Assembly: GCF_902168135.1 (NCBI RefSeq)
Contig: NZ_CABHOL010000009.1
Location: forward strand, 62,001-126,000
Source of the DNA: an uncultured Fluviicola sp.
Lineage (GTDB): Bacteria; Bacteroidota; Bacteroidia; Flavobacteriales_D; Crocinitomicaceae
Length of the DNA stretch: 64,000 nucleotides
Direction: 5' to 3'
How positions within the stretch are numbered: position 1 is the first letter of the stretch; each line of letters begins with the position of its first letter. The translations under genes and the position numbers were made by a program. The notes under the pieces are model-generated. The model saw only the letters and a program-made list of their open reading frames with translations, made no database searches and was not told the origin of the DNA. Positions 1 through 64,000 of this stretch are shown one piece after another.

Positions 1-39
1 CCGAAACGGATTAAATACCGTAAACTGGTTTAAGAAGAG

Positions 40-107
40 AATTATCAATTATGAATGGAGGAATTATCAAACTTGATAGTTGTAGAATTGATAATTGATA
101 ATTTTTT
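40..107. repeat. AT-rich palindromic intergenic repeat, copy 1
   Basis: An imperfect palindrome built from AATTATCAATT-type words. A closely matching copy of about 65 bp lies at 349-413 in the same orientation, so the small gene between them is bracketed by direct repeats. Related AATTATCA/TTGATAATT elements lie near 9.7, 24.4, 27.6 and 44.4 kb, always between genes. Confidence 0.75.
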
Positions 108-127
108 TCAAATTTTAATTTGAAAAA

Positions 128-343
128 ATGGACCCTCTACACGGAATAACATTGGAACGTATAGTAACCGAACTGGTTGAAGAGTTTGGCTTTGAACGTT
201 TGGGAAAACTGATCCCGATCAATTGTTTCATGCATGAGCCGAGTATCAAATCCAGCCTGAAATTCCTGCGTAAAACACCGTGGGCAAGGGCTAAAGTGGA
301 AGATTTATACATCAACAGGATCGTAAATATTCGAAATAGCTAA
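128..343 (+). CDS. VF530 family (DUF2132) DNA-binding protein
   Basis: A 71-residue protein that matches the VF530/DUF2132 family nearly end to end: an N-terminal DPLHGITLE motif, a middle [18 protein letters not shown] motif and a TPWARAKVE motif. The family is small, and a solved member was described as a putative DNA-binding fold. Its cellular role is not established. ATG at 128 follows an A-rich stretch. The gene stands alone between two direct copies of the AT-rich palindromic repeat (40-107 and 349-413), so it is probably its own transcription unit. The identification is confident; the function is not. Confidence 0.88.
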
Positions 344-348
344 TATGT

Positions 349-413
349 AATTGTCAATTATGAATGGAGGAATTATCAAGCTTGATAATTGTAGAATTGA
401 TAATTCATAATTT
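349..413. repeat. AT-rich palindromic intergenic repeat, copy 2
   Basis: Second copy of the element at 40-107, differing at a few positions. The stem can form between the AATTATCAAG and CTTGATAATT words. It ends 8 bp before the pepD start codon, so it would lie in any pepD leader. Confidence 0.75.
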
Positions 414-421
414 TAAAAAAT

Positions 422-1873
422 ATGGAAGTAAGAGATTTAGAACCGAAAGCATTGTGGAACCATTTTGCTGATTTGAATGCAGTACCACGTCCGTCTAAAA
501 AAGAAGAGCGTGTAATCGGATTCATGATGAACTTTGGAAAGTCGCTGGGTTTGGAGACTATTCAGGATCATATCGGTAACGTGATTATTAAAAAACCGGC
601 AACATCCGGGATGGAAGGCAGACAAACCATTGTGATGCAATCGCATTTGGATATGGTGCACCAAAAAAATTCCGATACGATCTTTGATTTTGATTCCCAG
701 GGAATTGAAATGCTGGTAGACGGAGATTGGGTGCGTGCAAACGGAACAACTCTTGGGGCCGACAATGGGATTGGTGTTGCGGCGATCATGGCGGTACTGA
801 AATCAACAGATATTGCTCACCCGGCCATTGAAGCGTTATTTACCATTGATGAAGAAACGGGAATGACCGGAGCTTTACAGGTTGATGCTTCCAATATTTC
901 CGGAACGGTCTTATTGAACCTGGATACGGAAGATGATGATGAGTTATCTATCGGGTGTGCCGGTGGAATCGATACCAATACAAGTACGGCAATTACCTAT
1001 GAAGATCTTCCGAGCAACTATGTTTGTTTTGATATCAAGCTTCGGGGATTGCTCGGCGGACACTCCGGAATGGATATTCATTTGGGAAGAGGAAATGCCA
1101 ATAAATGGATGAACCGCTTGTTTAAACATGTAAGATCAGTTGTGGACCTGAAATTATGCAGCCTTGACGGTGGAAGTCTGAGAAATGCTATTCCGCGCGA
1201 AAGCACAGCTGTTGTTGCTGTTGCAAAAGATGAAAGAACAAAATTCCACGAAGCAGTTGACGAAATTATTGCTCAAATCAAAACTGAATACCAGTCGATT
1301 GAGAAAGATGCTAGCTGGACTATTTCTGAAAGTGGAGATTTAAACCGGGTTGTAAAAGATTCTGATTTCGAACGGATTATAAATTCAATTTACGCGGTTC
1401 ATAACGGGGTTTACCGCATGAGTCCGGCGATTGAAGGATTGGTAGAGGCTTCTTCCAGTTTGGCAAAAGTAACTGTCGGAGATGGTGTCTTTACAACGCA
1501 GTCTTTACAGCGTAGTTCGGTGGAATCATCCAAGGCAGATGTAGCGAATACGATTCGTGCGGCATTTGAAAGCGTGGGAGTGGAAGTTGTTCAGGGCGGA
1601 GAATATCCGGGCTGGGAACCAAATGCAGATTCTGCAATTTTGAAACTGATGGCAGACATGTACCGTCAGAAATTCAATGCGGAACCGAATATTAAAGCGT
1701 GTCACGCCGGTTTGGAATGTGGGATCTTAGGAAAACATTTCCCGGGAATGGACATGATCTCTTTCGGACCGAATATTCGCGGAGCGCATTCTCCGGATGA
1801 ATGTGTACAAATTTCATCCGTTCAGAAATTCTGGGATTATTTGCTAGAGGTGCTAAAACGTATTCCTGAGTAA
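422..1873 (+). CDS. pepD: Aminoacyl-histidine dipeptidase (M20C peptidase PepD)
   Basis: A cytoplasmic zinc dipeptidase that hydrolyses Xaa-His dipeptides such as carnosine. The 483-residue length is typical of PepD. The metal-site motifs of the M20C family are visible in order: SHLDMVH, GADNGIG, the catalytic pair in IDEETGMTG, the bridging aspartate in LLNLDTEDD, and the late ligand in KACHAGLECG near the C-terminus. The lid domain occupies the middle, including GLLGGHSGMDIH. ATG at 422 lies 8 nt after the AT-rich repeat. The J-domain gene starts 7 nt after the stop, so the two may be cotranscribed, although the functional link is unclear. Confidence 0.93.
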   Translation: MEVRDLEPKALWNHFADLNAVPRPSKKEERVIGFMMNFGKSLGLETIQDHIGNVIIKKPATSGMEGRQTIVMQSHLDMVHQKNSDTIFDFDSQGIEMLVDGDWVRANGTTLGADNGIGVAAIMAVLKSTDIAHPAIEALFTIDEETGMTGALQVDASNISGTVLLNLDTEDDDELSIGCAGGIDTNTSTAITYEDLPSNYVCFDIKLRGLLGGHSGMDIHLGRGNANKWMNRLFKHVRSVVDLKLCSLDGGSLRNAIPRESTAVVAVAKDERTKFHEAVDEIIAQIKTEYQSIEKDASWTISESGDLNRVVKDSDFERIINSIYAVHNGVYRMSPAIEGLVEASSSLAKVTVGDGVFTTQSLQRSSVESSKADVANTIRAAFESVGVEVVQGGEYPGWEPNADSAILKLMADMYRQKFNAEPNIKACHAGLECGILGKHFPGMDMISFGPNIRGAHSPDECVQISSVQKFWDYLLEVLKRIPE

Positions 1874-1880
1874 TATATTG

Positions 1881-2636
1881 ATGCAGTTTGTGTTAGTTGA
1901 GAGAATTGGAGGGATGACTCATACGGAGTTTTTCTTCTATTATTCTATTCCGATTGTTATTGTTTTGATAGCACTCTTTTTTACTGTAAGGAAATACAGT
2001 AAGCGGGATTCAGCTAATTATTCCGATGATTTTATCAGTGCCGCCGTTGTACTCGGGAGTTTGCTTATTTTTCGGGAAAATGAACATTTGGTAAGCCAAA
2101 AGTTACACTGGATGAATGCTTATTTAAGAAAGCGTTTCCCTGGTGCGGGCTTCGATATTTCACAGATCTACCAGGATGTAGTCGAAATGGGTGTGGATCT
2201 GGTTGAATATACAAATCTTGCAAATGAACGGCTGACGGTTCGTAAGAAGATACATTTAATGGAGTTTCTGGTTCGTTTGGGAAATACAAATGGCGGCATT
2301 AATCCGCGCGAATCGGAGCTTATCTTTTATCTTCTGAAGCGTTTAAATTTGCATTTGGGTGATTTAGATGCTGCAATCCGGGATATCTTGATTCCAAAGA
2401 AAACCAAATCTGAAGATAGCATTTTGAAAATGCAGTCGTATTATTTGAAGACGCTTGGTGTAGAAGGAAATGCAAGCTTGAAGGAGTTGAAAAGTGCTTA
2501 CAGAAAATTGGCAAAAATTCATCATCCGGATAATCACCGTCATGCCAGTGAAACAGAGAAGAAAGAACATGTTGCAAAGTTTTTGGAAATTCAGAAAGCT
2601 TATGAAATGCTTACTTCTGAAATGAATGGTCAATAA
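1881..2636 (+). CDS. DjlA-like membrane-anchored J-domain protein (paralogue 1)
   Basis: About 251 residues: one N-terminal membrane segment (IPIVIVLIALFF), a helical TerB-like region in the middle (QKLHWMNAYLRKRFP to INPRESELIFYLL), and a C-terminal J-domain with the HPD motif (KIHHPDNH). This is the layout of DjlA, a co-chaperone that stimulates DnaK at the inner membrane; the cytoplasmic location is inferred. ATG at 1881 is used here. ATG at 1914, directly before the membrane segment, is equally plausible and would give 240 residues. It is the first of four such genes between 1.9 and 6.7 kb, with a fifth at 27.6-28.4 kb. Confidence 0.82.
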   Translation: MQFVLVERIGGMTHTEFFFYYSIPIVIVLIALFFTVRKYSKRDSANYSDDFISAAVVLGSLLIFRENEHLVSQKLHWMNAYLRKRFPGAGFDISQIYQDVVEMGVDLVEYTNLANERLTVRKKIHLMEFLVRLGNTNGGINPRESELIFYLLKRLNLHLGDLDAAIRDILIPKKTKSEDSILKMQSYYLKTLGVEGNASLKELKSAYRKLAKIHHPDNHRHASETEKKEHVAKFLEIQKAYEMLTSEMNGQ

Positions 2637-2700
2637 GTTTTTTTGTCATGCAGGCTTAAAATCAAGAATTTGACGTTTATTTGTTATTGAAATCTAAATA

Positions 2701-3909
2701 ATGGACAAACTGAACACGAACTGGTTAGAGTTTCATGAAAAAATGAAATTCCGGCTGGTATTGCATTTATTGTATTTTTTTGCCGGCCTGATGTCCATAG
2801 TTACGGTTGTCAATCTTTCTAACGAGCATTTTAGTGCAACCCCCAATTTCTTTGCGGTCGGGATGTGTGTGCTCGGACTTATTGTGATTTATTGGACCAA
2901 AAATTACCGCCTGGTCGGAGCTATTTGTTCCATCCTGACTTTTTTCATCGTTTCGGGCGCTTTTCTTTGGCTGCATGCAACGCATTATCTCACGCCGATG
3001 TGGATGATTGTCAATATCATGTTTACGTTTTTCGTGCTTGGGAAAAAATGGGGGGTCCCGATCCTGGTGGCGCATTTCCTGGTTTTGTTTTATTACCTGA
3101 TCTACCTGCATGAAAGAAATATTGTTGCGGTGGAGTCTTTTTCAGGAAATGATGTGACGACCTTTATTTTGGAGTATTCCATCGTTGGATTTGCAATTGC
3201 TTATATTTTGAACCTTTACATATTGACAACCAATTACTCCCGGGTTGAGTTGATCGAGAACAATCAAAAGCTTTCCAATCAGAATAAGCTGATCTCCAAA
3301 CAGAATTCGGAAATGGAGGTAATGCTGCGTGAAATTCATCACCGTGTGAAAAATAACCTGCAGATCATCACCAGCTTGCTTCGCCTGCAGTCAAATAACA
3401 TGAACGGAGAAAATAGTAGTTCTTACCAGGAGGCTATTGATCGCGTCACGGCTATGGCTATCATTCACGAAAAAATGTACCAATCGGGTTCTTTGTCTAA
3501 GTTTGATCTTGAAAAATACCTTAAATCATTGGTAGATAGCCTTTTATTGAATTATTCGATTGATAAGAAGCCGGCTTTATTTATCCGGGTAGAAGTGGTC
3601 GATATGAAGTCGAAAAGTATTGTTCCGCTGGCACTTTTGATCAACGAATTGCTTTTGAACTCCTTGAAACATGCCTTTTCAGAACAGGAAAACCCGGAAA
3701 TTTCGATCAGTCTGCTTGAGAATGAACAATATAAGTCTCACCGTTTTTTTCTGTATTACAGCGATAACGGATCCTGGATGGATAATTCGGTTGCTTCATT
3801 CGGAACGGAGATTATTCAGGCTATGTCGGAACAGCTGGAAGGAACGTTTGAACTTGATACGAGCGGTTTAGGGACGAAATATATCTTTGATTTGGCTAAT
3901 TTGAGCTAA
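2701..3909 (+). CDS. Membrane sensor histidine kinase, HisKA_2 type
   Basis: A 402-residue kinase. Residues about 17-180 hold several hydrophobic membrane segments and no obvious periplasmic domain. A short coiled coil follows (NNQKLSNQNKLISKQNSEM), then the HisKA_2 phosphoacceptor motif EIHHRVKNNLQ with its histidines at about 213-214. The C-terminal HATPase region shows the N box (LLINELLLNSLKHAF) and a degenerate G1 box (YSDNGSW). No response regulator gene is adjacent, so it is an orphan kinase here. It sits between the first and second J-domain genes, which might mean a shared membrane-stress role, but that is only suggested by position. Confidence 0.85.
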   Translation: MDKLNTNWLEFHEKMKFRLVLHLLYFFAGLMSIVTVVNLSNEHFSATPNFFAVGMCVLGLIVIYWTKNYRLVGAICSILTFFIVSGAFLWLHATHYLTPMWMIVNIMFTFFVLGKKWGVPILVAHFLVLFYYLIYLHERNIVAVESFSGNDVTTFILEYSIVGFAIAYILNLYILTTNYSRVELIENNQKLSNQNKLISKQNSEMEVMLREIHHRVKNNLQIITSLLRLQSNNMNGENSSSYQEAIDRVTAMAIIHEKMYQSGSLSKFDLEKYLKSLVDSLLLNYSIDKKPALFIRVEVVDMKSKSIVPLALLINELLLNSLKHAFSEQENPEISISLLENEQYKSHRFFLYYSDNGSWMDNSVASFGTEIIQAMSEQLEGTFELDTSGLGTKYIFDLANLS

Positions 3910-3956
3910 ATTTACCTGGTGGAAAATCCGTTTAATCCTAAATCGATCAAAACGAC

Positions 3957-4790
3957 ATGAGTTTTTTCTTAATACTAGAAATTTCGTCTGCGGAAGCACA
4001 AAGATTAGCAGAGGAAGAATTTTACAGGCAGAAAATGATCGAGACGATTGTTGGTCTGTCAATCACTGCAATCATAGTGGCTGCACCAACATATTGGCTG
4101 TTCCGTTATGTGTTTTCCAAATTGCGAAAGGAGTTCCGTTTTAAGACAAAGTTCAATGCCTATAATCACATCGATGCATTGGTGCTCCTGAGCATGAATG
4201 TCCTGAGAACGAATCCGGATTGTTTTAAGGAAAAATGCATCTACCTGAAAGAATACATCATTTACCTGTACCCGGAAGAAAACAGTTCATTTCATGAATC
4301 CCTCAAAATGGCATATACGGATGTTTATCGCTCGGAATCGATTGTCAGATGGCTCAGTCGTTTTCAACAGGAAGAGCAGCGAAAGGACATCGTTCGTTTT
4401 CTGATTCATATGGCAGCCCGGGACGGAGTGATCGGATCTCGTGAAAAAGCCGAGTTGATCCGCATAATTGATGGCTTTGCTTTACTGCACCAGGAATGGC
4501 TGGTGTTGATGGAAGACATTAACCATGCTTTTAGAAGAAGGCATGAGCGTAGAAGTGAAACAGCCGGTTCTTCACGTTATCGCGAAAATCTGGTGGAAAG
4601 TGCCCTTGAATATTTTGAATTGCAGAAAGACACTTTGGATGAGGAAGAACTTCGTCTGAAGTACCGGAAACTGGTGAAAAAATACCATCCGGACCGACAT
4701 CCGGAAGCCGATGCTGAAAAGCGAAAAGAATTGGAGGTGAAATTCCAGGAACTGCAATTGCATTACGAGGAATTGCTCAGGCTGTTGTAA
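3957..4790 (+). CDS. DjlA-like membrane-anchored J-domain protein (paralogue 2)
   Basis: A 277-residue protein with a short N-terminal helix, one membrane segment (VGLSITAIIVAAPTYWLF), a TerB-like helical region (DIVRFLIHMAARDGVIGSRE) and a C-terminal J-domain with HPD intact (KKYHPDRHPEAD). The TerB-like phrase followed by acidic residues resembles the metal-binding helices of that fold. It has the same layout as the genes at 1881, 5070, 5902 and 27652, but the sequences differ strongly outside the J-domain, so the duplications look old. A DnaK co-chaperone role at the membrane is inferred from architecture. Confidence 0.82.
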   Translation: MSFFLILEISSAEAQRLAEEEFYRQKMIETIVGLSITAIIVAAPTYWLFRYVFSKLRKEFRFKTKFNAYNHIDALVLLSMNVLRTNPDCFKEKCIYLKEYIIYLYPEENSSFHESLKMAYTDVYRSESIVRWLSRFQQEEQRKDIVRFLIHMAARDGVIGSREKAELIRIIDGFALLHQEWLVLMEDINHAFRRRHERRSETAGSSRYRENLVESALEYFELQKDTLDEEELRLKYRKLVKKYHPDRHPEADAEKRKELEVKFQELQLHYEELLRLL

Positions 4791-4846
4791 TGTAATTTCG
4801 TTAGGAATATGTTTTTGATCTGGTGAATTTGAACTAAATTCACTGC

Positions 4847-5068
4847 ATGGATGAACATCAGTTAGTGGTACTGGCTAAGACCAAAATGCCTTTTGGGAAA
4901 TACAAAGACCGGTATTTGATTCATTTGCCTGAAAATTACCTGGTTTGGTTCAAGCAAAACGGTTTTCCTCCCGGAAAATTGGGGCAGCAATTGGAATTGG
5001 TCTACGAAATCAAGATGAATGGGCTGGAGCACCTGATCTATCCGTTAATGCCTAAATCCAATTACTAA
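4847..5068 (+). CDS. DUF3820 family small protein
   Basis: A 73-residue protein with the DUF3820 pattern: KMPFGKYKDRYLIHLPENYL near the start, followed by WFKQNGFPPGKLG and a C-terminal helix. Members of this family have been labelled putative quorum-sensing-regulated virulence factors, but no biochemical activity is established. Some related segments occur beside exonuclease domains. It lies within the J-domain cluster: the next J-domain gene starts 1 nt after its stop (5070), so they are almost certainly cotranscribed. Confidence 0.8.
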   Translation: MDEHQLVVLAKTKMPFGKYKDRYLIHLPENYLVWFKQNGFPPGKLGQQLELVYEIKMNGLEHLIYPLMPKSNY

Positions 5069-5069
5069 C

Positions 5070-5900
5070 ATGCTGCAGGTTCAATTGTTTCTTTTGTTTC
5101 CGAGAGTTCACGTGGGAAATACCCAGATGTCGGACCAGGAGCGTTTGTGGACAGCTGTTTTTGTAATTGCTTTGTTTGTCGGATGCTTTGGTTATGTGAT
5201 CTATAAGAATCTTACCAATAAAGGTGAAAAAGGAGATTATGAAACCGGAACAGAATGGGATAGGGGCATTATTCCGTTAAACTTTCTTCCGACGACAGAG
5301 AATATATACGAAATTTTTATAGCCTCTGCGTGTGCAATCGTTGTTCGGGATTTGGATAATTACTACATGAAGTTTCCGTATATCGATAACTATCTGAAGA
5401 AGAATTTCAGACACGAATATTACTATGCAGAAGAATCGTATGCCTATTCCATGAGACATGTGGTGAGGATTAATTCACTTGCTGATTGGTCTAACAGAAA
5501 CCTTAAGAAAGTTTGGAAAGTGAAATTGATCAACTTTCTGGCGGGAATTGCTTTGTATGACGGAGGCATCAATGATAATGAGCAGCGCTACTTATTAACT
5601 TTAATGAATAAGTTGAACCTTGAAATTACAGATTTTGAAACAATTTATCAGGAGAAGCTGACGCAGAAAAATGAACGCAGTTATCAGTCTTCGGCGACTT
5701 CTTATGATAGGGATTCACTTTATCGTGTTTTAGGACTTGAAAAAAGCGCTTCAATGGAAGAGGTGAAAGCTAGTTACCGCAGGTTGGTTAAACTGACCCA
5801 TCCGGACCGCTTTATGAACGAATCTCCCGAAGTTCAAAAGCAGATGAGTGAAAAATTCCGTTCAATTCAGGAGGCATATGAATCTATTGTAAATTTGTGA
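5070..5900 (+). CDS. DjlA-like membrane-anchored J-domain protein (paralogue 3)
   Basis: Up to 276 residues, with one membrane segment ([20 protein letters not shown]), a TerB-like region around [19 protein letters not shown], and a C-terminal J-domain with HPD ([12 protein letters not shown]). ATG at 5070 is 1 nt after the upstream stop. ATG at 5127 would begin at MSDQERLW, just before the membrane segment, and is a good alternative. The following J-domain gene starts 1 nt after this stop, so 4847-6678 reads as a tight three-gene operon. Confidence 0.82.
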
Positions 5901-5901
5901 T

Positions 5902-6678
5902 ATGTTAATACTAGGGATCATATTCGCAGTGGTTTTCAGCGTGCTTATTTTGGTGCTGATCAAACGTCAGGTGAAAGATTCCAGCGAGCGGAAAGTTAGT
6001 TCGGAATTGGTTCTTAAACGCAGTTTTCAGCCTCCTTCCGGTAAAAAAACAGAAAAAATGATCTTCCAGATCTATGTGCTTCTGGCTGCCTGGATGATGC
6101 GGAAGAATGCAATTAAATCTTTTGAAAAACAGTCTTTTATAGTTGTTTATATAAATAAAAAGTTCAATATAGAATCGCTTATAGTTGCGAACGAATTGGA
6201 GCTGGTTGAAGAAACATCCATTCACGTGCGGAGTGTAGCAAACTGGGTCGTTCAGAAAATGCACCAAGCCCAGGAACGTGCTGATTTGATTGATTTCCTT
6301 GTGGATCTTGTGTTTGTGGATGAAGACATGATTGATCGGGAATTTACAGCCTTGGTTCGATTGGGGGAGTTGATTGGGGTGCAGTCCAGGTATATTGAAA
6401 AGAGAGTTATTGAATATCGTAAACGGATTTTTGGTTCTTCGGCCGGAAATGAGCGTCTGCATACGATTGCCAATTCCCGTACCAGGAAGAATATGGCACT
6501 TGCAATCCTGGATTTGGGTCCGACAGCAACAGAGGAGGATATTAAAAAGAGTTACCGCAGGCTTGCAAAGAAGTACCATCCGGATAGTAATCCTGAGCTG
6601 GATGAGGCGGAAAGGGAAGCGCATGCTCAGCGTTTTTTGGAAATACAGGATGCTTATGAAGAATTAATTTCAAATTAA
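5902..6678 (+). CDS. DjlA-like membrane-anchored J-domain protein (paralogue 4)
   Basis: A 258-residue protein starting directly with a membrane segment ([18 protein letters not shown]), followed by the helical TerB-like region ([19 protein letters not shown]) and a C-terminal J-domain with HPD ([12 protein letters not shown]). It is the last gene of the cluster. An AT-rich gap of about 150 bp with long T runs follows, which could serve as a weak terminator, but I see no clear hairpin there. Confidence 0.82.
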
Positions 6679-6830
6679 TTTTCAAAAATTAGTACAAATG
6701 TGTTTTTGGGGTTAATTTTCTGATTTTAAGTTTTTTATAGAGTATAAATAAAATGCTTTGTTCAATCAATTTTAATTTTTTTTCATTTTTTTTGATTGGA
6801 TTTGTAACCTAATATACAACTGTGGCGTAA

Positions 6831-7058
6831 ATGGGTCAAAACAGCATCGCATTTAAAGTTTTATATAATATGGAAAGCACAATGATTAATAACGCAGTGA
6901 GCCTTGCAAAAACAAAATTAGAACGTCACAAGGCAATGGGAAAAAATAGTAACTTAAGTATTGTTGAAGTTGCTCAATTAATGGACTTGGTTACATTTGG
7001 ACCGAATCTGCCACAGGTTACAAACAGCATGCTTTTCTTTGGATACGGTATAAATTAA
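6831..7058 (+). CDS. Small hypothetical protein with its own terminator
   Basis: Up to 75 residues with no recognised domain. An ATG at 6870 would give 62 residues beginning MESTMINNAVSLAK. The middle is charged and helical (SLAKTKLERHKAMGK) and the C-terminus is hydrophobic and glycine-containing (NSMLFFGYGIN). A strong hairpin terminator follows 20 nt after the stop, and an AT-rich promoter-like region precedes it, so it is an independent short transcript. It could be a small regulatory protein, a peptide precursor or a small RNA with an incidental frame. I do not recognise it. Confidence 0.55.
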   Translation: MGQNSIAFKVLYNMESTMINNAVSLAKTKLERHKAMGKNSNLSIVEVAQLMDLVTFGPNLPQVTNSMLFFGYGIN

Positions 7059-7077
7059 TACGTTCAAATATACATTG

Positions 7078-7110
7078 AAAAAGCCCTGACATTTATCGTC
7101 AGGGCTTTTT
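7078..7110 (+). terminator. Rho-independent terminator after the 6831 gene
   Basis: A 13-bp stem (AAAAAGCCCTGAC paired with GTCAGGGCTTTTT) around a 7-nt loop, with the T run forming the stem end. It works in either direction but is placed for the plus-strand small gene. Confidence 0.9.
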
Positions 7111-7124
7111 CTGTTTTTAATTGT

Positions 7125-7134
7125 TACAAATGTA
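7125..7134. promoter_or_regulatory. Candidate Xre operator, site 1
   Basis: The palindromic word TACAAATGTA (TACA-AA-TGTA). Its exact reverse complement occurs at 7171-7180, 46 bp downstream and overlapping the xre -7 box. Two matching palindromes upstream of an Xre gene suggest autoregulation. Confidence 0.45.
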
Positions 7135-7170
7135 AACTGATTTGAATTTAATTTTGTAATCATTTAATGG

Positions 7171-7180
7171 TACATTTGTA
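7171..7180 (+). promoter_or_regulatory. Xre -7 box (TACATTTG) overlapping operator site 2
   Basis: TACATTTG at 7171-7178 is a perfect TAnnTTTG Bacteroidota -7 element. It ends 4 nt before ATG at 7183, so transcription would start at or next to the start codon. The same bases form the palindrome TACATTTGTA, so a bound regulator would block the promoter. Confidence 0.6.
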
Positions 7181-7182
7181 TC

Positions 7183-7551
7183 ATGGAAATAAAAGATCGT
7201 TTAAGAATGATCATGGAATCGCATAAATTGAATGCGGGATCTTTTGCGGATAAGATCGGTGTGCAGCGTTCGAATGTGAGTCATGTGTTGAGCGGACGAA
7301 ACAAGCCCAGCTTCGACTTTGTAGAGAAGTTGCTACAGGCTTTTCCTCGTGTTTCTGCGGAATGGCTCTTTACTGGCAGGCAGTCGGAGAAGGCTGTTGT
7401 TTCCGATTTGCTGATTGATGCTGAACCAATGAAAATGTCGGGTGACGCGGAGAAAGAGCTTAAACCTTCAGGGACGGGTAAGAAAATAGTCAAAACCCTT
7501 GTGTTTTATGAGGACTTTACCTTTGATGTTTTTCTTCCTAATGAGAAATAA
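7183..7551 (+). CDS. Xre-family transcriptional regulator
   Basis: A 122-residue protein with an N-terminal helix-turn-helix of the Xre/Cro type (residues about 5-60: [19 protein letters not shown], then [20 protein letters not shown]) followed by [16 protein letters not shown], a signature common in Bacteroidota Xre proteins. The C-terminal half is short and not a recognised sensor. The promoter box directly abuts the start, so the mRNA is probably leaderless, and paired palindromes suggest autorepression. Its last 14 nt overlap the 3' end of mnmA on the other strand, a tail-to-tail overlap that could cause transcriptional interference. Confidence 0.88.
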
Positions 7552-8716
7552 TTCCGGAACCGATCAGTTCTTCCTGTAAGTAGAGTGCTGCAAATTGTCC
7601 TGGAGCAATTCCACGCTGTTTTTTATCGAATAGGATGTAGTATCCGTCTTCCAGGCGGGTTAGTATTCCTTTTTGCAATGCCTGACGGTATCTGATGCGG
7701 ATATCGAATTCTTTGGCGTCTCCGATGTTCATGGCGAAATTCGGATTGATCCAGTGCATCTCTTTGGTTTCGATCTTTAATGCCCATTTATTGAGTCCCG
7801 GATGGTCGTCTTTCTGACCGGAGTAAACGGTATTTGTTTCGGTGTCTATGCCGATTACAAACGAAGGGTTGGGTCTCCCGCCGATGTGGAGTCCTTTTCG
7901 CTGCCCGATGGTATAGTAATGTGCTCCGATGTGTTTTTCAACTTCCAGTCCCATGGTAGGAGAGTAGATGAATTCTTTACTTAGTTCAACAACGTGTTCC
8001 AGGTTTACAGGAATGTTGGAGTATTCGGTAAACTGATTTTCTAATTCGTTGATTTCAATTATTTTACCGTGTTTTACCTGTAGTTTTTGTTGAAGAAATT
8101 CAGGCAGGGAGATTTTTCCTACGAAACACAATCCCTGTGAGTCTTTTTTCTCAGCAGTTACCAGTCCGATTTCCTTAGCAATGGCTCTTACTTCTGATTT
8201 TTGAAGGTTTCCGATCGGGAAGAGTGCTTTGGAAAGTTGTTCCTGCGATAACTGGCAAAGGAAGTAGGATTGATCTTTGTTCGGATCTAGTCCGGCTAAT
8301 AAATGGTGAATTCCGTCTTCTGTAGTTGTTTTTCTGCAGTAATGTCCGGTTGCTACATAGTCTGCGCCCAGTTCCATAGCGGCTTTTAAGAATACGTCGA
8401 ATTTGATTTCGCGGTTGCACAACACGTCCGGATTGGGTGTTCTGCCGGCTTCGTATTCGGCAAACATGTAGTCGACTATGCGTTCTTTGTATTCTTTGCT
8501 GAGATCCAATACCTGGAAAGGAATTCCAAGGTGTTCGGCTACTAAGAGGGCGTCGTTGCTGTCGTCGATCCACGGACAGTCGTTGGAAAGTGTAACGGTT
8601 TCATCGTGCCAGTTGCGCATGAATAATCCGATTACTTCATAACCTTCTTGTTGCAGTAAATGTGCTGTAACGCTTGAATCTACACCGCCGGACAGTCCGA
8701 CAACCACTCTTTTCAT
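7538..8716 (-). CDS. mnmA: tRNA-specific 2-thiouridylase MnmA
   Basis: Catalyses 2-thiolation of the wobble uridine (U34) in tRNAs for Lys, Glu and Gln, using ATP and a sulfur relay. 392 residues, of usual length. Seen: the PP-loop GLSGGVDSS at residues 7-15, the first catalytic cysteine in NPDVLCNRE, the second in GLCFVGK, and the C-terminal beta-barrel ending in the [10 protein letters not shown] motif. A -7 box (TAAATTTG) ends 4 nt before the ATG, which points to a leaderless transcript. The 3' end overlaps the convergent xre gene by 14 nt. Confidence 0.95.
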
Positions 8717-8720
8717 GTTG

Positions 8721-8728
8721 CAAATTTA
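8721..8728 (-). promoter_or_regulatory. mnmA -7 box (TAAATTTG)
   Basis: A perfect TAnnTTTG element on the minus strand, 4 nt upstream of the mnmA ATG. I see no convincing -33 TTTG at the usual distance. Confidence 0.55.
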
Positions 8729-8834
8729 CGAACTTTTAAAGAGTGTTTTTGAAATTTTGAGTTCTTTCGAAAAATTAACATGTTACAAAAGTGAATAGAT
8801 GAATGTTACATTTGTTTCTTTTCCTATCTTCACC

Positions 8835-8905
8835 GCAAAGAATGGAAGATCGCAAAGTTTTGAATAAATATTCTTCGCGTTCTTTGTCTCTTTGTGGTTA
8901 ATACT
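8835..8905. repeat. ACCGCAAAG-type long imperfect hairpin
   Basis: An inverted repeat between ACCGCAAAGAATGGAAGA and the later TTCTTTGTCTCTTTGTGGTTA. It belongs to the same intergenic family as the elements at 44.4-44.6 and 46.45 kb. Confidence 0.55.
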
Positions 8906-8973
8906 AAGAAAGATTCTTTGTTTGGAAGAATGTAAATATTAGTTAACAGAAAAGAAACCGTAGAAAAAAGCCC

Positions 8974-8981
8974 TATTTTCG
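8974..8981 (+). promoter_or_regulatory. -7 box (TATTTTCG) of the 8986 gene
   Basis: TATTTTCG matches TAnnTTTG with one mismatch and ends 4 nt before ATG at 8986. The identical box at the same spacing precedes the gene at 18257. Confidence 0.45.
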
Positions 8982-8985
8982 TTTC

Positions 8986-9696
8986 ATGAAACTGATTACT
9001 GGAATCTTATTGTTCTTATGTGGGACTGCTCTTGCCCAGGAACCTTGTACGAAGGTTTGGCTAACCGGAAAAGTGGAAGATACTTTGGTTAAACATGCCT
9101 TTTTAAATCTGATGGTGGTGAATACTTCCAATGGTAAAGGTGTTTTTGGTCAGCCCGACGGAACTTTCGGGGTTTATGTGAATAATAATGATTCGATCAT
9201 CTTGTCTATTAAAGGATATGAACGTTATGGGTTTCGTGTAAAAGGCGATTCTTCCTGTCATTTTGAGGTATATGCGGCGGTTGAAAGAAAGGCTCGTCAA
9301 ATTGATGAAGTGGTCATTAAGCCTCTGAAATCGATCCAGGAGATCAAGGAGGAGCGTGCGGCACTGGCTTTGAGGGAAACACGGACGATTACCGGTCTGG
9401 AGGCTTTCCAGAGCCCGATAACGGCTTTGTATCAGCGTTTTTCCAAGAAAGAGCAGTCCAAAGCTATTGTGGCTAAAAAACAATACGAAGATTCGAAAGA
9501 GGAAGTTGTGCAGGAGTTGCTGAGATTATACGTTTCTTACGATATCATCAAGTTAAATAATGAGGATTTTATCGATTTTATCCGTTTTATGAATATGGAT
9601 GATAATTTTCTGAAGACTGCTACGGATATTGAACTGATTACGTTTATAAAGGATAAACTGGAGCATTATTTATTGCTGCACCCGGAGAAAGAGTAA
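8986..9696 (+). CDS. Secreted protein with carboxypeptidase-D-regulatory-like domain
   Basis: A 236-residue exported protein. It has a clear signal peptide (MKLITGILLFLCGTALAQ, cleavage expected after AQ) and then a beta-sandwich segment with the CarboxypepD_reg-like pattern at residues about 28-100 (LTGKVEDTLVKHAFLNL, DGTFGVYVNNNDSIIL, IKGYERYGF). The second half is helical and charged, with no recognised domain. Such proteins in Bacteroidota lie in the periplasm or at the outer membrane; no enzymatic motif is visible. It is probably monocistronic, with a -7 box 4 nt before ATG and an AT-rich repeat after the stop. Confidence 0.75.
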   Translation: MKLITGILLFLCGTALAQEPCTKVWLTGKVEDTLVKHAFLNLMVVNTSNGKGVFGQPDGTFGVYVNNNDSIILSIKGYERYGFRVKGDSSCHFEVYAAVERKARQIDEVVIKPLKSIQEIKEERAALALRETRTITGLEAFQSPITALYQRFSKKEQSKAIVAKKQYEDSKEEVVQELLRLYVSYDIIKLNNEDFIDFIRFMNMDDNFLKTATDIELITFIKDKLEHYLLLHPEKE

Positions 9697-9790
9697 TTAT
9701 AATTATCAATGTCACAATTATAAATTATCAAGAAAGTTTAAAAATGGATTTTCTTGATAATTCACACATTCATAATTGATAATTATTTCC
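9697..9790. repeat. AT-rich palindromic intergenic repeat
   Basis: Nested inverted repeats of AATTATCAA/TTGATAATT words between two convergent genes, including a stem from AATTATCAAGAAA paired with TTTCTTGATAATT. It may act as a bidirectional terminator. Confidence 0.6.
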
Positions 9791-9793
9791 GGT

Positions 9794-11569
9794 CTAGTCC
9801 TCAATAACCTTTGGTTCTTCCATCAATTGTTTGTCGTGTAATTCTCTGTATTGGCTATTGATTTGCAATAGATCGGCCGGTTTTCCTTCCTCTATGATTT
9901 TTCCCTCTTCCAGCACCAAAATGTAATCAGCATTCCGAAGACTGGAAATACGATGGCTGACGATAACCGATGTTGTTTGGTTTTCCTGGTTCAGCTGCTT
10001 CAGGTTTCGGAGGATAATTTCTTCGGTTTCCGTATCAACGGCTGATAAACAGTCGTCTAAAAGCAAAATATCCGGTTTCCGTATCAATGCACGTGCAATG
10101 CTTACGCGTTGTTTTTGTCCGCCTGAAAGGTTCACGCCGCGCTCACCGAGGATGGTTTCAAATTTATCCGGAAATGCTTCGATGTTGTGCAGTACGTGTG
10201 AATTCTTTGCTGCATTCGTGATTTCTTCTTTTGTTACGGCTTCAAAATTCAGTGCACCGAAAGCTATGTTGTTATAGATGGTGTCGGAAAATAAGAATAC
10301 ATCCTGGGGGACAACGGAAAGGTGTTTGCGGTATTCGGTGAGGTTGAGCGAATCCAGTTTTTGGTCATTATATCGGATTTCTCCCTGGGTCGGATCCAAC
10401 TGACGAACAATCATCTGCAGCAAGGTCGATTTCCCGGAGCCTGTTTTCCCGATGATTCCCAGTGTTTCTCCACGTTTTAGCGTGAAATTGATGTCTGAAA
10501 GCACATCGGGTAAATCTGGTCTGTAACGAAACGACATGTTTTTGAACTGAAGTTCTTTGAATACTTCCAGTGGAGCTTCCGACTGGTTTTTGATTGCCGG
10601 TTCTGTTTTCAGGAATTCGTTGATGCGCTCCTGGGAAGCTGCTGCCCGTTGATTAATACTCGTTACCCAGCCGATGCTCGCAAAAGGCCAGGTTAGGTTG
10701 TAGATCAAAAGAATGATTGAAACAATATTCCCTGTTTTGATGCTTCCGTCAAAAGTGAGCAATCCGCCCATGTAAATACTTAACAGGGTGCTTGTCCCGA
10801 TCAATAAGGAAATAGTCGGCATAAACAATGCATTCGTTCTTACCAGGCGCATGGTTTTCTTCAAATAGGACTTCGAGCTTGTTTCAAAGTTCGTTTTTGC
10901 ATGTTTTTCCTGGATGTATGCTTTGATCACGCGGATGCCGGAAAAAGTTTCCTGTCCCAAAGTGCTCAGGCGCGATTGTTCCTGCTGCACCTCTTTGCTC
11001 AGCTTATTCATCCGGTTTGAAACCAAATAGATCAAAGTTGCCATCAAAGGAAGCGGGGCAAGTGCATAAAGTGCCAGTTCCGGATTAATTTTCAACATTT
11101 CATACAAGCTGAAAGGGAATAACGCAAACAGGTTGACGGTATACATGATTCCCGGTCCTAAATATTGTCTGACTTGCGAAACGTCTTCGGAAATGCGGTT
11201 CATTAGATCTCCGGTTGATTGTCTTTTGTAAAAGCCGTAATCCAGCTGCTGGTATTTTTCGAAGATTTCGTTTTTCAGGTCGAATTCGATATACCGCGAC
11301 ATCACGATCAGCGTTTGACGTGTCAGGAAGAGGAAGAATCCTTTAATTATGTTAAAAAGTATGATGAGCCCGGCAAGTCCAAGCACTGTCCAGAAAAGAG
11401 TCTGACCTTCACTTAATGGATTCTTTCCGGAAAGAAAGTTCATGGATTCACCTACAAAGACAGGGATTTTGGCTCCGAAGTAATTACCGGCAATAATAAA
11501 CAGGATGCCAAGCAGCAATCGCCAGCGGTATTTGTATAAATATTTGTTTAAATAGCTTAGAGACTTCAT
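9794..11569 (-). CDS. ABC exporter (fused permease and ATPase), MdlA/YheI-like
   Basis: A 591-residue half-transporter. The N-terminal six-helix ABC-exporter membrane domain covers residues about 1-320. The C-terminal ATPase shows Walker A (GIIGKTGSGKST), signature (LSGGQKQRVSIARAL), Walker B (ILLLDDCLSAVD) and the switch histidine (VIVSHR). The residue after Walker B is Asp rather than the usual catalytic Glu, as in the MdlA/YheI half of heterodimeric exporters, which have one degenerate site. No partner half lies nearby, so it either works as a homodimer or pairs with a protein encoded elsewhere. The substrate is unknown; lipids or drugs are typical for the family. Confidence 0.88.
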   Translation of the reverse strand: MKSLSYLNKYLYKYRWRLLLGILFIIAGNYFGAKIPVFVGESMNFLSGKNPLSEGQTLFWTVLGLAGLIILFNIIKGFFLFLTRQTLIVMSRYIEFDLKNEIFEKYQQLDYGFYKRQSTGDLMNRISEDVSQVRQYLGPGIMYTVNLFALFPFSLYEMLKINPELALYALAPLPLMATLIYLVSNRMNKLSKEVQQEQSRLSTLGQETFSGIRVIKAYIQEKHAKTNFETSSKSYLKKTMRLVRTNALFMPTISLLIGTSTLLSIYMGGLLTFDGSIKTGNIVSIILLIYNLTWPFASIGWVTSINQRAAASQERINEFLKTEPAIKNQSEAPLEVFKELQFKNMSFRYRPDLPDVLSDINFTLKRGETLGIIGKTGSGKSTLLQMIVRQLDPTQGEIRYNDQKLDSLNLTEYRKHLSVVPQDVFLFSDTIYNNIAFGALNFEAVTKEEITNAAKNSHVLHNIEAFPDKFETILGERGVNLSGGQKQRVSIARALIRKPDILLLDDCLSAVDTETEEIILRNLKQLNQENQTTSVIVSHRISSLRNADYILVLEEGKIIEEGKPADLLQINSQYRELHDKQLMEEPKVIED

Positions 11570-11582
11570 TCGATAAATTTCC

Positions 11583-11590
11583 TATTTTTG
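11583..11590 (+). promoter_or_regulatory. Candidate -7 box (TATTTTTG) upstream of leucine dehydrogenase
   Basis: A perfect TAnnTTTG element in the gap between the divergent ABC exporter and dehydrogenase genes. It implies a leader of roughly 70 nt for the dehydrogenase mRNA. Confidence 0.45.
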
Positions 11591-11663
11591 CGAGCGCTAA
11601 TGCGATTTTGTTCGAATTACAAAATTAGCCATTCGCATTGAAATAAAAGATTAAAAGTCGCGT

Positions 11664-12761
11664 ATGTTTGAAGTAAAAGAAGTCAAAGATCTAAATCTGG
11701 CTGAAAACCCCGTTATTTCTCAAATGAGTATGTATAACCACGAGCAATTGTTATTCTGTAACGATACTGCAACTGGCCTGAAAGCAATTATTGCTGTACA
11801 TAACACCGTTTTAGGACCTGCTTTGGGAGGAACCCGCATGTGGATGTACAACAATGAAATGGAGGCTTTGAATGACGTACTGCGTCTTTCAAGAGGGATG
11901 ACATACAAGAATTCAATTTCAGGATTGAATTTGGGAGGTGGAAAAGCGGTGATCATTGGAGATTCTCGCTCCATGAAATCAGAAGCTTTGTTCCGTCGTT
12001 TCGGGAAGTTCGTAAACTCTTTGGCTGGAAAATATATTACTGCAGAAGATGTGGGTATTTCTCCGGTGGATATGGTTTGGGTTTCTATGGAAACAGATCA
12101 CGTAGTAGGTTTGCCGGGAAAAAGCGGTGATCCTTCGCCTGTAACTGCTTACGGTGTTTACATGGGAATGAAAGCATGTGCAAGCCAGCAGTTCGGTTCT
12201 GATTCTTTGGCTGGTAAAAAAGTGGCTGTTCAGGGTGTTGGTCACGTAGGTGAATACCTGGTAAAACACCTGGTTTCTGAAGGTGCAGATGTTACAATCA
12301 CGGATATTCACCAGGATACTTTGAAACGTGTAGCGAATGAATACGGAGTGAAAGTGGTTGGATTGGATGAAATCTACGACGTACCGATGGATATTTATGC
12401 CCCATGTGCTTTGGGAGCAACTATTAACGATGATACGATCAACCGTTTGAAGTGTTCTATCATTGCCGGAGCTGCAAACAACCAGTTGGCAAACGAGAAA
12501 ATCCACGGTCAGCTGGTGAAAGACAAAGGAATTATTTATGCTCCTGATTTTGCATTAAATGCAGGTGGTGTGATCAATTGTTATTCGGAAGTGGCTGGCT
12601 TGACAGCGCAATGGTCGATGGCTAAAGCGGAAGAGATTTACACAACGATCGGAAACATCGTTTCCCGTTCAAGTGCTGAAGGCGTTCCGACTTACCAAAT
12701 TGCAAACAAGATCGCTGAAGAGCGTATTGAGTCAATCGGTAAAGTAAAATTACCACTATAA
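11664..12761 (+). CDS. Glu/Leu/Phe/Val dehydrogenase, probably leucine dehydrogenase
   Basis: A cytoplasmic NAD-dependent amino-acid dehydrogenase that deaminates branched-chain amino acids to 2-oxo acids. 365 residues is the leucine dehydrogenase length. The glycine-rich motif with the substrate lysine is visible (LNLGGGKAVIIGD), as are GPALGGTRMW near the N-terminus, the catalytic-aspartate region TAEDVGISPVDM, and the nucleotide-binding loop VAVQGVGHVG. Valine or phenylalanine preference cannot be excluded by reading alone. It is followed 22 nt later by nusB, a pairing probably transcribed together. Confidence 0.9.
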   Translation: MFEVKEVKDLNLAENPVISQMSMYNHEQLLFCNDTATGLKAIIAVHNTVLGPALGGTRMWMYNNEMEALNDVLRLSRGMTYKNSISGLNLGGGKAVIIGDSRSMKSEALFRRFGKFVNSLAGKYITAEDVGISPVDMVWVSMETDHVVGLPGKSGDPSPVTAYGVYMGMKACASQQFGSDSLAGKKVAVQGVGHVGEYLVKHLVSEGADVTITDIHQDTLKRVANEYGVKVVGLDEIYDVPMDIYAPCALGATINDDTINRLKCSIIAGAANNQLANEKIHGQLVKDKGIIYAPDFALNAGGVINCYSEVAGLTAQWSMAKAEEIYTTIGNIVSRSSAEGVPTYQIANKIAEERIESIGKVKLPL

Positions 12762-12783
12762 AAAGATAGGAGAGTAGTTTATA

Positions 12784-13731
12784 ATGCTGAATAGAAGACA
12801 TTTACGAATTAAAGTTTTGCAGGCGCTTTACGCTTATTTCCAGGGAGATGAGGAAAGCATCAAGAAAACCGAGAACGAACTCATGCAGGCAGTGGATCGC
12901 ATTTACGATCTTTACTTGTATTTATTGCTGAGTTTCGGTGAGTTGAAAGACATTGCAGAACATCGTATTGAAGAAAATAAAAAGAAAATCCGTCCTACGG
13001 AGGAAGATCTGAATCCGAACCGGAAGTTTGTGGATTCTTTGGTTATCCAGGCATTGCAGGACAGTTATTCCTTGCGGGAAGCTTCGGAAGACCGTTCGGT
13101 GAACTGGATTGGTGATGAGCACCACGAAATGTTCCGCAAGATCTATCTTCAAATGAGAGAAGGGGAAACCTGGTTTGCTCATATGAACAACGAGGCAAGG
13201 GATTTTGAAGAAGATAAAACCTTCATGATCAACCTGTTTAAAGCAGAGATCGCAAATTCCCCGTTGATTTATCACTTCTTTGAAGAGAAAAGCATTCACT
13301 GGCTGGATGATATTGATCTGGCTTGTCAAATGGCGATCAAATCGATCAAAGCGATGGAGGAAGGACAGAAATTCATTGCAATGCCTTTGTATAAAGACAA
13401 GGAAGATGAGCAGGAATTCATCCGTACTTTGTTGCGTAAGACCATTTCAATGGATTCGGAGAATTTGTCATTGATCGATGAATTAACGGATAACTGGGAG
13501 TTGGAGCGAATTGCCAAAATGGATATTCTCCTGTTGAAAATGGCAATTACGGAGCTTCAGGTTTTCAAAAGTATCCCGAAAAAAGTGACTTTGAACGAGT
13601 ATATTGAAATCTCGAAATTCTACTCCACTCCAAAAAGTCACGGATTTATCAACGGAATCCTGGATAAGGCCGTTGATAGATTGGTAAAAGATGGAAAAAT
13701 TTCTAAACTCGGAAGAGGTTTAATGGATTAA
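12784..13731 (+). CDS. nusB: Transcription antitermination factor NusB (long Bacteroidota form)
   Basis: 315 residues, about twice the length of E. coli NusB but usual for Bacteroidota, where a long N-terminal and central helical part precedes the classical fold. The C-terminal half shows the NusB helices: ELERIAKMDILLLKMAITEL, then TLNEYIEISKFYSTPKSHGF, then INGILDKAVDRL. It binds boxA RNA with NusE (S10) during rRNA transcription. The DUF1573 gene starts 4 nt after its stop, so they form an operon. Confidence 0.9.
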   Translation: MLNRRHLRIKVLQALYAYFQGDEESIKKTENELMQAVDRIYDLYLYLLLSFGELKDIAEHRIEENKKKIRPTEEDLNPNRKFVDSLVIQALQDSYSLREASEDRSVNWIGDEHHEMFRKIYLQMREGETWFAHMNNEARDFEEDKTFMINLFKAEIANSPLIYHFFEEKSIHWLDDIDLACQMAIKSIKAMEEGQKFIAMPLYKDKEDEQEFIRTLLRKTISMDSENLSLIDELTDNWELERIAKMDILLLKMAITELQVFKSIPKKVTLNEYIEISKFYSTPKSHGFINGILDKAVDRLVKDGKISKLGRGLMD

Positions 13732-13735
13732 TGTT

Positions 13736-14131
13736 ATGAGAAAAGTTTTGTTTTTGGGCCTGGCCTTATCGTTTTTGAGTGCTTGTGGATCGGATTCTCC
13801 TTCGGAAATCGTTGGTTACAAGACAACGATGAAAGTGGCAAGTGTTTTTAATGCCGGGAAAATTGCAAGAGGTGAGGTAATTCACGCTAACTTTGTAGTT
13901 GAGAATACCGGTGAATACCCATTGGTATTGTCTGATGTTTCAGGATCTTGTTCCTGTACGGTTGCTGATTGGAGCAAAGAACCGATCGCACCGGGAGAAA
14001 AAGGATTTGTGAAGGCAAACGTTAAAACGGAATCTTTTTCGGAAGGGCCGGTTACCAGAAGTGTAACAATCCTTTCAAATACAACGCCTCCAAATACCAA
14101 AGTGGTGGTTGAGGCAACGATAATTAAGTAG
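13736..14131 (+). CDS. DUF1573 lipoprotein
   Basis: A 131-residue lipoprotein. The signal peptide ends in a lipobox (FLSACGS, Cys at about 17). The rest is a single Ig-like DUF1573 domain with the family motif FVVENTGEYPLVLSDVSGSCSCT and PIAPGEKGFVKA. DUF1573 proteins are abundant in Bacteroidota and sit in the periplasm or on the outer membrane; the biochemical role is unknown. Its place between nusB and yajC is a recurring Bacteroidota arrangement as far as I recall. Confidence 0.88.
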   Translation: MRKVLFLGLALSFLSACGSDSPSEIVGYKTTMKVASVFNAGKIARGEVIHANFVVENTGEYPLVLSDVSGSCSCTVADWSKEPIAPGEKGFVKANVKTESFSEGPVTRSVTILSNTTPPNTKVVVEATIIK

Positions 14132-14234
14132 GTTCAAAAGTTCAAATGTTGAACAGTTCAAACCATTGAACTTTTTTAACTCTTTGAACACATTGAACAA
14201 TCAGTTAGTAATAGTTAAAATAAAAAATAGAGTT

Positions 14235-14498
14235 ATGCAAATTATAATGCTCGTGTTGATGTTAGTGGTGTTTTACTTCTTTTTAATTCGACCGCAACAG
14301 AAAAAACAAAAAGAGCTTAAAGCGTTTCGTGAGAATTTGAAACAAGGAGATAAAGTGGTGACTATCGGTGGAATTCACGGTAAAATCCTGGAGATCACAG
14401 ATACAACTGTTTTGATCAATTCCGAAGGTACTAAATTGCGTTTTGAAAAATCTGCAATTTCTACGGCAGTAGCTGATAACTTGGGAGTTCAGGCTTAA
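14235..14498 (+). CDS. yajC: Preprotein translocase subunit YajC
   Basis: An 87-residue accessory subunit of the Sec translocon (SecDF-YajC). It has an N-terminal membrane helix (IIMLVLMLVVFYFFLIRPQQ) with the RPQQKKQKE signature, then the small soluble domain with GDKVVTIGGIHGKI. The frame is open upstream to 14166, but that part is built of AACTTTTGAAC-type repeat words, and the ATG at 14235 gives the standard YajC start. A hairpin terminator lies 26 nt after the stop. Confidence 0.93.
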   Translation: MQIIMLVLMLVVFYFFLIRPQQKKQKELKAFRENLKQGDKVVTIGGIHGKILEITDTTVLINSEGTKLRFEKSAISTAVADNLGVQA

Positions 14499-14523
14499 TC
14501 ATCCATTACCGGTTAAAAACATC

Positions 14524-14552
14524 AAAGCATCGTCGATTGGCGATGCTTTTTT
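14524..14552 (+). terminator. Terminator of the nusB-yajC operon
   Basis: A 9-bp stem (AAAGCATCG with CGATGCTTT), an 8-nt loop and a T tail, 26 nt after the yajC stop. Confidence 0.85.
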
Positions 14553-14553
14553 G

Positions 14554-14587
14554 TTTCCCGCAGATTACGCAGAGGAGCGCAGAAGTT
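14554..14587 (+). repeat. 34-bp inverted repeat, left arm, flanking the RES gene
   Basis: An exact inverted match of 34 nt to 15850-15883 (core word GCAGATTACGCAGAGGAGCG). It begins right after the yajC terminator. The words resemble dispersed repeats seen near other genes here, so it may be a common genomic repeat rather than a transposon end. Confidence 0.9.
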
Positions 14588-14652
14588 TGGATGTTTATTC
14601 ACAATGTTTAAATTTATTTCCGAAATTAACAGAGTAATACTTAATCACTATA

Positions 14653-15828
14653 ATGAATGCATTCGAAATTTTAAGATTCACAAAAAAGTATTTTCCTTTA
14701 GTTAGACCTAGTAATGAGGATTTTGAAGGTTACATAAATAATATTTTAGATGAATATCAAGTTTTAGTTAATGAGTCAATAGAGCTTTTTGATTCTGAAA
14801 AATTTATAGATAGTGGATATATTAAATTGGGAAGAGAAAAGTTTATTGATTCATTTAACTTTCTTACAGAAGCAATTTCTGCTGCGATAACACTTTATTT
14901 AAATGGTTTTCCGAATCGTGCTTTTGAGAAATTAAATCACGCAATGTCCAAAATTCAATATGAAGATAAAAGCATCGAATATCTCGGTGGAGCTACTATA
15001 GTAGGAAATGGGTCTTACAAGTTTTACCGAATAAGAGAAAGTGATTCAAAACATACATTATCTAGATCAGAATTATTTCATGTTCCATTTTCACAAAGAC
15101 GAAAAATTCATACTAAAAGATATAGTATTCCAGGGTTACCATCGCTCTATTTGTCAGATTCGATATATGTTGCCTGGGAAGAATTGGGACGACCAAAATT
15201 TGATCAGATACAAGCTGCTCGTTTTGAACTTGATAAAAATTTTTCAATATTGAGTTTAACCACAGAAATATATTGTAAAGAAGATTTCTTGGATACTATA
15301 ATTAATTCATCTACGATTAATTATGGTAATGAGAAAACTTTTAGTGCTTATGATAGAGCATTGCAGGCAGTATTCATGTTTCCATTAATTTTAGCATGTT
15401 CTATTAAGGTTAATGACAATTCCGATGTTTTTAGGCCGGAATATATAGTTCCACAAATACTGTTGCAATGGATTACAATGAATAGTCGTTATCAAGGAAT
15501 TTGTTATACGACTTCACATATTAATTTTACCAATAATAATTTTGAAGGTAATTTTAGGAACTATGTTATTCCTTCAACTCAAAGAGATAGTGATTATTGT
15601 TCTAAAATTGGGCGACTGTTTAAAATGACAGAGCCTATTTCAGCAGAATTGGTGTCATTAAATGAAAAGACGAATATAATTCAGCATGCATCTTCTCAAT
15701 ATGAAAATGCAAAAGTCAAATCTGTCGAGATAATTAATGGGCAAAAATCAGTTTATACATATACCAAATTTGCCTCATTAGACGAAGCCTTAAGCCATTT
15801 ACCAGCAACTAATATAGATTTTGTCTAA
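14653..15828 (+). CDS. RES-domain protein, toxin-like (putative NAD+-consuming)
   Basis: 391 residues. The C-terminal two thirds carry the RES domain: FYRIRES (Arg at 126/128), SIPGLPSLYLSDS following Arg156-Tyr157, the acidic AWEELG (Glu about 176), PEYIVPQILLQW, and GICYTTSHI. RES toxins of type II toxin-antitoxin pairs degrade NAD+ (phosphorylase-type activity) and are normally about 150-250 residues with an upstream Xre antitoxin. Here no antitoxin gene is present; instead the protein has a 110-residue helical N-terminal domain of unknown role. It is markedly more AT-rich than its neighbours and sits alone between exact 34-bp inverted repeats, which suggests acquisition by transfer. Confidence 0.85.
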   Translation: MNAFEILRFTKKYFPLVRPSNEDFEGYINNILDEYQVLVNESIELFDSEKFIDSGYIKLGREKFIDSFNFLTEAISAAITLYLNGFPNRAFEKLNHAMSKIQYEDKSIEYLGGATIVGNGSYKFYRIRESDSKHTLSRSELFHVPFSQRRKIHTKRYSIPGLPSLYLSDSIYVAWEELGRPKFDQIQAARFELDKNFSILSLTTEIYCKEDFLDTIINSSTINYGNEKTFSAYDRALQAVFMFPLILACSIKVNDNSDVFRPEYIVPQILLQWITMNSRYQGICYTTSHINFTNNNFEGNFRNYVIPSTQRDSDYCSKIGRLFKMTEPISAELVSLNEKTNIIQHASSQYENAKVKSVEIINGQKSVYTYTKFASLDEALSHLPATNIDFV

Positions 15829-15849
15829 CAATAGTGAATTCTAATAAAT

Positions 15850-15883
15850 AACTTCTGCGCTCCTCTGCGTAATCTGCGGGAAA
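15850..15883 (-). repeat. 34-bp inverted repeat, right arm, flanking the RES gene
   Basis: The exact reverse complement of 14554-14587. It lies 21 nt after the RES stop codon and just before the thiolase terminator. Confidence 0.9.
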
Positions 15884-15892
15884 TATGAAAAC

Positions 15893-15924
15893 AAAAAATG
15901 CCACCCCGAAAAGGAATGGCATTC
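15893..15924 (-). terminator. Thiolase gene terminator
   Basis: On the minus strand, AATGCCATTCC pairs with GGGGTGGCATT (two G-U pairs) followed by a T run, 17 nt after the thiolase stop. Confidence 0.8.
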
Positions 15925-15941
15925 ATTAGTGTATTTATCTC

Positions 15942-17120
15942 TTAAATATTCTCGATAATCATCGCAGAAGCACCACCGCCTCCGTTACAGATCCCTGCAC
16001 CACCAATCTTTCCGCCGTTTTGTTTCAATACGTGGATCAATGTTACAATGACACGGGATCCGGAGTTTCCTAGCGGGTGGCCTAAAGCAACAGCTCCACC
16101 GTTCACGTCCACTTTTGCAGGATCCAATCCTAAAATTTGTGTATTTGCCAATCCAACCACAGCGAATGCCTGGTTCAACTCCCAGAAATCAACCTGGTCA
16201 GTTTTTAAACCCGCTTTTGCCAATGCTTTCGGAACTGCTTTTGAAGGTGCTGTTGTGAAGAATTCAGGCTCGTGAGCAGCATCTGCATAACTAACGATTT
16301 TTGCAATCGGCTTCAATCCGTGTTTTTCAACTGCTTCTTTGGAAGCAAGGATCAATGCGGAAGCTCCGTCGTTCAAAGTAGAAGCATTTGCTGCCGTAAT
16401 TGTTCCTTCTTTATCGAAAGCTGGTTTCAGGGAAGGAATTTTATCTAAAAATACGTTTTTGTATTCTTCGTCTTCAACTACTAAGATCGGATCGCCTTTA
16501 CGCTGCGGAACAGAAACTCCAACCACTTCGTCCTTGAATTTTCCGGATTCCCATGCTGCAGCTGCGCGCTTGTATGAAGTAATCGCAAAATTATCCTGGT
16601 CTTCACGAGTGATGTTGTATTTTTGAGCTGTTTTCTCAGCACATGTTCCCATAGGAACTTTGCTGTAAACATCCAGTAATCCGTCTTTGGTGATTCCATC
16701 CAGCATTTGGATGTTCCCGAACTTCATACCGTTTCTTCCGTCCAAATAATGAGGTGCCTGGCTCATGTTTTCCATTCCACCTGCAACAACGATCTCGTTG
16801 TCACCTGCTAAAATCGTTTGAGCACCCAACATGATGGACTTCATTCCGGAAGCACACACTTTATTTACAGTAGTACAAGGAACCGTATTTGGTAATCCTG
16901 CACCCAAAGCAGCCTGACGGGCAGGAGCTTGTCCGACACCGGCTTGCAATACATTTCCCATGAAAACTTCATCAACCAATTCAGGCTTCAATCCTGATTT
17001 GTCCAATGCACCTTTGATCGCAACTGATCCTAACTGGGTAGCAGGGATAGAGGATAATCCACCCATAAACGCTCCCATCGGAGTGCGGACGGCGGCAATA
17101 ATGTATACTTCTTTCGACAT
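15942..17120 (-). CDS. Acetyl-CoA C-acetyltransferase (thiolase II)
   Basis: Condenses two acetyl-CoA to acetoacetyl-CoA or cleaves 3-ketoacyl-CoA. 392 residues from the ATG at 17120 (MSKEVYIIAAVRTPMG); an upstream start at 17144 adds an unlikely 8-residue extension. All catalytic parts are visible: nucleophile Cys in NKVCASGMKS (about residue 89), the NGGAVALGHPLGNSG histidine motif and the C-terminal GGICNGGGGASAM cysteine motif (read as GAGICNGGGG). It is probably monocistronic, with a -7 box 21 nt upstream and its own terminator. Confidence 0.94.
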   Translation of the reverse strand: MSKEVYIIAAVRTPMGAFMGGLSSIPATQLGSVAIKGALDKSGLKPELVDEVFMGNVLQAGVGQAPARQAALGAGLPNTVPCTTVNKVCASGMKSIMLGAQTILAGDNEIVVAGGMENMSQAPHYLDGRNGMKFGNIQMLDGITKDGLLDVYSKVPMGTCAEKTAQKYNITREDQDNFAITSYKRAAAAWESGKFKDEVVGVSVPQRKGDPILVVEDEEYKNVFLDKIPSLKPAFDKEGTITAANASTLNDGASALILASKEAVEKHGLKPIAKIVSYADAAHEPEFFTTAPSKAVPKALAKAGLKTDQVDFWELNQAFAVVGLANTQILGLDPAKVDVNGGAVALGHPLGNSGSRVIVTLIHVLKQNGGKIGGAGICNGGGGASAMIIENI

Positions 17121-17141
17121 AGCAATTTTAAATTTCGAACC

Positions 17142-17149
17142 CAAATTTA
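17142..17149 (-). promoter_or_regulatory. Thiolase -7 box (TAAATTTG)
   Basis: A perfect TAnnTTTG on the minus strand, giving a gap of 21 nt to the thiolase ATG. Confidence 0.5.
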
Positions 17150-17254
17150 CTCATTTTCTTGGTTTATTCACTTTCCGAAGTTGGAATCTAAGAGAAGGAT
17201 TGTTAATTTACGATACGGATTTCACTAATTTTACACCTTAAAAATAAATTGTGT

Positions 17255-18238
17255 ATGAAGATCAGTATTCTTATTGTAACATTATTGGCCGGATCTATTG
17301 CTTTTTCTCAAACCGATGCAGAAAAACTACGGGATGATATCAAAAAACTCGACGCACTTCATGATTCGTTGATGCCAAAGAGATGGACAGTAACCAGTTT
17401 GTTCGGGTTGTCAGGATCACAAACAGCTTTTGTGAATTGGGCTGCCGGTGGTAGAAATAACGTTGCAGTTCTGGGATTCATTGATTTCTCTGCAATTTAT
17501 CAACATAGAAGAATCAAATGGTCAAACGATGTGAAACTGGCTTTGGGGGGAATGTATTACACGGATTCACTGGGGAAAGTTCAGGGACTTCAGAAAACCG
17601 ATGATCGCATTGACCTGGCAACTTCCATAGGTTATGAATTCAAAAAGCATTGGTTTGCAACGGCAATCGGCGGATTCCGGACACAATTCCTGGATGGTTT
17701 CAATTTCCCGAATGATTCTGTGCCGATATCGCGTTTTATGGCTCCCGGGTATGCTAGTTTTTCATTGGGTATCGAATATGCGCCGGTAGAATATTTCAAT
17801 GTTTACTTGTCCCCGATAGCTGCTAAAATGACTTTTGTAAACGATCAGCGCCTTGCCGATGCAGGAGCATTTGGAGTGCAGGCCGCAGAACTGGATACCA
17901 GCGGAAATGTGTTGAAAAGAGGTCTGCGTTTCAGAAACGAGATCGGAGCTTATTTCAGACTGCGGTTCCAAAAGGAATTGTTCAAGAATATTGAAATGAA
18001 AACGCGTTTGGAATTGTTTAGCAATTATGCTGAAAATCCGCAGAATATTGATGTAAACTTTGAAAACATCTTCACTTTTAAAGTCAATAAGTGGTTCCAG
18101 GCATCTTTACAGTGGAACCTGATCTATGATGACGATATTGATATTCGCGATTCAAAAGGCAAGACCGGACCGAGAACCCAGTTTAAATCTGTTTTGGGAA
18201 TAGGAATTTCGTACACTTTAACGAATACGAAAAAGTAA
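17255..18238 (+). CDS. DUF3078 outer-membrane beta-barrel protein
   Basis: 327 residues with a signal peptide (ISILIVTLLAGSIAFSQ). The mature part begins with a short helix, then shows the DUF3078 hallmark VNWAAGGRNNVAVLGFIDFS and a series of amphipathic beta strands ending in an aromatic-rich barrel (ASLQWNLIYDDDIDIRD to GIGISYTL). DUF3078 proteins are Bacteroidota outer-membrane proteins of unknown substrate. ATG at 17255 is preferred over the in-frame TTG at 17249. The VWA-like gene follows 18 nt later but has its own -7 box. Confidence 0.85.
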   Translation: MKISILIVTLLAGSIAFSQTDAEKLRDDIKKLDALHDSLMPKRWTVTSLFGLSGSQTAFVNWAAGGRNNVAVLGFIDFSAIYQHRRIKWSNDVKLALGGMYYTDSLGKVQGLQKTDDRIDLATSIGYEFKKHWFATAIGGFRTQFLDGFNFPNDSVPISRFMAPGYASFSLGIEYAPVEYFNVYLSPIAAKMTFVNDQRLADAGAFGVQAAELDTSGNVLKRGLRFRNEIGAYFRLRFQKELFKNIEMKTRLELFSNYAENPQNIDVNFENIFTFKVNKWFQASLQWNLIYDDDIDIRDSKGKTGPRTQFKSVLGIGISYTLTNTKK

Positions 18239-18244
18239 AAAGCG

Positions 18245-18252
18245 TATTTTCG
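18245..18252 (+). promoter_or_regulatory. -7 box (TATTTTCG) of the 18257 gene
   Basis: Identical to the box at 8974-8981 and at the same distance, 4 nt before ATG. One mismatch to TAnnTTTG. Confidence 0.45.
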
Positions 18253-18256
18253 TTCC

Positions 18257-20338
18257 ATGAATTATTTTTCCGATCATTCTTTATGGTGGTTGCTGCCTAT
18301 ATCCATACTTGCTGTAGGCTTCTCGTTTTATTATTATTTCCGGACGGAACAAAAATCGATCTGGCAGAAGAACCAGTTGCGCGTATTGTTTTCACTGCGT
18401 ACTCTGAGCCTTTTCCTAATTGGATTGCTGCTCCTGGGTTTAGTTTGGGAAACGATCACTTACCGTCCTGAAAAACCGTTGATCATTACGATGGTAGATT
18501 CGTCTTCTTCCATGATGAATTACAAGGACAGCAGTAATGTAAAGAAGCAGATCGGAAATTTCAGGCAAGAGCTTCCTAAGGTATTGGGCGACGGATATGA
18601 GTACCTGGAGCTTGCTGTGGGAACGAATGTCCGCGATTTGGATAAATTGTCCTTGAAAGATAAATCCAGTGACCTGGCAGCCGGGTTCAAACAGATCAAA
18701 GATCGTTTCTTCAACCGGAATATCGGAGCTATTATTTTAGTGTCGGATGGAAATTACAATCAGGGTGTTCACCCGATGTATGAAGCGGAACGAATTGAAT
18801 TGACACCGGTTTTTTCGCTTGCAGTGGGTGATACAACACTAAAACGCGATATTATCGTAAGATCGGTTAATTCCAATGAGGTAGCTTTTTTGAACAATGA
18901 ATTCCCGATCCAGGCATTGGTTGATTTCCAGCGTGTTCCTCCTGGTTCTTACCAGGTGAATTTACTGCAGAATGGAAAAGTGGTTCAGTCGCAGCGGGCA
19001 GTGGTGAGTAATTCCAGCCTGGACCAAAAAGAGTTTTTGTTTACGGTATTGGCTAAATCCAAAGGTTACCAGCGTTTTACGGTTTCTGTTCAAAGCATAA
19101 ACGGGGAATTTACCAAAGACAACAACCAGCAGACTTGTTTTGTAGAAGTCATTGACTCGAAAAGCAATGTTTTGTTGCTGGCAAGTGCACCGCACCCGGA
19201 TATCCAGGCTTTGCGCTCGGTTTTTGAACTGGACCAGGAAGCGGTAATTACTTCGGAATTAATAAGCAATTATTCGCTGGGAGCAAAAATTCCGGATTTT
19301 GTGGTTTGGTATGAGAATGGTTTACGACCGAATGCTTCTTTGTTCAAACAATTGCAGGAAAAGGGAATCCCGGTTTTAATGATCTTAGGTCCGGGTGTAT
19401 CGACCAGCTTGCTTCAAACATACGGACTAGCCATGAAATCTCCGAACGGGAACCAGTTTGAGGATGTTTATCCTTCGGTTGCCAAAGGGTTTAATTCATT
19501 TGGCTTATCGGCCGATTTTACATCGATTGTTCCTGTTTTGACGCCTTTGCGTACAAAATTCGGGATGTATAAACTTCCTGCAAACAGCGTGGTCATTCTG
19601 AATCAGCGTATCGGGAATATTTCGAAAGATAATCCATTGATTGCGGTTTCACAGACACAGAAGTCCAAAATAGGTTTTATCCTGGGAGAAGGTCTTTGGC
19701 GCTGGAAAATGAAGGAATTTATGCAGAAGAAAACAACTGCAGGTTTTGAAGAGTTTGTTCAGAAATTGACTCAGTATATTTCGGTGAAGCAAAACCGCGA
19801 ACCTCTGCGTGTAACACTTCCAAAGCGATTCAACACGATCGAAGATATCATTTTTAAAGCCGAATTTTACAATGAGTCCATGGAGTTAATTACGACTCCA
19901 AACCTGGAGATGACCATTACAAAACGTGGCGAAAAACCATTCAGGCAGTTATTTTCACCGACAGCCAATTTTTACCAGTTGAATGTGGGGCAATTAGAGT
20001 CCGGGACTTACGATTGGAAAGTGATTGCAGATAACAACGGGAAAAAATATGCGAAATCAGGATCTTTTGCGGTTGATGAAATTTCGCTGGAAGACCAGGA
20101 TACGCGTGCCAATTTCTCCACTTTAAATCAGTTGGCAGTGCAGTCGAATGGTTCCTACAAGACTTTGAGTCAGTACAAAGCATTGATCAGTGAAATTAAA
20201 ACCCGCGGAGATATTACAACCATTCAATATGAAGATACCGGTTACCAGGAACTGATTGACTGGAAATGGATCTTTGCACTGATTATAGCGCTGCTTTCAG
20301 CAGAGTGGTTCCTGAGAAGGTGGTGGGGATCGTATTAA
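18257..20338 (+). CDS. Membrane VWA-like protein related to BatA
   Basis: 693 residues. Two N-terminal membrane segments (LWWLLPISILAVGFSFYYYF and LSLFLIGLLLLGLVW) precede a von Willebrand A-like domain whose MIDAS motif DSSSS is present (MVDSSSSMMN, about residue 81), along with ILVSDGNYNQG. A long beta-rich region follows, and one membrane segment at the C-terminus (WKWIFALIIALLSAEWFL). Its layout parallels the BatA-type gene at 33592, but sequence similarity appears weak. Such proteins are probably held in the inner membrane with a periplasmic or cytoplasmic VWA domain; the function is not known. It has its own -7 box and a strong terminator. Confidence 0.78.
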   Translation: MNYFSDHSLWWLLPISILAVGFSFYYYFRTEQKSIWQKNQLRVLFSLRTLSLFLIGLLLLGLVWETITYRPEKPLIITMVDSSSSMMNYKDSSNVKKQIGNFRQELPKVLGDGYEYLELAVGTNVRDLDKLSLKDKSSDLAAGFKQIKDRFFNRNIGAIILVSDGNYNQGVHPMYEAERIELTPVFSLAVGDTTLKRDIIVRSVNSNEVAFLNNEFPIQALVDFQRVPPGSYQVNLLQNGKVVQSQRAVVSNSSLDQKEFLFTVLAKSKGYQRFTVSVQSINGEFTKDNNQQTCFVEVIDSKSNVLLLASAPHPDIQALRSVFELDQEAVITSELISNYSLGAKIPDFVVWYENGLRPNASLFKQLQEKGIPVLMILGPGVSTSLLQTYGLAMKSPNGNQFEDVYPSVAKGFNSFGLSADFTSIVPVLTPLRTKFGMYKLPANSVVILNQRIGNISKDNPLIAVSQTQKSKIGFILGEGLWRWKMKEFMQKKTTAGFEEFVQKLTQYISVKQNREPLRVTLPKRFNTIEDIIFKAEFYNESMELITTPNLEMTITKRGEKPFRQLFSPTANFYQLNVGQLESGTYDWKVIADNNGKKYAKSGSFAVDEISLEDQDTRANFSTLNQLAVQSNGSYKTLSQYKALISEIKTRGDITTIQYEDTGYQELIDWKWIFALIIALLSAEWFLRRWWGSY

Positions 20339-20340
20339 TT

Positions 20341-20390
20341 AAAAACGTAGGGGCGTCCTGGATAAGCCGGGACGCCCCTACGTTTTTTAA
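20341..20390. terminator. Strong bidirectional terminator
   Basis: A 14-bp perfect stem (ACGTAGGGGCGTCC paired with GGACGCCCCTACGT) with A and T runs on both sides. It lies between convergent genes, so it can end both transcripts. Confidence 0.92.
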
Positions 20391-20397
20391 CGATTAA

Positions 20398-21324
20398 TTA
20401 TTTTTTCTGGGGGGTCATATTCGCAGCCATCATCTGCTTTACGGTTTTTTCCATCCCGTCAACAGAACCATCTAAGAAAATGACGTTTCCTTTTCCTTTC
20501 TCGGCGAATTCCTTCACGGCTTCTGTCCACATGGAGAACAAGATCAGGGAAGTGTCCAGGTCTGCAGCTTTCATTTTTTCTGCAGCTTCTGTCATACCTT
20601 GTGCAACTTCCTCGCGGAATAAGGCAATCCCTTGTCCTTTCAACTGAGCCGCTTCTTTTTCTGCCTGTGCAGCAATTTTGATTGCGTTTCCGTCTGCTTC
20701 GGCGGCTTTTGTTTTGGTGATCAATAAAGCCTGACCTTCGTTTTCTGCAGCAGCCTTTAAGTTGTTGGAAGCCACTACTTTTGCCATGGAAGTCGTGATC
20801 TCAGCATCAAATGTGATGTCATTCAACTGTAGATCGATCAGGTGGAATCCCCATGTTTCAAGGGTGTGGTCCAGGCTTTCCTTAACATCTGCAACGATTT
20901 CACCACGCAGCAACAGGATTTCTGCCTGTTTTTTAGTTGCAACGAATCCGCGCACGGAACCTTCAATGGTGCGGATCAAAGCCTGAATGAAACTTCTTTG
21001 ATCGACAAATTTAAAGGCTACGTTCTTGATGGTTTCTTCCTGGCTGTCCAGTACCGAATAAACAAGCATTGCTTTGAAGTAAACATTTGCCTGGTCTTGC
21101 GTAATTGCCTGGAATTCCATTTCGATAGCGCGGTTTTGGATAGACACGCGGTTATTCAGGCGCTCGAAGAACGGAATGCGGAAGTTTAACCCCGGGTGCA
21201 TGATTCTGCGGTACTTACCGAACATAGTTACAACAGCAATGGTTCCCTGCTGAACGGTTACAAAGCTGAAGAAGAGAAGGAGCACAGCAACTCCGATTAG
21301 AATGTATTTGATTTCTACTACCAT
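20398..21324 (-). CDS. SPFH/Band 7 membrane protein (stomatin-like)
   Basis: 308 residues from the ATG at 21324 (MVVEIKYILIGVAVLLLFF); the longer frame to 21423 translates repeat DNA. One N-terminal membrane helix is followed by the Band 7 domain (VQQGTIAVVTMFGKYRR, PGLNFRIPFFERLNNRVSI) and a long Ala/Glu-rich coiled coil (residues about 190-260) typical of flotillin/stomatin oligomers. Such proteins form large membrane rings, often with a protease partner; no NfeD or protease gene is adjacent here. The -7 box is 16 nt upstream. It shares the bidirectional terminator with the 18257 gene. Confidence 0.9.
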   Translation of the reverse strand: MVVEIKYILIGVAVLLLFFSFVTVQQGTIAVVTMFGKYRRIMHPGLNFRIPFFERLNNRVSIQNRAIEMEFQAITQDQANVYFKAMLVYSVLDSQEETIKNVAFKFVDQRSFIQALIRTIEGSVRGFVATKKQAEILLLRGEIVADVKESLDHTLETWGFHLIDLQLNDITFDAEITTSMAKVVASNNLKAAAENEGQALLITKTKAAEADGNAIKIAAQAEKEAAQLKGQGIALFREEVAQGMTEAAEKMKAADLDTSLILFSMWTEAVKEFAEKGKGNVIFLDGSVDGMEKTVKQMMAANMTPQKK

Positions 21325-21340
21325 AAAAAGTGATTTGAAA

Positions 21341-21348
21341 CAAACATA
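21341..21348 (-). promoter_or_regulatory. SPFH gene -7 box (TATGTTTG)
   Basis: A perfect TAnnTTTG on the minus strand, 16 nt upstream of the ATG at 21324. It supports the shorter start. Confidence 0.5.
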
Positions 21349-21506
21349 ACTATAATTCAAAAGGTAAAATTCAAAATTTAAAATTTGAACACTTGAACTT
21401 TTGAACATTTCTGCTTGTTTCATTTTTTTCGAAAAAAGTTTTTCCTTGTTATAAAATAAACTGAAAAGAAATGCGTTAGAGTAAAAAACGCCCCTTTAAT
21501 AAGCCT

Positions 21507-21659
21507 ATGGTAAATAAATACTTGACAAACATGCAAACACAGGAAGTTACTGAGATTGCGAATCCATCCGCAGCTGTTATCAGTCAGATTCTGAACTACA
21601 GCAAATCATTGGAAGTAAAGAAATTAAAGCGCAAAAAAGTGCTTTTAAATTTAAACTAG
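21507..21659 (+). CDS. Small basic protein (50 residues)
   Basis: A short frame from ATG at 21507 encoding a 50-residue protein. It has a polar N-terminus (MVNKYLTNMQTQEVTE), a central helix (AAVISQILNYSKSLEV) and a very basic C-terminus (KKLKRKKVLLNLN). I recall similar short proteins with an ILNYSKSL-like phrase in Bacteroidota, but no function. A hairpin terminator starts directly after the stop, so this is an independent short transcript. Coding is supported by the intact frame and terminator placement only. Confidence 0.6.
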   Translation: MVNKYLTNMQTQEVTEIANPSAAVISQILNYSKSLEVKKLKRKKVLLNLN

Positions 21660-21660
21660 A

Positions 21661-21690
21661 AAAGAAGGGTCCTTAAACGGACCTTTTTTT
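21661..21690 (+). terminator. Terminator of the 50-residue gene
   Basis: GGTCC pairs with GGACC around a 6-nt loop, preceded by A-rich sequence and followed by seven T. It starts 1-2 nt after the stop codon. Confidence 0.85.
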
Positions 21691-21694
21691 GTTT

Positions 21695-21800
21695 ACCACC
21701 AAGCACACAAGGCACACGAAGATTTATTTGCCCAACCCGTCAATCTCGCAAACAATATTTTTAAAACAACCTCGTGAGCTTTGTGCGCCTCGTGTTAAAA
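21695..21800. repeat. Long imperfect inverted repeat (CACAAGGCACACGA type)
   Basis: ACCAAGCACACAAGGCACACGAAG is roughly complementary to the later CTCGTGAGCTTTGTGCGCCTCGTG. It is an intergenic hairpin-like element between the small gene and the M13 peptidase terminator. Confidence 0.5.
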
Positions 21801-21831
21801 CAAAAAGCACCACCCATTTCTGAATGATGCT
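21801..21831 (-). terminator. M13 peptidase gene terminator
   Basis: On the minus strand AGCATCATTC pairs with GGGTGGTGCT (three G-U pairs), then a T run. It lies 22 nt after the stop. Confidence 0.7.
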
Positions 21832-21852
21832 TCCATTATTTTTTATTCCGGA

Positions 21853-23925
21853 TTACCAGATTTTCGCAACTTTCTCATCCGGGTTACGCATTCTATCTCC
21901 CGGTTTTACGTTGAATGCCGCAAAGAATTCGGGGCAGTTCATCAATGGTCCGTTCACGCGGTACATGCCCGGTGAATGCGGATCCGTTGCAATTCTTTTC
22001 TTCAATTCCGCTTCCGTGTAATTGATCTTCCACAATTGGGCGTAGGAAATAAAGAAACGCTGAGCCGGAGTGTATCCGTCGATCATCACATTTTTCTTGA
22101 AATCATCGGTCATCGTGTAGGCGTAGTAAGCCATTGTCAAACCTCCAAGGTCAGCAATGTTCTCTCCCATGGTCAATTCCGGATTCACACAGTTGTCCGA
22201 AATAGGGCAGAACGAACTGAATGTTTTTCCTAAGATTTCTGTTTTGGAAACAAATTTTTGCTTGTCGGTATCCTGCCACCAGTCGTTGAAACTTCCGTCA
22301 GCTGCGAATTTGGAACCGTTGTCATCGAATCCGTGTGTGAACTCATGTCCGATTACCATTCCGATCCTTCCGTAGTTTACCGCATCTTCTGCATTTTCAT
22401 CGAAGAAAGGAGGCTGCATGATTCCGGCTGGGAAAGCAATCTCGTTCAAAAGCGGATGATAATAAGCATTCACTAAGTGTGCGGGCATTTCCCATTCTTT
22501 ACGGTTGACAGGTTTGTGTAATTTTTCCAGGTTTTCTTTGAAAGCGAAATTTCGGCTGTTATCCGTGTTTGCAACATAATCAACCGGACTGATCACCAAT
22601 CCTTTGTAGCTTTTCCATTCATCCGGGAAACCTAGTTTTCTTCCGATTGCATTTAATTTTGCCAAAGCTTCCTTTTTGGTATTGTCAGACATCCAGTCTA
22701 AACCGTTGATACGCATTCTGAAGCTTGCCAACAGATTATCCACCATCGTGTTTACCCTGTTTTTTGCATTTACGGAAAAACTTTTTTCTACAAATGCTTT
22801 TCCAAGTAATTCAGATAAAGTTGAACCTGTGATTTCTTCAATGCATCGCTCTTCGATAGGTTTCATAGTGCCTGTACCGCTCAAAACCCCACTGTAGAAC
22901 TCAAAGTTGTGTTGTACCCACTCCTCATCCAGTTTGCCCGCGTATGCATTAATCGTACACCAGGACAAGTAATTACTCCAGGATTGGAAAGAGACTTTGT
23001 CCATCATGGTATTAATCTGTTTCATGAAGTCAGGCTGTCCAACGATCAGTGAATCAAAATGTTCGCATCCGATTTTTGTGAGGTAAGCTTCAAAGTCGAA
23101 CTTAGGCATTGCTTTCACAACCTGGTCCAGCGACATTTTGTTGTAAGTCTTTTCCGGAAGGCGGGATTCAGCCGGGGTCATCATGGCAGCAGCCAATTCT
23201 TTCTCAAAATTAAAGATGTCGTTTGCTTTCTTTTTCGCAGCCTCTTCCGATTCACCCAATAGTTGAAACGATTTTTGAATGTGCATGATGTAAGCATCAC
23301 GAATTGCCTGCTTGTTATCCTGGAAATAGTAATCGCGGTTCGGTAGTCCGATTCCGCCTTGTCCCCAGTAAGCAACGTTTTTGTTAACGTCTTTGAGATC
23401 TTGTCCGACCCCGAAACCGAAAACGGATTCAATTCCGTACTGGTGCTGCTGAGCTATTACTCCAACAAATTCGTCTTTTGATTTCATTTCGGAGATCTTT
23501 GCCAAACGATCTGTCAAAGGTTTTGAACCCGCTGCATTGCGGACAGTCATATTGGTGTAAGAGGTGTAATAATCCCCCAACAACTGGTCCTGGCTTCCGG
23601 AAGTTTTTGCAGTGGAAGCTGTAGCAGATTGAAGGATCTCCTTCAGGGTAGCTTTATTTCTCTTGTCCAGTTCGTTGAAGCTTCCCCAACGGGATTCGGT
23701 ATTTGGTACCGGGTTGTTCTTACACCATGTTCCGTTCGCAAATTGGAAGAAATCATCCTGCGGTTTCACGGAAAGATCCATGTAAGAAACATCAATGCTT
23801 GTAGGTTTTGAAGAAACTTCTGTAGCGGTAGCAGCCACTTTTTCAGGAGCTTCGGTATGCGTTTTAGGCGAGCAGGCAACCAGTGAAGTTGCGACAACCG
23901 CCAGCGGTAAAATTTTGTTAACCAT
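21853..23925 (-). CDS. M13 family zinc metallopeptidase lipoprotein (PepO/neprilysin-like)
   Basis: 690 residues. A lipoprotein signal (AVVATSLVACSP) leads into the M13 N-terminal domain (IDVSYMDLSVKPQDDFFQFANG). The catalytic domain carries the zinc motif in IGHEFTHGFDDNGSKF (HEFTH) and the third ligand in GENIADLGG. It also has the family NAYYHPLLNEIAFPAGI substrate-binding motif. It is expected to degrade oligopeptides in the periplasm or at the outer membrane. Its start overlaps the last 8 nt of the upstream acetyltransferase gene, so it is translated from a shared mRNA. Confidence 0.93.
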   Translation of the reverse strand: MVNKILPLAVVATSLVACSPKTHTEAPEKVAATATEVSSKPTSIDVSYMDLSVKPQDDFFQFANGTWCKNNPVPNTESRWGSFNELDKRNKATLKEILQSATASTAKTSGSQDQLLGDYYTSYTNMTVRNAAGSKPLTDRLAKISEMKSKDEFVGVIAQQHQYGIESVFGFGVGQDLKDVNKNVAYWGQGGIGLPNRDYYFQDNKQAIRDAYIMHIQKSFQLLGESEEAAKKKANDIFNFEKELAAAMMTPAESRLPEKTYNKMSLDQVVKAMPKFDFEAYLTKIGCEHFDSLIVGQPDFMKQINTMMDKVSFQSWSNYLSWCTINAYAGKLDEEWVQHNFEFYSGVLSGTGTMKPIEERCIEEITGSTLSELLGKAFVEKSFSVNAKNRVNTMVDNLLASFRMRINGLDWMSDNTKKEALAKLNAIGRKLGFPDEWKSYKGLVISPVDYVANTDNSRNFAFKENLEKLHKPVNRKEWEMPAHLVNAYYHPLLNEIAFPAGIMQPPFFDENAEDAVNYGRIGMVIGHEFTHGFDDNGSKFAADGSFNDWWQDTDKQKFVSKTEILGKTFSSFCPISDNCVNPELTMGENIADLGGLTMAYYAYTMTDDFKKNVMIDGYTPAQRFFISYAQLWKINYTEAELKKRIATDPHSPGMYRVNGPLMNCPEFFAAFNVKPGDRMRNPDEKVAKIW

Positions 23926-24382
23926 TGTTTTCAGGATTTAAAAGCATTTCAACATGTGGGATTTCATCTTCAAAGTATTCTTTACCTGTAGATACAAATC
24001 CGGATTTATTATAGAACTTTTCCAGGTGTTTTTGGGCCGAGATACGAATCGGAACTTTTCCGAATTCTTCATGGACAAACTGGATACATTTTTCCATCAA
24101 TTCATATCCGATACCATTTCCACGGCATTCGTTGGTTAGAACCACACGACCGATGGCAACTTCCGGGTAGGAAATTCCGGGGTGGAGGATACGCGCAGTG
24201 GCAATCACATCTCCTTTTCCGTCGCGCAGAAGCAGGTGATAGGCTTTCTTATCTTTTCCGTCCAGATCCAGGTAAGAACAGTTTTGTTCCACTACAAAAG
24301 CTTTCAGTCTCAAGGCAATAATGTCGTGAAACTCATTCAGTGTTAGTTCTTTGTAAGGTTTGAATTGCCAGTCTAAATGCAT
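23918..24382 (-). CDS. GNAT N-acetyltransferase, ElaA-like
   Basis: 154 residues from the ATG at 24382 (MHLDWQFKPYKELTLNE); the frame is open to 24412 through repeat sequence. ElaA-type hallmarks: LRLKAFVVEQNCSYLDLDGKD near the N-terminus, the acetyl-CoA loop region IGRVVLTNECRGNGIGYELM (Q/RxxGxG/A form RGNGIG), and the closing FYNKSGFVSTG. The substrate is unknown. It overlaps the M13 peptidase gene by 8 nt, so both are in one operon. Confidence 0.87.
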   Translation of the reverse strand: MHLDWQFKPYKELTLNEFHDIIALRLKAFVVEQNCSYLDLDGKDKKAYHLLLRDGKGDVIATARILHPGISYPEVAIGRVVLTNECRGNGIGYELMEKCIQFVHEEFGKVPIRISAQKHLEKFYNKSGFVSTGKEYFEDEIPHVEMLLNPENNG

Positions 24383-24450
24383 ACTATTAATTATTAATGG
24401 GTTAATTATCAATTATCAAACTTGATAATTCTGAAATTGATAATTGATAA
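24383..24450. repeat. AT-rich palindromic intergenic repeat
   Basis: TTAATTATCAATTATCAA pairs with TTGATAATTGATAATTA around a short loop. It belongs to the family at 40-107 and separates the carboxylase 3' end from the acetyltransferase start. Confidence 0.7.
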
Positions 24451-26094
24451 TTACGTCTGGATTACTCCAACATTATACGGTTTTTCTGCTTTTTTATGGT
24501 TTGCCATTTCAATCCCGATAGACAAGAATTCTCTTGTTTTCGCAGGATCGATGATTGCATCCAACCATAAGCGTGAAGCTGCGTAGTAAGGTGAAATCTG
24601 TTCGTCGTAACGCGCTTTGATCGTATTGTAAAGTTCGGATTCTCTTTCCGGTGTAATTTCTTCACCACGTGCTTTCAAAGAAGCAACTTCGATCTGAAGC
24701 AAGGTCTTAGCAGCTGAAGCACCGCTCATCACAGCAACTTCGGCAGTCGGCCAGCCAACGATTAATCGCGGATCATAAGCTTTCCCGCACATGGCATAGT
24801 TCCCGGCTCCGTAGGAGTTTCCTACTACAACAGTGAACTTCGGAACTACCGAATTTGCCATTGCATTTACCATTTTAGCCCCGTCTTTGATGATTCCGGC
24901 GTGTTCTGATTTGGATCCGACCATGAACCCGGAAACATCCTGGAAGAAGATCAGCGGAATATTCTTTTGATTGCAGTTCATGATGAAACGTGCGGCTTTG
25001 TCGGCAGAATCGTTGTAGATTACACCACCGAACTGCATTTCACCTTTCGCGTTTTTGGAAAGCTCGCGCTGATTGGCTACAATTCCCACGCTCCAGCCAT
25101 CCAGGCGGGCATAAGCACAAACGATTGTTTTTCCGTAATCGCTCTTATATTCTGTGATACTTCCTTCGTCAAAAATGCAATCCAGGATATCGTGGACATT
25201 GTATGGTTTTGCTCTTTCTGAAGGCAGGATTCCATATACTTTTTTAGCATCTTCCTTCGGTGCAACCGGCTCAATGCGGTCAAATCCTGCAGATTCAGGA
25301 GCTCCGATCTGGCTCATCATTTTTCGGATCGTTTTCAGGCATTCTTCGTCATTTGCAACTTTGTAATCACAAACTCCGGAGATTTCAGTGTGCGTGGTTG
25401 CTCCGCCAAGTGTTTCGTTATCGATGTTTTCACCGATAGCTGCTTTTACCAGGTAAGATCCGGCCAGGAAGATAGTTCCCGTTTTGTCAACGATCAAAGA
25501 TTCATCCGACATGATAGGAAGGTATGCACCACCGGCAACACAGCTTCCCATTACGGCTGCAATTTGGGTGATTCCCATGGAACTCATTACGGCGTTATTT
25601 CTGAAAATACGTCCGAAATGCTCTTTATCCGGGAAAATCTCGTCCTGCATCGGAAGATAAACTCCAGCTGAGTCCACCAGGTAGATAATCGGAAGTTTAT
25701 TTTCCATGGCAATTTCCTGGGCGCGCAGGTTTTTCTTCCCGGTAATCGGGAACCAGGCTCCGGCTTTTACTGTTGCATCATTGGCAACCACAATACATTG
25801 TTTCCCGGAAACTTTTCCGATCACCATCACAACTCCGGCAGAAGGGCATCCGCCGTGTTCTTTATACATTCCCATTCCGGCAAAAGCACCTACCTCAAAG
25901 CGCGGGGTATTCGCATCAAGCAGCATGTCAATTCGCTCACGGGCTGTCATTTTTCCTTTTTCGTGATGTGCAGCGATGCGTTTTTCACCACCGCCTTTCA
26001 TAATAGAAGCTAGTTCCGACTCCATGCGGGAGATTTTCAGCCTCATTTCATCGTCGTTCTTATTGAATTCCAATTCTTTTGAATCAATTGCCAT
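24451..26094 (-). CDS. Acyl-CoA carboxylase beta (carboxyltransferase) subunit
   Basis: 547 residues from the ATG at 26094 (MAIDSKELEF). It transfers carboxyl from biotin to an acyl-CoA. Two crotonase-like halves are visible: the N-terminal one with HEKGKMTARERIDMLLD and SAGVVMVIGKVSGKQCIVVA, GGAYLPIMSDE and GGATTH; the C-terminal one with IIKDGAKMVNAMANSVVPK and VVGNSYGAGNYAMCGKAYDP. The sequence most resembles methylcrotonyl-CoA carboxylase type beta subunits (leucine breakdown), though propionyl- or geranyl-CoA is possible. No biotin-carrying alpha subunit lies beside it. A -7 box lies 22 nt upstream. Confidence 0.88.
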   Translation of the reverse strand: MAIDSKELEFNKNDDEMRLKISRMESELASIMKGGGEKRIAAHHEKGKMTARERIDMLLDANTPRFEVGAFAGMGMYKEHGGCPSAGVVMVIGKVSGKQCIVVANDATVKAGAWFPITGKKNLRAQEIAMENKLPIIYLVDSAGVYLPMQDEIFPDKEHFGRIFRNNAVMSSMGITQIAAVMGSCVAGGAYLPIMSDESLIVDKTGTIFLAGSYLVKAAIGENIDNETLGGATTHTEISGVCDYKVANDEECLKTIRKMMSQIGAPESAGFDRIEPVAPKEDAKKVYGILPSERAKPYNVHDILDCIFDEGSITEYKSDYGKTIVCAYARLDGWSVGIVANQRELSKNAKGEMQFGGVIYNDSADKAARFIMNCNQKNIPLIFFQDVSGFMVGSKSEHAGIIKDGAKMVNAMANSVVPKFTVVVGNSYGAGNYAMCGKAYDPRLIVGWPTAEVAVMSGASAAKTLLQIEVASLKARGEEITPERESELYNTIKARYDEQISPYYAASRLWLDAIIDPAKTREFLSIGIEMANHKKAEKPYNVGVIQT

Positions 26095-26116
26095 GTTTCT
26101 TCGTTTATTAGCGTTC

Positions 26117-26124
26117 CAAATATA
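26117..26124 (-). promoter_or_regulatory. Carboxylase -7 box (TATATTTG)
   Basis: A perfect TAnnTTTG on the minus strand, 22 nt before the ATG at 26094. It supports that start over the one at 26127. Confidence 0.5.
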
Positions 26125-26181
26125 CACAATTCACTGTAGAAACTTTCCTGGGCAATCGGAAAGAATGACCGATTTCTAAAT

Positions 26182-26189
26182 TACTTTTG
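26182..26189 (+). promoter_or_regulatory. pcm -7 box (TACTTTTG)
   Basis: A perfect TAnnTTTG ending 4 nt before the pcm ATG, predicting a leaderless mRNA. Confidence 0.55.
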
Positions 26190-26193
26190 TTGG

Positions 26194-26838
26194 ATGCAAG
26201 ATACTTACAAGCACAAGGGAATGAGAAAGCAGTTGATTGATCAATTGCGTCAAAAAGGAATTACGGATGAACGGGTGTTAACAGCTTTTGATGCGGTTCC
26301 GAGGCATTTTTTCCTGGATTTGGTGTTCGAACAGCAGGCTTATTCGAATGTGGCTTTCCAGATCGGTGCAGGACAAACGATTTCTCATCCGTACACGGTT
26401 GCTTTCCAGACTTCGATCCTGGAATTGAAAAAAGGGGAGAAGGTACTTGAAATTGGTACGGGATCCGGATTCCAAACCTGTATTTTGTGCTCCATGGGAA
26501 TGAAAGTATTTTCGATAGAACGTCAGAAAGAACTGCACATCAAAGCGAAGAAGATCATCGATCACTTCCGGTTTACGCCCAAATTGTTTTTCGGAGATGG
26601 TTACGAAGGGAAAGAAACATTTGCACCTTTCGATAAGATTTTGGTGACGTGCGGAGCACCCTTCATTCCCGAAAAATTGGTGAAACAGCTGAAAGTAGGA
26701 GGGATGATGGTGATTCCTGTAGGTGATTTGGATTCCCAGGAAATGCACCGGATTACGAAAATCTCAGAAACAGAATACAAAGAAGAAGTGTTCGGAAACT
26801 TTAGTTTCGTGCCAATGCTGGAGAAAACCGTTCGATAA
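26194..26838 (+). CDS. pcm: Protein-L-isoaspartate O-methyltransferase
   Basis: A SAM-dependent enzyme that repairs isoaspartate damage in proteins. 214 residues, of standard length. Seen: the family motif GAGQTISHPYTVAFQT, SAM motif I VLEIGTGSGFQTCIL, the acidic IERQKEL, and the C-terminal VGGMMVIPVGD. The -7 box abuts the start. It is probably monocistronic; an AT-rich word repeat follows, and a beta-barrel gene starts 92 nt later. Confidence 0.94.
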   Translation: MQDTYKHKGMRKQLIDQLRQKGITDERVLTAFDAVPRHFFLDLVFEQQAYSNVAFQIGAGQTISHPYTVAFQTSILELKKGEKVLEIGTGSGFQTCILCSMGMKVFSIERQKELHIKAKKIIDHFRFTPKLFFGDGYEGKETFAPFDKILVTCGAPFIPEKLVKQLKVGGMMVIPVGDLDSQEMHRITKISETEYKEEVFGNFSFVPMLEKTVR

Positions 26839-26930
26839 TTCAAAATTCAAAATGTAAAATGCAAAAGGTTTTGAATTTTGTTTCATCCTTTTGAATCACA
26901 ATAAGCGTTGAGCTCATACGTTTTAAAGTC

Positions 26931-27599
26931 ATGAGTAAACTGCCTTTTATTGTTTCGGTATTCTTTTCATTTTTAGGGTTTTCCCAACAGCGTGTCGGTT
27001 TGGAACTATTCAGTCATTTGGATGATTTGTCCCTGGGGGCGCATTTCCAGAAGGTAGTAAAAACCAAATTCATTCTGGGCGGTGGTTTCGTGTGGATCAA
27101 CAGAAGATTGGGAGAAGCTTTTTCGGAAGAGCAATCTTCATCTCTAAGTACTGCAATCCGCAGCGTACCGGTTTCATTTGACCGGAATGGTGAAAAATAT
27201 GTGGTTCAGGGTTACCGGACAAAGTCCAAAGCCTTCATGCTTACTTTAAATACAGGTTTTTTTCATGAATTTGGTACTGTTCACGGAATCCGGGTGAATT
27301 TAAACGGACGTATCGGTGTGGCAGAAAATAAAGGAACATATCACTATTCCGGACAGATAAATGATACGATTGTCCCCGTTAAGTATACCCGGAACCATTT
27401 AGTAACGGCTGTTAGCCCGGAAATTTACCATACGCTGCGTCAGCGGCAAAAACTGACCTTTTATTACGGCCTGCGTTTTCCTGTTTATTTCTCTCTGGAT
27501 AAGCGGTATTTCGATCCCGTTTACAGGAAGGACGGGTTTTACGGATTCGAACCTGAAATTGCTATTGGGATTACATATTTCGTAGGAAAGAAGCTTTAA
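26931..27599 (+). CDS. Predicted outer-membrane beta-barrel protein
   Basis: 222 residues with a signal peptide (LPFIVSVFFSFLGFSQQ). The mature sequence alternates hydrophobic and polar residues in strands (RVGLELFSHL, FILGGGFVWINRR, AFMLTLNTGFFHEF, GIRVNLNGRIGVAE) and ends in a strand after FYGFEPEIAIGITYFVG, the pattern of a small outer-membrane barrel. No specific family is recognised. It lies alone between pcm and a convergent J-domain gene. Confidence 0.65.
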   Translation: MSKLPFIVSVFFSFLGFSQQRVGLELFSHLDDLSLGAHFQKVVKTKFILGGGFVWINRRLGEAFSEEQSSSLSTAIRSVPVSFDRNGEKYVVQGYRTKSKAFMLTLNTGFFHEFGTVHGIRVNLNGRIGVAENKGTYHYSGQINDTIVPVKYTRNHLVTAVSPEIYHTLRQRQKLTFYYGLRFPVYFSLDKRYFDPVYRKDGFYGFEPEIAIGITYFVGKKL

Positions 27600-27651
27600 A
27601 TTATCAATTATCAAGGGGTAATTATTAAGAATGAGCTTGATTCATTGATAA
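27600..27651. repeat. AT-rich palindromic intergenic repeat
   Basis: AATTATCAATTATCAA near the left end is roughly complementary to TTGATAATTA at the right, between convergent genes. Confidence 0.55.
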
Positions 27652-28431
27652 TTAGCCGATCAGGCTTTCGTAAGCATTCTGTATCTCCACAAACTTCTCA
27701 GCTGCCATTTTTTGCTGTGATTCCGTTCCGGTAGCGAATCTGTCGGGATGATGGAGTTTTACCAGTTTCCGGTAGGCTTTCTTGATTTCTTCCTGGCTTG
27801 CATTTTTCGGAACTCCCAAAATTTCGTGTGCGTATTTTTTAGAAGGAGCTGTTTTTTGCGTTTCTTTCTCCTTGCGGTGCTCGCTGTATGCGGCATAAAT
27901 AGCAATGATTTTGGTGAGATTATCCGGAGTTAAATCTAAATCGGTATTGATCTTTTTCAGGAAATTGAGTTCGGAGGAATTCATTTTTCCATTGATCAAT
28001 GCCAAACCTGTCAGGAAATAGATGATCTGTGAGCGGGAACCTTCGTCTTTCAGATGCATTTTCATCCAATCCGTAATGGTTTCTGTGCGAATAGGGTATT
28101 TTAGTGAGAACAGGAGTGAATCGCCAAAGTTGTAAGTTGCTTTCGGAAAATACCGGTTGAAATAGTGGTTGATGAACTGGATTTTCTCTTTGGATTCCTG
28201 GTAATTGTACAGCATGAGTTTCGCTCCCAATGCCAAATATGCTTCGAGGTAATTGTCTTCCGTGGGTTTCAGGCTTTGCGGGAAAATCCCCTTTCTCCAG
28301 GAGCGTGCATGTCTTGTTTTGTAAACATACAAAGTAATTCCGCCTACAAATGGAATTCCGAATAACAAGATCACCAGCCAATCCGGTAAATCGGCTACGG
28401 GTTCGAAGGAGAGCGGAAGAAATAGCATCAT
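27652..28431 (-). CDS. DjlA-like membrane-anchored J-domain protein (paralogue 5)
   Basis: 259 residues from the tandem ATGs at 28431/28428 ([11 protein letters not shown]); the frame remains open to 28569 but that extension has no support. One membrane segment ([19 protein letters not shown]), a TerB-like helical middle ([19 protein letters not shown]) and a C-terminal J-domain with HPD ([12 protein letters not shown]). It is closest in style to the gene at 5070 (both have HPDRF and VEIQ/SIQ-AYES endings). A DnaK co-chaperone at the inner membrane is inferred from layout. Confidence 0.82.
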
Positions 28432-28779
28432 AAAGAGGTGTTCTAATCTATAAGGCTTAAAAATCCCAAAGTAACAAATATTGGTGAATGAAACTGTGGT
28501 AGAAATCTTACTTTTGCTCAGATGGAAAAAAGTGTGGCTGGAGAAGTTAAACCTTATGAGTAGTGACATAAGCGATAATCAATTATTGGATGACCGGGTG
28601 GTAATTACGGATTTGTAAGCCTTTTAGTTAATTTCCCTATTAAATATAATATATTGTAAATCAATTATTTAACACGTGTTTTTTACATCGTTTTACACTT
28701 TCTTTAAATTAATTTCCACTTCCGTGTCACTTTTCCGCTGCACCTTACACTAACTTTATCAAGAGACCAATTTAGCAAG
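28432..28779. other. Divergent intergenic region
   Basis: 348 bp between the J-domain gene and the sigma-factor gene. It is AT-rich and should hold both promoters. It includes the perfect palindrome AACACGTGTT at 28671-28680. Two very short frames (28522, 13 codons; 28556, 20 codons) have no other support. I see no RNA gene. Confidence 0.5.
28671..28680. promoter_or_regulatory. Palindrome AACACGTGTT, candidate operator
   Basis: A perfect 10-bp palindrome 100 bp upstream of the sigma-factor start codon. Such a site could bind a dimeric regulator; nothing else supports this. Confidence 0.25.
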
Positions 28780-29313
28780 ATGACGGCCACGAAGAAAAAG
28801 CGTTTTATGGAGCTTTATGAACCTATACATGTGAGGTTTGAAAAGTTTTGTAAGGCAAGAGCGTACGGGAATTTCAATTTCAAGGATTTGATGCATGATG
28901 CGTTGGTGGTCGCGTACGAACGTTTCGATACTTTGAAGCATGAAGAAGCATTTTTGCATTTTCTGTTTGGAATTGCCATCCGCTTATTAGCGAATGAAAA
29001 CCGAAAGATCAGTACAGAACGTTTCTCCGATCATTCACAAGTCTACAATTATTCGGTAGAGAGTGACCGGACGGAAAGATTATTGGAGATCAATTCCCTG
29101 TATGAAGCGATTTCTCAATTACCGGACCTGCAAAAAGAAAGCATTATCCTGTTTGAGATTTCCGGATTTTCTATCAGGGAAATTGCAGCACTGCAGCAGT
29201 CTTCGGAAGATGCCGTAAAACAACGATTGGTCAGAAGCAGAAAAAAATTGGTTGAATTGATGACCGAAAAAAAAGAAGTAGCATTAAATAATTTGAGTTA
29301 TGACAGAAGATAA
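28780..29313 (+). CDS. ECF-type RNA polymerase sigma factor
   Basis: 177 residues. Region 2 covers about residues 10-80 (FNFKDLMHDALVVAYERFDT, then the AFLHFLFGIAIRLLANENRK helix). Region 4 covers about 105-165 (LPDLQKESIILFEISGFSIREIAALQQSSEDAVKQRLVRSRKKL, a helix-turn-helix for -35 binding). This is the small two-domain ECF form. The next gene begins inside its last 14 nt, so the two are translationally coupled, a common arrangement for sigma/anti-sigma pairs. Confidence 0.88.
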   Translation: MTATKKKRFMELYEPIHVRFEKFCKARAYGNFNFKDLMHDALVVAYERFDTLKHEEAFLHFLFGIAIRLLANENRKISTERFSDHSQVYNYSVESDRTERLLEINSLYEAISQLPDLQKESIILFEISGFSIREIAALQQSSEDAVKQRLVRSRKKLVELMTEKKEVALNNLSYDRR

Positions 29314-30394
29314 ACTTTCAGGTTTGTTTGATGAGATTCGGAATGAATCGGCTCAGACTTCTATTTCGGAGGTGGATCAGTGGATTGATGCCGCGGTAGC
29401 TGCCGGTGCAACAGTTGGACTCTTAGCAACATTGAAATTAATACTCATTAAAAAACCTTTGATTATGTGGACAACATTATTAACTGTAACGGGTGGTGCT
29501 TCACTGGGTGCAGTACTGATTTTCAGCAAGCCGGAAGTAAAAGAGAAACCGGTAAAGAAAGAAATCGTTTCTTATACCGCAGCTCCGGCCAGGGATTTGA
29601 AAGAAGAAAAAATAGAGACTTCTGTTGAAATAGAGTCTCCCAGGCTGGACGAACCCATCGGAGAGACGAACTCCGAAACATCCAATTTGCCCGAGGATAT
29701 GGGAGCTCCTGTTCCTGTAAAATACCCGAGATACGATACCCGTTATGAAATCCCGGCTTACAGAAAACCGCAAACAACGGAATCATTTACAAAGGTTCAT
29801 GTTTCCGGTGCCTTGTATGTAGAATTATCCCAGGGAAAAGCCTGCAGCATACTCGTTGAACCGGAAAGTGCGAAGGACCTGGTGCAGATCGAAATTCAGG
29901 ATGGAACCCTTTACCTGAAAAATACACCGAATAAAAAAGACCGCAGGGAAAAAATGGTCATCAAAGTCTCTGTGGAAGATTTGAAAGAACTGCACATGAG
30001 CGGAGCTACAGCTTTAATGACCATGCACCAGTTCGGACTGGGAACTTTGTCCCTGGAAATGGACGGAGCGAGTAATGCCAATTTGAACCTGAAAACAACG
30101 AAACTAAAAGGAGAATTTTCTGGAGCGAGTAATGTAACAATTGAAGGAACTTGCGAAAATGCGGATTTGGATATTTCGGGAGCTGCTCAGGTTAATTTGA
30201 CAGATCTGCCGGTTAAACATGCAAAAGTTGTTAACAGCGGAGCGGGGCATGCGGAAATTTCTATATCAGAAACTCTGAAAGCTGATGCCTCAGGGGCAAG
30301 TGAAACTTACTACAAAGTAGCTTCGGGTTCCACTTCAATCCGTGTAGATGTAAACAGTAGCGGAAGTGCTGTTATCAAGGACGTGAAAAAATAA
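29300..30394 (+). CDS. Membrane protein with C-terminal DUF2807 (GIN) domain, putative anti-sigma partner
   Basis: 364 residues. The N-terminal 50 residues are soluble and acidic (LFDEIRNESAQTSISEVDQWIDA), then come two hydrophobic stretches (AVAAGATVGLLATLKLILI and LIMWTTLLTVTGGASLGAVLIF), a Lys/Glu/Pro-rich linker, and from about residue 150 a DUF2807 beta-helix (FTKVHVSGALYVELSQGKAC, DLKELHMSGATALM, LEMDGASNANLNL, GEFSGASNVTIEG). The short N-terminal part could bind the sigma factor, while the outer domain would lie in the periplasm as a sensor. The coupling is seen; the regulatory role is inferred. Confidence 0.75.
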   Translation: MTEDKLSGLFDEIRNESAQTSISEVDQWIDAAVAAGATVGLLATLKLILIKKPLIMWTTLLTVTGGASLGAVLIFSKPEVKEKPVKKEIVSYTAAPARDLKEEKIETSVEIESPRLDEPIGETNSETSNLPEDMGAPVPVKYPRYDTRYEIPAYRKPQTTESFTKVHVSGALYVELSQGKACSILVEPESAKDLVQIEIQDGTLYLKNTPNKKDRREKMVIKVSVEDLKELHMSGATALMTMHQFGLGTLSLEMDGASNANLNLKTTKLKGEFSGASNVTIEGTCENADLDISGAAQVNLTDLPVKHAKVVNSGAGHAEISISETLKADASGASETYYKVASGSTSIRVDVNSSGSAVIKDVKK

Positions 30395-30399
30395 GAGCC

Positions 30400-30545
30400 C
30401 GCCGCGGCGGACGAAGACGCAGCAATGATCCGTCAACTGACGGATTAGCGCGAAAATTGCCAGGATAAACAAATCGAATTAAGACGCTGTAACAAAGCAA
30501 GTTAGTTTATAACCTAAGTAGAGTAAAGAGTCGGCAACGGCTGAC
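30400..30545 (+). other. Hairpin-rich 3' region, candidate structured RNA
   Basis: It contains three clean palindromes or hairpins: CCGCCGCGGCGG, ATCCGTCAACTGACGGAT, and GTCGGC-AACG-GCTGAC just before a strong terminator. It may be a structured 3' untranslated region or a small RNA; it is not a tRNA, tmRNA or 6S RNA as far as I can tell. Confidence 0.35.
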
Positions 30546-30546
30546 G

Positions 30547-30581
30547 AAAAAGCCCCCGAAGGAGAGTCGGGGGCTTTTTTA
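30547..30581. terminator. Strong terminator, probably bidirectional
   Basis: AAAAAGCCCCCGA pairs with TCGGGGGCTTTTT around a short loop. It lies between the convergent DUF2807 and trxB genes. Confidence 0.9.
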
Positions 30582-30669
30582 CGTATGTAATTTTGAAAGG
30601 CAACTCAGCCGAGTCTCAAAGGTGACTGAGCGAAGTCGAAGTTACCTTTGTTTGAGAGCGCACCGAAAT

Positions 30670-31617
30670 TTAATGCTCTAAACTTGCCAAATAGCGCTCC
30701 GCATCCAAAGCTGCCATACAGCCAGTTCCAGCAGCGGTAATTGCCTGACGGTATGTTTTGTCAGCAGCATCACCTGCAACGAATACTCCCGGAACATTCG
30801 TTAAGGAAGTTCCCGGTTTTTCGTATTTGATATATCCCGTTTCATCCAGGTTGATCCAATCCTTGAAAACATCGGTGTTTGGTTTATGTCCGATTGCTAC
30901 GAAGAAACCTGTAGCCGGAATTTCTTTTTCTTCTCCTGAAACGTTGTTTTTTACTTTTACTGCCGTAACTCCGTTTCCGTCACCCAATACTTCAACGGTT
31001 TCCGTATTGTGAAGGATCTCAATGTTCGGTGTATTGCGAACACGGTCTGCCATGATTTTGGAAGCGCGGAATTTATCCGTACGAACCAGCATGGTAACTT
31101 TTTTACATAACTTTGAAAGGTAATGTGCCTCTTCACATGCAGAATCTCCGGCACCGACAATCACAGTCTCTTGTCCGCGGTAGAAGAATCCGTCACAAAC
31201 TGCACATGCAGAAACTCCACCACCGATTGAAAGGTAATGCTGCTCGGAAGGTAATCCCAAATATTTTGCAGCTGCTCCGGTAGAAATGATTACTGTGTCA
31301 GCATGAATTTCATGTCCGTCTTCAGTCCAGCACTTATGAATCGGTCCTGAAAAATCTACTTTTGTGATAAAACCAAAACGCACATCTGTTTCAAAACGCT
31401 TAGCCTGAGCCTCCAATTGAACCATCATTTCAGGACCTGAAATTCCGTCAGGATATCCCGGGAAGTTCTCCACTTCGTTGGTTGTTGTTAACTGTCCGCC
31501 CGGTTGCATTCCCTGGTACATGACAGGTTTCATTTCTGCTCTTGCAGCGTAGATTGCAGCAGTATATCCGGCAGGACCTGAACCGATGATCAGGCATTTT
31601 ATTCTTTCAGCGCTCAT
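30670..31617 (-). CDS. trxB: Thioredoxin-disulfide reductase
   Basis: A flavoenzyme that reduces thioredoxin with NADPH. 315 residues from the ATG at 31617 (MSAERIKCLIIGSGPAG). Seen: the FAD-binding GSGPAGYTAAIYAARA, the redox-active ACAVCDGFF (CxxC), the NADPH loop VIVGAGDSACEEAHYL, and the C-terminal GVFVAGDAADK with the RQAITAAGTGC motif. The upstream frame to 31671 is unlikely. It is probably monocistronic. Confidence 0.95.
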   Translation of the reverse strand: MSAERIKCLIIGSGPAGYTAAIYAARAEMKPVMYQGMQPGGQLTTTNEVENFPGYPDGISGPEMMVQLEAQAKRFETDVRFGFITKVDFSGPIHKCWTEDGHEIHADTVIISTGAAAKYLGLPSEQHYLSIGGGVSACAVCDGFFYRGQETVIVGAGDSACEEAHYLSKLCKKVTMLVRTDKFRASKIMADRVRNTPNIEILHNTETVEVLGDGNGVTAVKVKNNVSGEEKEIPATGFFVAIGHKPNTDVFKDWINLDETGYIKYEKPGTSLTNVPGVFVAGDAADKTYRQAITAAGTGCMAALDAERYLASLEH

Positions 31618-31762
31618 GTTTTGTTTTATGTTTAATTTATGTTTGATCCGTTGTGGCGGATAATTTGTCAAAGCAGTGCTTCTTTTTAATCTATAAAATT
31701 AGAATTTTCTTTCCTTCCGGTAACACCTGGGGAAGCAAGCAGATTTTAATAGGAATCCAAGT

Positions 31763-32320
31763 TTATTTTCGACAGTAATAAATAAAAGCAGGAGGGAAGT
31801 TGGCAGGAGTAAATGCAATTTCCATATGCTTAAAGAACTGCTTGATGTTTTTCCTGGCGTTCAGGGAATATTGGAACTGGACATACAGGGAGTTGGCATG
31901 CATCACGCGATGACTTTCTTTTAAAATATTGTTCTTCAATTCACTCGGAAAATTGGCAAGCGGAAGTGATGAAACAACTGCATCTGCCTGCGAATAACCA
32001 TTTTTTTCGAGGTATTCACCAATTTTTTCAGCAGAGTCGTGGATCAGGATCACACGCGGGTCTTTGAACTCTTTCTTCAATTGGTTCATGAAACTGTCAT
32101 TCAGTTCAAATACCAGTAAAATGCCGTCAGGGCTCAGTTTTTGTAAAATTTTCCGGGTGAACACACCGGTTCCGGGACCTAGTTCCACAATCACTTTAGC
32201 AGTTGAGAAATCAATTTTCTGCAACATTTTTTTTGCTAAATACTTGGAGCTTGGAGCCATTGCTCCAACCATTTTACGTTCTTTCCAGAAATTACGTATA
32301 AACGAACGCTTATCAGACAT
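31763..32320 (-). CDS. SAM-dependent methyltransferase, PmtA-like
   Basis: 185 residues. It resembles PmtA-type phospholipid N-methyltransferases: an N-terminal amphipathic segment ([26 protein letters not shown]), SAM motif [18 protein letters not shown], the acidic LVFELNDSF, and the motif-IV equivalent [13 protein letters not shown]. Members methylate phosphatidylethanolamine or act on rRNA-like targets (the KsgA relatives share motifs), so the substrate is not certain. It overlaps the end of the dihydroorotase-like gene by 8 nt; both share an operon with BatA. Confidence 0.78.
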
Positions 32321-33587
32321 TTTCTCTTGTTTCTTTCAGTGCGAATTTACCATTATTGATAATTCCATATACAAATCCGCTCAATTCTTTATTCAATGCA
32401 GGTGTGTTGGTGCAGGGGATCACTAAATCCTCCCGGGTGAATGTCCAAGGTTTTCCGGGGATAAACAACGATAAATCAGCTATTGACTGGTCTTCAATCG
32501 GCGCAGTATTCAGCGACAATAGCGCTCTGGATTTTTCAGTCAGTCCATTCACAACCAATTCCAGGTCAAAGTCCGGACAGGCTCCCAATTCGCCGAATAG
32601 CGTTTGGATAGTGCTGTTCCCGAAGTTCGCATGGTCAAATTCCAAATCGGTTTCTTCCGTGTCATTCGGACGGTGATCGGAAACAATGCAGTCGATTGTA
32701 CCGTCTTTTAATCCGGCCCAAAGTGCTTTGCGGTCTGTCTCCGGTCGAAGTGGCGGCATTAACTTGAAGTTCACGTCGAAATCCAGTACTGCAGTTTCGT
32801 TATAAATCAAATGCTGAGCATGAACGTCTGCCGTGATATTCAATCCTTTTGCTTTCGCTTTCCGGATCAGGTCAACGGATTCTGCTGTTGAAATACCTGT
32901 TGCATGCAGGTTTCCGCCGGTGTATTCGAGTAATCTTAAATTTCGTTCCAATTGAATGATCTCACTGATTGCCGGGTCTGCTTTCAAGCCTGTTTTTGTG
33001 GAAGCTTCACCTTCGTTGACCATTCCGCCTCCTGAAATGGATTTGTCATGTGCAAATCCAACTACGATTCCGTCAAAATTCTTCGAATAGAGCAGGGCAC
33101 GGTACATGATTCCGCCGTTTACAGGAACCAGGTCATCTGAGAATAAGCGCACTCCGGATTGGAACATGTCGTACATTTCTGCCAAAGCTTCTCCCTGGTT
33201 CTTTTTGGTGATACAGCCCATCGGGTGCAGGGAAGTCACGGCATTCTCACTTCTTCTCAATACATATTCCACGCTCGTCTTGTTGTCCAGAACGGGCTGA
33301 GTGGAAGGTAAAACGGCAACGTGTGTAAATCCGCCGAATGCAGCAGCGTCTAATCCGCTTTGAATAGTTGATTTATGTTCTTCTCCCGGGTCTGCAAAAT
33401 GTGCTTTCAGATCGACCCAGCCTTTTGAAATGTGCAGGTTTTCTTCCCGGATCTCCAATTCACAAGAACGCTCGATTTTAGCCGAAATCTCATGAATTTT
33501 ACCGTCTTCCAGGTAAATATCAACCTTTTTGCCATTCCATTTGGAGCTTTTGTCTATAACCGTTGCTTGCCGGATCAATAATTTCAT
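32313..33587 (-). CDS. Dihydroorotase-like amidohydrolase, probably with altered metal site
   Basis: 424 residues of the PyrC/AllB amidohydrolase fold. The usual HxH metal motif (DxHxHxRxPG) reads [10 protein letters not shown], so the first histidine is Lys. The later catalytic loop, usually DHAPH, reads SDHRPND. As I recall, this altered form is general in Flavobacteriia, and similar inactive homologues elsewhere act as scaffolds for aspartate transcarbamoylase. Other parts are intact ([11 protein letters not shown]-type, [21 protein letters not shown]). It may be a regulatory or structural paralogue instead of the working dihydroorotase. It starts 4 nt downstream of the BatA gene stop. Confidence 0.82.
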
Positions 33588-33591
33588 ATGT

Positions 33592-35643
33592 CTATTTCTT
33601 GTAGAAAATTAGTAAAGCCATTTCGCACAGGACGAATATTCCTGCAAAGAAAACAAACCAAAGCCAACTATCATAACTCTCTCCGATTTCTAAGAGTGAA
33701 GCACTGTTCCAGTTGGATCCGTCCTGCATGGAATTAACACGTATTCCGGCCTGTTCGAACGATTTTTTGATTTCTTCCGGGGAAGATTCCTGTGTTTGTG
33801 ATCCCAGTCGGTTGTAGTTGGTTGAAAGCGTTCCTTTTACTTTTCCATCCTGGGAAATACTGTAGTTTCCTGCTTCCAGTATTCGGATAGCTTCCAGTCC
33901 CTGAATGGAAAGGTACGGACGTTTGTTCTTGGTAAAAGTTACCGGGATAAAATCGATAGTTCCCTGTTTCAGATGAACCGGATTTTCACTTGAAGTATTC
34001 ATTGTGAGCGGATAACTTGCGTCCGAACCGATAATCAGGTAATACGGATTTTGGCGTTGGCTCAGGTTTCCGGCATGCAGTAAAAGGGTTGAAAACAATT
34101 GGTTACTGGTAAATGTGCTGAATTCCGGCTTTAGGGAAGTGGAAAACAGGTATGCATTGTTCTTTCCGATGCTCTTTACGAAGAAAGGTGTTCCGTTTTG
34201 GTAGTTGATCAAACTGCTGGAAAGTGTTTTGGAATTGTTCAATAAACGGTAAGCTTTGGCAACTGCAGGCAAAGAGATGTTTTCCGGTTTTCCCTCAAAA
34301 ACTCCCCGGAAGAAAGGGTCTTTGATGTTCAGTTTTTGAATTCCGAGCCCCACGGTTTGTGTTCCGCTGATTGCCGGCAGGTTTAATTTATTCAGCAAAG
34401 CATTCCATCCGGAAGGAGAAACGTTTGTTCCCGGAATGAGTAAAATGGCTCCCTGTTCGTCGTAATAAGCGGCTAATTCGTTGCTTAAGCTGCTTGGTAT
34501 CTGGTTTAAACCGTTCAATACGATTAAATCAACGGCTTCCAGGTTTTCCTGGGATGCCTGGTTGGTGGAAACTTCTTTGATCCGGTAAAAATCATCCAGT
34601 CTGTATACAACACCAACGTTCTCAACGGCATCTTCACCGTTAACTATCAGAACAGAACTGCTTTTCTTGACCTCGTAGTTGAAGAAGAAAGAGTCGTCTT
34701 GTGTCATCTGCTTATCGTTGATCGCAATTTTTCCTTTAGCAATTCCGGCATCCTGGTTGAAATAATTTAAATGCAAAGTGTCTGCTCCGTTGGCAGGTAA
34801 TTCCGCAAACAGGTCGCGCTTCAGTTTCCCGATCCGTACACTTACTACTGCCGACTCAACGGCCTCTTTCCCGGTGTTCACCACACGAATGGAAAGCGTT
34901 TGTGCAGATCCGAGTTTTTGGATCGGAGTTTCAAACCAAATGGTGTCTACGTAAAGATTGCCGGTGTTTTGAGGAGCCAGGATGAGTGGTGAAACACTCG
35001 TGATTGACTTAAATTTTTTATTTAGAATGGTTGAATTATCTTTTTGAAAATCAGAAACATAAATCAGCGAAGGTTTTGATTGGATATTTCCTTCTTTTTG
35101 TGCGTCTTCTACCCATTGATTCCAATAGGAAAGGATTTCTTCCCGGGAGCGATAAATAGGAGAGTAGTTGACTTTCCCAACCTGGTCCACGAATTTTACT
35201 TTCGTTAAGGTTTGTTTTTCGTTTCCGCTCAACTCGTTGGTGAAAAGAACATATTGGGTGTTTCGGGGTGCTTTATCAACAATTGAACCTGCCAATTCTT
35301 TGGCTTGTGCCAATAGTTCGCCTTGTCCGCCAATGCGCGACATGGAAAAGGAATTGTCGATATAAACTCCGATTAATTGAACGTCCTTTTTAGTAGAATC
35401 CGAATTTGGGAAATAGGGCTGGGCGAAAGCGATAACCAAACAGGTGAAAGCCAGAACACGGGAAATCAAGATCAGTAAATGCTTGATCTTGCGCGGATTT
35501 TTCTGTTGCTGTTCAACCGATTTAACGAATGCAATGCTGGAAAAATAGACGGTTTTGTATTTGCGGAAATGGAACAGGTGAATCAGTATTGGGATCACCA
35601 AAACCAGTAGGGCAAATAAAAATTCAGGATAGACCCATTTCAT
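33592..35643 (-). CDS. BatA domain / VWA-like membrane protein
   Basis: 683 residues. The N-terminus is the BatA signature ([20 protein letters not shown], then [19 protein letters not shown], then [19 protein letters not shown]), followed by a VWA-like domain with the MIDAS-type DNSFS ([12 protein letters not shown]). The long beta-rich region and a C-terminal membrane helix ([22 protein letters not shown]) complete it. It is similar in layout to the gene at 18257. The name refers to Bacteroides aerotolerance; the role here is unknown. It is the first gene of an operon with the dihydroorotase-like and PmtA-like genes (4-nt gap, then 8-nt overlap). Confidence 0.85.
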
Positions 35644-35837
35644 AATGCTAAGTTAATTATGAATTACTAATTACAAATTACTAATTCCAAGAGTTTTTCC
35701 TGATTTTTGAACAATCCTGACTAATTACGAATGCCGAATGGAAATATGTTTCAGGTTTGATGATTTGAACGTTTAGAACTTGTTAAGCATTTGCCTTGGC
35801 TCAGATCCAATAATTAGGAATTAGGCATTCGTAATTA
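35644..35837. repeat. AATTACTAATTAC-type intergenic repeats
   Basis: 194 bp containing several AATTAC/GTAATT words at both ends, forming a long imperfect inverted repeat (AATTATGAATTACTAATTAC near the left, GAATTAGGCATTCGTAATTA near the right). It is between the TIGR02757 gene end and the BatA start, so it must also hold the BatA promoter. Confidence 0.5.
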
Positions 35838-36596
35838 TTATTTGATTCCCTCAAAAACACCCAGTCCAAAAAGAGCAAAATCGTATTTGCAAGGGTCTTC
35901 AGGATCGAATTGGACCAATTGCTCCTGGATTTCAGCTACGCTTTTCCAATCGTTTTGTGTGCGGGTGAGAATTCCCAGTTTGCGGGCCACATTTCCGGTG
36001 TGAACATCCAAAGGCAGGTGCAGTTCCGACATCGGGATGTTGTTCCAGATTCCGAAATCCACTCCGAATTCGTCTTTTCGCACCATCCAGCGCAAAAACA
36101 TGTTGATCCGCTTGGCAGAAGATCCTTTTTGCGGATTTGCCAGGTGCTTGTGCGTTCTGTCCGGGAAAGGTTCCTGTGTAAAGGCTTCCCTGAATGAAAT
36201 GATTCTTCCCTTTACCCCTGGAATTTCCGGGTGAAGTTTGAAAGCCTGTTCCAATCCGCCCTGGCGGTAGATACGCTGCAGAGATACAAAAAATGCATTC
36301 AGGTCGTCGCTGTTGAAAGTGCGGTGAACGAATTGATGTTTCTGCTCTTCGTAGTTCAATACGTATTCATAGGGCTTGAAATCCATGATCTCCAGCAAAC
36401 GTTGTCCGCTTTTAATAATTGCTGTTCTGTTTCCCCATGCTAAAGTGGAAATCAGGAATGCGCTGATCTCAATATCTTCTTTCCGGGTGAATTGCCTGGG
36501 AATCTGGATCGGGTCCGACTGAACAAAATCGGGTTTGTTGTATTCAACGACTTTTTTATCGAGGTATTCAATCAACTGCTGTTGGTTCATAGCCAA
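35838..36596 (-). CDS. TIGR02757 family protein (DUF2400)
   Basis: 252 residues that match the TIGR02757/DUF2400 family: an N-terminal helix (QLIEYLDKKVVEYN), DPIQIPRQFTRKEDIEIS AFL, the FISTLAWGNR-type core ISTLAWGNRTAIIKSG, LMRWMVRKDEFGVDFGIW read as LRWMVRKDEFGVDFGIWN, and the closing DPEDPCKYDFALFGLGV. The family has a helical fold related to DNA glycosylases, and its function is unproven. It lies 9 nt upstream of nothing on this strand; the lolD-like gene precedes it (10-nt gap), so they may be cotranscribed. Confidence 0.85.
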   Translation of the reverse strand: MAMNQQQLIEYLDKKVVEYNKPDFVQSDPIQIPRQFTRKEDIEISAFLISTLAWGNRTAIIKSGQRLLEIMDFKPYEYVLNYEEQKHQFVHRTFNSDDLNAFFVSLQRIYRQGGLEQAFKLHPEIPGVKGRIISFREAFTQEPFPDRTHKHLANPQKGSSAKRINMFLRWMVRKDEFGVDFGIWNNIPMSELHLPLDVHTGNVARKLGILTRTQNDWKSVAEIQEQLVQFDPEDPCKYDFALFGLGVFEGIK

Positions 36597-36605
36597 AAGT
36601 GCGAC

Positions 36606-37256
36606 TTATTGCAAGGATCCGTCAGACATAACAATGCTTCTGTCGGCCATTTCTGCCAGCAGGTTATTGTGTGTAACGATCACGAATGTTTGACCGAATT
36701 CTTTGCGAAGATCAAAAAACAGCTGGTGTAATTCTGCCGCATTCTTAGAATCCAGGTTCCCGGAAGGCTCATCGGCAAAAATGATATCCGGCTCGTTCAT
36801 CAATGCTCTTGCAACTGCTACACGCTGTTGTTCTCCGCCTGACAGGGCAGAAGGCTGGTGATTCTCGCGCTGGCCAAGACCCAATTTATCCAGTAACTGT
36901 TTTGCACGTTCTTTGGATTCCGACATTCCCTTTCCGCCGATCAGAGCCGGCATCACTACGTTTTCCAAAGCCGTAAATTCAGGCAGCAACTGGTGGAACT
37001 GGAAGATGAAACCGATCTTTTGATTGCGGAATTCAGCCAAACCTTTTGAATTCAAAGAAAACGGATTGACTCCGTTCAGTGTTAAACTCCCGGAGTCGGG
37101 TTTGTCAAGAGTTCCCAAAATTTGAAGCAGCGTCGTTTTTCCGGCCCCTGAAGAGCCTACGATGGAAACGATTTCCCCGGATTGGATTTCCAGGTCAATA
37201 CCTTTCAATACATCTAATTGACCGTACTTTTTTCGGATTCCCTTTGCCGTGAGCAT
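36606..37256 (-). CDS. ABC transporter ATP-binding protein, LolD-like
   Basis: 216 residues of a stand-alone ATPase. Walker [21 protein letters not shown], signature [15 protein letters not shown], Walker [13 protein letters not shown] (catalytic Glu present) and the switch histidine in VIVTHN. The MacB/LolD subfamily works with FtsX-like permeases to move lipoproteins or drugs; no permease gene is adjacent, so the partner is encoded elsewhere. It follows a tandem-repeat gap and precedes the TIGR02757 gene by 10 nt. Confidence 0.85.
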
Positions 37257-37291
37257 ACTTTTTGTATTAAATATATTCTAAATCTGTTTCT

Positions 37292-37500
37292 AAATCTGCG
37301 CTCGCTCGATATGAAAAAAAGCTACGCTGTTCCCAAATTATTTCCGCACTAAGGTTTGAATAATTTAGTCTTCCAAATCTGCGCTGCCGCTTGATACGAA
37401 AAAAAGCTACGCTGTTCCCAAATTATTTCCGCACTAAAGTCTGAATAATTTAGTCTTCCAAATCTGCACTACCGTTTGATACGAAAAAAAGCTACGCTTT
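37292..37500. repeat. Tandem repeat of about 84 bp, 2.5 copies
   Basis: Direct copies start at 37292, 37375 and 37460 (periods 83 and 85). Each copy carries the words CGAAAAAAAGCTACGCT and AATTATTTCCGCACTAA. The third is cut by the ribBA stop region, where AAAAAAGC-TAC-GCTTTTTT forms a terminator-like hairpin. It lies between ribBA and the lolD-like gene. Confidence 0.85.
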
Positions 37501-38712
37501 TTTATCCAGTTTTAGAGAATGTCCCATTTTAGTTGCTTTTGTCATCAGGTAGCTCTCATTGTGAGCATTGCGGCCCACTTCAATGGCAACGTTTTCCACG
37601 ATTTCCAACCCGTAACCTACTAAACCGGTACGTTTTTTCGGGTTGTTCGACATCAGGCGGATTTTGGAAACTCCCAAATCGTGCAGGATCTGAGCCCCGA
37701 TTCCGTATTCACGCTCGTCGGATTTGAATCCTAACTTCAGGTTCGCTTCAACCGTATCGTAACCTTCTTCCTGCAATTTATAAGCTTTCAATTTGTTCAA
37801 AAGACCAATTCCGCGTCCTTCCTGGTTCAAATAAACAATCACGCCTTTTCCTTCAGCTTCGATCATTTTCATTGAATGGTGTAATTGCGGACCGCAGTCA
37901 CAGCGGCAAGAGCCGAAAATATCACCTGTCAGACAAGAGGAGTGCATGCGTACAAGCACAGGTTCATTGGGTTCCCAGGTTCCTTTGATCAATGCCAAAT
38001 GTTCCTGTCCGTTTGATTTTACAGAGAAAGCAACCAATTTAAAATCACCGGACTCCGTAGGCATTTCTACTTCAACTTCACGGGAGATCAGGGATTCGTG
38101 CTTCATACGGTAAGCAATCAGATCGGCAATAGAGATCAGTTTCAGATCAAATTTCTTGGCAATCTCAAATAACTGTGGCAAGCGCGACATGGAGCCGTCT
38201 TCGTTCAGGATTTCCACTAAAATCCCAGCAGGCTTAAATCCGGCCAAGCGAGCCAAATCGACTGCTGCTTCCGTGTGACCTGTACGTTGCAGTACACCGC
38301 CTTTTTTTGCGCGCAAAGGGAAAATGTGCCCCGGACGGCCTAAATCTTCCGGTCGGGTGTCGTCCGAAACCAATGCTTTGATGGTTTTTGCCCTGTCAAA
38401 AACAGAGATCCCGGTTGTACAACCATGACCAATTAAGTCTACGGATACCGTAAATTGTGTTTCGTGCAGTACCGTGTTATTCGTAACCATGAGGTTTAAT
38501 TCCAATTCGTTACATCTGGATTCGGTTAGGGGAGTACAGATCAATCCTCTTCCGTGTGTTGCCATGAAGTTGATCATTTCGGGAGTAACCATTTCAGCAG
38601 CTGCTATAAAGTCTCCTTCATTTTCGCGGTCTTCATCATCAACAACAATAATAACTTTTCCGGCTTTTATATCTTCAATCGCTTCTTCGATTGTATTTAA
38701 CTTTCCTGACAT
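37492..38712 (-). CDS. ribBA: Bifunctional 3,4-dihydroxy-2-butanone-4-phosphate synthase / GTP cyclohydrolase II
   Basis: Two steps at the head of riboflavin synthesis in one protein of 406 residues. RibB part, residues about 1-200: [58 protein letters not shown]. RibA part, residues about 205-400: the zinc-binding cysteines in [18 protein letters not shown], the [18 protein letters not shown] loop and the [16 protein letters not shown] motif. Both active sites look intact. A -7 box 20 nt upstream suggests a short leader, so no FMN riboswitch fits there. Confidence 0.95.
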
Positions 38713-38732
38713 ACCTGTTTAATAAAGTACCG

Positions 38733-38740
38733 CAAATTTA
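38733..38740 (-). promoter_or_regulatory. ribBA -7 box (TAAATTTG)
   Basis: A perfect TAnnTTTG on the minus strand, 20 nt upstream of the ATG. Confidence 0.5.
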
Positions 38741-38765
38741 CTCTGAATTCTGCAATGGCGAACTA

Positions 38766-39230
38766 CTATTTAACTTTTTTAAAGGTAAACAAGATCCCGT
38801 TCGGATCGTTTTTCACATTTTCAATCCAAACCGACATTTTATTGTCTTTCGGCTTTGCATAATTAATGCGTTTGGGGAATGGGTTTTGGTTATTTACAAA
38901 TGTTAATGTATCGGCTTCCTCGTAGTTTTCACATTTGAAAACAAGGGTGTCTTTTTCAATCACAATTTCGTAGTACAGTATATGGTTCTTTTCAAAGATC
39001 CGGAGGAATTCCTTCTGGAATTTGTTCTCGTAATGCATGTAATTTTCTCCCGAAATACAGCTTTTTTCCAGCTTCCAGTTTTCATGAATGGTTTCGTTGT
39101 CGAGGGAAGTAATCCATCTGCCGTGGATCCATTGTGGTAAGTTGTTTCTGTGGGAACAGGAAGGAAGTGTCAAAAGTATTAACAGGGTGCATGCAAGACT
39201 TGCAATAGTATTGACGTTTGTTTTTCCCAT
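38766..39230 (-). CDS. Small lipoprotein, lipocalin-like
   Basis: 154 residues. The signal peptide with a lipobox (SLACTLLILLTLPSC) makes it a lipoprotein. The mature part starts PQWIHGRWITSLDNETIHENW, resembling the DUF6265/lipocalin-like group with a first strand GxW, and continues in short beta strands. Function unknown. Its start lies inside the last 52 nt of the upstream glycosyltransferase gene, so it is part of that operon. The start codon is fixed by the signal peptide. Confidence 0.75.
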   Translation of the reverse strand: MGKTNVNTIASLACTLLILLTLPSCSHRNNLPQWIHGRWITSLDNETIHENWKLEKSCISGENYMHYENKFQKEFLRIFEKNHILYYEIVIEKDTLVFKCENYEEADTLTFVNNQNPFPKRINYAKPKDNKMSVWIENVKNDPNGILFTFKKVK

Positions 39231-40360
39231 GAATAGAGTAGTTCAATGTAGTATTTGCCATGCGCGGCAATTGAACTAAAATTACCTTGTATAACTAAAC
39301 CTTCGGTTATTTTTTCGACAAAGGTATCGATATCTTCTGCCAACAGGATGTTTTTTCCGTCCATGCCGCCCAAAGCATTGTTAGACAGCGGAGTAGTGAT
39401 GCATGGGAGTCCGCTTGCCATGGCTTCCAAAAGCTTGTTCTGAAGACCCGTTCCGATGAAAAGAGGAGCTACAAAAATACGCGAACGCTGATAACTTTCC
39501 CGGATATCATCGACCCAACCGGTCACGGTAATGAACTCGGATTGAAGTTCAAGTACACGTTTAGCAGGACTTGCTCCCGAAAGAAGCAGTTTGCAGGGAA
39601 TGCCCTTTTTGTGGATGCGTGGAAGGATCTCTTCAGCCAGGCAGACGGCAGCTTCAATATTTGGGGCATAGGAGAAGTTTCCGGTGAAAACCAGCTCGTA
39701 ATCCTTTTCAACGGGCAGTATCTCGAAGAAAGACGCATCAATTCCATTGGGAACGATGAGTATTTTGTGATTTTCAGGGTGCAGGATCAGTTTCCGGTCT
39801 TGTTCGGAAATAATGGTTTTGTGCTCGAAGTAATCGAAAACACGGCGTTCGTATTCTTTCAAACGTTTGCTTTCCAGGCGGTAAAACCATTTTTTGAACC
39901 AGGCTTCTGTCCGGATCCTGCGTTCCATTCCTTTGGAAAGAGCATCCATGTAATCGAGGGTTTTCGGCACCAGATGCTCATTTTTTACGTATTCCGAAAC
40001 ACGTATCAGCTGGCAGTAAATGTGACTCGGTTTCGTCCGGGCGATGATTGTACTGATTTTCCGGTGAATGGATTTCCGGTAGAAATAATGAACCTGGAGC
40101 GGTTTTGATCCGAATACCGTTTTTAGAAGCTGGAAAGCTAATCCCCATTTGGTAAGTTGAAAAATGTGAATGCTGCTACAAAACTCACTCACGATTGCTT
40201 CGTGCTCTTTCGGAACAGGAATATCTGTCGTACAGATAAGAGTGATATTGAATTCTTTGGAAAGTTCTTTCAGTTGGTAGAAAGCCCTGAGTTTATCGCC
40301 TTTTTCCAACGGATAGGGAAAACGGGAAAGGATAACCAGGATGTTTTCTTTAGACTCCAA
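39179..40360 (-). CDS. Glycosyltransferase, GT4-like (GT-B fold)
   Basis: 393 residues. The N-terminal half is of the GT-B type (ILVILSRFPYPLEKGDKLRAFYQLKELS, similar to the TIGR03087 group). The C-terminal nucleotide-sugar half shows LVFTGNFSYAPN, VTGWVDDIRESYQRSRIFVAP, and the donor-binding LFIGTGLQNKLLEAMASGLPCITT. Probably builds a surface polysaccharide or glycolipid; donor and acceptor are unknown. The start overlaps the second glycosyltransferase by 11 nt. A paralogue of that gene. Confidence 0.85.
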   Translation of the reverse strand: MESKENILVILSRFPYPLEKGDKLRAFYQLKELSKEFNITLICTTDIPVPKEHEAIVSEFCSSIHIFQLTKWGLAFQLLKTVFGSKPLQVHYFYRKSIHRKISTIIARTKPSHIYCQLIRVSEYVKNEHLVPKTLDYMDALSKGMERRIRTEAWFKKWFYRLESKRLKEYERRVFDYFEHKTIISEQDRKLILHPENHKILIVPNGIDASFFEILPVEKDYELVFTGNFSYAPNIEAAVCLAEEILPRIHKKGIPCKLLLSGASPAKRVLELQSEFITVTGWVDDIRESYQRSRIFVAPLFIGTGLQNKLLEAMASGLPCITTPLSNNALGGMDGKNILLAEDIDTFVEKITEGLVIQGNFSSIAAHGKYYIELLYSWEKQTSILLQVLHAPC

Positions 40361-41516
40361 AAGTGTTTTTCATTATAACGATACAATTGTCAAAACTATG
40401 AACTTTTGAGATATAATCGCGCGATTTTTTCCCGACTTCTTCCCGCAAAGTTTCGTTTGAGTGTAATTTTAGGATCAGATCAACAAAATCCTGTTGGGTA
40501 TCAGCAATTTGGACTCCGGATAAGGCGGGGTCGATTCCTGAAGCTCCCAATTTGGTTGTGATGCACGGAATACCTAGTGCCATTGCTTCCAGTAATTTGA
40601 TGCGTATACCGCTTCCGGACTGAATAGGAGTGACCAGTGTTCCGGATTTTGCCATAAATGCATTGCTGTCTTTTACCCATCCTTTAACTTCAATGGAATT
40701 GGTCGCCAGGAACCGGAAATGCTCGCTTTTGGAACCCGCAATTTTTAAAGGAAGTCCGGATACTTCCGGATAGCTCCAAATTTTCTTCACCAGGTAGTTA
40801 ACCGCTTCCTGGTTGGGTTTCCAGTCCATGGATCCCAAATGAAAAAATCCTTTGTTGGTATAATCTGCCTCAATTTTCGGGTCTATGGTTACAGATACGG
40901 GGAGTAAAACCGCGTTTTTCTGTTTGGTACGTGTGCTGATCCATTCCTGGTCTTCCCTGGAAATGGCCCAAATAGTTGCGGCTTTGTCCAGGATTTCTAT
41001 CTCTTCCTTGCGAAGGGTCTTTTCCAGGTTGCGCAGGTAAAATCGCTTTAAAACTGAAGATTCGAGGTCTGCGTGCAGTTTCCAGATCTCGGATTCAATG
41101 TTGTGTGAACGAATGATCACAGGTGCTAATTCGCTGAAATCGAAATGACTCAATTGTGCCGCCGCGAATAAACTGTCACAGACAATATAGTCGTAGTTTT
41201 CACTGAGCTGCTTTGCCAGTTCATGGTACAGCTTCTCCGATTTGAAGCGGGAAAGGTTGTAATTCCTGCGGCGCAGGAAATTGACCAGTGCATTGGTGGC
41301 TTTTAGTTCCGTATCTATCGGAACAACGGTTTGTTTTTGCAGGTATTGTCCTAAAATCTGTTCGGATTCTTTGGTATACGGATGTTTGTGTGTTGCGAAG
41401 ATGATCCCGTCAACAGCTGCAACCCGGCTCAGTCCCTTCAGGCATTCCATCATGGCAAAACAGCCTCCGTCTATAATCGGAGCGGGCGATTTGGGTGCGA
41501 TGTAGAGAATTCTCAT
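40350..41516 (-). CDS. Glycosyltransferase, GT4-like (GT-B fold)
   Basis: 388 residues from the ATG at 41516 (MRILYIAPKSPAPIIDGG), which shares ATGA with the lptG stop. GT-B features: the N-terminal glycine loop after IIDGG, the acidic HNIESEIWKLHADLES motif, FFHLGSMDWKPN, and the C-terminal TPIQSGSGIRIKLLEAMALGIPCITT. It is paralogous to the next gene, and together with lptG points to envelope glycan or lipopolysaccharide synthesis. Confidence 0.85.
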   Translation of the reverse strand: MRILYIAPKSPAPIIDGGCFAMMECLKGLSRVAAVDGIIFATHKHPYTKESEQILGQYLQKQTVVPIDTELKATNALVNFLRRRNYNLSRFKSEKLYHELAKQLSENYDYIVCDSLFAAAQLSHFDFSELAPVIIRSHNIESEIWKLHADLESSVLKRFYLRNLEKTLRKEEIEILDKAATIWAISREDQEWISTRTKQKNAVLLPVSVTIDPKIEADYTNKGFFHLGSMDWKPNQEAVNYLVKKIWSYPEVSGLPLKIAGSKSEHFRFLATNSIEVKGWVKDSNAFMAKSGTLVTPIQSGSGIRIKLLEAMALGIPCITTKLGASGIDPALSGVQIADTQQDFVDLILKLHSNETLREEVGKKSRDYISKVHSFDNCIVIMKNTFGV

Positions 41517-42994
41517 CGCTTTCTGCCCAGGGTTAGGATGTAGCGCCACAGTTTTTTATCGAAAACACGCAGGTCATTTGCTGCGGCTATCATCAGGATG
41601 CAGGCAATCGGGGTGAGAACGGCAGTTGGGAGCCACATGCCCCAAAAAGGAGAGAGTACACTTTCTGCCGCCAGGTTTTGCCCGATACTGAACAACACAA
41701 AGTAAACCATGAAGAGCAGGGCTGCAATAACCACCGGAGCTCCGAATCCGCCCTTCCGGACAATGGCGCCAAGCGGTGCTCCTACGAAGAACAGAACGAT
41801 AATTGCCCCGGAAAGGGCAAATTTGCGGTGGAATTCAATTTGGAACTGATCGTAATTCGTATGGAAAGCATCCACAAATTGCTCCTGGTCGTTCGTACTT
41901 CCGATCATGCTTCGCGCACTTACGATTGCGGCATTTACGGCAGCTATCCGTTCTTGTTTTGTAAGGTCGGAAAGTTTAATGGTTTTGGAAGGAATGGCCT
42001 GAAGCTGTTCGATTTCTTTAGTGCCTTTCAATTGCTTTGCAGGACCTGTTTTGGGTAGTTTGGCAAAACTTACGGATTGACTGAACGGCCTGTTGTTCAG
42101 GTTTGTTTTCCCGAAATCAGATAGGATTTTATCCTGCTTTCGCTGCAGGGAATCTTTGGCTTCGTTGATCTGGAATACGTTGAGCATTTCATAATCGTTT
42201 TTGAAGAGCTCTTCGTCGGATTTGTTCATGTCGAAGCCCAGCAATTCCATTTTGTAGGTTGCGGCTTTGAACTGGGTGGTACGGCTCGGCCTGAAATCTC
42301 CGTTGTGGAAAGGTTGTCCCTGGTTGGTAAAAACCGGCGCCTGGGCCTGTAATTCTTCGTGTACGATTCCGTTCGACAAATGGAACAGCAGGTATTTCCC
42401 GTTTTCGCCCCTGTAAACCGTTCCGGAATCGGCTTTGACTGTTTTTAGTACATTCGGATCGGTGTAATCGTGGATCGTAATGCCATAAAAGGTATTGTCT
42501 TTCCCGGATTTCACTTTGATAGCGTAACCGTCAATTTCTTTGGAGTAGGAGCCGGGGGTGAGGAGCATCCCCACTTTTGTTTCCTGGATATCAAAAATAA
42601 TGGTGTGCCATTTCAGGTTGGCAACCGGGATCACGTAATTCGCGAAAAAGAAGGTCGCAATGGCAATCAGTGCTACTGTCTGCGTCAATGGCCTTAGGAT
42701 CCGGAAAAGCGATAAACCGGAAGATTTTAAAGCTGTAAGCTCGTTGTTTTCGGCCAGGTTCCCCAAAGTCATGATCGAACTTAAAAGAATGGCCAATGGA
42801 AGAGCTAGTGGAATTAGTCCGGCGGAAACGTAAAACATCAGTTCTATAATCACTCCGACACTCAACCCTTTCCCCATCAAATCATCGATGTAAACCCAGG
42901 TAAACTGCATGATCAGCATCACCATGGAGATGAAGAAGGTCACTACAAACGGACCGGCAAAGGATTTTATGCTAAAAACAGTGAGTCTTTTCAA
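41513..42994 (-). CDS. LptF/LptG family permease
   Basis: 493 residues. Membrane subunit of the Lpt system that moves lipopolysaccharide from the inner membrane to the outer membrane. Membrane helices at the N-terminus (FVVTFFISMVMLIMQFTWVY, LIPLALPLAILLSSIMTLG with the NNELTALKSSGLSLFRIL coupling helix) and at the C-terminus (SGAIIVLFFVGAPLGAIV to VLFSIG), with a long periplasmic domain between. The start is TTG (42994); no nearby ATG fits. It overlaps the glycosyltransferase start by 4 nt. It is the first gene of the four-gene operon. Confidence 0.88.
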   Translation of the reverse strand: MKRLTVFSIKSFAGPFVVTFFISMVMLIMQFTWVYIDDLMGKGLSVGVIIELMFYVSAGLIPLALPLAILLSSIMTLGNLAENNELTALKSSGLSLFRILRPLTQTVALIAIATFFFANYVIPVANLKWHTIIFDIQETKVGMLLTPGSYSKEIDGYAIKVKSGKDNTFYGITIHDYTDPNVLKTVKADSGTVYRGENGKYLLFHLSNGIVHEELQAQAPVFTNQGQPFHNGDFRPSRTTQFKAATYKMELLGFDMNKSDEELFKNDYEMLNVFQINEAKDSLQRKQDKILSDFGKTNLNNRPFSQSVSFAKLPKTGPAKQLKGTKEIEQLQAIPSKTIKLSDLTKQERIAAVNAAIVSARSMIGSTNDQEQFVDAFHTNYDQFQIEFHRKFALSGAIIVLFFVGAPLGAIVRKGGFGAPVVIAALLFMVYFVLFSIGQNLAAESVLSPFWGMWLPTAVLTPIACILMIAAANDLRVFDKKLWRYILTLGRKR

Positions 42995-43030
42995 AGTGTA
43001 TACAGTTTGTTAGCGGACTAAATGCTCGGT

Positions 43031-43843
43031 TTAGATCTTCTGGACGCGTTTGGTAATCACTTGTCCGTTGTTGGTAGTCATGCGCACCAAATACATTCCG
43101 CGGTCAAGCGTTTCCAAAGAGATCGGAGTTGATTTTTCCTGGGAATAGATCAAAGCTCCGGCAGTATTGTAAACAGCAACATTTTTCAGGTTATTTGCAG
43201 AAAAATAGATTGTTTCGCTTGTTGGGTTCGGGTAGATCGTCACATCCGGCTGAAGTGCCTGTTCTTCCAATGCCAGCGGATCGTCCTTACGAATGTTGAT
43301 GCTGTCCAGGAAAAGTTTGAATCCGCCGATTGTTTCCAATACAAACGCAATGTGCACTGTTTCGTTGTTACTGTAACCCATTTCGCTCAGGTTTACTTCG
43401 TGCTCGGTCCATTCTTCCCATTCGAATTCTACGCGCAAAAGCGTATCGTTAAAACTGGAGATCTGTGTATCTGTGGTTGAGATCAAAACCTGGTAAGTAT
43501 CCGGATAACTCGGATCATAAGATTTAGCCTTCCATTTCAGGTAATTCCCGAATGTTCCGATGGTAACGGGAGGGGAGATCAACCAGCGGCTGGCCTTATC
43601 ATTCGTGGTGAAGTAAGAAGTAGCACCTGCAACGGTGTCCAGCAAACTATCCGGATTCGCAAGGGCAATCCAGCCCGGAGAAAATTCGGATACAGAAATA
43701 TCTTCTGTGTAAGGGTCGTTCTTAATAACCGTCCAGGATGCAGGAATTCCCTGTTGGAAATCTTCGTCCAAAATGGTTGTTTGAGCATTGGCAGAAAGCG
43801 CTGAAATCAAAACGCTTGAAAGAAAGGCTATTTGTTTTAACAT
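43031..43843 (-). CDS. T9SS-secreted protein with choice-of-anchor J domain
   Basis: 270 residues from the ATG at 43843 (MLKQIAFLSSVLISALSANAQ signal peptide). The middle is a choice-of-anchor J (cleaved adhesin) beta-sandwich: TTILDEDFQQGIPASWTVI, ASRWLISPPVTIG, YLKWKAKSYDPSYPDTYQVL. The last about 70 residues are a type A sorting domain (VTIYPNPTSETIYFS, VAVYNTAGALIYSQE, GMYLVRMTTNNGQVITKRV). So it is exported through the type IX system to the surface; a ligand or adhesion role is likely but unspecific. The -7 box abuts the start. Confidence 0.9.
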   Translation of the reverse strand: MLKQIAFLSSVLISALSANAQTTILDEDFQQGIPASWTVIKNDPYTEDISVSEFSPGWIALANPDSLLDTVAGATSYFTTNDKASRWLISPPVTIGTFGNYLKWKAKSYDPSYPDTYQVLISTTDTQISSFNDTLLRVEFEWEEWTEHEVNLSEMGYSNNETVHIAFVLETIGGFKLFLDSINIRKDDPLALEEQALQPDVTIYPNPTSETIYFSANNLKNVAVYNTAGALIYSQEKSTPISLETLDRGMYLVRMTTNNGQVITKRVQKI

Positions 43844-43847
43844 AAGG

Positions 43848-43855
43848 CAAAAATA
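43848..43855 (-). promoter_or_regulatory. -7 box (TATTTTTG) of the T9SS cargo gene
   Basis: A perfect TAnnTTTG on the minus strand ending 4 nt before the ATG at 43843, predicting a leaderless mRNA. It lies between the end of the DUF4268 gene and the start. Confidence 0.55.
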
Positions 43856-43867
43856 CAAAGACTTTGG

Positions 43868-44332
43868 CTACATTGCCAGATTTATCAGAATATCCTTGAA
43901 TTCCTGGTAAAAGGCATCGAAATGTACTAAACGGTCTGACAGGAAATTTAGTATCTCGGGGTGGTCTTCGGGCTTGTAAAAATTCAGGTCGGAACGTTCC
44001 CAAATAATGCGGTTGAACACCGGAACGACAGCCGTACTGGCATTTTCAATCCAGACACCATCAGTTCCCATTTCACTTTCCAGTACGATTTTCAGTTCGT
44101 ACAATTGTTCCCACAGGATCTGACGCACTCCTTCATCTTTTGCCTGGATATCAAAGGTCAAACGTGCACCGTTCTCATCAGCATCCACACGGATATAGAT
44201 GTCTTTTACTTCGGAAGGATAAGCCAGCCAGTTCATCCTGCGCCCGTTCGATGAGCGGACTTTCTGCATGCGGACCTTGAATTGGTTCCAGAAATCGATT
44301 CTGAGCTGCTTTTTTTCTTCCTTCGTGTACAT
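43868..44332 (-). CDS. DUF4268 family protein
   Basis: 154 residues covering one DUF4268 domain: LRIDFWNQFKVRMQKVRSS, YIRVDADENGARLTFDIQAK, and the C-terminal FYKPEDHPEILNFLSDRL. DUF4268 is often the C-terminal part of nuclease-like or restriction-related proteins, with a PD-(D/E)XK-like partner; here it stands alone, about 20 nt upstream of the T9SS gene start. No catalytic motif is visible. The function is unknown. Confidence 0.8.
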   Translation of the reverse strand: MYTKEEKKQLRIDFWNQFKVRMQKVRSSNGRRMNWLAYPSEVKDIYIRVDADENGARLTFDIQAKDEGVRQILWEQLYELKIVLESEMGTDGVWIENASTAVVPVFNRIIWERSDLNFYKPEDHPEILNFLSDRLVHFDAFYQEFKDILINLAM

Positions 44333-44410
44333 GTATGGTAAACTTTGTTACGAAGGTAATTATCAATTATGAATTGACGAATTATCAAGGAAGTGTTGGA
44401 GCGAAAAAAT

Positions 44411-44601
44411 ACCGCAAAGAAACAAAGAGCGCAAAGTGAGTCTGTAAAAAACGCTGAGATTTCCTTTTTTTTGCGGTTCAATAAACAAGTGTGGTTGTGT
44501 AGAATAGGGGTAAAGATCAAAAAAATACCGCAAAGAGTGAATGCATGCAAAGGATATGGATCAAACTTTGCGCACTTCAACTCTTTGCGGTTCAAATAAA
44601 C
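44411..44601. repeat. Two tandem ACCGCAAAG...TTTGCGGTTCAA hairpin elements
   Basis: Element 1 (44411-44486) and element 2 (44526-44601) each begin ATACCGCAAAGA and end TTTGCGGTTCAAATAAAC or similar, so each folds back on itself. Both lie just downstream of the delta-60 T9SS gene on its 3' side. A third, altered copy lies upstream at 46454-46536. Confidence 0.7.
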
Positions 44602-44610
44602 GAGTTTTAC

Positions 44611-46272
44611 TTATTCAAATAATAACTTACGAGTTCCAACTTGCCCAGTTTTAGACTGTACTTTCAGAACCGCCATTCCTTTGTAATCAGCATCAAGGGT
44701 GATGGTCGTTGTTCCTACCGGAATTTCGTTTTCAAAAAGCACTCTTCCGTCCAGTGAAACCAACTGTATTGCCGCGGATTCTTCCAGCTCAACCTGGAAA
44801 TTGCCGTTTGTAACCGGGTTCGGGTAAGCAGAAAATACAGATTCCGTAGAAAATTCGTCGACCGCCAGGTTGCTTCCCGCACCGAAAGTCAGTTTCAGGA
44901 TGTAAATACTTCCTTTGGTACCTCCGGCATTCGGGTTTCGGTATCCTGTCAGAATAATGTCGTTGTTGCTGGTCAAATCCACATCCAGGAAATTCGCCAG
45001 TTTCCCCTGCCAGCCGCTTGGACCGACCATTCCGTGGTCAAATTGCATATAGCCGTTCCCGTTGAAAGCGGTGTTTAACTGTCCCTGGTTGTTCATGCTC
45101 ACGATCAGTCCTTTTTGCTGGAAATTCCCGCTGACATAATCGGTTGTGAATCCGCAGATCAGGAACTCATTAGGACTTCTTTCAATGATCTTATTGAAGA
45201 AAGTTGCGCTGTCCTGCGTGAAATCGAAGTTGGAGAACCCGTTCGGGATGCTCATATCCAAAGAGCCGTTTGTATTCACAAATGCCACAAACCCTTTGTT
45301 GGCGCGGCCGTAGGAATAAACGTAATAGTTGTTGACCGGCATGTTGTATCCGGCAACCAATAATTTACCGGCGCTCGACAATAGAATGGAGGCAGCTTCG
45401 TCTGTATTGTCTGTTCCGAAGGTGAAAACTCCGTTCGTTCCGAATGCCAGGTCGGGATTTCCGTTCGGGTCCAGTTTGAAAATGATGTTATCGGTATAAT
45501 TTGCCGAGTCGTAACTCGTAGTGGCCGGATCCCAGCTGCTTGTGCGCAATAGTCCGTAAGTTTCACCGTTCGGCCCTATTTCCATATCGATAAATTGGGT
45601 TCTGGGAACTGCGGTGAATGAAAAAACACCGTTTGTTCCGTAGGAATTGTCCGGGAAACCATCCGGCTTCAAGCGCACAATAGCTGGTTTTCCGCCAGGA
45701 CCTATACCGCCGACCATGAATTTTCCGTTTGGAAGGATCTCAAATCTTTTCGGGATGGAATACGTTCCTGTAGTTCCGGTGAACACATCGTTTGTGAGTA
45801 AGTGTCCGTCGTTCCCGAAAGTGGAATCCAGGTCTCCGTTGGTTTTGAAGCGCATCATAATAAACTGGCTTGCCCCGCAGATACCGTTGATGCAGTATTC
45901 GGACTCACCGATAATGACAATTTTTCCGTCTTGTTGAATTTCAACATCATATCCGATGCTTTCCGCTCCGCAAAACGTATTGACAGCTCCGTTCGTCCCA
46001 AAACCGGGATCAGGCATTCCGTTTGGCAGATACCGATAAAGGTGCATGGCTAAATCCGGTATATTCGGATCTCTTTTCAGGATCGTTACAATTTTCCCGT
46101 CGGCCTGCAGCGCAGAGCCCATGCCAGATCCGAGATTTCCTTCACTATTGGAATTTGGTCCGAGGTAGGGGAGGTAGCCGTTCGTATTGAACGTAGAATC
46201 AATGTACTGAGCTGCTGCATCCATCGCGAAAACAGATAAACAGCCTGTGACTAATAGTAAAATTTTCTTCAT
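44611..46272 (-). CDS. T9SS-secreted delta-60 repeat protein
   Basis: 553 residues with signal peptide (LLLVTGCLSVFAMDAAAQ). At least five delta-60 repeats are visible through the phrase NG-x-LD-x-x-FG-x-NG (NGMPDPGFGTNGAV, NGDLDSTFGNDGHL, DGFPDNSYGTNGVF, NGNPDLAFGTNGVF, GQLNTAFNGNGYM), which suggests a beta-propeller-like fold. The end is a type A sorting domain (VFSAYPNPVTNGNFQVEL, LVSLDGRVLFENEI, VGTRKLLFE), so it is exported by the type IX system. It is bracketed by ACCGC-type hairpins. Confidence 0.88.
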   Translation of the reverse strand: MKKILLLVTGCLSVFAMDAAAQYIDSTFNTNGYLPYLGPNSNSEGNLGSGMGSALQADGKIVTILKRDPNIPDLAMHLYRYLPNGMPDPGFGTNGAVNTFCGAESIGYDVEIQQDGKIVIIGESEYCINGICGASQFIMMRFKTNGDLDSTFGNDGHLLTNDVFTGTTGTYSIPKRFEILPNGKFMVGGIGPGGKPAIVRLKPDGFPDNSYGTNGVFSFTAVPRTQFIDMEIGPNGETYGLLRTSSWDPATTSYDSANYTDNIIFKLDPNGNPDLAFGTNGVFTFGTDNTDEAASILLSSAGKLLVAGYNMPVNNYYVYSYGRANKGFVAFVNTNGSLDMSIPNGFSNFDFTQDSATFFNKIIERSPNEFLICGFTTDYVSGNFQQKGLIVSMNNQGQLNTAFNGNGYMQFDHGMVGPSGWQGKLANFLDVDLTSNNDIILTGYRNPNAGGTKGSIYILKLTFGAGSNLAVDEFSTESVFSAYPNPVTNGNFQVELEESAAIQLVSLDGRVLFENEIPVGTTTITLDADYKGMAVLKVQSKTGQVGTRKLLFE

Positions 46273-46453
46273 AAAGCGTATTTAGTAATTGGGTTTTGAA
46301 GAAAGACGCGTTTTTGAAGGAATGGTTTGCCCGGAAGGGATTGTTTTTTTAGTTGATTTATCAATGAAAATCAAGGTTTTAAGTGCTTAAGAAGCTGGTC
46401 TTGAAACCGATTGACGGGAACGGGTTTGGCTAAAAAAAAAGGAGGATTTGACT

Positions 46454-46536
46454 AAAAAATACCGCGGAAAAACAAAACCTATCGAGCCGATTGCATAAAC
46501 GCGATGGTAATTGGTTTTCCCGCGGTTCAAATAAAC
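46454..46536. repeat. ACCGCGG...CCGCGGTTCAAATAAAC hairpin element
   Basis: ATACCGCGGAAAAACAAAACC is complementary in large part to GGTTTTCCCGCGGTTCAAAT. It is an altered copy of the elements at 44411-44601, located on the other side of the T9SS gene. Confidence 0.65.
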
Positions 46537-46719
46537 ATATATGGAATAATTGCAGAAAAGACGAAGTTTTGGTCCGAAAGGTTCGATGAAGGGGAAAAAT
46601 TGGCTGGAATTTTTCTATTTAACATAATTCGGGGTAATTACGAATTTCCAATTGCTAATTACGAATGAGTTATTGAAAACCGATTTCACAGTTGTATGTT
46701 CATGCAATGAAAAATAAGT

Positions 46720-47140
46720 ACTTCGTGAGAATTGAATATTCCGGGCAATTTCCCGGAGAAAAAATTCTACGCGATTCTCATGATAAACTTTTTTGAAGCT
46801 CATTTCTAAAAGAATCCCGGAATTTGAAATTTGGAGATTTTGAGAATTGAATATTTCCGGACGATTGTACTGGTGAGAAATTTTGTGCGATTCTCAGGAA
46901 GAACTTTTGCAGGTAATTTTGCGGTCAATATAAACAACCGGGTGCGAGCATTTGAAAATTTCCGGATGATTGTCCGGATGAAATTTTTTGTGCGATTCTA
47001 GTGAAGCAGATTTTACACCAGGAATGGAATTAGTTTAAGAGAACTATAAAATCAGAGAAATCCAGGATTGCAGGAATCGATTATTGTGAGCAGTGGTGCA
47101 GTAGCAAAATTCTACGCGATTCTCGAGAAGAGGAAATGGA
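46720..47140. repeat. Degenerate direct repeat, four copies with GCGATTCT
   Basis: GCGATTCT occurs at 46771, 46887, 46992 and 47116 (spacings 116, 105 and 124). Copies 1-3 are preceded by TTGAATATTCCGG-like or TTGAAAATTTCCGG words and a GAxAAAATTTT word, so the unit is longer than the core. The copies differ at many positions. Confidence 0.6.
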
Positions 47141-47323
47141 AGTGATGTTTGGATCAAAAGCCTGTAAGATGGTGAATCGTTTGTTTTAGATATTCTATTT
47201 AACATAATGTTAATTATAAGACGAATTGGATTTTTGATATATTTGCTTCGCAGTGCTGTGTTCTGTCGCCATATGTGGTGGTTAATTTAAAATGTGGAAT
47301 CCGGTTATTTTAAATTGTGGAAT

Positions 47324-49027
47324 TCATTGTTCTATTCGTTCAGTTATTTTTGGAAACATAGTTTTAAAGCTTCGAGGTAAATCACCAACTTTTTTATGTC
47401 GTAATTCTAATTCGCGCATAATAAAACGTGAAAATGATAGAAATTGATCATGTGGATTACGAGTCATATTAATGTATTCCAAATACCAATTAAAACAATC
47501 TTGAATGGGAACTTGTCGATCATGAATAATATCCTGAATTTCGATAAATGTATCTATATGAATAACGATCAAACCTTTGGACCGATGCTTTGCAGAACCC
47601 TCTAGTAAAGTTTGATATTCCGAATTCAATAAATAATTAATTCCGTAGGAGTTATATAATTCATCAGTAACGATTAGTATTGGGAATATTTGTATTTCCT
47701 TTTGGTTGAAATTATCAAAATCAATACCTTCATTCGCCAATTTATTCGAAAGGATTGCTAGTTGAGATATTCCCTTTTGTTTTCCTTTTTTATTCGACTT
47801 CAGCTTTGCGAAAATTTCATTTTTTATGGTTTCGTAGTCGCGAGATAATTTTGCTGACGCTTGAAAAATGGCATCTTTAAATTCAATAATGAATATCTTA
47901 GTACCACACCGCACATAAAAATCTGGCCCCTTCTCGCCTGCATTCTTTTCCCATTCTAGACCGTCCAGTGAAAAACATTTTTTTCGTTTACCGACCATAT
48001 ACTTGCCTAATCGATATAACAGATATTGTTCATAAAAGTGCTCTGAAAAATACCTGGACTTAAAATCGGGTATATCCTTTACCGCTCCTGATTCCATTAA
48101 TGTGCTTCCAAAATCAAAAACAATCGTCTGGAATAATTTATCAATAAGAAAAGAATAATTGTATGCAATATAGGTGTTGGCTTCTGATTTGTAAAGAGGT
48201 TTTTCTCTTAAAGAGATAAAATCCGGCTTCTGTTTAAATGAGGTAGGATCAATAATCGACAATGAACCAAAGAAAGCATTAATTGGATCGTCTGGTGGAG
48301 TAATAAGTTTTGCTGCATTTTGATCAATATCTCCAGGCTTGTATAAAGTTAAAAAGCAATTCAGTATCTGGTAAATATAGTCTTGCCAGCTTTTAGTGGA
48401 ATATTTTTGATTAAATGCAGGTAAAAATTCCTTTAACTCATCGTGTTGCTCTACATAAGTAAAAAACTCAACTGATTTATATATCTGCCAACGAAAGTCT
48501 CTGTATTTTTTTAGATCTTCAAACGGAAGGAAATGTGGAAGTAAAAATTCTAATAATTCTTGTGGGGTCTTAAATTTTTCAACCGGTTTTTTAATTAGAG
48601 AATCTTGGTCTACCCATTCTTGGGTTGCTAGTAAATATGCTTTAATAAATCGTTCTTCTTCCTCTATTGTTAAATTTCTGGCATTTCCTGGATTATAGAA
48701 TTCTAATGCCCTTTCGATTAAAACAACTGAACTTTGGTTAGAGACAAATGAGAATTGATTCTTTTCAAAAAGGGCTTTTGCCATTTGGTCAGCAAATCGC
48801 TTTTTTAATTGAGGTGATTGTCTTTGAAGAACAAACGCAATTAATTCACGTTGAGTATCTAAGTCTCTTTCATTTACAAAAATTCGTGCATTTAATCCTC
48901 CAATAATTTCAATGATTGTTGCTGTTGGAATTCCGTTAAATAGTGATTCCCATGTTGGTCTAGGCTGGTCATAAATTGCATCATATTCAATGCTAACGAT
49001 GGTGGAAAAACTTGTCTGAGTAGTCAT
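47324..49027 (-). CDS. Large protein with C-terminal PD-(D/E)XK-like nuclease motif
   Basis: 567 residues; the overall family is not recognised. The C-terminal third has the restriction-endonuclease-like core: EKGPDFYVRCGTKIFIIEFK gives Asp at about 369, Glu at about 382 and Lys at about 384 (PD-x(n)-ExK), preceded by a helix (FYEQYLLYRLGKYMV). The N-terminal 300 residues are helical and charged with no motif I can name. It is AT-rich, first in the accessory island, and stands alone, with the DUF3606 gene diverging 161 nt upstream. A nucleic-acid-cutting defence protein is the likely role, by motif only. Confidence 0.7.
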   Translation of the reverse strand: MTTQTSFSTIVSIEYDAIYDQPRPTWESLFNGIPTATIIEIIGGLNARIFVNERDLDTQRELIAFVLQRQSPQLKKRFADQMAKALFEKNQFSFVSNQSSVVLIERALEFYNPGNARNLTIEEEERFIKAYLLATQEWVDQDSLIKKPVEKFKTPQELLEFLLPHFLPFEDLKKYRDFRWQIYKSVEFFTYVEQHDELKEFLPAFNQKYSTKSWQDYIYQILNCFLTLYKPGDIDQNAAKLITPPDDPINAFFGSLSIIDPTSFKQKPDFISLREKPLYKSEANTYIAYNYSFLIDKLFQTIVFDFGSTLMESGAVKDIPDFKSRYFSEHFYEQYLLYRLGKYMVGKRKKCFSLDGLEWEKNAGEKGPDFYVRCGTKIFIIEFKDAIFQASAKLSRDYETIKNEIFAKLKSNKKGKQKGISQLAILSNKLANEGIDFDNFNQKEIQIFPILIVTDELYNSYGINYLLNSEYQTLLEGSAKHRSKGLIVIHIDTFIEIQDIIHDRQVPIQDCFNWYLEYINMTRNPHDQFLSFSRFIMRELELRHKKVGDLPRSFKTMFPKITERIEQ

Positions 49028-49188
49028 TGGCTATAGATTATAGTGAATAGAAGATTTGTTTTCATAGTGGAAAAATTATTTAACTCAAATAAAAGGATTT
49101 TTTCTTTGAGTTGATTTTATCTCACTCTAAATAGACAGAAGTATTTACATAATATATATATTAGGGGCTTAACCATTATATAATTATC

Positions 49189-49368
49189 ATGACTGATAAC
49201 AAAAAAAACACTGGATCACCGGACAATAAACGCATTGACGTTAAAGATCCCAACGAGCTTAGGAATTGGGCCAAATCACTAAATACAACTCAAACTGCAA
49301 TTAAAAATGCTGTTGCCAAGGTTGGAACAAGTGCAGCGGCAGTTAAAAAAGAACTAGGTAAAAATTAG
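49189..49368 (+). CDS. DUF3606 small protein
   Basis: A 59-residue protein: MTDNKKNTGSPDNKRIDVK, PNELRNWAKSLNTTQTAIKN, and AVAKVGTSAAAVKKELG. This is the DUF3606 pattern, a small fold like an acidic-basic helical hairpin with VGxSxxAV. Members are often regulatory or DNA-interacting by annotation, with no proven role. The PIN gene begins 3 nt after the stop, so the pair is a two-gene unit. A small first gene followed by a PIN nuclease is the layout of a VapBC-like toxin-antitoxin pair. Confidence 0.75.
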   Translation: MTDNKKNTGSPDNKRIDVKDPNELRNWAKSLNTTQTAIKNAVAKVGTSAAAVKKELGKN

Positions 49369-49371
49369 GAT

Positions 49372-50409
49372 ATGCATGTTTTTTTAGATTCGTGTATACT
49401 TTTCAAAGATTATTTTCTAGAAAAATCATCTAAACGGCTGCTTGAATTTGCAGAAAAAGGATTGATAGATCTATATATGTCTGATATCGTAAAGCTGGAG
49501 TTAAGGAGGCAATTTGAAAAGGAACTTATTGAGCGAAATACGATTCTGAGCAAGTTAAATAAAAATGTTAGAAGACTGAGGCTTGGAGACCCCCTACTAT
49601 TAACTGACGTCGAAAAACAACTTCGAGTTTTTGATCAATATTATTTAGGTTTATCCCGTTTAAATCACTTCATTTTTTTACCAGTCAAAGATGAGTTTCT
49701 TCCTGATATAGTAGATCGTGCAATTAATAAGAAGAAGCCATTTACTGAGAATAAATCAGAGTTGAAAGATGCTTTAATTTGGAAAACTTATTCAAGCTAC
49801 GTCGAGAGTAAAAAACTAGACGAATGCATATTGCTGACTAACAACACTTCCGATTTTTGTGGTAAGGATAAGGATAAAGTTCATAACGACTTATTAGTTG
49901 ACACAGAACGATTTAAAGTTGTCAATTCTGCATTAGATTTCATAAAGATTTTTGGGCCAGAATTAGATAAACCAGAAAGAAAAATATTGGCATTTGTTGA
50001 GAATACAGAATTTGACAGTGAATTTATCTTAGAGAATATTGACAAGTTCTTTATAGACGAAATTCTATCTAAGATTGACTCTGCAGTAGAAAGATTGGAA
50101 CCATCTGATGTTTTTGATGAAATTTGGATGGGTGGATATGTTTCGGGGAATTATTCTGAAATTTTAGAATGTAAAAATATTGAAGTTGAAACAATAGGAT
50201 CTAAAGCCTCTGTTTACGCCAATTTATCGATATCTTATGATTCAGAAGTTTATGAATATAATGCTGCAAGAGATCCAGGAGAAGATCACTTTCATTATAT
50301 CGGTGAAGCAACTTTAATTTTTACTATGAATATTAGTTTTGATCTTGATTCAGAGGGAGAAGGAGATAATTTAGAAATAACTGATATTCACTTGGATGAA
50401 GTTTGTTAA
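49372..50409 (+). CDS. PIN-domain (DUF4935-like) protein
   Basis: 345 residues. The N-terminal 170 residues are a PIN domain: FLDSCILF (Asp6), KLELRR (Glu43), KDALIW (Asp133) and LLTNNTSDF (Asp161), the acidic set expected for an Mg-dependent RNase. The C-terminal half, from about residue 200, is acidic and beta-rich (SKASVYANLSISYD, GEATLIFTMNISFDLD), with no recognised domain. It is far larger than VapC (about 135 residues). It is read with the DUF3606 gene (3-nt gap). The transposon core starts only 10 nt after its stop, so its own terminator may have been displaced. Confidence 0.8.
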   Translation: MHVFLDSCILFKDYFLEKSSKRLLEFAEKGLIDLYMSDIVKLELRRQFEKELIERNTILSKLNKNVRRLRLGDPLLLTDVEKQLRVFDQYYLGLSRLNHFIFLPVKDEFLPDIVDRAINKKKPFTENKSELKDALIWKTYSSYVESKKLDECILLTNNTSDFCGKDKDKVHNDLLVDTERFKVVNSALDFIKIFGPELDKPERKILAFVENTEFDSEFILENIDKFFIDEILSKIDSAVERLEPSDVFDEIWMGGYVSGNYSEILECKNIEVETIGSKASVYANLSISYDSEVYEYNAARDPGEDHFHYIGEATLIFTMNISFDLDSEGEGDNLEITDIHLDEVC

Positions 50410-50418
50410 ACTTTTATT

Positions 50419-51042
50419 CTAATTAATTGTCGATATGAACATCTTGAAACTATTATAACTCAATTTCTCCTCCAACTGATTATTCACAATCTTCATAATA
50501 CTGGCAACCGGTAATCCCAGTTGCTGGTATTCCATGATCTGTTCCCGGAAAGGATCGAGTGCCCTCCCCTTTCGGTTCTGACTTCCTTTTGGCCGGCCGA
50601 GTTTCTTTCCCTGGGCTTTTGCTGCGATCAATCCTTGTTTGGTTCGAATGGAAATGAATTCACGTTCCGATTCGGCAAAGTAACTGTAAATAGCCAGGAG
50701 CAGTTTTACATGATGTGAGTTCTTATAGGTAGAAAGCTCTGGTTGTCGAATAAAGACGATCTCTACTCCCCTTTCCAGTAATGTATTGATGATGTTGAGG
50801 GTTTCGATCATATTTCGCCCTAGCCTACTTAATTCTGCTACCAGGAGAAGATCTCCGGATTCCAGTTTGGAAGTGAGCTCATCGATCTTGCGTTCTCGGA
50901 CCGATTTGGTACTGGAGATTTCGATTTCAATGAATTCTGTAATGACGATCTGGATCCGTTGCGCATGTTCCAGAAGTAAGTGTCGTTGTTTGTTTAGGTC
51001 CTGCTTATCGGTACTTACCCGAATGTATCCTATAGTTTTCAT
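50419..51042 (-). CDS. Serine recombinase (resolvase/invertase family)
   Basis: 207 residues. The catalytic domain has GYIRVSTDKQDLNKQ with the nucleophile Ser about residue 10, ELSRLGRNMIETLNIINTL and ERGVEIVFI; the helix-turn-helix end region (GRPKGSQNRKGRALDP, then LPVASIMKIVNNQ) binds DNA. Typically it resolves cointegrates of replicative transposons. It lies downstream of the transposase and ATPase in the same orientation and belongs to the same mobile element. Confidence 0.9.
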   Translation of the reverse strand: MKTIGYIRVSTDKQDLNKQRHLLLEHAQRIQIVITEFIEIEISSTKSVRERKIDELTSKLESGDLLLVAELSRLGRNMIETLNIINTLLERGVEIVFIRQPELSTYKNSHHVKLLLAIYSYFAESEREFISIRTKQGLIAAKAQGKKLGRPKGSQNRKGRALDPFREQIMEYQQLGLPVASIMKIVNNQLEEKLSYNSFKMFISTIN

Positions 51043-51100
51043 TTTCTTTGATTGAATTAATAATCAGCTTTTCGATTATTTGTGCAATGATTTTGCAGTT

Positions 51101-51133
51101 AAAACCGACCTATTTCGGTTCAAAATAGATCGG
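51101..51133 (-). terminator. Terminator after the transposition ATPase gene
   Basis: On the minus strand, CCGATCTATTT pairs with AAATAGGTCGG (one T-G pair) around a 7-nt loop, followed by TTTT. It lies 15 nt after the ATPase stop. It could also be part of a resolution site for the recombinase. Confidence 0.65.
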
Positions 51134-51147
51134 CTGTTTAACGGTCG

Positions 51148-51819
51148 TTATTTGTTCACTTTTTTTCGTTTCTGTTGGTGATATGCTTCAATGTAATCCA
51201 TGATCTCCGAGAAGTTTTTACAACTGTTAATCATTTCCTGAATGGCTTCTTCAGAGGTGACATTGTAATATTCACCAAAACCGCGGATTTCTTCTTTTGT
51301 TGGCTCGCTTAAGAATTCCCAATGATTAATTCGTCTGTAAAATTCAGGTATACCAGGAATTCCGCGAGTCTTCCATTTTTTCATGTACTCATGGAAGTAT
51401 TCCGGACCTGCAATGATAATTCCTGTTGTATCCTTTGTGTTATCCCTCAGTTCATGTAGGTATTCAAAGAATTTTGGTTTAGACTTTCCAGCTTCATCAA
51501 AGATGAGTAACTTCTTTGTGCCACCATAATTCAGTTTGTGAGAAGCTTGGTTGATCAAAGAATGTAATGTAGAGCCCATGACACGTCCTTCAATTCCCAA
51601 AGTATTTAAAAGACTTGAGTAAAATTCTTTCATCGTCATACTTGTTTTAATAACCATGTAATACACATCTTCATTATTTTCTAGGTATTCTTCAAAAGCT
51701 GTTGTTTTCCCTGCTCCGGTATATCCAATTATTGCTATCATTTTGGTATTGGAACGAGTATAGTCGCACAGGTTTTGAATAGTGTTGTAATTACTGGTAG
51801 CTAATATTTTTTTATTCAT
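51148..51819 (-). CDS. Transposition AAA+ ATPase (MuB/TnsC-like)
   Basis: 223 residues. Walker A MIAIIGYTGAGKTTAFEEYL and Walker B KKLLIFDEAGKS; the C-terminal region is helical (EIRGFGEYYNVTSEEAIQEM). It matches the small ATPases that accompany Mu/Tn7/Tn552-type transposases and select target DNA. It overlaps the transposase stop by 8 nt, so it is coupled to it. Confidence 0.88.
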   Translation of the reverse strand: MNKKILATSNYNTIQNLCDYTRSNTKMIAIIGYTGAGKTTAFEEYLENNEDVYYMVIKTSMTMKEFYSSLLNTLGIEGRVMGSTLHSLINQASHKLNYGGTKKLLIFDEAGKSKPKFFEYLHELRDNTKDTTGIIIAGPEYFHEYMKKWKTRGIPGIPEFYRRINHWEFLSEPTKEEIRGFGEYYNVTSEEAIQEMINSCKNFSEIMDYIEAYHQQKRKKVNK

Positions 51820-53686
51820 CTGTTCCTTTGTTTTTAATTAGAAATTTGTCCATCGATGCTGGAACTTTGTACAATTGATTTTTAGAAGGAATCCGTTTGG
51901 GACGAATCCGGTCCTTTTTTGGTTTAGGTTCAATTGAATCCGCTTTTGATTTTTCGGGAGATTTGGTCGTTGCACGTGAGGCTGATTCTAATTTATGAGA
52001 TCTCGATAGTTCAAGAAGGAACTTTTCATTTTTATCAAATAATTTAATTCGACTTCGATCTTCCTTTTGATAGCAGACCAGAGCAGTTGTTCCGTTTAAG
52101 CGGTATCTCCAATCCATTTCATGGATGATATATTGAAATTGGTTGTTTCTTGAACTTCCTTCAGATAATAATATCATGGAGTTTCTGATACGGTATTCCT
52201 GAACACGATCCCAGAACATCAAAGCAAATTGACTTTCAGATATTTTCACAATACTCCGATCCATTTTTGCTAACAAAAAGCAGATATCAGGAGATTCTCT
52301 CTTAGTATTCGTCTTCTTCGCATTGTACTCCTTTATTAGTTCATCAACCAATAATTCAAGTTCTTTCTTGGGTCGCAGGTTATTTGAGTTCAATGCTTGT
52401 CTGATCATTTCTTTTGCAGGTCTCCCCTCTTCCCGTTTGCTTTTAATTCCTTCCCCGATGTATCCATCTTTTCCTTTGCATATAACAGTTTGAAAAGTGG
52501 AGAAAAATCGTTCTACATGAGCTTTCTCTCTGGGGGAGTCTGGGCTACACCTGCGAAAATTTGTTCCATAAATAGAGATGTATTCTTCCAGTCGTTTGAA
52601 TCGTTCGTGTTTGAAGCATGAACTGTTATCTGTCACCATTTCAAAAGGCAGATATCCAGTGTTTTTTACTGCCATTTTGATCGCACTAATTACGAGCGTA
52701 TGATTCTCAGTTTTTCCGGTGGAATACCCAACAATCTTACGGGAATGAACATCCATTATAACAAATAATTGCAGAAAAGCCGGACGGTTATCATTTTCTA
52801 AATACGGAATTTGAAGCCTGCTGCCATCAAGTTGCCAGGATTCACCATTGTACTTAGGTTCCTCCCTCAATTTGAAAGGATTGAAATAATACCTCTCCCA
52901 GTCTTTCCCGTTTCGTCTTGTTTTACACTGATTTTGTATGTATGGATCAGACAAAATTCTCTTAACTGTACCAACAGAAACCTCCGAATATCCATTCAAT
53001 ACAGCCCAATTATTTACGCGTTCGTGTATTGTTGAATAGGATAACTGCTTTGGATCTGAATAATATTTTTTGATTTCTTTAAGATGAGCATCAGTTAGTT
53101 TACGGGAATTTTTTGTTTTCCCCAGGCTGCGGTGTACAAAGGCCTCGGATCCATATTGCTGAAATTTTTTAAGCTTTGCATAGAATGATTTCAAAGAATC
53201 AGTTTCGAAAATTAATCCATCAATTTTACGATAAGCTCTGAAAATTTTATTAATGGGGATTTCAAAACAGTGCATCTGTTTTATTTGATGAAAAACAGCA
53301 TGGGTTATTGCGTAAGATCGAATGAGTTCAGGATCAAAAAACAGTTCATTGTAATGCTTTAAAAATGCCTGATAGCCTCTTTCACAAGCTGAATGTAGCT
53401 GCATTGAGATGAAATCTTCAATTTTACTCTGCTCGTATTGTTTCAGGTTTTTATTAAGGTGATCCTCATGAGGGAGTTCATGTTTCGTCTTGAGCTGGGG
53501 GCTAATAGATTCGTATAGAATCCATTTAATGCGTTTATCGTTCGGATCAGTTAAATGTTCGAAATATCGAGTTTTATTTTTCCGATTACGGTTCATACCA
53601 TTCATAACGCTTTGTTCATTTACACCATACTTTTTAAGGAAGGACAATTGGACATAGATCTGCCCGTCCAATGAAATTATATCCAT
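51812..53686 (-). CDS. DDE transposase (Mu/Tn552-type, rve catalytic core)
   Basis: 624 residues. An N-terminal DNA-binding region precedes an rve core: Asp at about 287 (ESWQLDGSR), Asp at about 353 (EMVTDNSSCF), and Glu at about 392 (KAHVERFF); DD39E spacing. Around the core, FVIMDVHSRKIVGYS is typical. A Mu-C-like beta-barrel follows, and the tail is very basic and rich in Lys, Ser and Pro (KSKADSIEPKPKKDRIRPKRI), perhaps binding the ATPase. All catalytic residues are present, so it could be active. Confidence 0.9.
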   Translation of the reverse strand: MDIISLDGQIYVQLSFLKKYGVNEQSVMNGMNRNRKNKTRYFEHLTDPNDKRIKWILYESISPQLKTKHELPHEDHLNKNLKQYEQSKIEDFISMQLHSACERGYQAFLKHYNELFFDPELIRSYAITHAVFHQIKQMHCFEIPINKIFRAYRKIDGLIFETDSLKSFYAKLKKFQQYGSEAFVHRSLGKTKNSRKLTDAHLKEIKKYYSDPKQLSYSTIHERVNNWAVLNGYSEVSVGTVKRILSDPYIQNQCKTRRNGKDWERYYFNPFKLREEPKYNGESWQLDGSRLQIPYLENDNRPAFLQLFVIMDVHSRKIVGYSTGKTENHTLVISAIKMAVKNTGYLPFEMVTDNSSCFKHERFKRLEEYISIYGTNFRRCSPDSPREKAHVERFFSTFQTVICKGKDGYIGEGIKSKREEGRPAKEMIRQALNSNNLRPKKELELLVDELIKEYNAKKTNTKRESPDICFLLAKMDRSIVKISESQFALMFWDRVQEYRIRNSMILLSEGSSRNNQFQYIIHEMDWRYRLNGTTALVCYQKEDRSRIKLFDKNEKFLLELSRSHKLESASRATTKSPEKSKADSIEPKPKKDRIRPKRIPSKNQLYKVPASMDKFLIKNKGTDE

Positions 53687-54037
53687 TAGAAATTGAATTG
53701 TGAAAGAAGATTTACAGGGAATCGCTATTCTGTAGGCCTTACTTTCAGGTTAAACAAAAGAAAATTGAATTGAGGCTATGTCAGCAATAGTTGCTCCTTT
53801 TCCGGATTTTGTTCTGGAAAAAAGTTCTTACAAAAAAAACATGCCGATTTCTGTAGGATATTATCCTTGGATAGCTTAAATTAGCCATAACTTAAATTTA
53901 GATTAAATCCCGCCATTGGAAATGAACAGCCCGAGCGGGATTTTTTGTTGTACAAGGCTAAAGTCCCACTTAATCAAAAACAAATCAAGTATTTCCAAAA
54001 ATAAAGGTAACCTGGATTGTATTTTTTTAATACATAT
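53687..54037. other. Gene-free stretch upstream of the transposase
   Basis: 351 bp. It should hold the right transposon end. Two copies of TTCTGTAGG lie about 120 bp apart (53726-53737 and 53846-53857), possible transposase-binding sites. A plus-strand-looking terminator (53905-53946) has no plus-strand gene before it. I could not define the transposon end. Confidence 0.5.
53905..53946 (+). terminator. Orphan terminator
   Basis: AAATCCCGC pairs with GCGGGATTT around a 21-nt loop, followed by TTTT. No plus-strand gene ends just before it; the nearest is the PIN gene 3.5 kb upstream. Confidence 0.7.
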
Positions 54038-54562
54038 CTATTTTTGAAGTCTTGCTAAAATAATGGATATGACGCAGTTAATTGATTTAACTTCTTTGTT
54101 TCCTTTAATATACTCTGAAATGAGGCTTATGTTTTTAGAGCTTTGTACTGCACTTTTTTGAACGGGAACAAACTCTCCGGATTTGTTTAGATATACGAAA
54201 ATAGTTGAAAGCTTGTTGCTTAGAGTCGTTAGTTCCCTTCGATCAAGAATATTGTGTTCGATTAACTCATCGAAGAATCGAACAAGTGATGAAGTAGTTC
54301 CTTTCCATTTAAGGCGGTGTTTGATATTCACTTTTCGGTCTTGTGTAAACCAGGCAAAAATCACTTTATAATCATCAAGAAAGCCGGCTTCTTTAACCCA
54401 GAAAAGTATTTCTTCAAGATAATGAAATTGAATACCGGGTGCAAATCTGGGAATTGGCTTCGGTATAATTTCTTGTTCCCAATCCCAAAAATCAAATTTA
54501 ATTATAGCACCTTTCAGGATGTCATCGCTGGATTCTCCCCAATGTTCATGAGTTTTTTCCAT
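54038..54562 (-). CDS. Hypothetical protein with RteC-like C-terminus
   Basis: 174 residues. The second half (FAWFTQDRKVNIKHRLKWKG, then SLVRFFDELIEHNILDRREL) is patterned like the C-terminal region of RteC, the Bacteroides conjugative-element regulator, which has a KWxGxxxxLxxLxxxL phrase. The match is partial, and the N-terminal half (ILKGAIIKFDFWDWEQE) is not recognised. The position beside a transposon and an Xre gene supports a regulatory role for a mobile element. Not certain. Confidence 0.4.
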   Translation of the reverse strand: MEKTHEHWGESSDDILKGAIIKFDFWDWEQEIIPKPIPRFAPGIQFHYLEEILFWVKEAGFLDDYKVIFAWFTQDRKVNIKHRLKWKGTTSSLVRFFDELIEHNILDRRELTTLSNKLSTIFVYLNKSGEFVPVQKSAVQSSKNISLISEYIKGNKEVKSINCVISIILARLQK

Positions 54563-54613
54563 TTTTCAGTGAATTAGCAGATACAATCGAACTTGGAATG
54601 GAAGTTACAAATC

Positions 54614-54871
54614 TTAAGAGTTATTCGAAAGATACTTATTACAGAAATCAGTCAAACTTATTTGATGATAATTGAGTATTCGTAACAATGTCCCTAACCT
54701 AAGATTTTTTCCATTTTCGTATGGGCCATATTGTGATCGCGCCATATCTAATGCATCTGCCAAAGCCTCATAATTTGATATGCCTTTATCAATTCTTAAT
54801 TGTTTCAGGGCCCGTCCAATTTGATACAATTGGGAATCCTCCTGCGACCTATTTAAAGTGTCTTTTTCCAT
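54614..54871 (-). CDS. Small Xre-family regulator
   Basis: 85 residues from the ATG at 54871 (MEKDTLNRSQED). The helix-turn-helix spans about residues 18-70 (IGRALKQLRIDKGISNYEAL, ADALDMARSQYGPYENGKNLRLGTLLRIL). It lies just upstream of the RteC-like gene (51-nt gap), with the two divergent from the IS3-like gene. It probably controls the mobile-element genes; the target is unknown. Confidence 0.8.
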   Translation of the reverse strand: MEKDTLNRSQEDSQLYQIGRALKQLRIDKGISNYEALADALDMARSQYGPYENGKNLRLGTLLRILNYHQISLTDFCNKYLSNNS

Positions 54872-54955
54872 GAAACAAATCACGGGTACACGAAGGATAA
54901 AAGTTACCCTATTATAATAGGTCTTTTTATTATATTTGTCTAAATTTTGAAGATC

Positions 54956-55246
54956 ATGTACAAGGCCAGATATTCAGATTCCGAGAAACAGGAAATATTG
55001 AAAGAGCGCAATACTACTGGGATTAGCGTGAGAGAAATTTGCGAGAAATATGGAATTACGGTCCAAACTTTTTACGCATGGAGAACCAGGCTGTCTATTC
55101 CTTTGCCAGCATTCTCGTCTGAACCTGGAATGAAATCAAAATCCGATTTACCAAATCCGATTGAAGAAGAAAACAAAACTCTGAGACGGCTTTACATCAA
55201 CCTTTCGGAACACAATTATCAATTAGCTAAATTTCTGGAGAAATGA
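54956..55246 (+). CDS. IS3 OrfA-like helix-turn-helix protein, no OrfB
   Basis: 96 residues from the ATG at 54956. It has the OrfA helix-turn-helix (YSDSEKQEILKERNTTGISV, REICEKYGITVQTFYAWR) and the C-terminal leucine-zipper-type region (EENKTLRRLYINLSEHNYQL). An intact IS3 element would continue with OrfB (DDE) by frameshift, but here the stop is followed by a lipoprotein gene whose ATG overlaps (ATGA). So it is either the remnant of an insertion sequence or a small regulator adapted from one. Confidence 0.75.
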   Translation: MYKARYSDSEKQEILKERNTTGISVREICEKYGITVQTFYAWRTRLSIPLPAFSSEPGMKSKSDLPNPIEEENKTLRRLYINLSEHNYQLAKFLEK

Positions 55247-55704
55247 GATCAATAACCAAATTTTTAACCCTATTCCCTATCGTATTAATTTTGCTTTGCT
55301 CTACAAGCTGCAAAGAAAAGCGTTTGCTTAAAATGGCTGACGGAACCTTTGAAAAGCCTTACCCGTCCCCTTGCATTTATTCAGATAGCTCTACCCAAAT
55401 TTTCTATGAGACAACAAAACTATGGATTGATAGTAAAGAGGAAGTATTGTCCTGGAGAGGCGGAACTACTGGAGGAACCGTTGATATCAAGCTTGCTAAA
55501 TCCGACCGCGGAAAAAAAGATGAACTTCGTTTAAGTATAACTGCAGATAGTGCTTTCAACGATATGCTTCCTCCTGGAGCAATACCAAATCACGAATTAT
55601 TGAGAAACTCCAGGATCTATCTGAATCCAAGTAAAAGAGCAATGACGATGAGTATCGTTATTGATGGTCAGGAGACGATGTATTATTTCAGAATTATTAA
55701 ATAA
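55243..55704 (+). CDS. Lipoprotein of unknown function
   Basis: 153 residues with a lipobox (IVLILLCSTSCKEK, Cys near residue 23). The mature part is beta-rich, with short strands (EVLSWRGGTTGGTVDIKLA, ELRLSITADSAFND) and no named domain. It overlaps the OrfA-like stop by 4 nt, so translation is coupled to it. It is probably at the outer membrane. Its link to mobile or defence genes is unknown. Confidence 0.65.
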   Translation: MRSITKFLTLFPIVLILLCSTSCKEKRLLKMADGTFEKPYPSPCIYSDSSTQIFYETTKLWIDSKEEVLSWRGGTTGGTVDIKLAKSDRGKKDELRLSITADSAFNDMLPPGAIPNHELLRNSRIYLNPSKRAMTMSIVIDGQETMYYFRIIK

Positions 55705-55720
55705 AAGATTTATTTTATAC

Positions 55721-56986
55721 TTAATTAGAAGAAGTTTCCAGTATCCTTTTTATTGATGATAGGCTCATTATTTCAACTGTTGTATCTATATCTTCAACCA
55801 GTTTCATTAAAGTTTCCTCATTAGTAATATTAAGGAGAAGTATTGATCTGACTTCTTTATCGACAGGATGTTTTTCTAAAAGAATTTTAGTGTCTTTGTC
55901 TAACTTACTTGCACTTCTTTTAATTTTAGTGGCCAATTTTCTGTTTTCAGTGTTAAGTTTAAACATTTTGGTTTCGATAATGAATATTACGCTGTTAATC
56001 TCAAACACACAATCGATCTCTAAACCTTTCAATTCATTGAAAATTAAATTCGATCTGAAAGATAATTTACGATGCCCTAGTAGATACTCCAGAGCATCGA
56101 GCAAAAGTCCATCATTTGCTTTAATTATGCTAAACAATTCTTGATGAATGTCAAATGAAGCAAAATAAGTGACCTCTTTTTGACAAATTGGACATGTTAA
56201 TTGCTTTAGTTTTTTTGGTTTCAATTTGACATGAAGGGATCCCTTATACATTCCAGGGTCACAATGATGACATTCAACAAAAACATCTTCGGAACCGTAG
56301 GAAATAAGTTCTGCTTCAAATAGTAATTCGAAAAGATTTATTCTACTTTCGAAATTATCTTCTGCATTTAAGCTATTTACAAGGACCTGATTGGAAGCAT
56401 ACATGCCTTTATATAACTCACCCAAATACAATTCTTTGATGTTCCGGAGAAATGTCAAAACATCGTAAATGGTTCCATCAGATAACGCATCTTCTATTTT
56501 CTTCCTTACAAAATCAGTTTTGTAATAAATTTCTAATTCCTCGAAGGTTTTGATATGTTTTCCAGCAAAACCATAATGATGAAGTTCATCTAGGATTACT
56601 TCTTCAAAATTACCTTTCTTAGTGATAAGTGCCGGCACAATTCGACCAATAAGTTCCTGTGGCTCCTTGAAGTCCTCTTTAATTTTTTCAAATGGTTTCC
56701 CGAAATGTTTATCTATAAAATCAAACACTAATGGTTTATATCGATCTATTTGATTTTGGAGAAAGTCTTCATTTCGATTGGTCCTTTTAGTATTACGTAT
56801 ATCAATCTGATATCTTTCGTTCTCGACGAAATTTGAAATAATGATTCTAGGGAATGGAATTTCAATTTTTCGATTAATCAAAGTGAATGACTGCGTATCT
56901 AGAAGCTCCTCTTTAGATAATAAAAAAAGGTTATAGCATGATCTCTGTTGCCAGAATAATTTGTAAAAATAATCTCTATTTGTCAT
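55721..56986 (-). CDS. Zinc-ribbon and PD-(D/E)XK-like protein
   Basis: 421 residues, no named family. Two C-x-x-C pairs (about 239/242 VECHHCDPG and 265/268 TCPICQK) form a zinc ribbon. It is followed by a nuclease-like core: NELKGLEIDCVFEI (Asp about 325) and VIFIIETKMF (Glu 338, Lys 340), the PD-(D/E)XK layout. The N-terminal 230 residues are helical. It is the last gene of the minus-strand set, 12 nt after the helicase stop, so the two are cotranscribed. Likely a nuclease effector of the same system. Confidence 0.7.
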   Translation of the reverse strand: MTNRDYFYKLFWQQRSCYNLFLLSKEELLDTQSFTLINRKIEIPFPRIIISNFVENERYQIDIRNTKRTNRNEDFLQNQIDRYKPLVFDFIDKHFGKPFEKIKEDFKEPQELIGRIVPALITKKGNFEEVILDELHHYGFAGKHIKTFEELEIYYKTDFVRKKIEDALSDGTIYDVLTFLRNIKELYLGELYKGMYASNQVLVNSLNAEDNFESRINLFELLFEAELISYGSEDVFVECHHCDPGMYKGSLHVKLKPKKLKQLTCPICQKEVTYFASFDIHQELFSIIKANDGLLLDALEYLLGHRKLSFRSNLIFNELKGLEIDCVFEINSVIFIIETKMFKLNTENRKLATKIKRSASKLDKDTKILLEKHPVDKEVRSILLLNITNEETLMKLVEDIDTTVEIMSLSSIKRILETSSN

Positions 56987-56998
56987 TACAATAAATAT

Positions 56999-59900
56999 TT
57001 AATAGCTTGATATGACTTTTAAATCGATATTAGCAAGTTCCTTTATAAAATTCTCAGTAACCCCAAGAAGTGTGAGTATTTCTGTTGACGCTGTTCTTTT
57101 TGAAAACCCTGGTTGAACAACAATTATTTCAAAGGCCATTGGAATTTCCTTCTTTGCGATTGTGAGCCATTTTTCCAGATCTTGTTTACTACCTTTCTCT
57201 ATTCTTGAGCACGAAACACCGTTCTTGACTTTTTGTTCCCTACGAAGTAAATGGTTGATAAACTCATCTCCCGATTTATGTTTCCAATGTATCGATTTTT
57301 GCGCTTGACCACAAACCTCATATAGATTTGTAATCTGATTAGTTACTTTACCTTTAGATGCAAATTTTAAATGGAATAGTTTTACTTCTATACGATCACT
57401 GAAGAGTTTCATAGCAACTACGTCAGCAATCTCACCAGAATAATCATCATCATAAATGATATCAAAATCCTGTTTCTTTAATTCCTCAATCACTTTGAAT
57501 TGAATTGAGTTTGTAATTTTGGGAGTTACTCCTTGAGATTCTTTACTTAAATCTGTTCCGCTCCAATCCCAAGCAATTATTTCTTCTCTAGGATAGACGT
57601 TAATTTGTTGACTTAGTGTTATATATTCATTTCCACAAAGCGCGGATCCATCAGCAAACCATATCATGGGAGTTTTATTTTCAAAGAATTTGATAGCTGG
57701 TTCCTTTGTGTTTCCGTAAAGGGCCTCCACATTATTTCTACTTCGCAAGATTATTCTGTAGTCTGGAAAAATATTTTCAGGATCCGTTGTGTTTTCGAAT
57801 AGCTCAATCTCGAAAGTTGCTTTTTTGGATTCGGATGAAATCGAGAACATTAGTGGTCCTCCAATTTGGGGATTTTCAAGTTGAATTTCTATTTTGGATA
57901 AATCAAAAAAGGCACCATCTATTTCAAACTGATATCGAGTTTCAGAATACATATACATTTCTTCATCCCAATCTATCCAAACAGGCATGTTTTGTGGAAC
58001 TGCAGTAACTAATGAAGGAATCAAGGTCTCTTTCAATATTTGATTGGGATCAATATCGGGATCGGCTAGTTTATTCCCTAAATTAATGCACCATTTTTTA
58101 AAAGACATTAAATCTCCGACAAGTTTATTCCAAATCCTTCCTTTGTAAGAAGCTCCAAGGTTTACTTGATTACCATTCTCATACCCAACCCCCATAACAA
58201 AAGCTTTCTCACCTTTTTTCTCATCAACAACACTTATTGCCTGTGCTACATCACTTCCGACATGCATACGAAACCTGACATTCTTACCAAGAAAATATCT
58301 CAAACCAACATTTTGTAGTCTTGTTCTCTTGACATTGTGAAACGTCTTAAACACGTTGATCCCTTTAATTAACTCAGCACTTTCGTCAATAATTGCTTTT
58401 GCAAGTTCCCCATACAAGCTACCATTATCGGAACTATTAATAAAAAGTAAATTGTTTTTAGTTTCCCAAAAAACAACAATCATTTCCCAATTAAGTATAG
58501 TAATGTCTTTATGATTAATCCATTCAACGTCATTTCTTCTAGCAGTTATAATGACAAGAATTTTTTCTGTATCATTAACGTCGGAGAAAACATATTCCAA
58601 GTTAGAATATCCAGGTATTCCTTTGGGAAAATTTGACGGAAACCAGCCTTTAGTCTTGTTTTTGTAAACAACAGTACTGAACTTTGGTTTAATGTTCTGG
58701 AAGGGGAGTTTAGTATCGCTTAATTTTGAAAAACCATCAATCAATTCTTTATAATCCACTTCATCACCAATTCTTCCCAGACTTGCTTCGGATAATAACT
58801 CATTCCAATCGGCATCTCTTGCATATAATTCTGATAGTTCTGATCTTACATTAAGATCAGCAATATTTGCTATGAATGATGCATTTCCTAGAGCTTCATC
58901 GTGCTTAGTTCTGGTAAATCTCCCGGCAAATTGTAAAGTAATTGGAAGACTCTTTCTAATATCGTGAAAAGCAGCAACTTTCAATTCGGGTAAATCAAAA
59001 CCTTCACCGAGCATATCAACGCACACAATAATTTTGGCTTCTTTGTTAAGTATCTTTTTGTACGTTTCCTGAAATCCTGGTACTCCGGAATAAATTAAAA
59101 CAGGATTTAGATCCAATTGATCTTTATAATATTCAAACACTTTAATTGCACGATTCTTTGTTTCACAGCGGGCCATTAAAATATGATTGTAGGTTTTTAA
59201 ATCTTCCCTTAGACGATTGATGGCAGTTTCTGCAATTAGTTTATCTGCCTTTTCAAAGTCGTATTCTCGCAAGGATATGAAATCAATTTTGGTGAAGTAT
59301 CCTTGTTCTTGTGCCTTCTTGAGAGGGAAATTAAATATGATTTTTCCATCAAGTCTTTTTCCGTCGTTACGAAAAGGTGTTGCCGTGAATTGAACTACTT
59401 TTTCGGGTGGAAAAATGTTTTTAAATTTATCCCAGGTTTTAGCTTTTATATGATGTGCTTCATCGATGAATACATTAGAGAACAGTTTAGAGATTTCTAT
59501 TTTCTGATCATCATCACAACGAGATAATATTCCCATTGTTGTTATTACTACGTTGCATTTAGATACAAAGTCGCTTAAATCTTTAACTGAGCTAAATCCC
59601 TGACCGATTGTTCCAACAATAGGGTAAAGTGCATCATCATCGACGATATCAAATTCTTTTAGTAACCCAAGAGTAGAAAACTTACCAGATAATTGTGTTC
59701 TTAATGAATCCGATGGTACAATAATTAAAAGCTTTTGGCATTGTTGAGCCACTAAAGCAGATAACATAGTCTCTGTTTTTCCTGTACCAGTGGGAAGTAC
59801 AACCGTTGCAGTGTTCAAAGGAAGTTTTAAATGCCCTAGTAGCATATATAATGCACCTATTTGTGGCTGTCGTAGCCCCTTATCTCCAGATTGAACATTT

Positions 59901-60271
59901 TCTTCTTTAAATTTAAAAGCAGATTTCCATGAAGAAGTAATTTTCGCTGGATTCTGTACCATATTTAATCCTGGATGCTTAATCCAATTCTTAATTTCAA
60001 TACTTCCATCATTAATATTTGAGGTGGTTGGATCAGAGCCAGTCAATAAAGCGTACTTGATATTTTTTGGGATATTAGTTGAATCAGCAGTTAAATAGAT
60101 ATTTGATTTCCCAGCGCTAATAGTCACTGACTTTGAATCGCTATCAACTATGGTAAAAGCTAACTTGATTTTTGGCGAGATCAGATTAGTGATAGAGTTT
60201 TTACCGTTTTTAAAAATCTGTTTTTCTAACGGCGGTAAAATGACATGGATAGGTGAAGTAATAGTAGACAT
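56999..60271 (-). CDS. DEAD/DEAH-box helicase with C-terminal nuclease-like domain
   Basis: 1090 residues. Superfamily 2 motifs in order: Walker A LPTGTGKTETML (about 160), DEAH in VFIDEAHH (about 270), TATPFRND (about 297), then the second RecA domain with GEGFDLP (about 423) and QFAGRFTRTKHD (about 447, with the arginine finger). A large uncharacterised middle (500-920) follows. Near the C-terminus a PD-(D/E)XK-type arrangement appears: GEIADVV (Asp about 950), RIEVKLFHLKF (Glu about 962, Lys about 964/969). So a helicase fused to a nuclease, as in type III-like restriction and other defence enzymes. Probable substrate: foreign DNA or RNA. Confidence 0.82.
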   Translation of the reverse strand: MSTITSPIHVILPPLEKQIFKNGKNSITNLISPKIKLAFTIVDSDSKSVTISAGKSNIYLTADSTNIPKNIKYALLTGSDPTTSNINDGSIEIKNWIKHPGLNMVQNPAKITSSWKSAFKFKEENVQSGDKGLRQPQIGALYMLLGHLKLPLNTATVVLPTGTGKTETMLSALVAQQCQKLLIIVPSDSLRTQLSGKFSTLGLLKEFDIVDDDALYPIVGTIGQGFSSVKDLSDFVSKCNVVITTMGILSRCDDDQKIEISKLFSNVFIDEAHHIKAKTWDKFKNIFPPEKVVQFTATPFRNDGKRLDGKIIFNFPLKKAQEQGYFTKIDFISLREYDFEKADKLIAETAINRLREDLKTYNHILMARCETKNRAIKVFEYYKDQLDLNPVLIYSGVPGFQETYKKILNKEAKIIVCVDMLGEGFDLPELKVAAFHDIRKSLPITLQFAGRFTRTKHDEALGNASFIANIADLNVRSELSELYARDADWNELLSEASLGRIGDEVDYKELIDGFSKLSDTKLPFQNIKPKFSTVVYKNKTKGWFPSNFPKGIPGYSNLEYVFSDVNDTEKILVIITARRNDVEWINHKDITILNWEMIVVFWETKNNLLFINSSDNGSLYGELAKAIIDESAELIKGINVFKTFHNVKRTRLQNVGLRYFLGKNVRFRMHVGSDVAQAISVVDEKKGEKAFVMGVGYENGNQVNLGASYKGRIWNKLVGDLMSFKKWCINLGNKLADPDIDPNQILKETLIPSLVTAVPQNMPVWIDWDEEMYMYSETRYQFEIDGAFFDLSKIEIQLENPQIGGPLMFSISSESKKATFEIELFENTTDPENIFPDYRIILRSRNNVEALYGNTKEPAIKFFENKTPMIWFADGSALCGNEYITLSQQINVYPREEIIAWDWSGTDLSKESQGVTPKITNSIQFKVIEELKKQDFDIIYDDDYSGEIADVVAMKLFSDRIEVKLFHLKFASKGKVTNQITNLYEVCGQAQKSIHWKHKSGDEFINHLLRREQKVKNGVSCSRIEKGSKQDLEKWLTIAKKEIPMAFEIIVVQPGFSKRTASTEILTLLGVTENFIKELANIDLKVISSY

Positions 60272-60361
60272 AAATAATGGTTATAATTTTTCAACTAAAT
60301 TAATATTTTTTGGAATCTAGCGCTATAAACAATTCTCTTATTAAGAGATAACAAACTTTGA

Positions 60362-60442
60362 TTAATTAACCTCAGTTATCTGAATATCAGGACCAAATTT
60401 TGCTAAGATTGATTCATTTGTTACACTTTCTGGAAAAGCCAT
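60362..60442 (-). CDS. Possible short open frame downstream of the STAND gene
   Basis: A 26-residue frame (MAFPESVTNESILAKFGPDI then QITEVN) whose reading frame stays open upstream to 60523, overlapping the STAND gene end in the -1 frame and reading NKHIGIPTESHRIIYSCIH. Its composition is protein-like, but no ATG/GTG/TTG lies in the upstream part. It could be a small gene, a programmed frameshift extension of the STAND protein, or the effect of an indel. Confidence 0.35.
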   Translation of the reverse strand: MAFPESVTNESILAKFGPDIQITEVN

Positions 60443-60513
60443 GGATAGTATATGTATACAGCTATATATAATTCTGTGTGATTCTGTTGGGATGCCTATA
60501 TGTTTATTTTGAA

Positions 60514-63500
60514 CTAATATAAATCAACCTTAGCGAGAACCTCAAAGGCTCCAGCTCTAAGATCTAGGTTTTGTAATATTAAATCAAAAGCGTCCATAGC
60601 ATCTTCAGTAGCTTTATCATCTTTGTTATACTCCCTTAGACAATTATATGCCTGAATAATCACCTGAAGTGGTTCGTTTCTGTGCATCTGATGATTTTTC
60701 ATCTTGTCAATATGATTGACAAAGTGAGCTGCAAGTTGAATACACTTTTCAGGTTTGTCATTTACACATTTCAATAGATATCGGTAGAAGGAGTCTTCTC
60801 TATATTTTCCGACATTCGATTCCACATATAGACTAAGGAATTCATAAAGCTGATCGAACAATTCATTCTGAAGATTAAAAAATGGAAAGATGTAGGCCTT
60901 GGCAATTTTATCGTCGTCGGAATCGAGGAATTTTGAAACAATTTTCAAAGCACGATTCACCCGTTCGTTCACTTTAATGAATTCCCAAGCGATTGCAATA
61001 GATGCTTCTTTTTGATCATTTCCTTGAGACCAAAACTCCTCTAGTAACTCCTCGGATCCGGAGTAATCAAAGCAATAGGCCTTGGTCAAAAGATGACCTA
61101 CTGTTTTGCTAGAGTCTTTGACATATATGCTTCTTTTCAGGAACGGGATTAACTCTTTGAAATGAGTATTGATTAAGTATGTTAATACGTGAACAGAAAG
61201 TTTCACAAGACCTGGATCGTAATCATGCAGGAGTAGAAGAAAGATTTCAAGAACTTCTTCAGTATTATATTTGAGATAATTCGCCAGTTTATAAAGTGCA
61301 CAGGCCCGGGTAGATGGGCTAGAATTATTTGCGATCGTTCTTAATACGCCGAAAACTTCTTCTCTACTCTTATCAGAAAAATGATAATCCATCAAGGAAC
61401 TAACTGCTGCACCACGGGTGGAATTAATGCCCATATTTAGTACATCATTAGTAAAGGCATCTCTTTCTGAGCCATTTATGGAGATGTTTTTAATAAATTC
61501 AAATACTTCCTTATCATTAATACCGGCTTCAGTAAAATAATTAGTTATCCAAAGTAAGTAACGGCTGTATTCATTATTGAATTCAGTATGTTGAATCGCA
61601 GTTTTGAATCGTATTAATAAATGGTCAGGAGGTAATCCTCCATTTTTTAAGCCCTCAAGCCCCTTTACCTTATAAGATTGGGGAATGGTTGAATCAATCA
61701 ATATATCATCGATTAAAGGCAGAAAATACTCTATTCTTTGTGAAACTCTATTTTCAAATTCACGGCTATGAGAAAGTTCACCAGGATCGTTCCATGAATC
61801 ATAATTCGGATTATCGATATTGTATTCTCTAAAAGTTCTTTTCCAATCTTCGAAGGTCATTTTATCAAATGCATCTTGGGGTAACATTTTTTCACCTGAA
61901 TGAAGAGAAATGCCTTTGGGCTCTTCCAAATTTCCTCTGTCTCCAAACTTACGTTTAAGTTCTTGAAAGCTTCGTTTGAGTTCAGGATAACGATTTCTTT
62001 CTGAATTTGGAATGGCTCTGATGAAATCATACTGAGTATTGCCGTATGATTTTCGAATTTTCTTTCCATCGCCAAAATCAATTACCATTAACTCAGAGTC
62101 AGGATACAGTTTAACGAGCATCGAATTCACAATCTTTTGCTGCTCGGGGCTGTAATGAGGATAAGCGTTACCTAAACTTGCTTGCAGAAGATAATTCATA
62201 TAAAGGCTTAGTCCGATTATTTTCTTTATCTCTACGTCCGTAGAGAAGAATTGAAAACTCTCCTGTAGAAATATTAATGGGTGCTTTTCAACTACACTAA
62301 ATGCAATAATTAAGTGAGTGATAGATTCAGATTTTAAATATTCTAGTACTTCTCGTCTAACAAAATCGTGATCAGTATTTGCCTTTTCAATAAGATAGTC
62401 TTGTAACATGCTTAACTGTTCTGAATGAAAGTATAGCTGTTCTTCCTTTTTTGTGTACAAAAGAAAGGTTCTGTCTACTTTTATAGCGCCGCGTTTTTTA
62501 TTGGAGGAACTATATCCTCTTTTATCAATGATTTCATTGATTATCCGCTTCACTAAGAGATAGGTTATATCTGGATGATTTTCCCAAAGTTCTTTATAAA
62601 TCTCTGAATGATTTTGTCCAGGAAAATAATCATCTTGCCCGTATTGATCTTTACTGTCTGGACCAATGGAAACCAAACGTAATAGGATATCACATACTCT
62701 TTCAGGGTAGTTCTTTATTCCATGTTCCAGAAAATGAAATAATGCATACCCAAGTGTTGGCTCTCCGATTTTATCCAAGATGTATTCTACCAGATCCATA
62801 TATCGAGAATCATTATACTCCCTTACTCCCCAAAGGAGATCCTGAATTATTGGATCAATGGATATAGATGATTTAGTTTCAATTATGAAATTGATCAACT
62901 GTTCACTCTTTCGATGCGTAAATCGTCTTAAAAAAGAGCGAATTAAATCCAGACTTTCAAGGTCATTGCTATTAACTTCTTGCTGAATCCATTTTTTGTC
63001 TATAAAAATGTCAAGCCATCCATCACCATGGTACAATGAAATGAATATGTCTTTTGATTTTTTATCGTCCTTAAATATTTTTTCAATGAACTGTTGTTCC
63101 TGAACGAGCGGAGTATCTTGTAATGCAACATGCCGTAGCACAAGAAGTTTGATATGAAAACGGATTTGACTATCAGCTAAAATTGCTTGTAAATCCTTTA
63201 TATATCTTTGGACATCTACACCTCGCTTATAGTTAAGAATTTGTTGAATTTTCGAGCGTAGAAACAAACCTTGGTGCCGGTTTTTTATAGTTGTAAGTAA
63301 ATCTTCTTTTGATGTCACAGAATTGCGTGCTACGCAGTAATCGAAAAATGTTTGATGAAAGAATTCAAGGTGATTCTCTCTGCGGAATACGACGCCCTCC
63401 GTACTTAAATATTCTAACTCCTTCGGAAATAAATCGGTAAAAGAATCATCAGGAATATTAATTGATTGATCCTCGTACATCTTTAATGCAATACTAAAGA

Positions 63501-64000
63501 CAAGTTTTACGACTTGTGCAAAGTCAATATTCTTACTTTTCTCCGATCTATTACTAGTGATTCGAAGATTCCATAATTCTCTATAAAGATCCTGAATGCT
63601 TTTTATAGTGGAAATTTCAAGATCATCAGAATATACTTTGAGAAAGACATCTAGGTGTAAAGGTGTTTTAAGTAATTCGATGAGTTCTCGGTTTAGTTTA
63701 CCGGGATTGATCTTATTAATTGAAAGAATTTGTTTTAGTTCATCAATGTCAAGGGGCTTAATAGCAAAGTTGATCTTATTAGAATAAGTATTGATTATTG
63801 GATCGTAATTTAAGTCGTATGTTCGACATGAAACTACAATTCTTACTTTTGATTGATTGGCATAGCGCTTAATAACTCTGTCATACATTCCCAATGGTCT
63901 CATGTTAGACGATAGAGTTTGAGAAAGTGCATCGATTTGATCAATGATCAAGACCACCTGTGGTTCGTAGGATATGAACTGATCCATAAATGTAAAGAAA
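60514..64000 (-). CDS. STAND-type P-loop NTPase with repeat region (partial)
   Basis: At least 1161 residues visible; the frame runs off the window end, so Walker A and any N-terminal effector domain are not seen. Visible: Walker B VVLIIDQIDALS at the start, the sensor IVVSCRTYDLN, the STAND/NACHT helical region (LKTPLHLDVFLKVYSD), and HLEFFHQTFFDYCVARN, a common STAND winged-helix end. The remaining about 850 residues are helical repeats, probably HEAT- or TPR-like, a sensor arm. Avs-type proteins share this plan and detect phage proteins. Homology is by layout; a 241-nt gap precedes the helicase. Confidence 0.78.
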   Translation of the reverse strand, partial: FFTFMDQFISYEPQVVLIIDQIDALSQTLSSNMRPLGMYDRVIKRYANQSKVRIVVSCRTYDLNYDPIINTYSNKINFAIKPLDIDELKQILSINKINPGKLNRELIELLKTPLHLDVFLKVYSDDLEISTIKSIQDLYRELWNLRITSNRSEKSKNIDFAQVVKLVFSIALKMYEDQSINIPDDSFTDLFPKELEYLSTEGVVFRRENHLEFFHQTFFDYCVARNSVTSKEDLLTTIKNRHQGLFLRSKIQQILNYKRGVDVQRYIKDLQAILADSQIRFHIKLLVLRHVALQDTPLVQEQQFIEKIFKDDKKSKDIFISLYHGDGWLDIFIDKKWIQQEVNSNDLESLDLIRSFLRRFTHRKSEQLINFIIETKSSISIDPIIQDLLWGVREYNDSRYMDLVEYILDKIGEPTLGYALFHFLEHGIKNYPERVCDILLRLVSIGPDSKDQYGQDDYFPGQNHSEIYKELWENHPDITYLLVKRIINEIIDKRGYSSSNKKRGAIKVDRTFLLYTKKEEQLYFHSEQLSMLQDYLIEKANTDHDFVRREVLEYLKSESITHLIIAFSVVEKHPLIFLQESFQFFSTDVEIKKIIGLSLYMNYLLQASLGNAYPHYSPEQQKIVNSMLVKLYPDSELMVIDFGDGKKIRKSYGNTQYDFIRAIPNSERNRYPELKRSFQELKRKFGDRGNLEEPKGISLHSGEKMLPQDAFDKMTFEDWKRTFREYNIDNPNYDSWNDPGELSHSREFENRVSQRIEYFLPLIDDILIDSTIPQSYKVKGLEGLKNGGLPPDHLLIRFKTAIQHTEFNNEYSRYLLWITNYFTEAGINDKEVFEFIKNISINGSERDAFTNDVLNMGINSTRGAAVSSLMDYHFSDKSREEVFGVLRTIANNSSPSTRACALYKLANYLKYNTEEVLEIFLLLLHDYDPGLVKLSVHVLTYLINTHFKELIPFLKRSIYVKDSSKTVGHLLTKAYCFDYSGSEELLEEFWSQGNDQKEASIAIAWEFIKVNERVNRALKIVSKFLDSDDDKIAKAYIFPFFNLQNELFDQLYEFLSLYVESNVGKYREDSFYRYLLKCVNDKPEKCIQLAAHFVNHIDKMKNHQMHRNEPLQVIIQAYNCLREYNKDDKATEDAMDAFDLILQNLDLRAGAFEVLAKVDLY

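Follow-up and report, generated by a model that had tools for sequence, protein, structure and literature searches.

A Tn7/Tn552-like transposon with a probable cargo of separate defence modules, among them a RadD-type helicase fused to a PD-(D/E)XK-type domain

Results

Genes and features at the locus

The window, i.e., the whole stretch of 64,000 nucleotides that was analysed (G000:C9:62001-126000), ends inside a cluster of accessory genes, and coordinates marked ext continue on the same contig beyond position 64000. The features on which the analysis draws are the following.

47271-47300, plus strand: left terminal inverted repeat; element start taken as 47274 (TGT)
47324-49027, minus strand: 567-aa cargo protein from the ORF list, GPD...EFK PD-(D/E)XK-like motif seen by eye
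49372-50409, plus strand: 345-aa PIN_12 domain protein, cargo (Pfam PIN_12, 4.4e-22)
50419-51042, minus strand: serine resolvase (Pfam Resolvase, 7.4e-34)
51148-51819, minus strand: AAA ATPase, TniB/TnsC-like (AAA_22, 2.6e-16; TniB, 7.9e-5, 22.6 bits against a cut-off of 22.4)
51812-53686, minus strand: rve (DDE) transposase, TniA/TnsB-like (Pfam rve, 8.2e-13)
55721-56986, minus strand: 421-aa gene from the ORF list, CxxC and PD-(D/E)XK-like motif, orphan
56999-60271, minus strand: 1090-aa SF2 helicase with a RadD-type core and a C-terminal PD-(D/E)XK-type domain (Pfam, alignment and fold model)
60272-60513, minus strand: AT-rich gap between the STAND and helicase genes, 242 nt, GC 0.27
ext 60514-65004 (L002:5515-10005), minus strand: whole STAND NTPase gene, 1496 aa, read from the contig past the window
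ext 65001-65684 (L002:10002-10685), minus strand: 227-aa gene, on the contig past the window end
ext 65824-67413 (L002:10825-12414), minus strand: DRT2-type reverse transcriptase (RT), 529 aa (PADLOC Drt2)
about L002:12424-12730, minus strand: structured RNA, outside the window (folding against shuffles)
ext 68097-68126: right terminal repeat, matching the left repeat inverted, 28/30 identical

An earlier note, made from the letters of the window, had described three large minus-strand genes (STAND NTPase, helicase, and 421-aa protein) as a candidate defence operon. The three open reading frames lie where it had placed them, with 12 nt between the helicase and 421-aa genes on the same strand and the STAND frame open at the window end; this frame extends about 1 kb further, and reading the contig beyond 64000, as the note had proposed, completed it at 1496 aa. 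Among 100 sequences generated by a first-order Markov model of the 12.5-kb stretch, the longest frame was 148 aa, far below all three, which are thus not chance frames. The start of the STAND gene overlaps the 227-aa gene by 4 nt, and a further gap of 139 nt leads to the reverse transcriptase; since all five genes share one strand and the helicase and 421-aa genes are so closely spaced, a single transcript is possible. Promoter and terminator scans were no richer than shuffles (61 against a mean of 57, and 7 against 7.3), and so leave the limits of the operon undecided. The 242-nt gap holds a 26-codon frame, perhaps a gene remnant. In agreement with the note's description of the genes as AT-rich, the 421-aa, helicase, and STAND genes have a GC content of 0.31-0.35 and a GC3 of 0.27-0.30, compared with a GC3 of 0.49-0.55 in three chromosomal genes to the left (40350-46272).

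The transposon

The helicase, STAND, and 421-aa genes and their neighbours ride in a Tn7/Tn552-like transposon of ~20.85 kb that runs from 47274 to about ext 68123, with a transposase, an AAA partner, a resolvase, and end repeats, which gives substance to the accessory island with mobile genes of the earlier note. The core 23-mer of the end repeat (up to three mismatches allowed) occurs at only two sites in the 4.38-Mb genome, in opposite orientation, and the reversed-pattern control had 0 occurrences. A repeated TGTGGAAT-type motif was seen by eye in both ends. The 4-bp CATA lies outside both ends, and it is a weak indication of a target duplication because a 4-bp match is expected at 6.7% of random site pairs (same scan, 13 offsets); the target duplication of Tn7-like transposons is 5 bp. 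GC3 inside the element was 0.24-0.32 in the eight larger cargo genes, 0.34 in the transposase and AAA genes, 0.35 and 0.41 in two small ORFs, and 0.48 in the resolvase, and two genes beyond the right end had values of 0.28-0.29; with low values outside and the resolvase value inside, composition does not delimit the element.

Among the element proteins scanned with Pfam, which exclude the two small ORFs (54947-55704), no TniQ or TnsA homologue was found, and the 567-aa protein matched nothing in Pfam (0.1), PADLOC (1), or NCBIfam (0.1). An empty site was not found in 13 congeners. What we take to be an Xer/dif-like sequence lies at 47195-47225, about 48 bp outside the left end, and also at 46615 and ext 68407; a 13-nt part of it is repeated on either side of the element, and the flank around it matches in 11 of the 13 congeners. 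Imperfect direct repeats are clustered at 46568-47208, just outside the left end, and the reverse transcriptase with its structured RNA adjoins the right end.

The helicase

Pfam places ResIII (6e-20), DEAD (1.5e-10), and Helicase_C (5.5e-5) on the 1090-aa protein, and no whole-length model for it was found in PADLOC 2.0.0, NCBIfam, or Pfam. The fold search returned RadD first, followed by RIG-I/MDA5, XPB, and others, the core being nearest RadD and XPB by sequence as well as by fold. The fold lists were filled by the core; no fold match was obtained for the C-terminal part, and the non-core parts may have other folds. The nuclease-like motif that the earlier note had read in the C-terminus was borne out by invariant residues (E947, D950, H967, K969, and Q989 in 56 sequences) and by the modelled secondary structure (helix 923-932; strands 938-941, 951-956, and 961-968; helix 981-998), with a histidine where an acid usually precedes the lysine. 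We regard the protein as a fusion of a RadD-type core with a PD-(D/E)XK-type domain and as a candidate single-gene defence.

Compared with RadD/SauUSI-type SF2 helicases, it adds an N-terminal beta region, a long middle, and the C-terminal PD-(D/E)XK-type domain, and the RadD chains matched (555-586 aa) are too short to hold such a domain. Hna, as described in the accessible portion of its report (PMC13381803), likewise joins an SF2 helicase and a C-terminal PD-(D/E)XK nuclease in one protein, but is 845 aa long and DinG/XPD-like rather than 1090 aa with a RadD-type core. No Hna chain was listed by phmmer at 0.01 against a PDB copy that may lack 9YKJ and 10UJ. According to the available excerpts of another study, SF2 helicases that carry a PD-(D/E)XK domain as a fusion are auxiliary effectors near BREX and restriction factors in defence loci (PMC12839542); these fusions are of the same kind as the present helicase and may include its family. 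A partial literature search, which covered portions of PMC10853773 and PMC12839542, turned up no description that we recognised of this helicase or of an operon of STAND, helicase, and zinc-ribbon genes.

Spread and neighbourhoods of the helicase family

Relatives of the helicase (1e-10) were present in 13 of 395 genomes of the phylum, its own included; half of the 12 other genomes match over most of the length and the other half in the core only, giving a patchy distribution of 7/395 genomes matched over most of the helicase. At E<=1e-3, genome_contigs yielded at least 426 relatives, some of which may match the core only; the best 80 of these all align through the C-terminal end and come from Bacteroidota, Firmicutes, Proteobacteria, Planctomycetota, Acidobacteria, and others. 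Among the 80 matches listed for the helicase profile in viral contigs, all were confined to the core.

Neighbourhoods were compared at 91 loci, namely the best 80 of the at least 426 relatives, six from genomes, and five from plasmids, yielding 633 neighbour ORFs with at most four per side; the loci are not independent, as some of the alphaproteobacterial ones look like near-copies. From 71 plasmid records with a helicase match, six neighbourhoods were viewed and five counted, a broken Marivirga copy being dropped, and two neighbourhoods were viewed for the six core-only genome matches, none of which were counted. No relative of the 421-aa or STAND protein was detected by phmmer among the 633 ORFs, and the six near-full-length genome relatives have unlike neighbours with neither a STAND nor a 421-aa relative. 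A DRT2-like reverse transcriptase lies two genes downstream of a helicase relative in one locus (L056).

A same-strand gene within 30 nt was found downstream of 13/85 helicase relatives and upstream of 15/83, against 235/681 other adjacent pairs at the same loci, so that tight downstream coupling is rarer for helicase relatives than for the control pairs. Of the 15 loci with a tight upstream gene, ten are alphaproteobacterial; in these, a UvrD/AddA-like gene either ends 13-14 nt before the helicase or overlaps it by 4 nt (L105, L111, L117, L118, L120, L121, L124, L126, L128, and L038), and two of the ten also hold ZacA or ZacC matches; with this fixed partner in 10 of the 91 loci, the family is not always solitary. 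Eight of the 13 tight downstream partners were scanned with PADLOC and five were clear defence matches: a UG5-nitrilase reverse transcriptase at 6 nt (L016 and L053), a PtuA-like ATPase at 9 nt (L059), an OLD/PARIS-like ATPase at 15 nt (L119), and a dCTPase at 23 nt (L054). The partners did not cluster with each other, L016 and L053 excepted, and eight relatives with 56-63% identity had mostly unlike neighbours, the UG5-nitrilase reverse transcriptase being common to the same two loci.

Among the genes nearest to the helicase at the 80 genome_contigs loci, 93 encode at least 200 aa; ten of these, from different loci, were drawn at random. Five matched PADLOC at 1e-15 (a reverse transcriptase, an RT-associated nitrilase, an MTase, ZacA, and ZacC; two of the five come from one clade) versus none of ten controls from the 33 ORFs in the window's first 46 kb, a rough test given that the control is a single chromosome stretch. 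By this comparison, the helicase family resides in defence-rich neighbourhoods.

The STAND protein and the 227-aa gene

The STAND protein gave Pfam matches in the order Mrr_cat (0.0076), AAA_22 (3.5e-5), and HEAT_2 (0.036), as well as nSTAND_NTPase5, all below cut-off. In PADLOC, it matched PDC-M54A (8.6e-15, over the NTPase) and LmuA (1.7e-8, residues 15-148) only, with no Avs model at E<=1, and among solved structures it matched PDB 9n00, a 1523-aa AAA ATPase, at 7.3e-17; the literature search found no paper for 9N00. The weak Pfam order, the N-terminal LmuA match, and the alignment with relatives show a layout of effector nuclease, STAND, and repeat arm. It resembles AVAST (Avs) and PDC-M54 proteins in combining a nuclease-like N-terminus, a STAND NTPase, and a long repeat-like arm within about 1500 aa, and differs from Avs in the overlapping 227-aa gene and in having matched no Avs model.

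Relatives occur in nine other genomes of the 395, none of them helicase-bearing, so that STAND and helicase relatives co-occur only in their own genome; the genome sets searched for the helicase and for STAND list the same members and were treated as one sample. The neighbourhoods of the STAND relatives (9-18 kb, some cut by contig ends) contain no helicase relative. On plasmids, 12 records matched and one neighbourhood was viewed, in Segatella. The relative there (L142:6863-12017) lacks the N-terminal nuclease, and the gene that it overlaps matches TIR_2 weakly (2.2e-4, below cut-off), which may be a precedent for an effector divided between two genes. At a distance of 5.5 kb from this relative lies a RadD-type helicase of 743 aa that matches the present one in the core only.

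For the 227-aa protein, a single relative was found in 394 other genomes, with no STAND gene beside it; the protein matched no solved structure at E<=5 and has no relative in the plasmids or viral contigs searched. A DUF4297/Cap4-type nuclease was considered for it and set aside, hhalign to the N-termini of STAND relatives giving probabilities of just 14.5% and 2.2%, and was kept as a lead; blastp to the N-terminus of one STAND relative gave an E of 0.02.

The 421-aa protein

The CxxC pair (239 and 265) and the PD-(D/E)XK-like motif (D325...E338-x-K340) that the earlier note had read as a zinc ribbon and a nuclease core are present, but the core as a fold gained no support from the single-sequence model, whose pLDDT of 37.8 was too low for a fold search; the PD-(D/E)XK assignment is one of motif. 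No family was matched in Pfam at 0.1 or PADLOC at 1, and NCBIfam gave a chance-level hit (0.09) spanning the CxxC pair. No relatives were found in 394 other genomes of the phylum, 198 other genomes of the order, plasmids, genome_contigs, or viral_contigs, the scans of the last two reaching close relatives only, and relatives may be too divergent to detect. There was no similarity to the 567-aa cargo protein. The helicase and 421-aa genes, 12 nt apart, are likely to share a transcript, and we regard the 421-aa protein as an orphan putative nuclease that is probably co-transcribed with the helicase and probably not a required partner of it.

The reverse transcriptase and its RNA

The reverse transcriptase matched PADLOC Drt2 at 5.5e-132 and scored 315.8 bits in NCBIfam against a cut-off of 390. 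Directly upstream lies a structured RNA of 307 nt, closed by a stem of 10 bp and predicted to fold at -105 kcal/mol; for a frame shifted by 8 nt the value was -97.5, whereas shuffles averaged -73.4 (z -4.7, 0/100 shuffles as stable). It had no Rfam match. The RNA contains stop-free frames of about 60 codons, which prove nothing, as 184 candidate units passed the same loose test. The Drt2 match and the RNA directly upstream agree with DRT2 as set out in the available part of its description (PMC11100668), the present protein departing from it in its 529 aa and its sub-cut-off NCBIfam score.

Discussion

We consider it probable that the transposon, presumably a replicative one, carries several defence modules that would act separately. 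The STAND protein would be an Avs-like sensor-effector whose HEAT-like arm senses an intruder component, upon which the NTPase would assemble and DNA would be cut by the N-terminal Mrr-type nuclease, perhaps together with the 227-aa gene product. The helicase would be self-contained, with a RadD-type SF2 motor that loads on DNA and a PD-(D/E)XK-type domain, fused to this motor, that cuts it, and the DRT2-type reverse transcriptase with its own RNA would form a third module. We infer these activities, and the anti-phage role of the modules, from sequence and its comparison. Judged by its anatomy, the helicase would be able to travel along DNA and cleave it unaided, and the STAND protein to combine detection with cleavage; the comparative data do not call for joint action of the three genes. 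The shared strand and 12-nt spacing, the fixed partner in the alphaproteobacterial loci, and the possibility of divergent 421-aa relatives count against separate modules, and the pairing of the 227-aa and STAND genes was found nowhere else in the 394 other genomes.

The earlier note had proposed that the three genes form one working unit in which the STAND protein senses and the helicase and 421-aa protein act, and their common strand and order and similar base composition agree with this, as does the core-only RadD-type helicase 5.5 kb from the Segatella STAND relative. The helicase is nevertheless set apart by the 242-nt gap, the STAND gene overlaps a different gene, and relatives of the helicase and STAND protein are scattered in the samples searched, with no co-occurrence, shared neighbourhood, or adjacency (0/633 neighbour ORFs match STAND or 421, and the loci of STAND relatives lack the helicase). 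For these two families, such scatter is what the note itself had named as counting against its proposal. The comparison of neighbourhoods thus dissolves a plausible three-gene system, which we now hold to be very improbable. Nor did the parts match one of the systems that the note had already discounted by motif: at E<=1, none of the three proteins matched a Gabija, Hachiman, Zorya, Druantia, or BREX model, all of which PADLOC 2.0.0 presumably contains. A two-gene system, in which the helicase opens or feeds DNA to the zinc-ribbon nuclease as a lineage-specific, swappable effector, draws on the 12-nt same-strand spacing and on the 13/85 relatives with a tight downstream gene, five of the eight scanned being defence matches; we judge it unlikely, as such coupling is rarer than in control pairs (13/85 versus 235/681), the partners are unclustered apart from L016 and L053, and the helicase already has its own PD-(D/E)XK-type domain.

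It is also conceivable, if doubtful, that the helicase is a RadD-like DNA-repair enzyme whose defence surroundings reflect mobile islands, a reading that is compatible with separate modules and that draws on the nearness of its core to RadD and XPB. The patchy spread (7/395 genomes over most of the length), the C-terminal nuclease-type domain, for which the matched RadD chains are too short, and the defence matches of 5/10 random neighbours argue against it. We tentatively raise the possibility that the helicase, with its RadD core and HxK-type PD-(D/E)XK domain, represents an unnamed single-protein anti-phage family of many phyla to which some lineages add a swappable effector, here the 421-aa protein; we hold this somewhat less firmly than we otherwise would, because the fusions near BREX, as far as the consulted text of PMC12839542 describes them, may include the family. 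Being widespread, situated among defence genes, and without a whole-length model match, it could be an overlooked defence family, and it is the part of the locus most deserving of experiment.

Returning to separate modules on one transposon, the analysis maps from end to end a transposon whose defence cargo includes a DRT2-type reverse transcriptase, a STAND sensor, and a helicase-nuclease. The element resembles Tn7-like and Tn5053/Tn552-like transposons in its rve transposase, AAA partner, resolvase, and end repeats, and differs from Tn7-like elements in its putative duplication of 4 bp rather than 5 bp and in having no TniQ among the scanned proteins. In the part of a survey of Tn7-like elements available to us, 26% carry known defence systems, and their cargo includes defensive reverse transcriptases, PIN toxins, and restriction-type enzymes (PMC8649781). 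The present combination is absent from Table 1 of that survey, and the resolvase, with no TnsA among the proteins scanned, fits the replicative, resolvase-bearing branches without TnsA that the same portion of the survey describes (PMC8649781).
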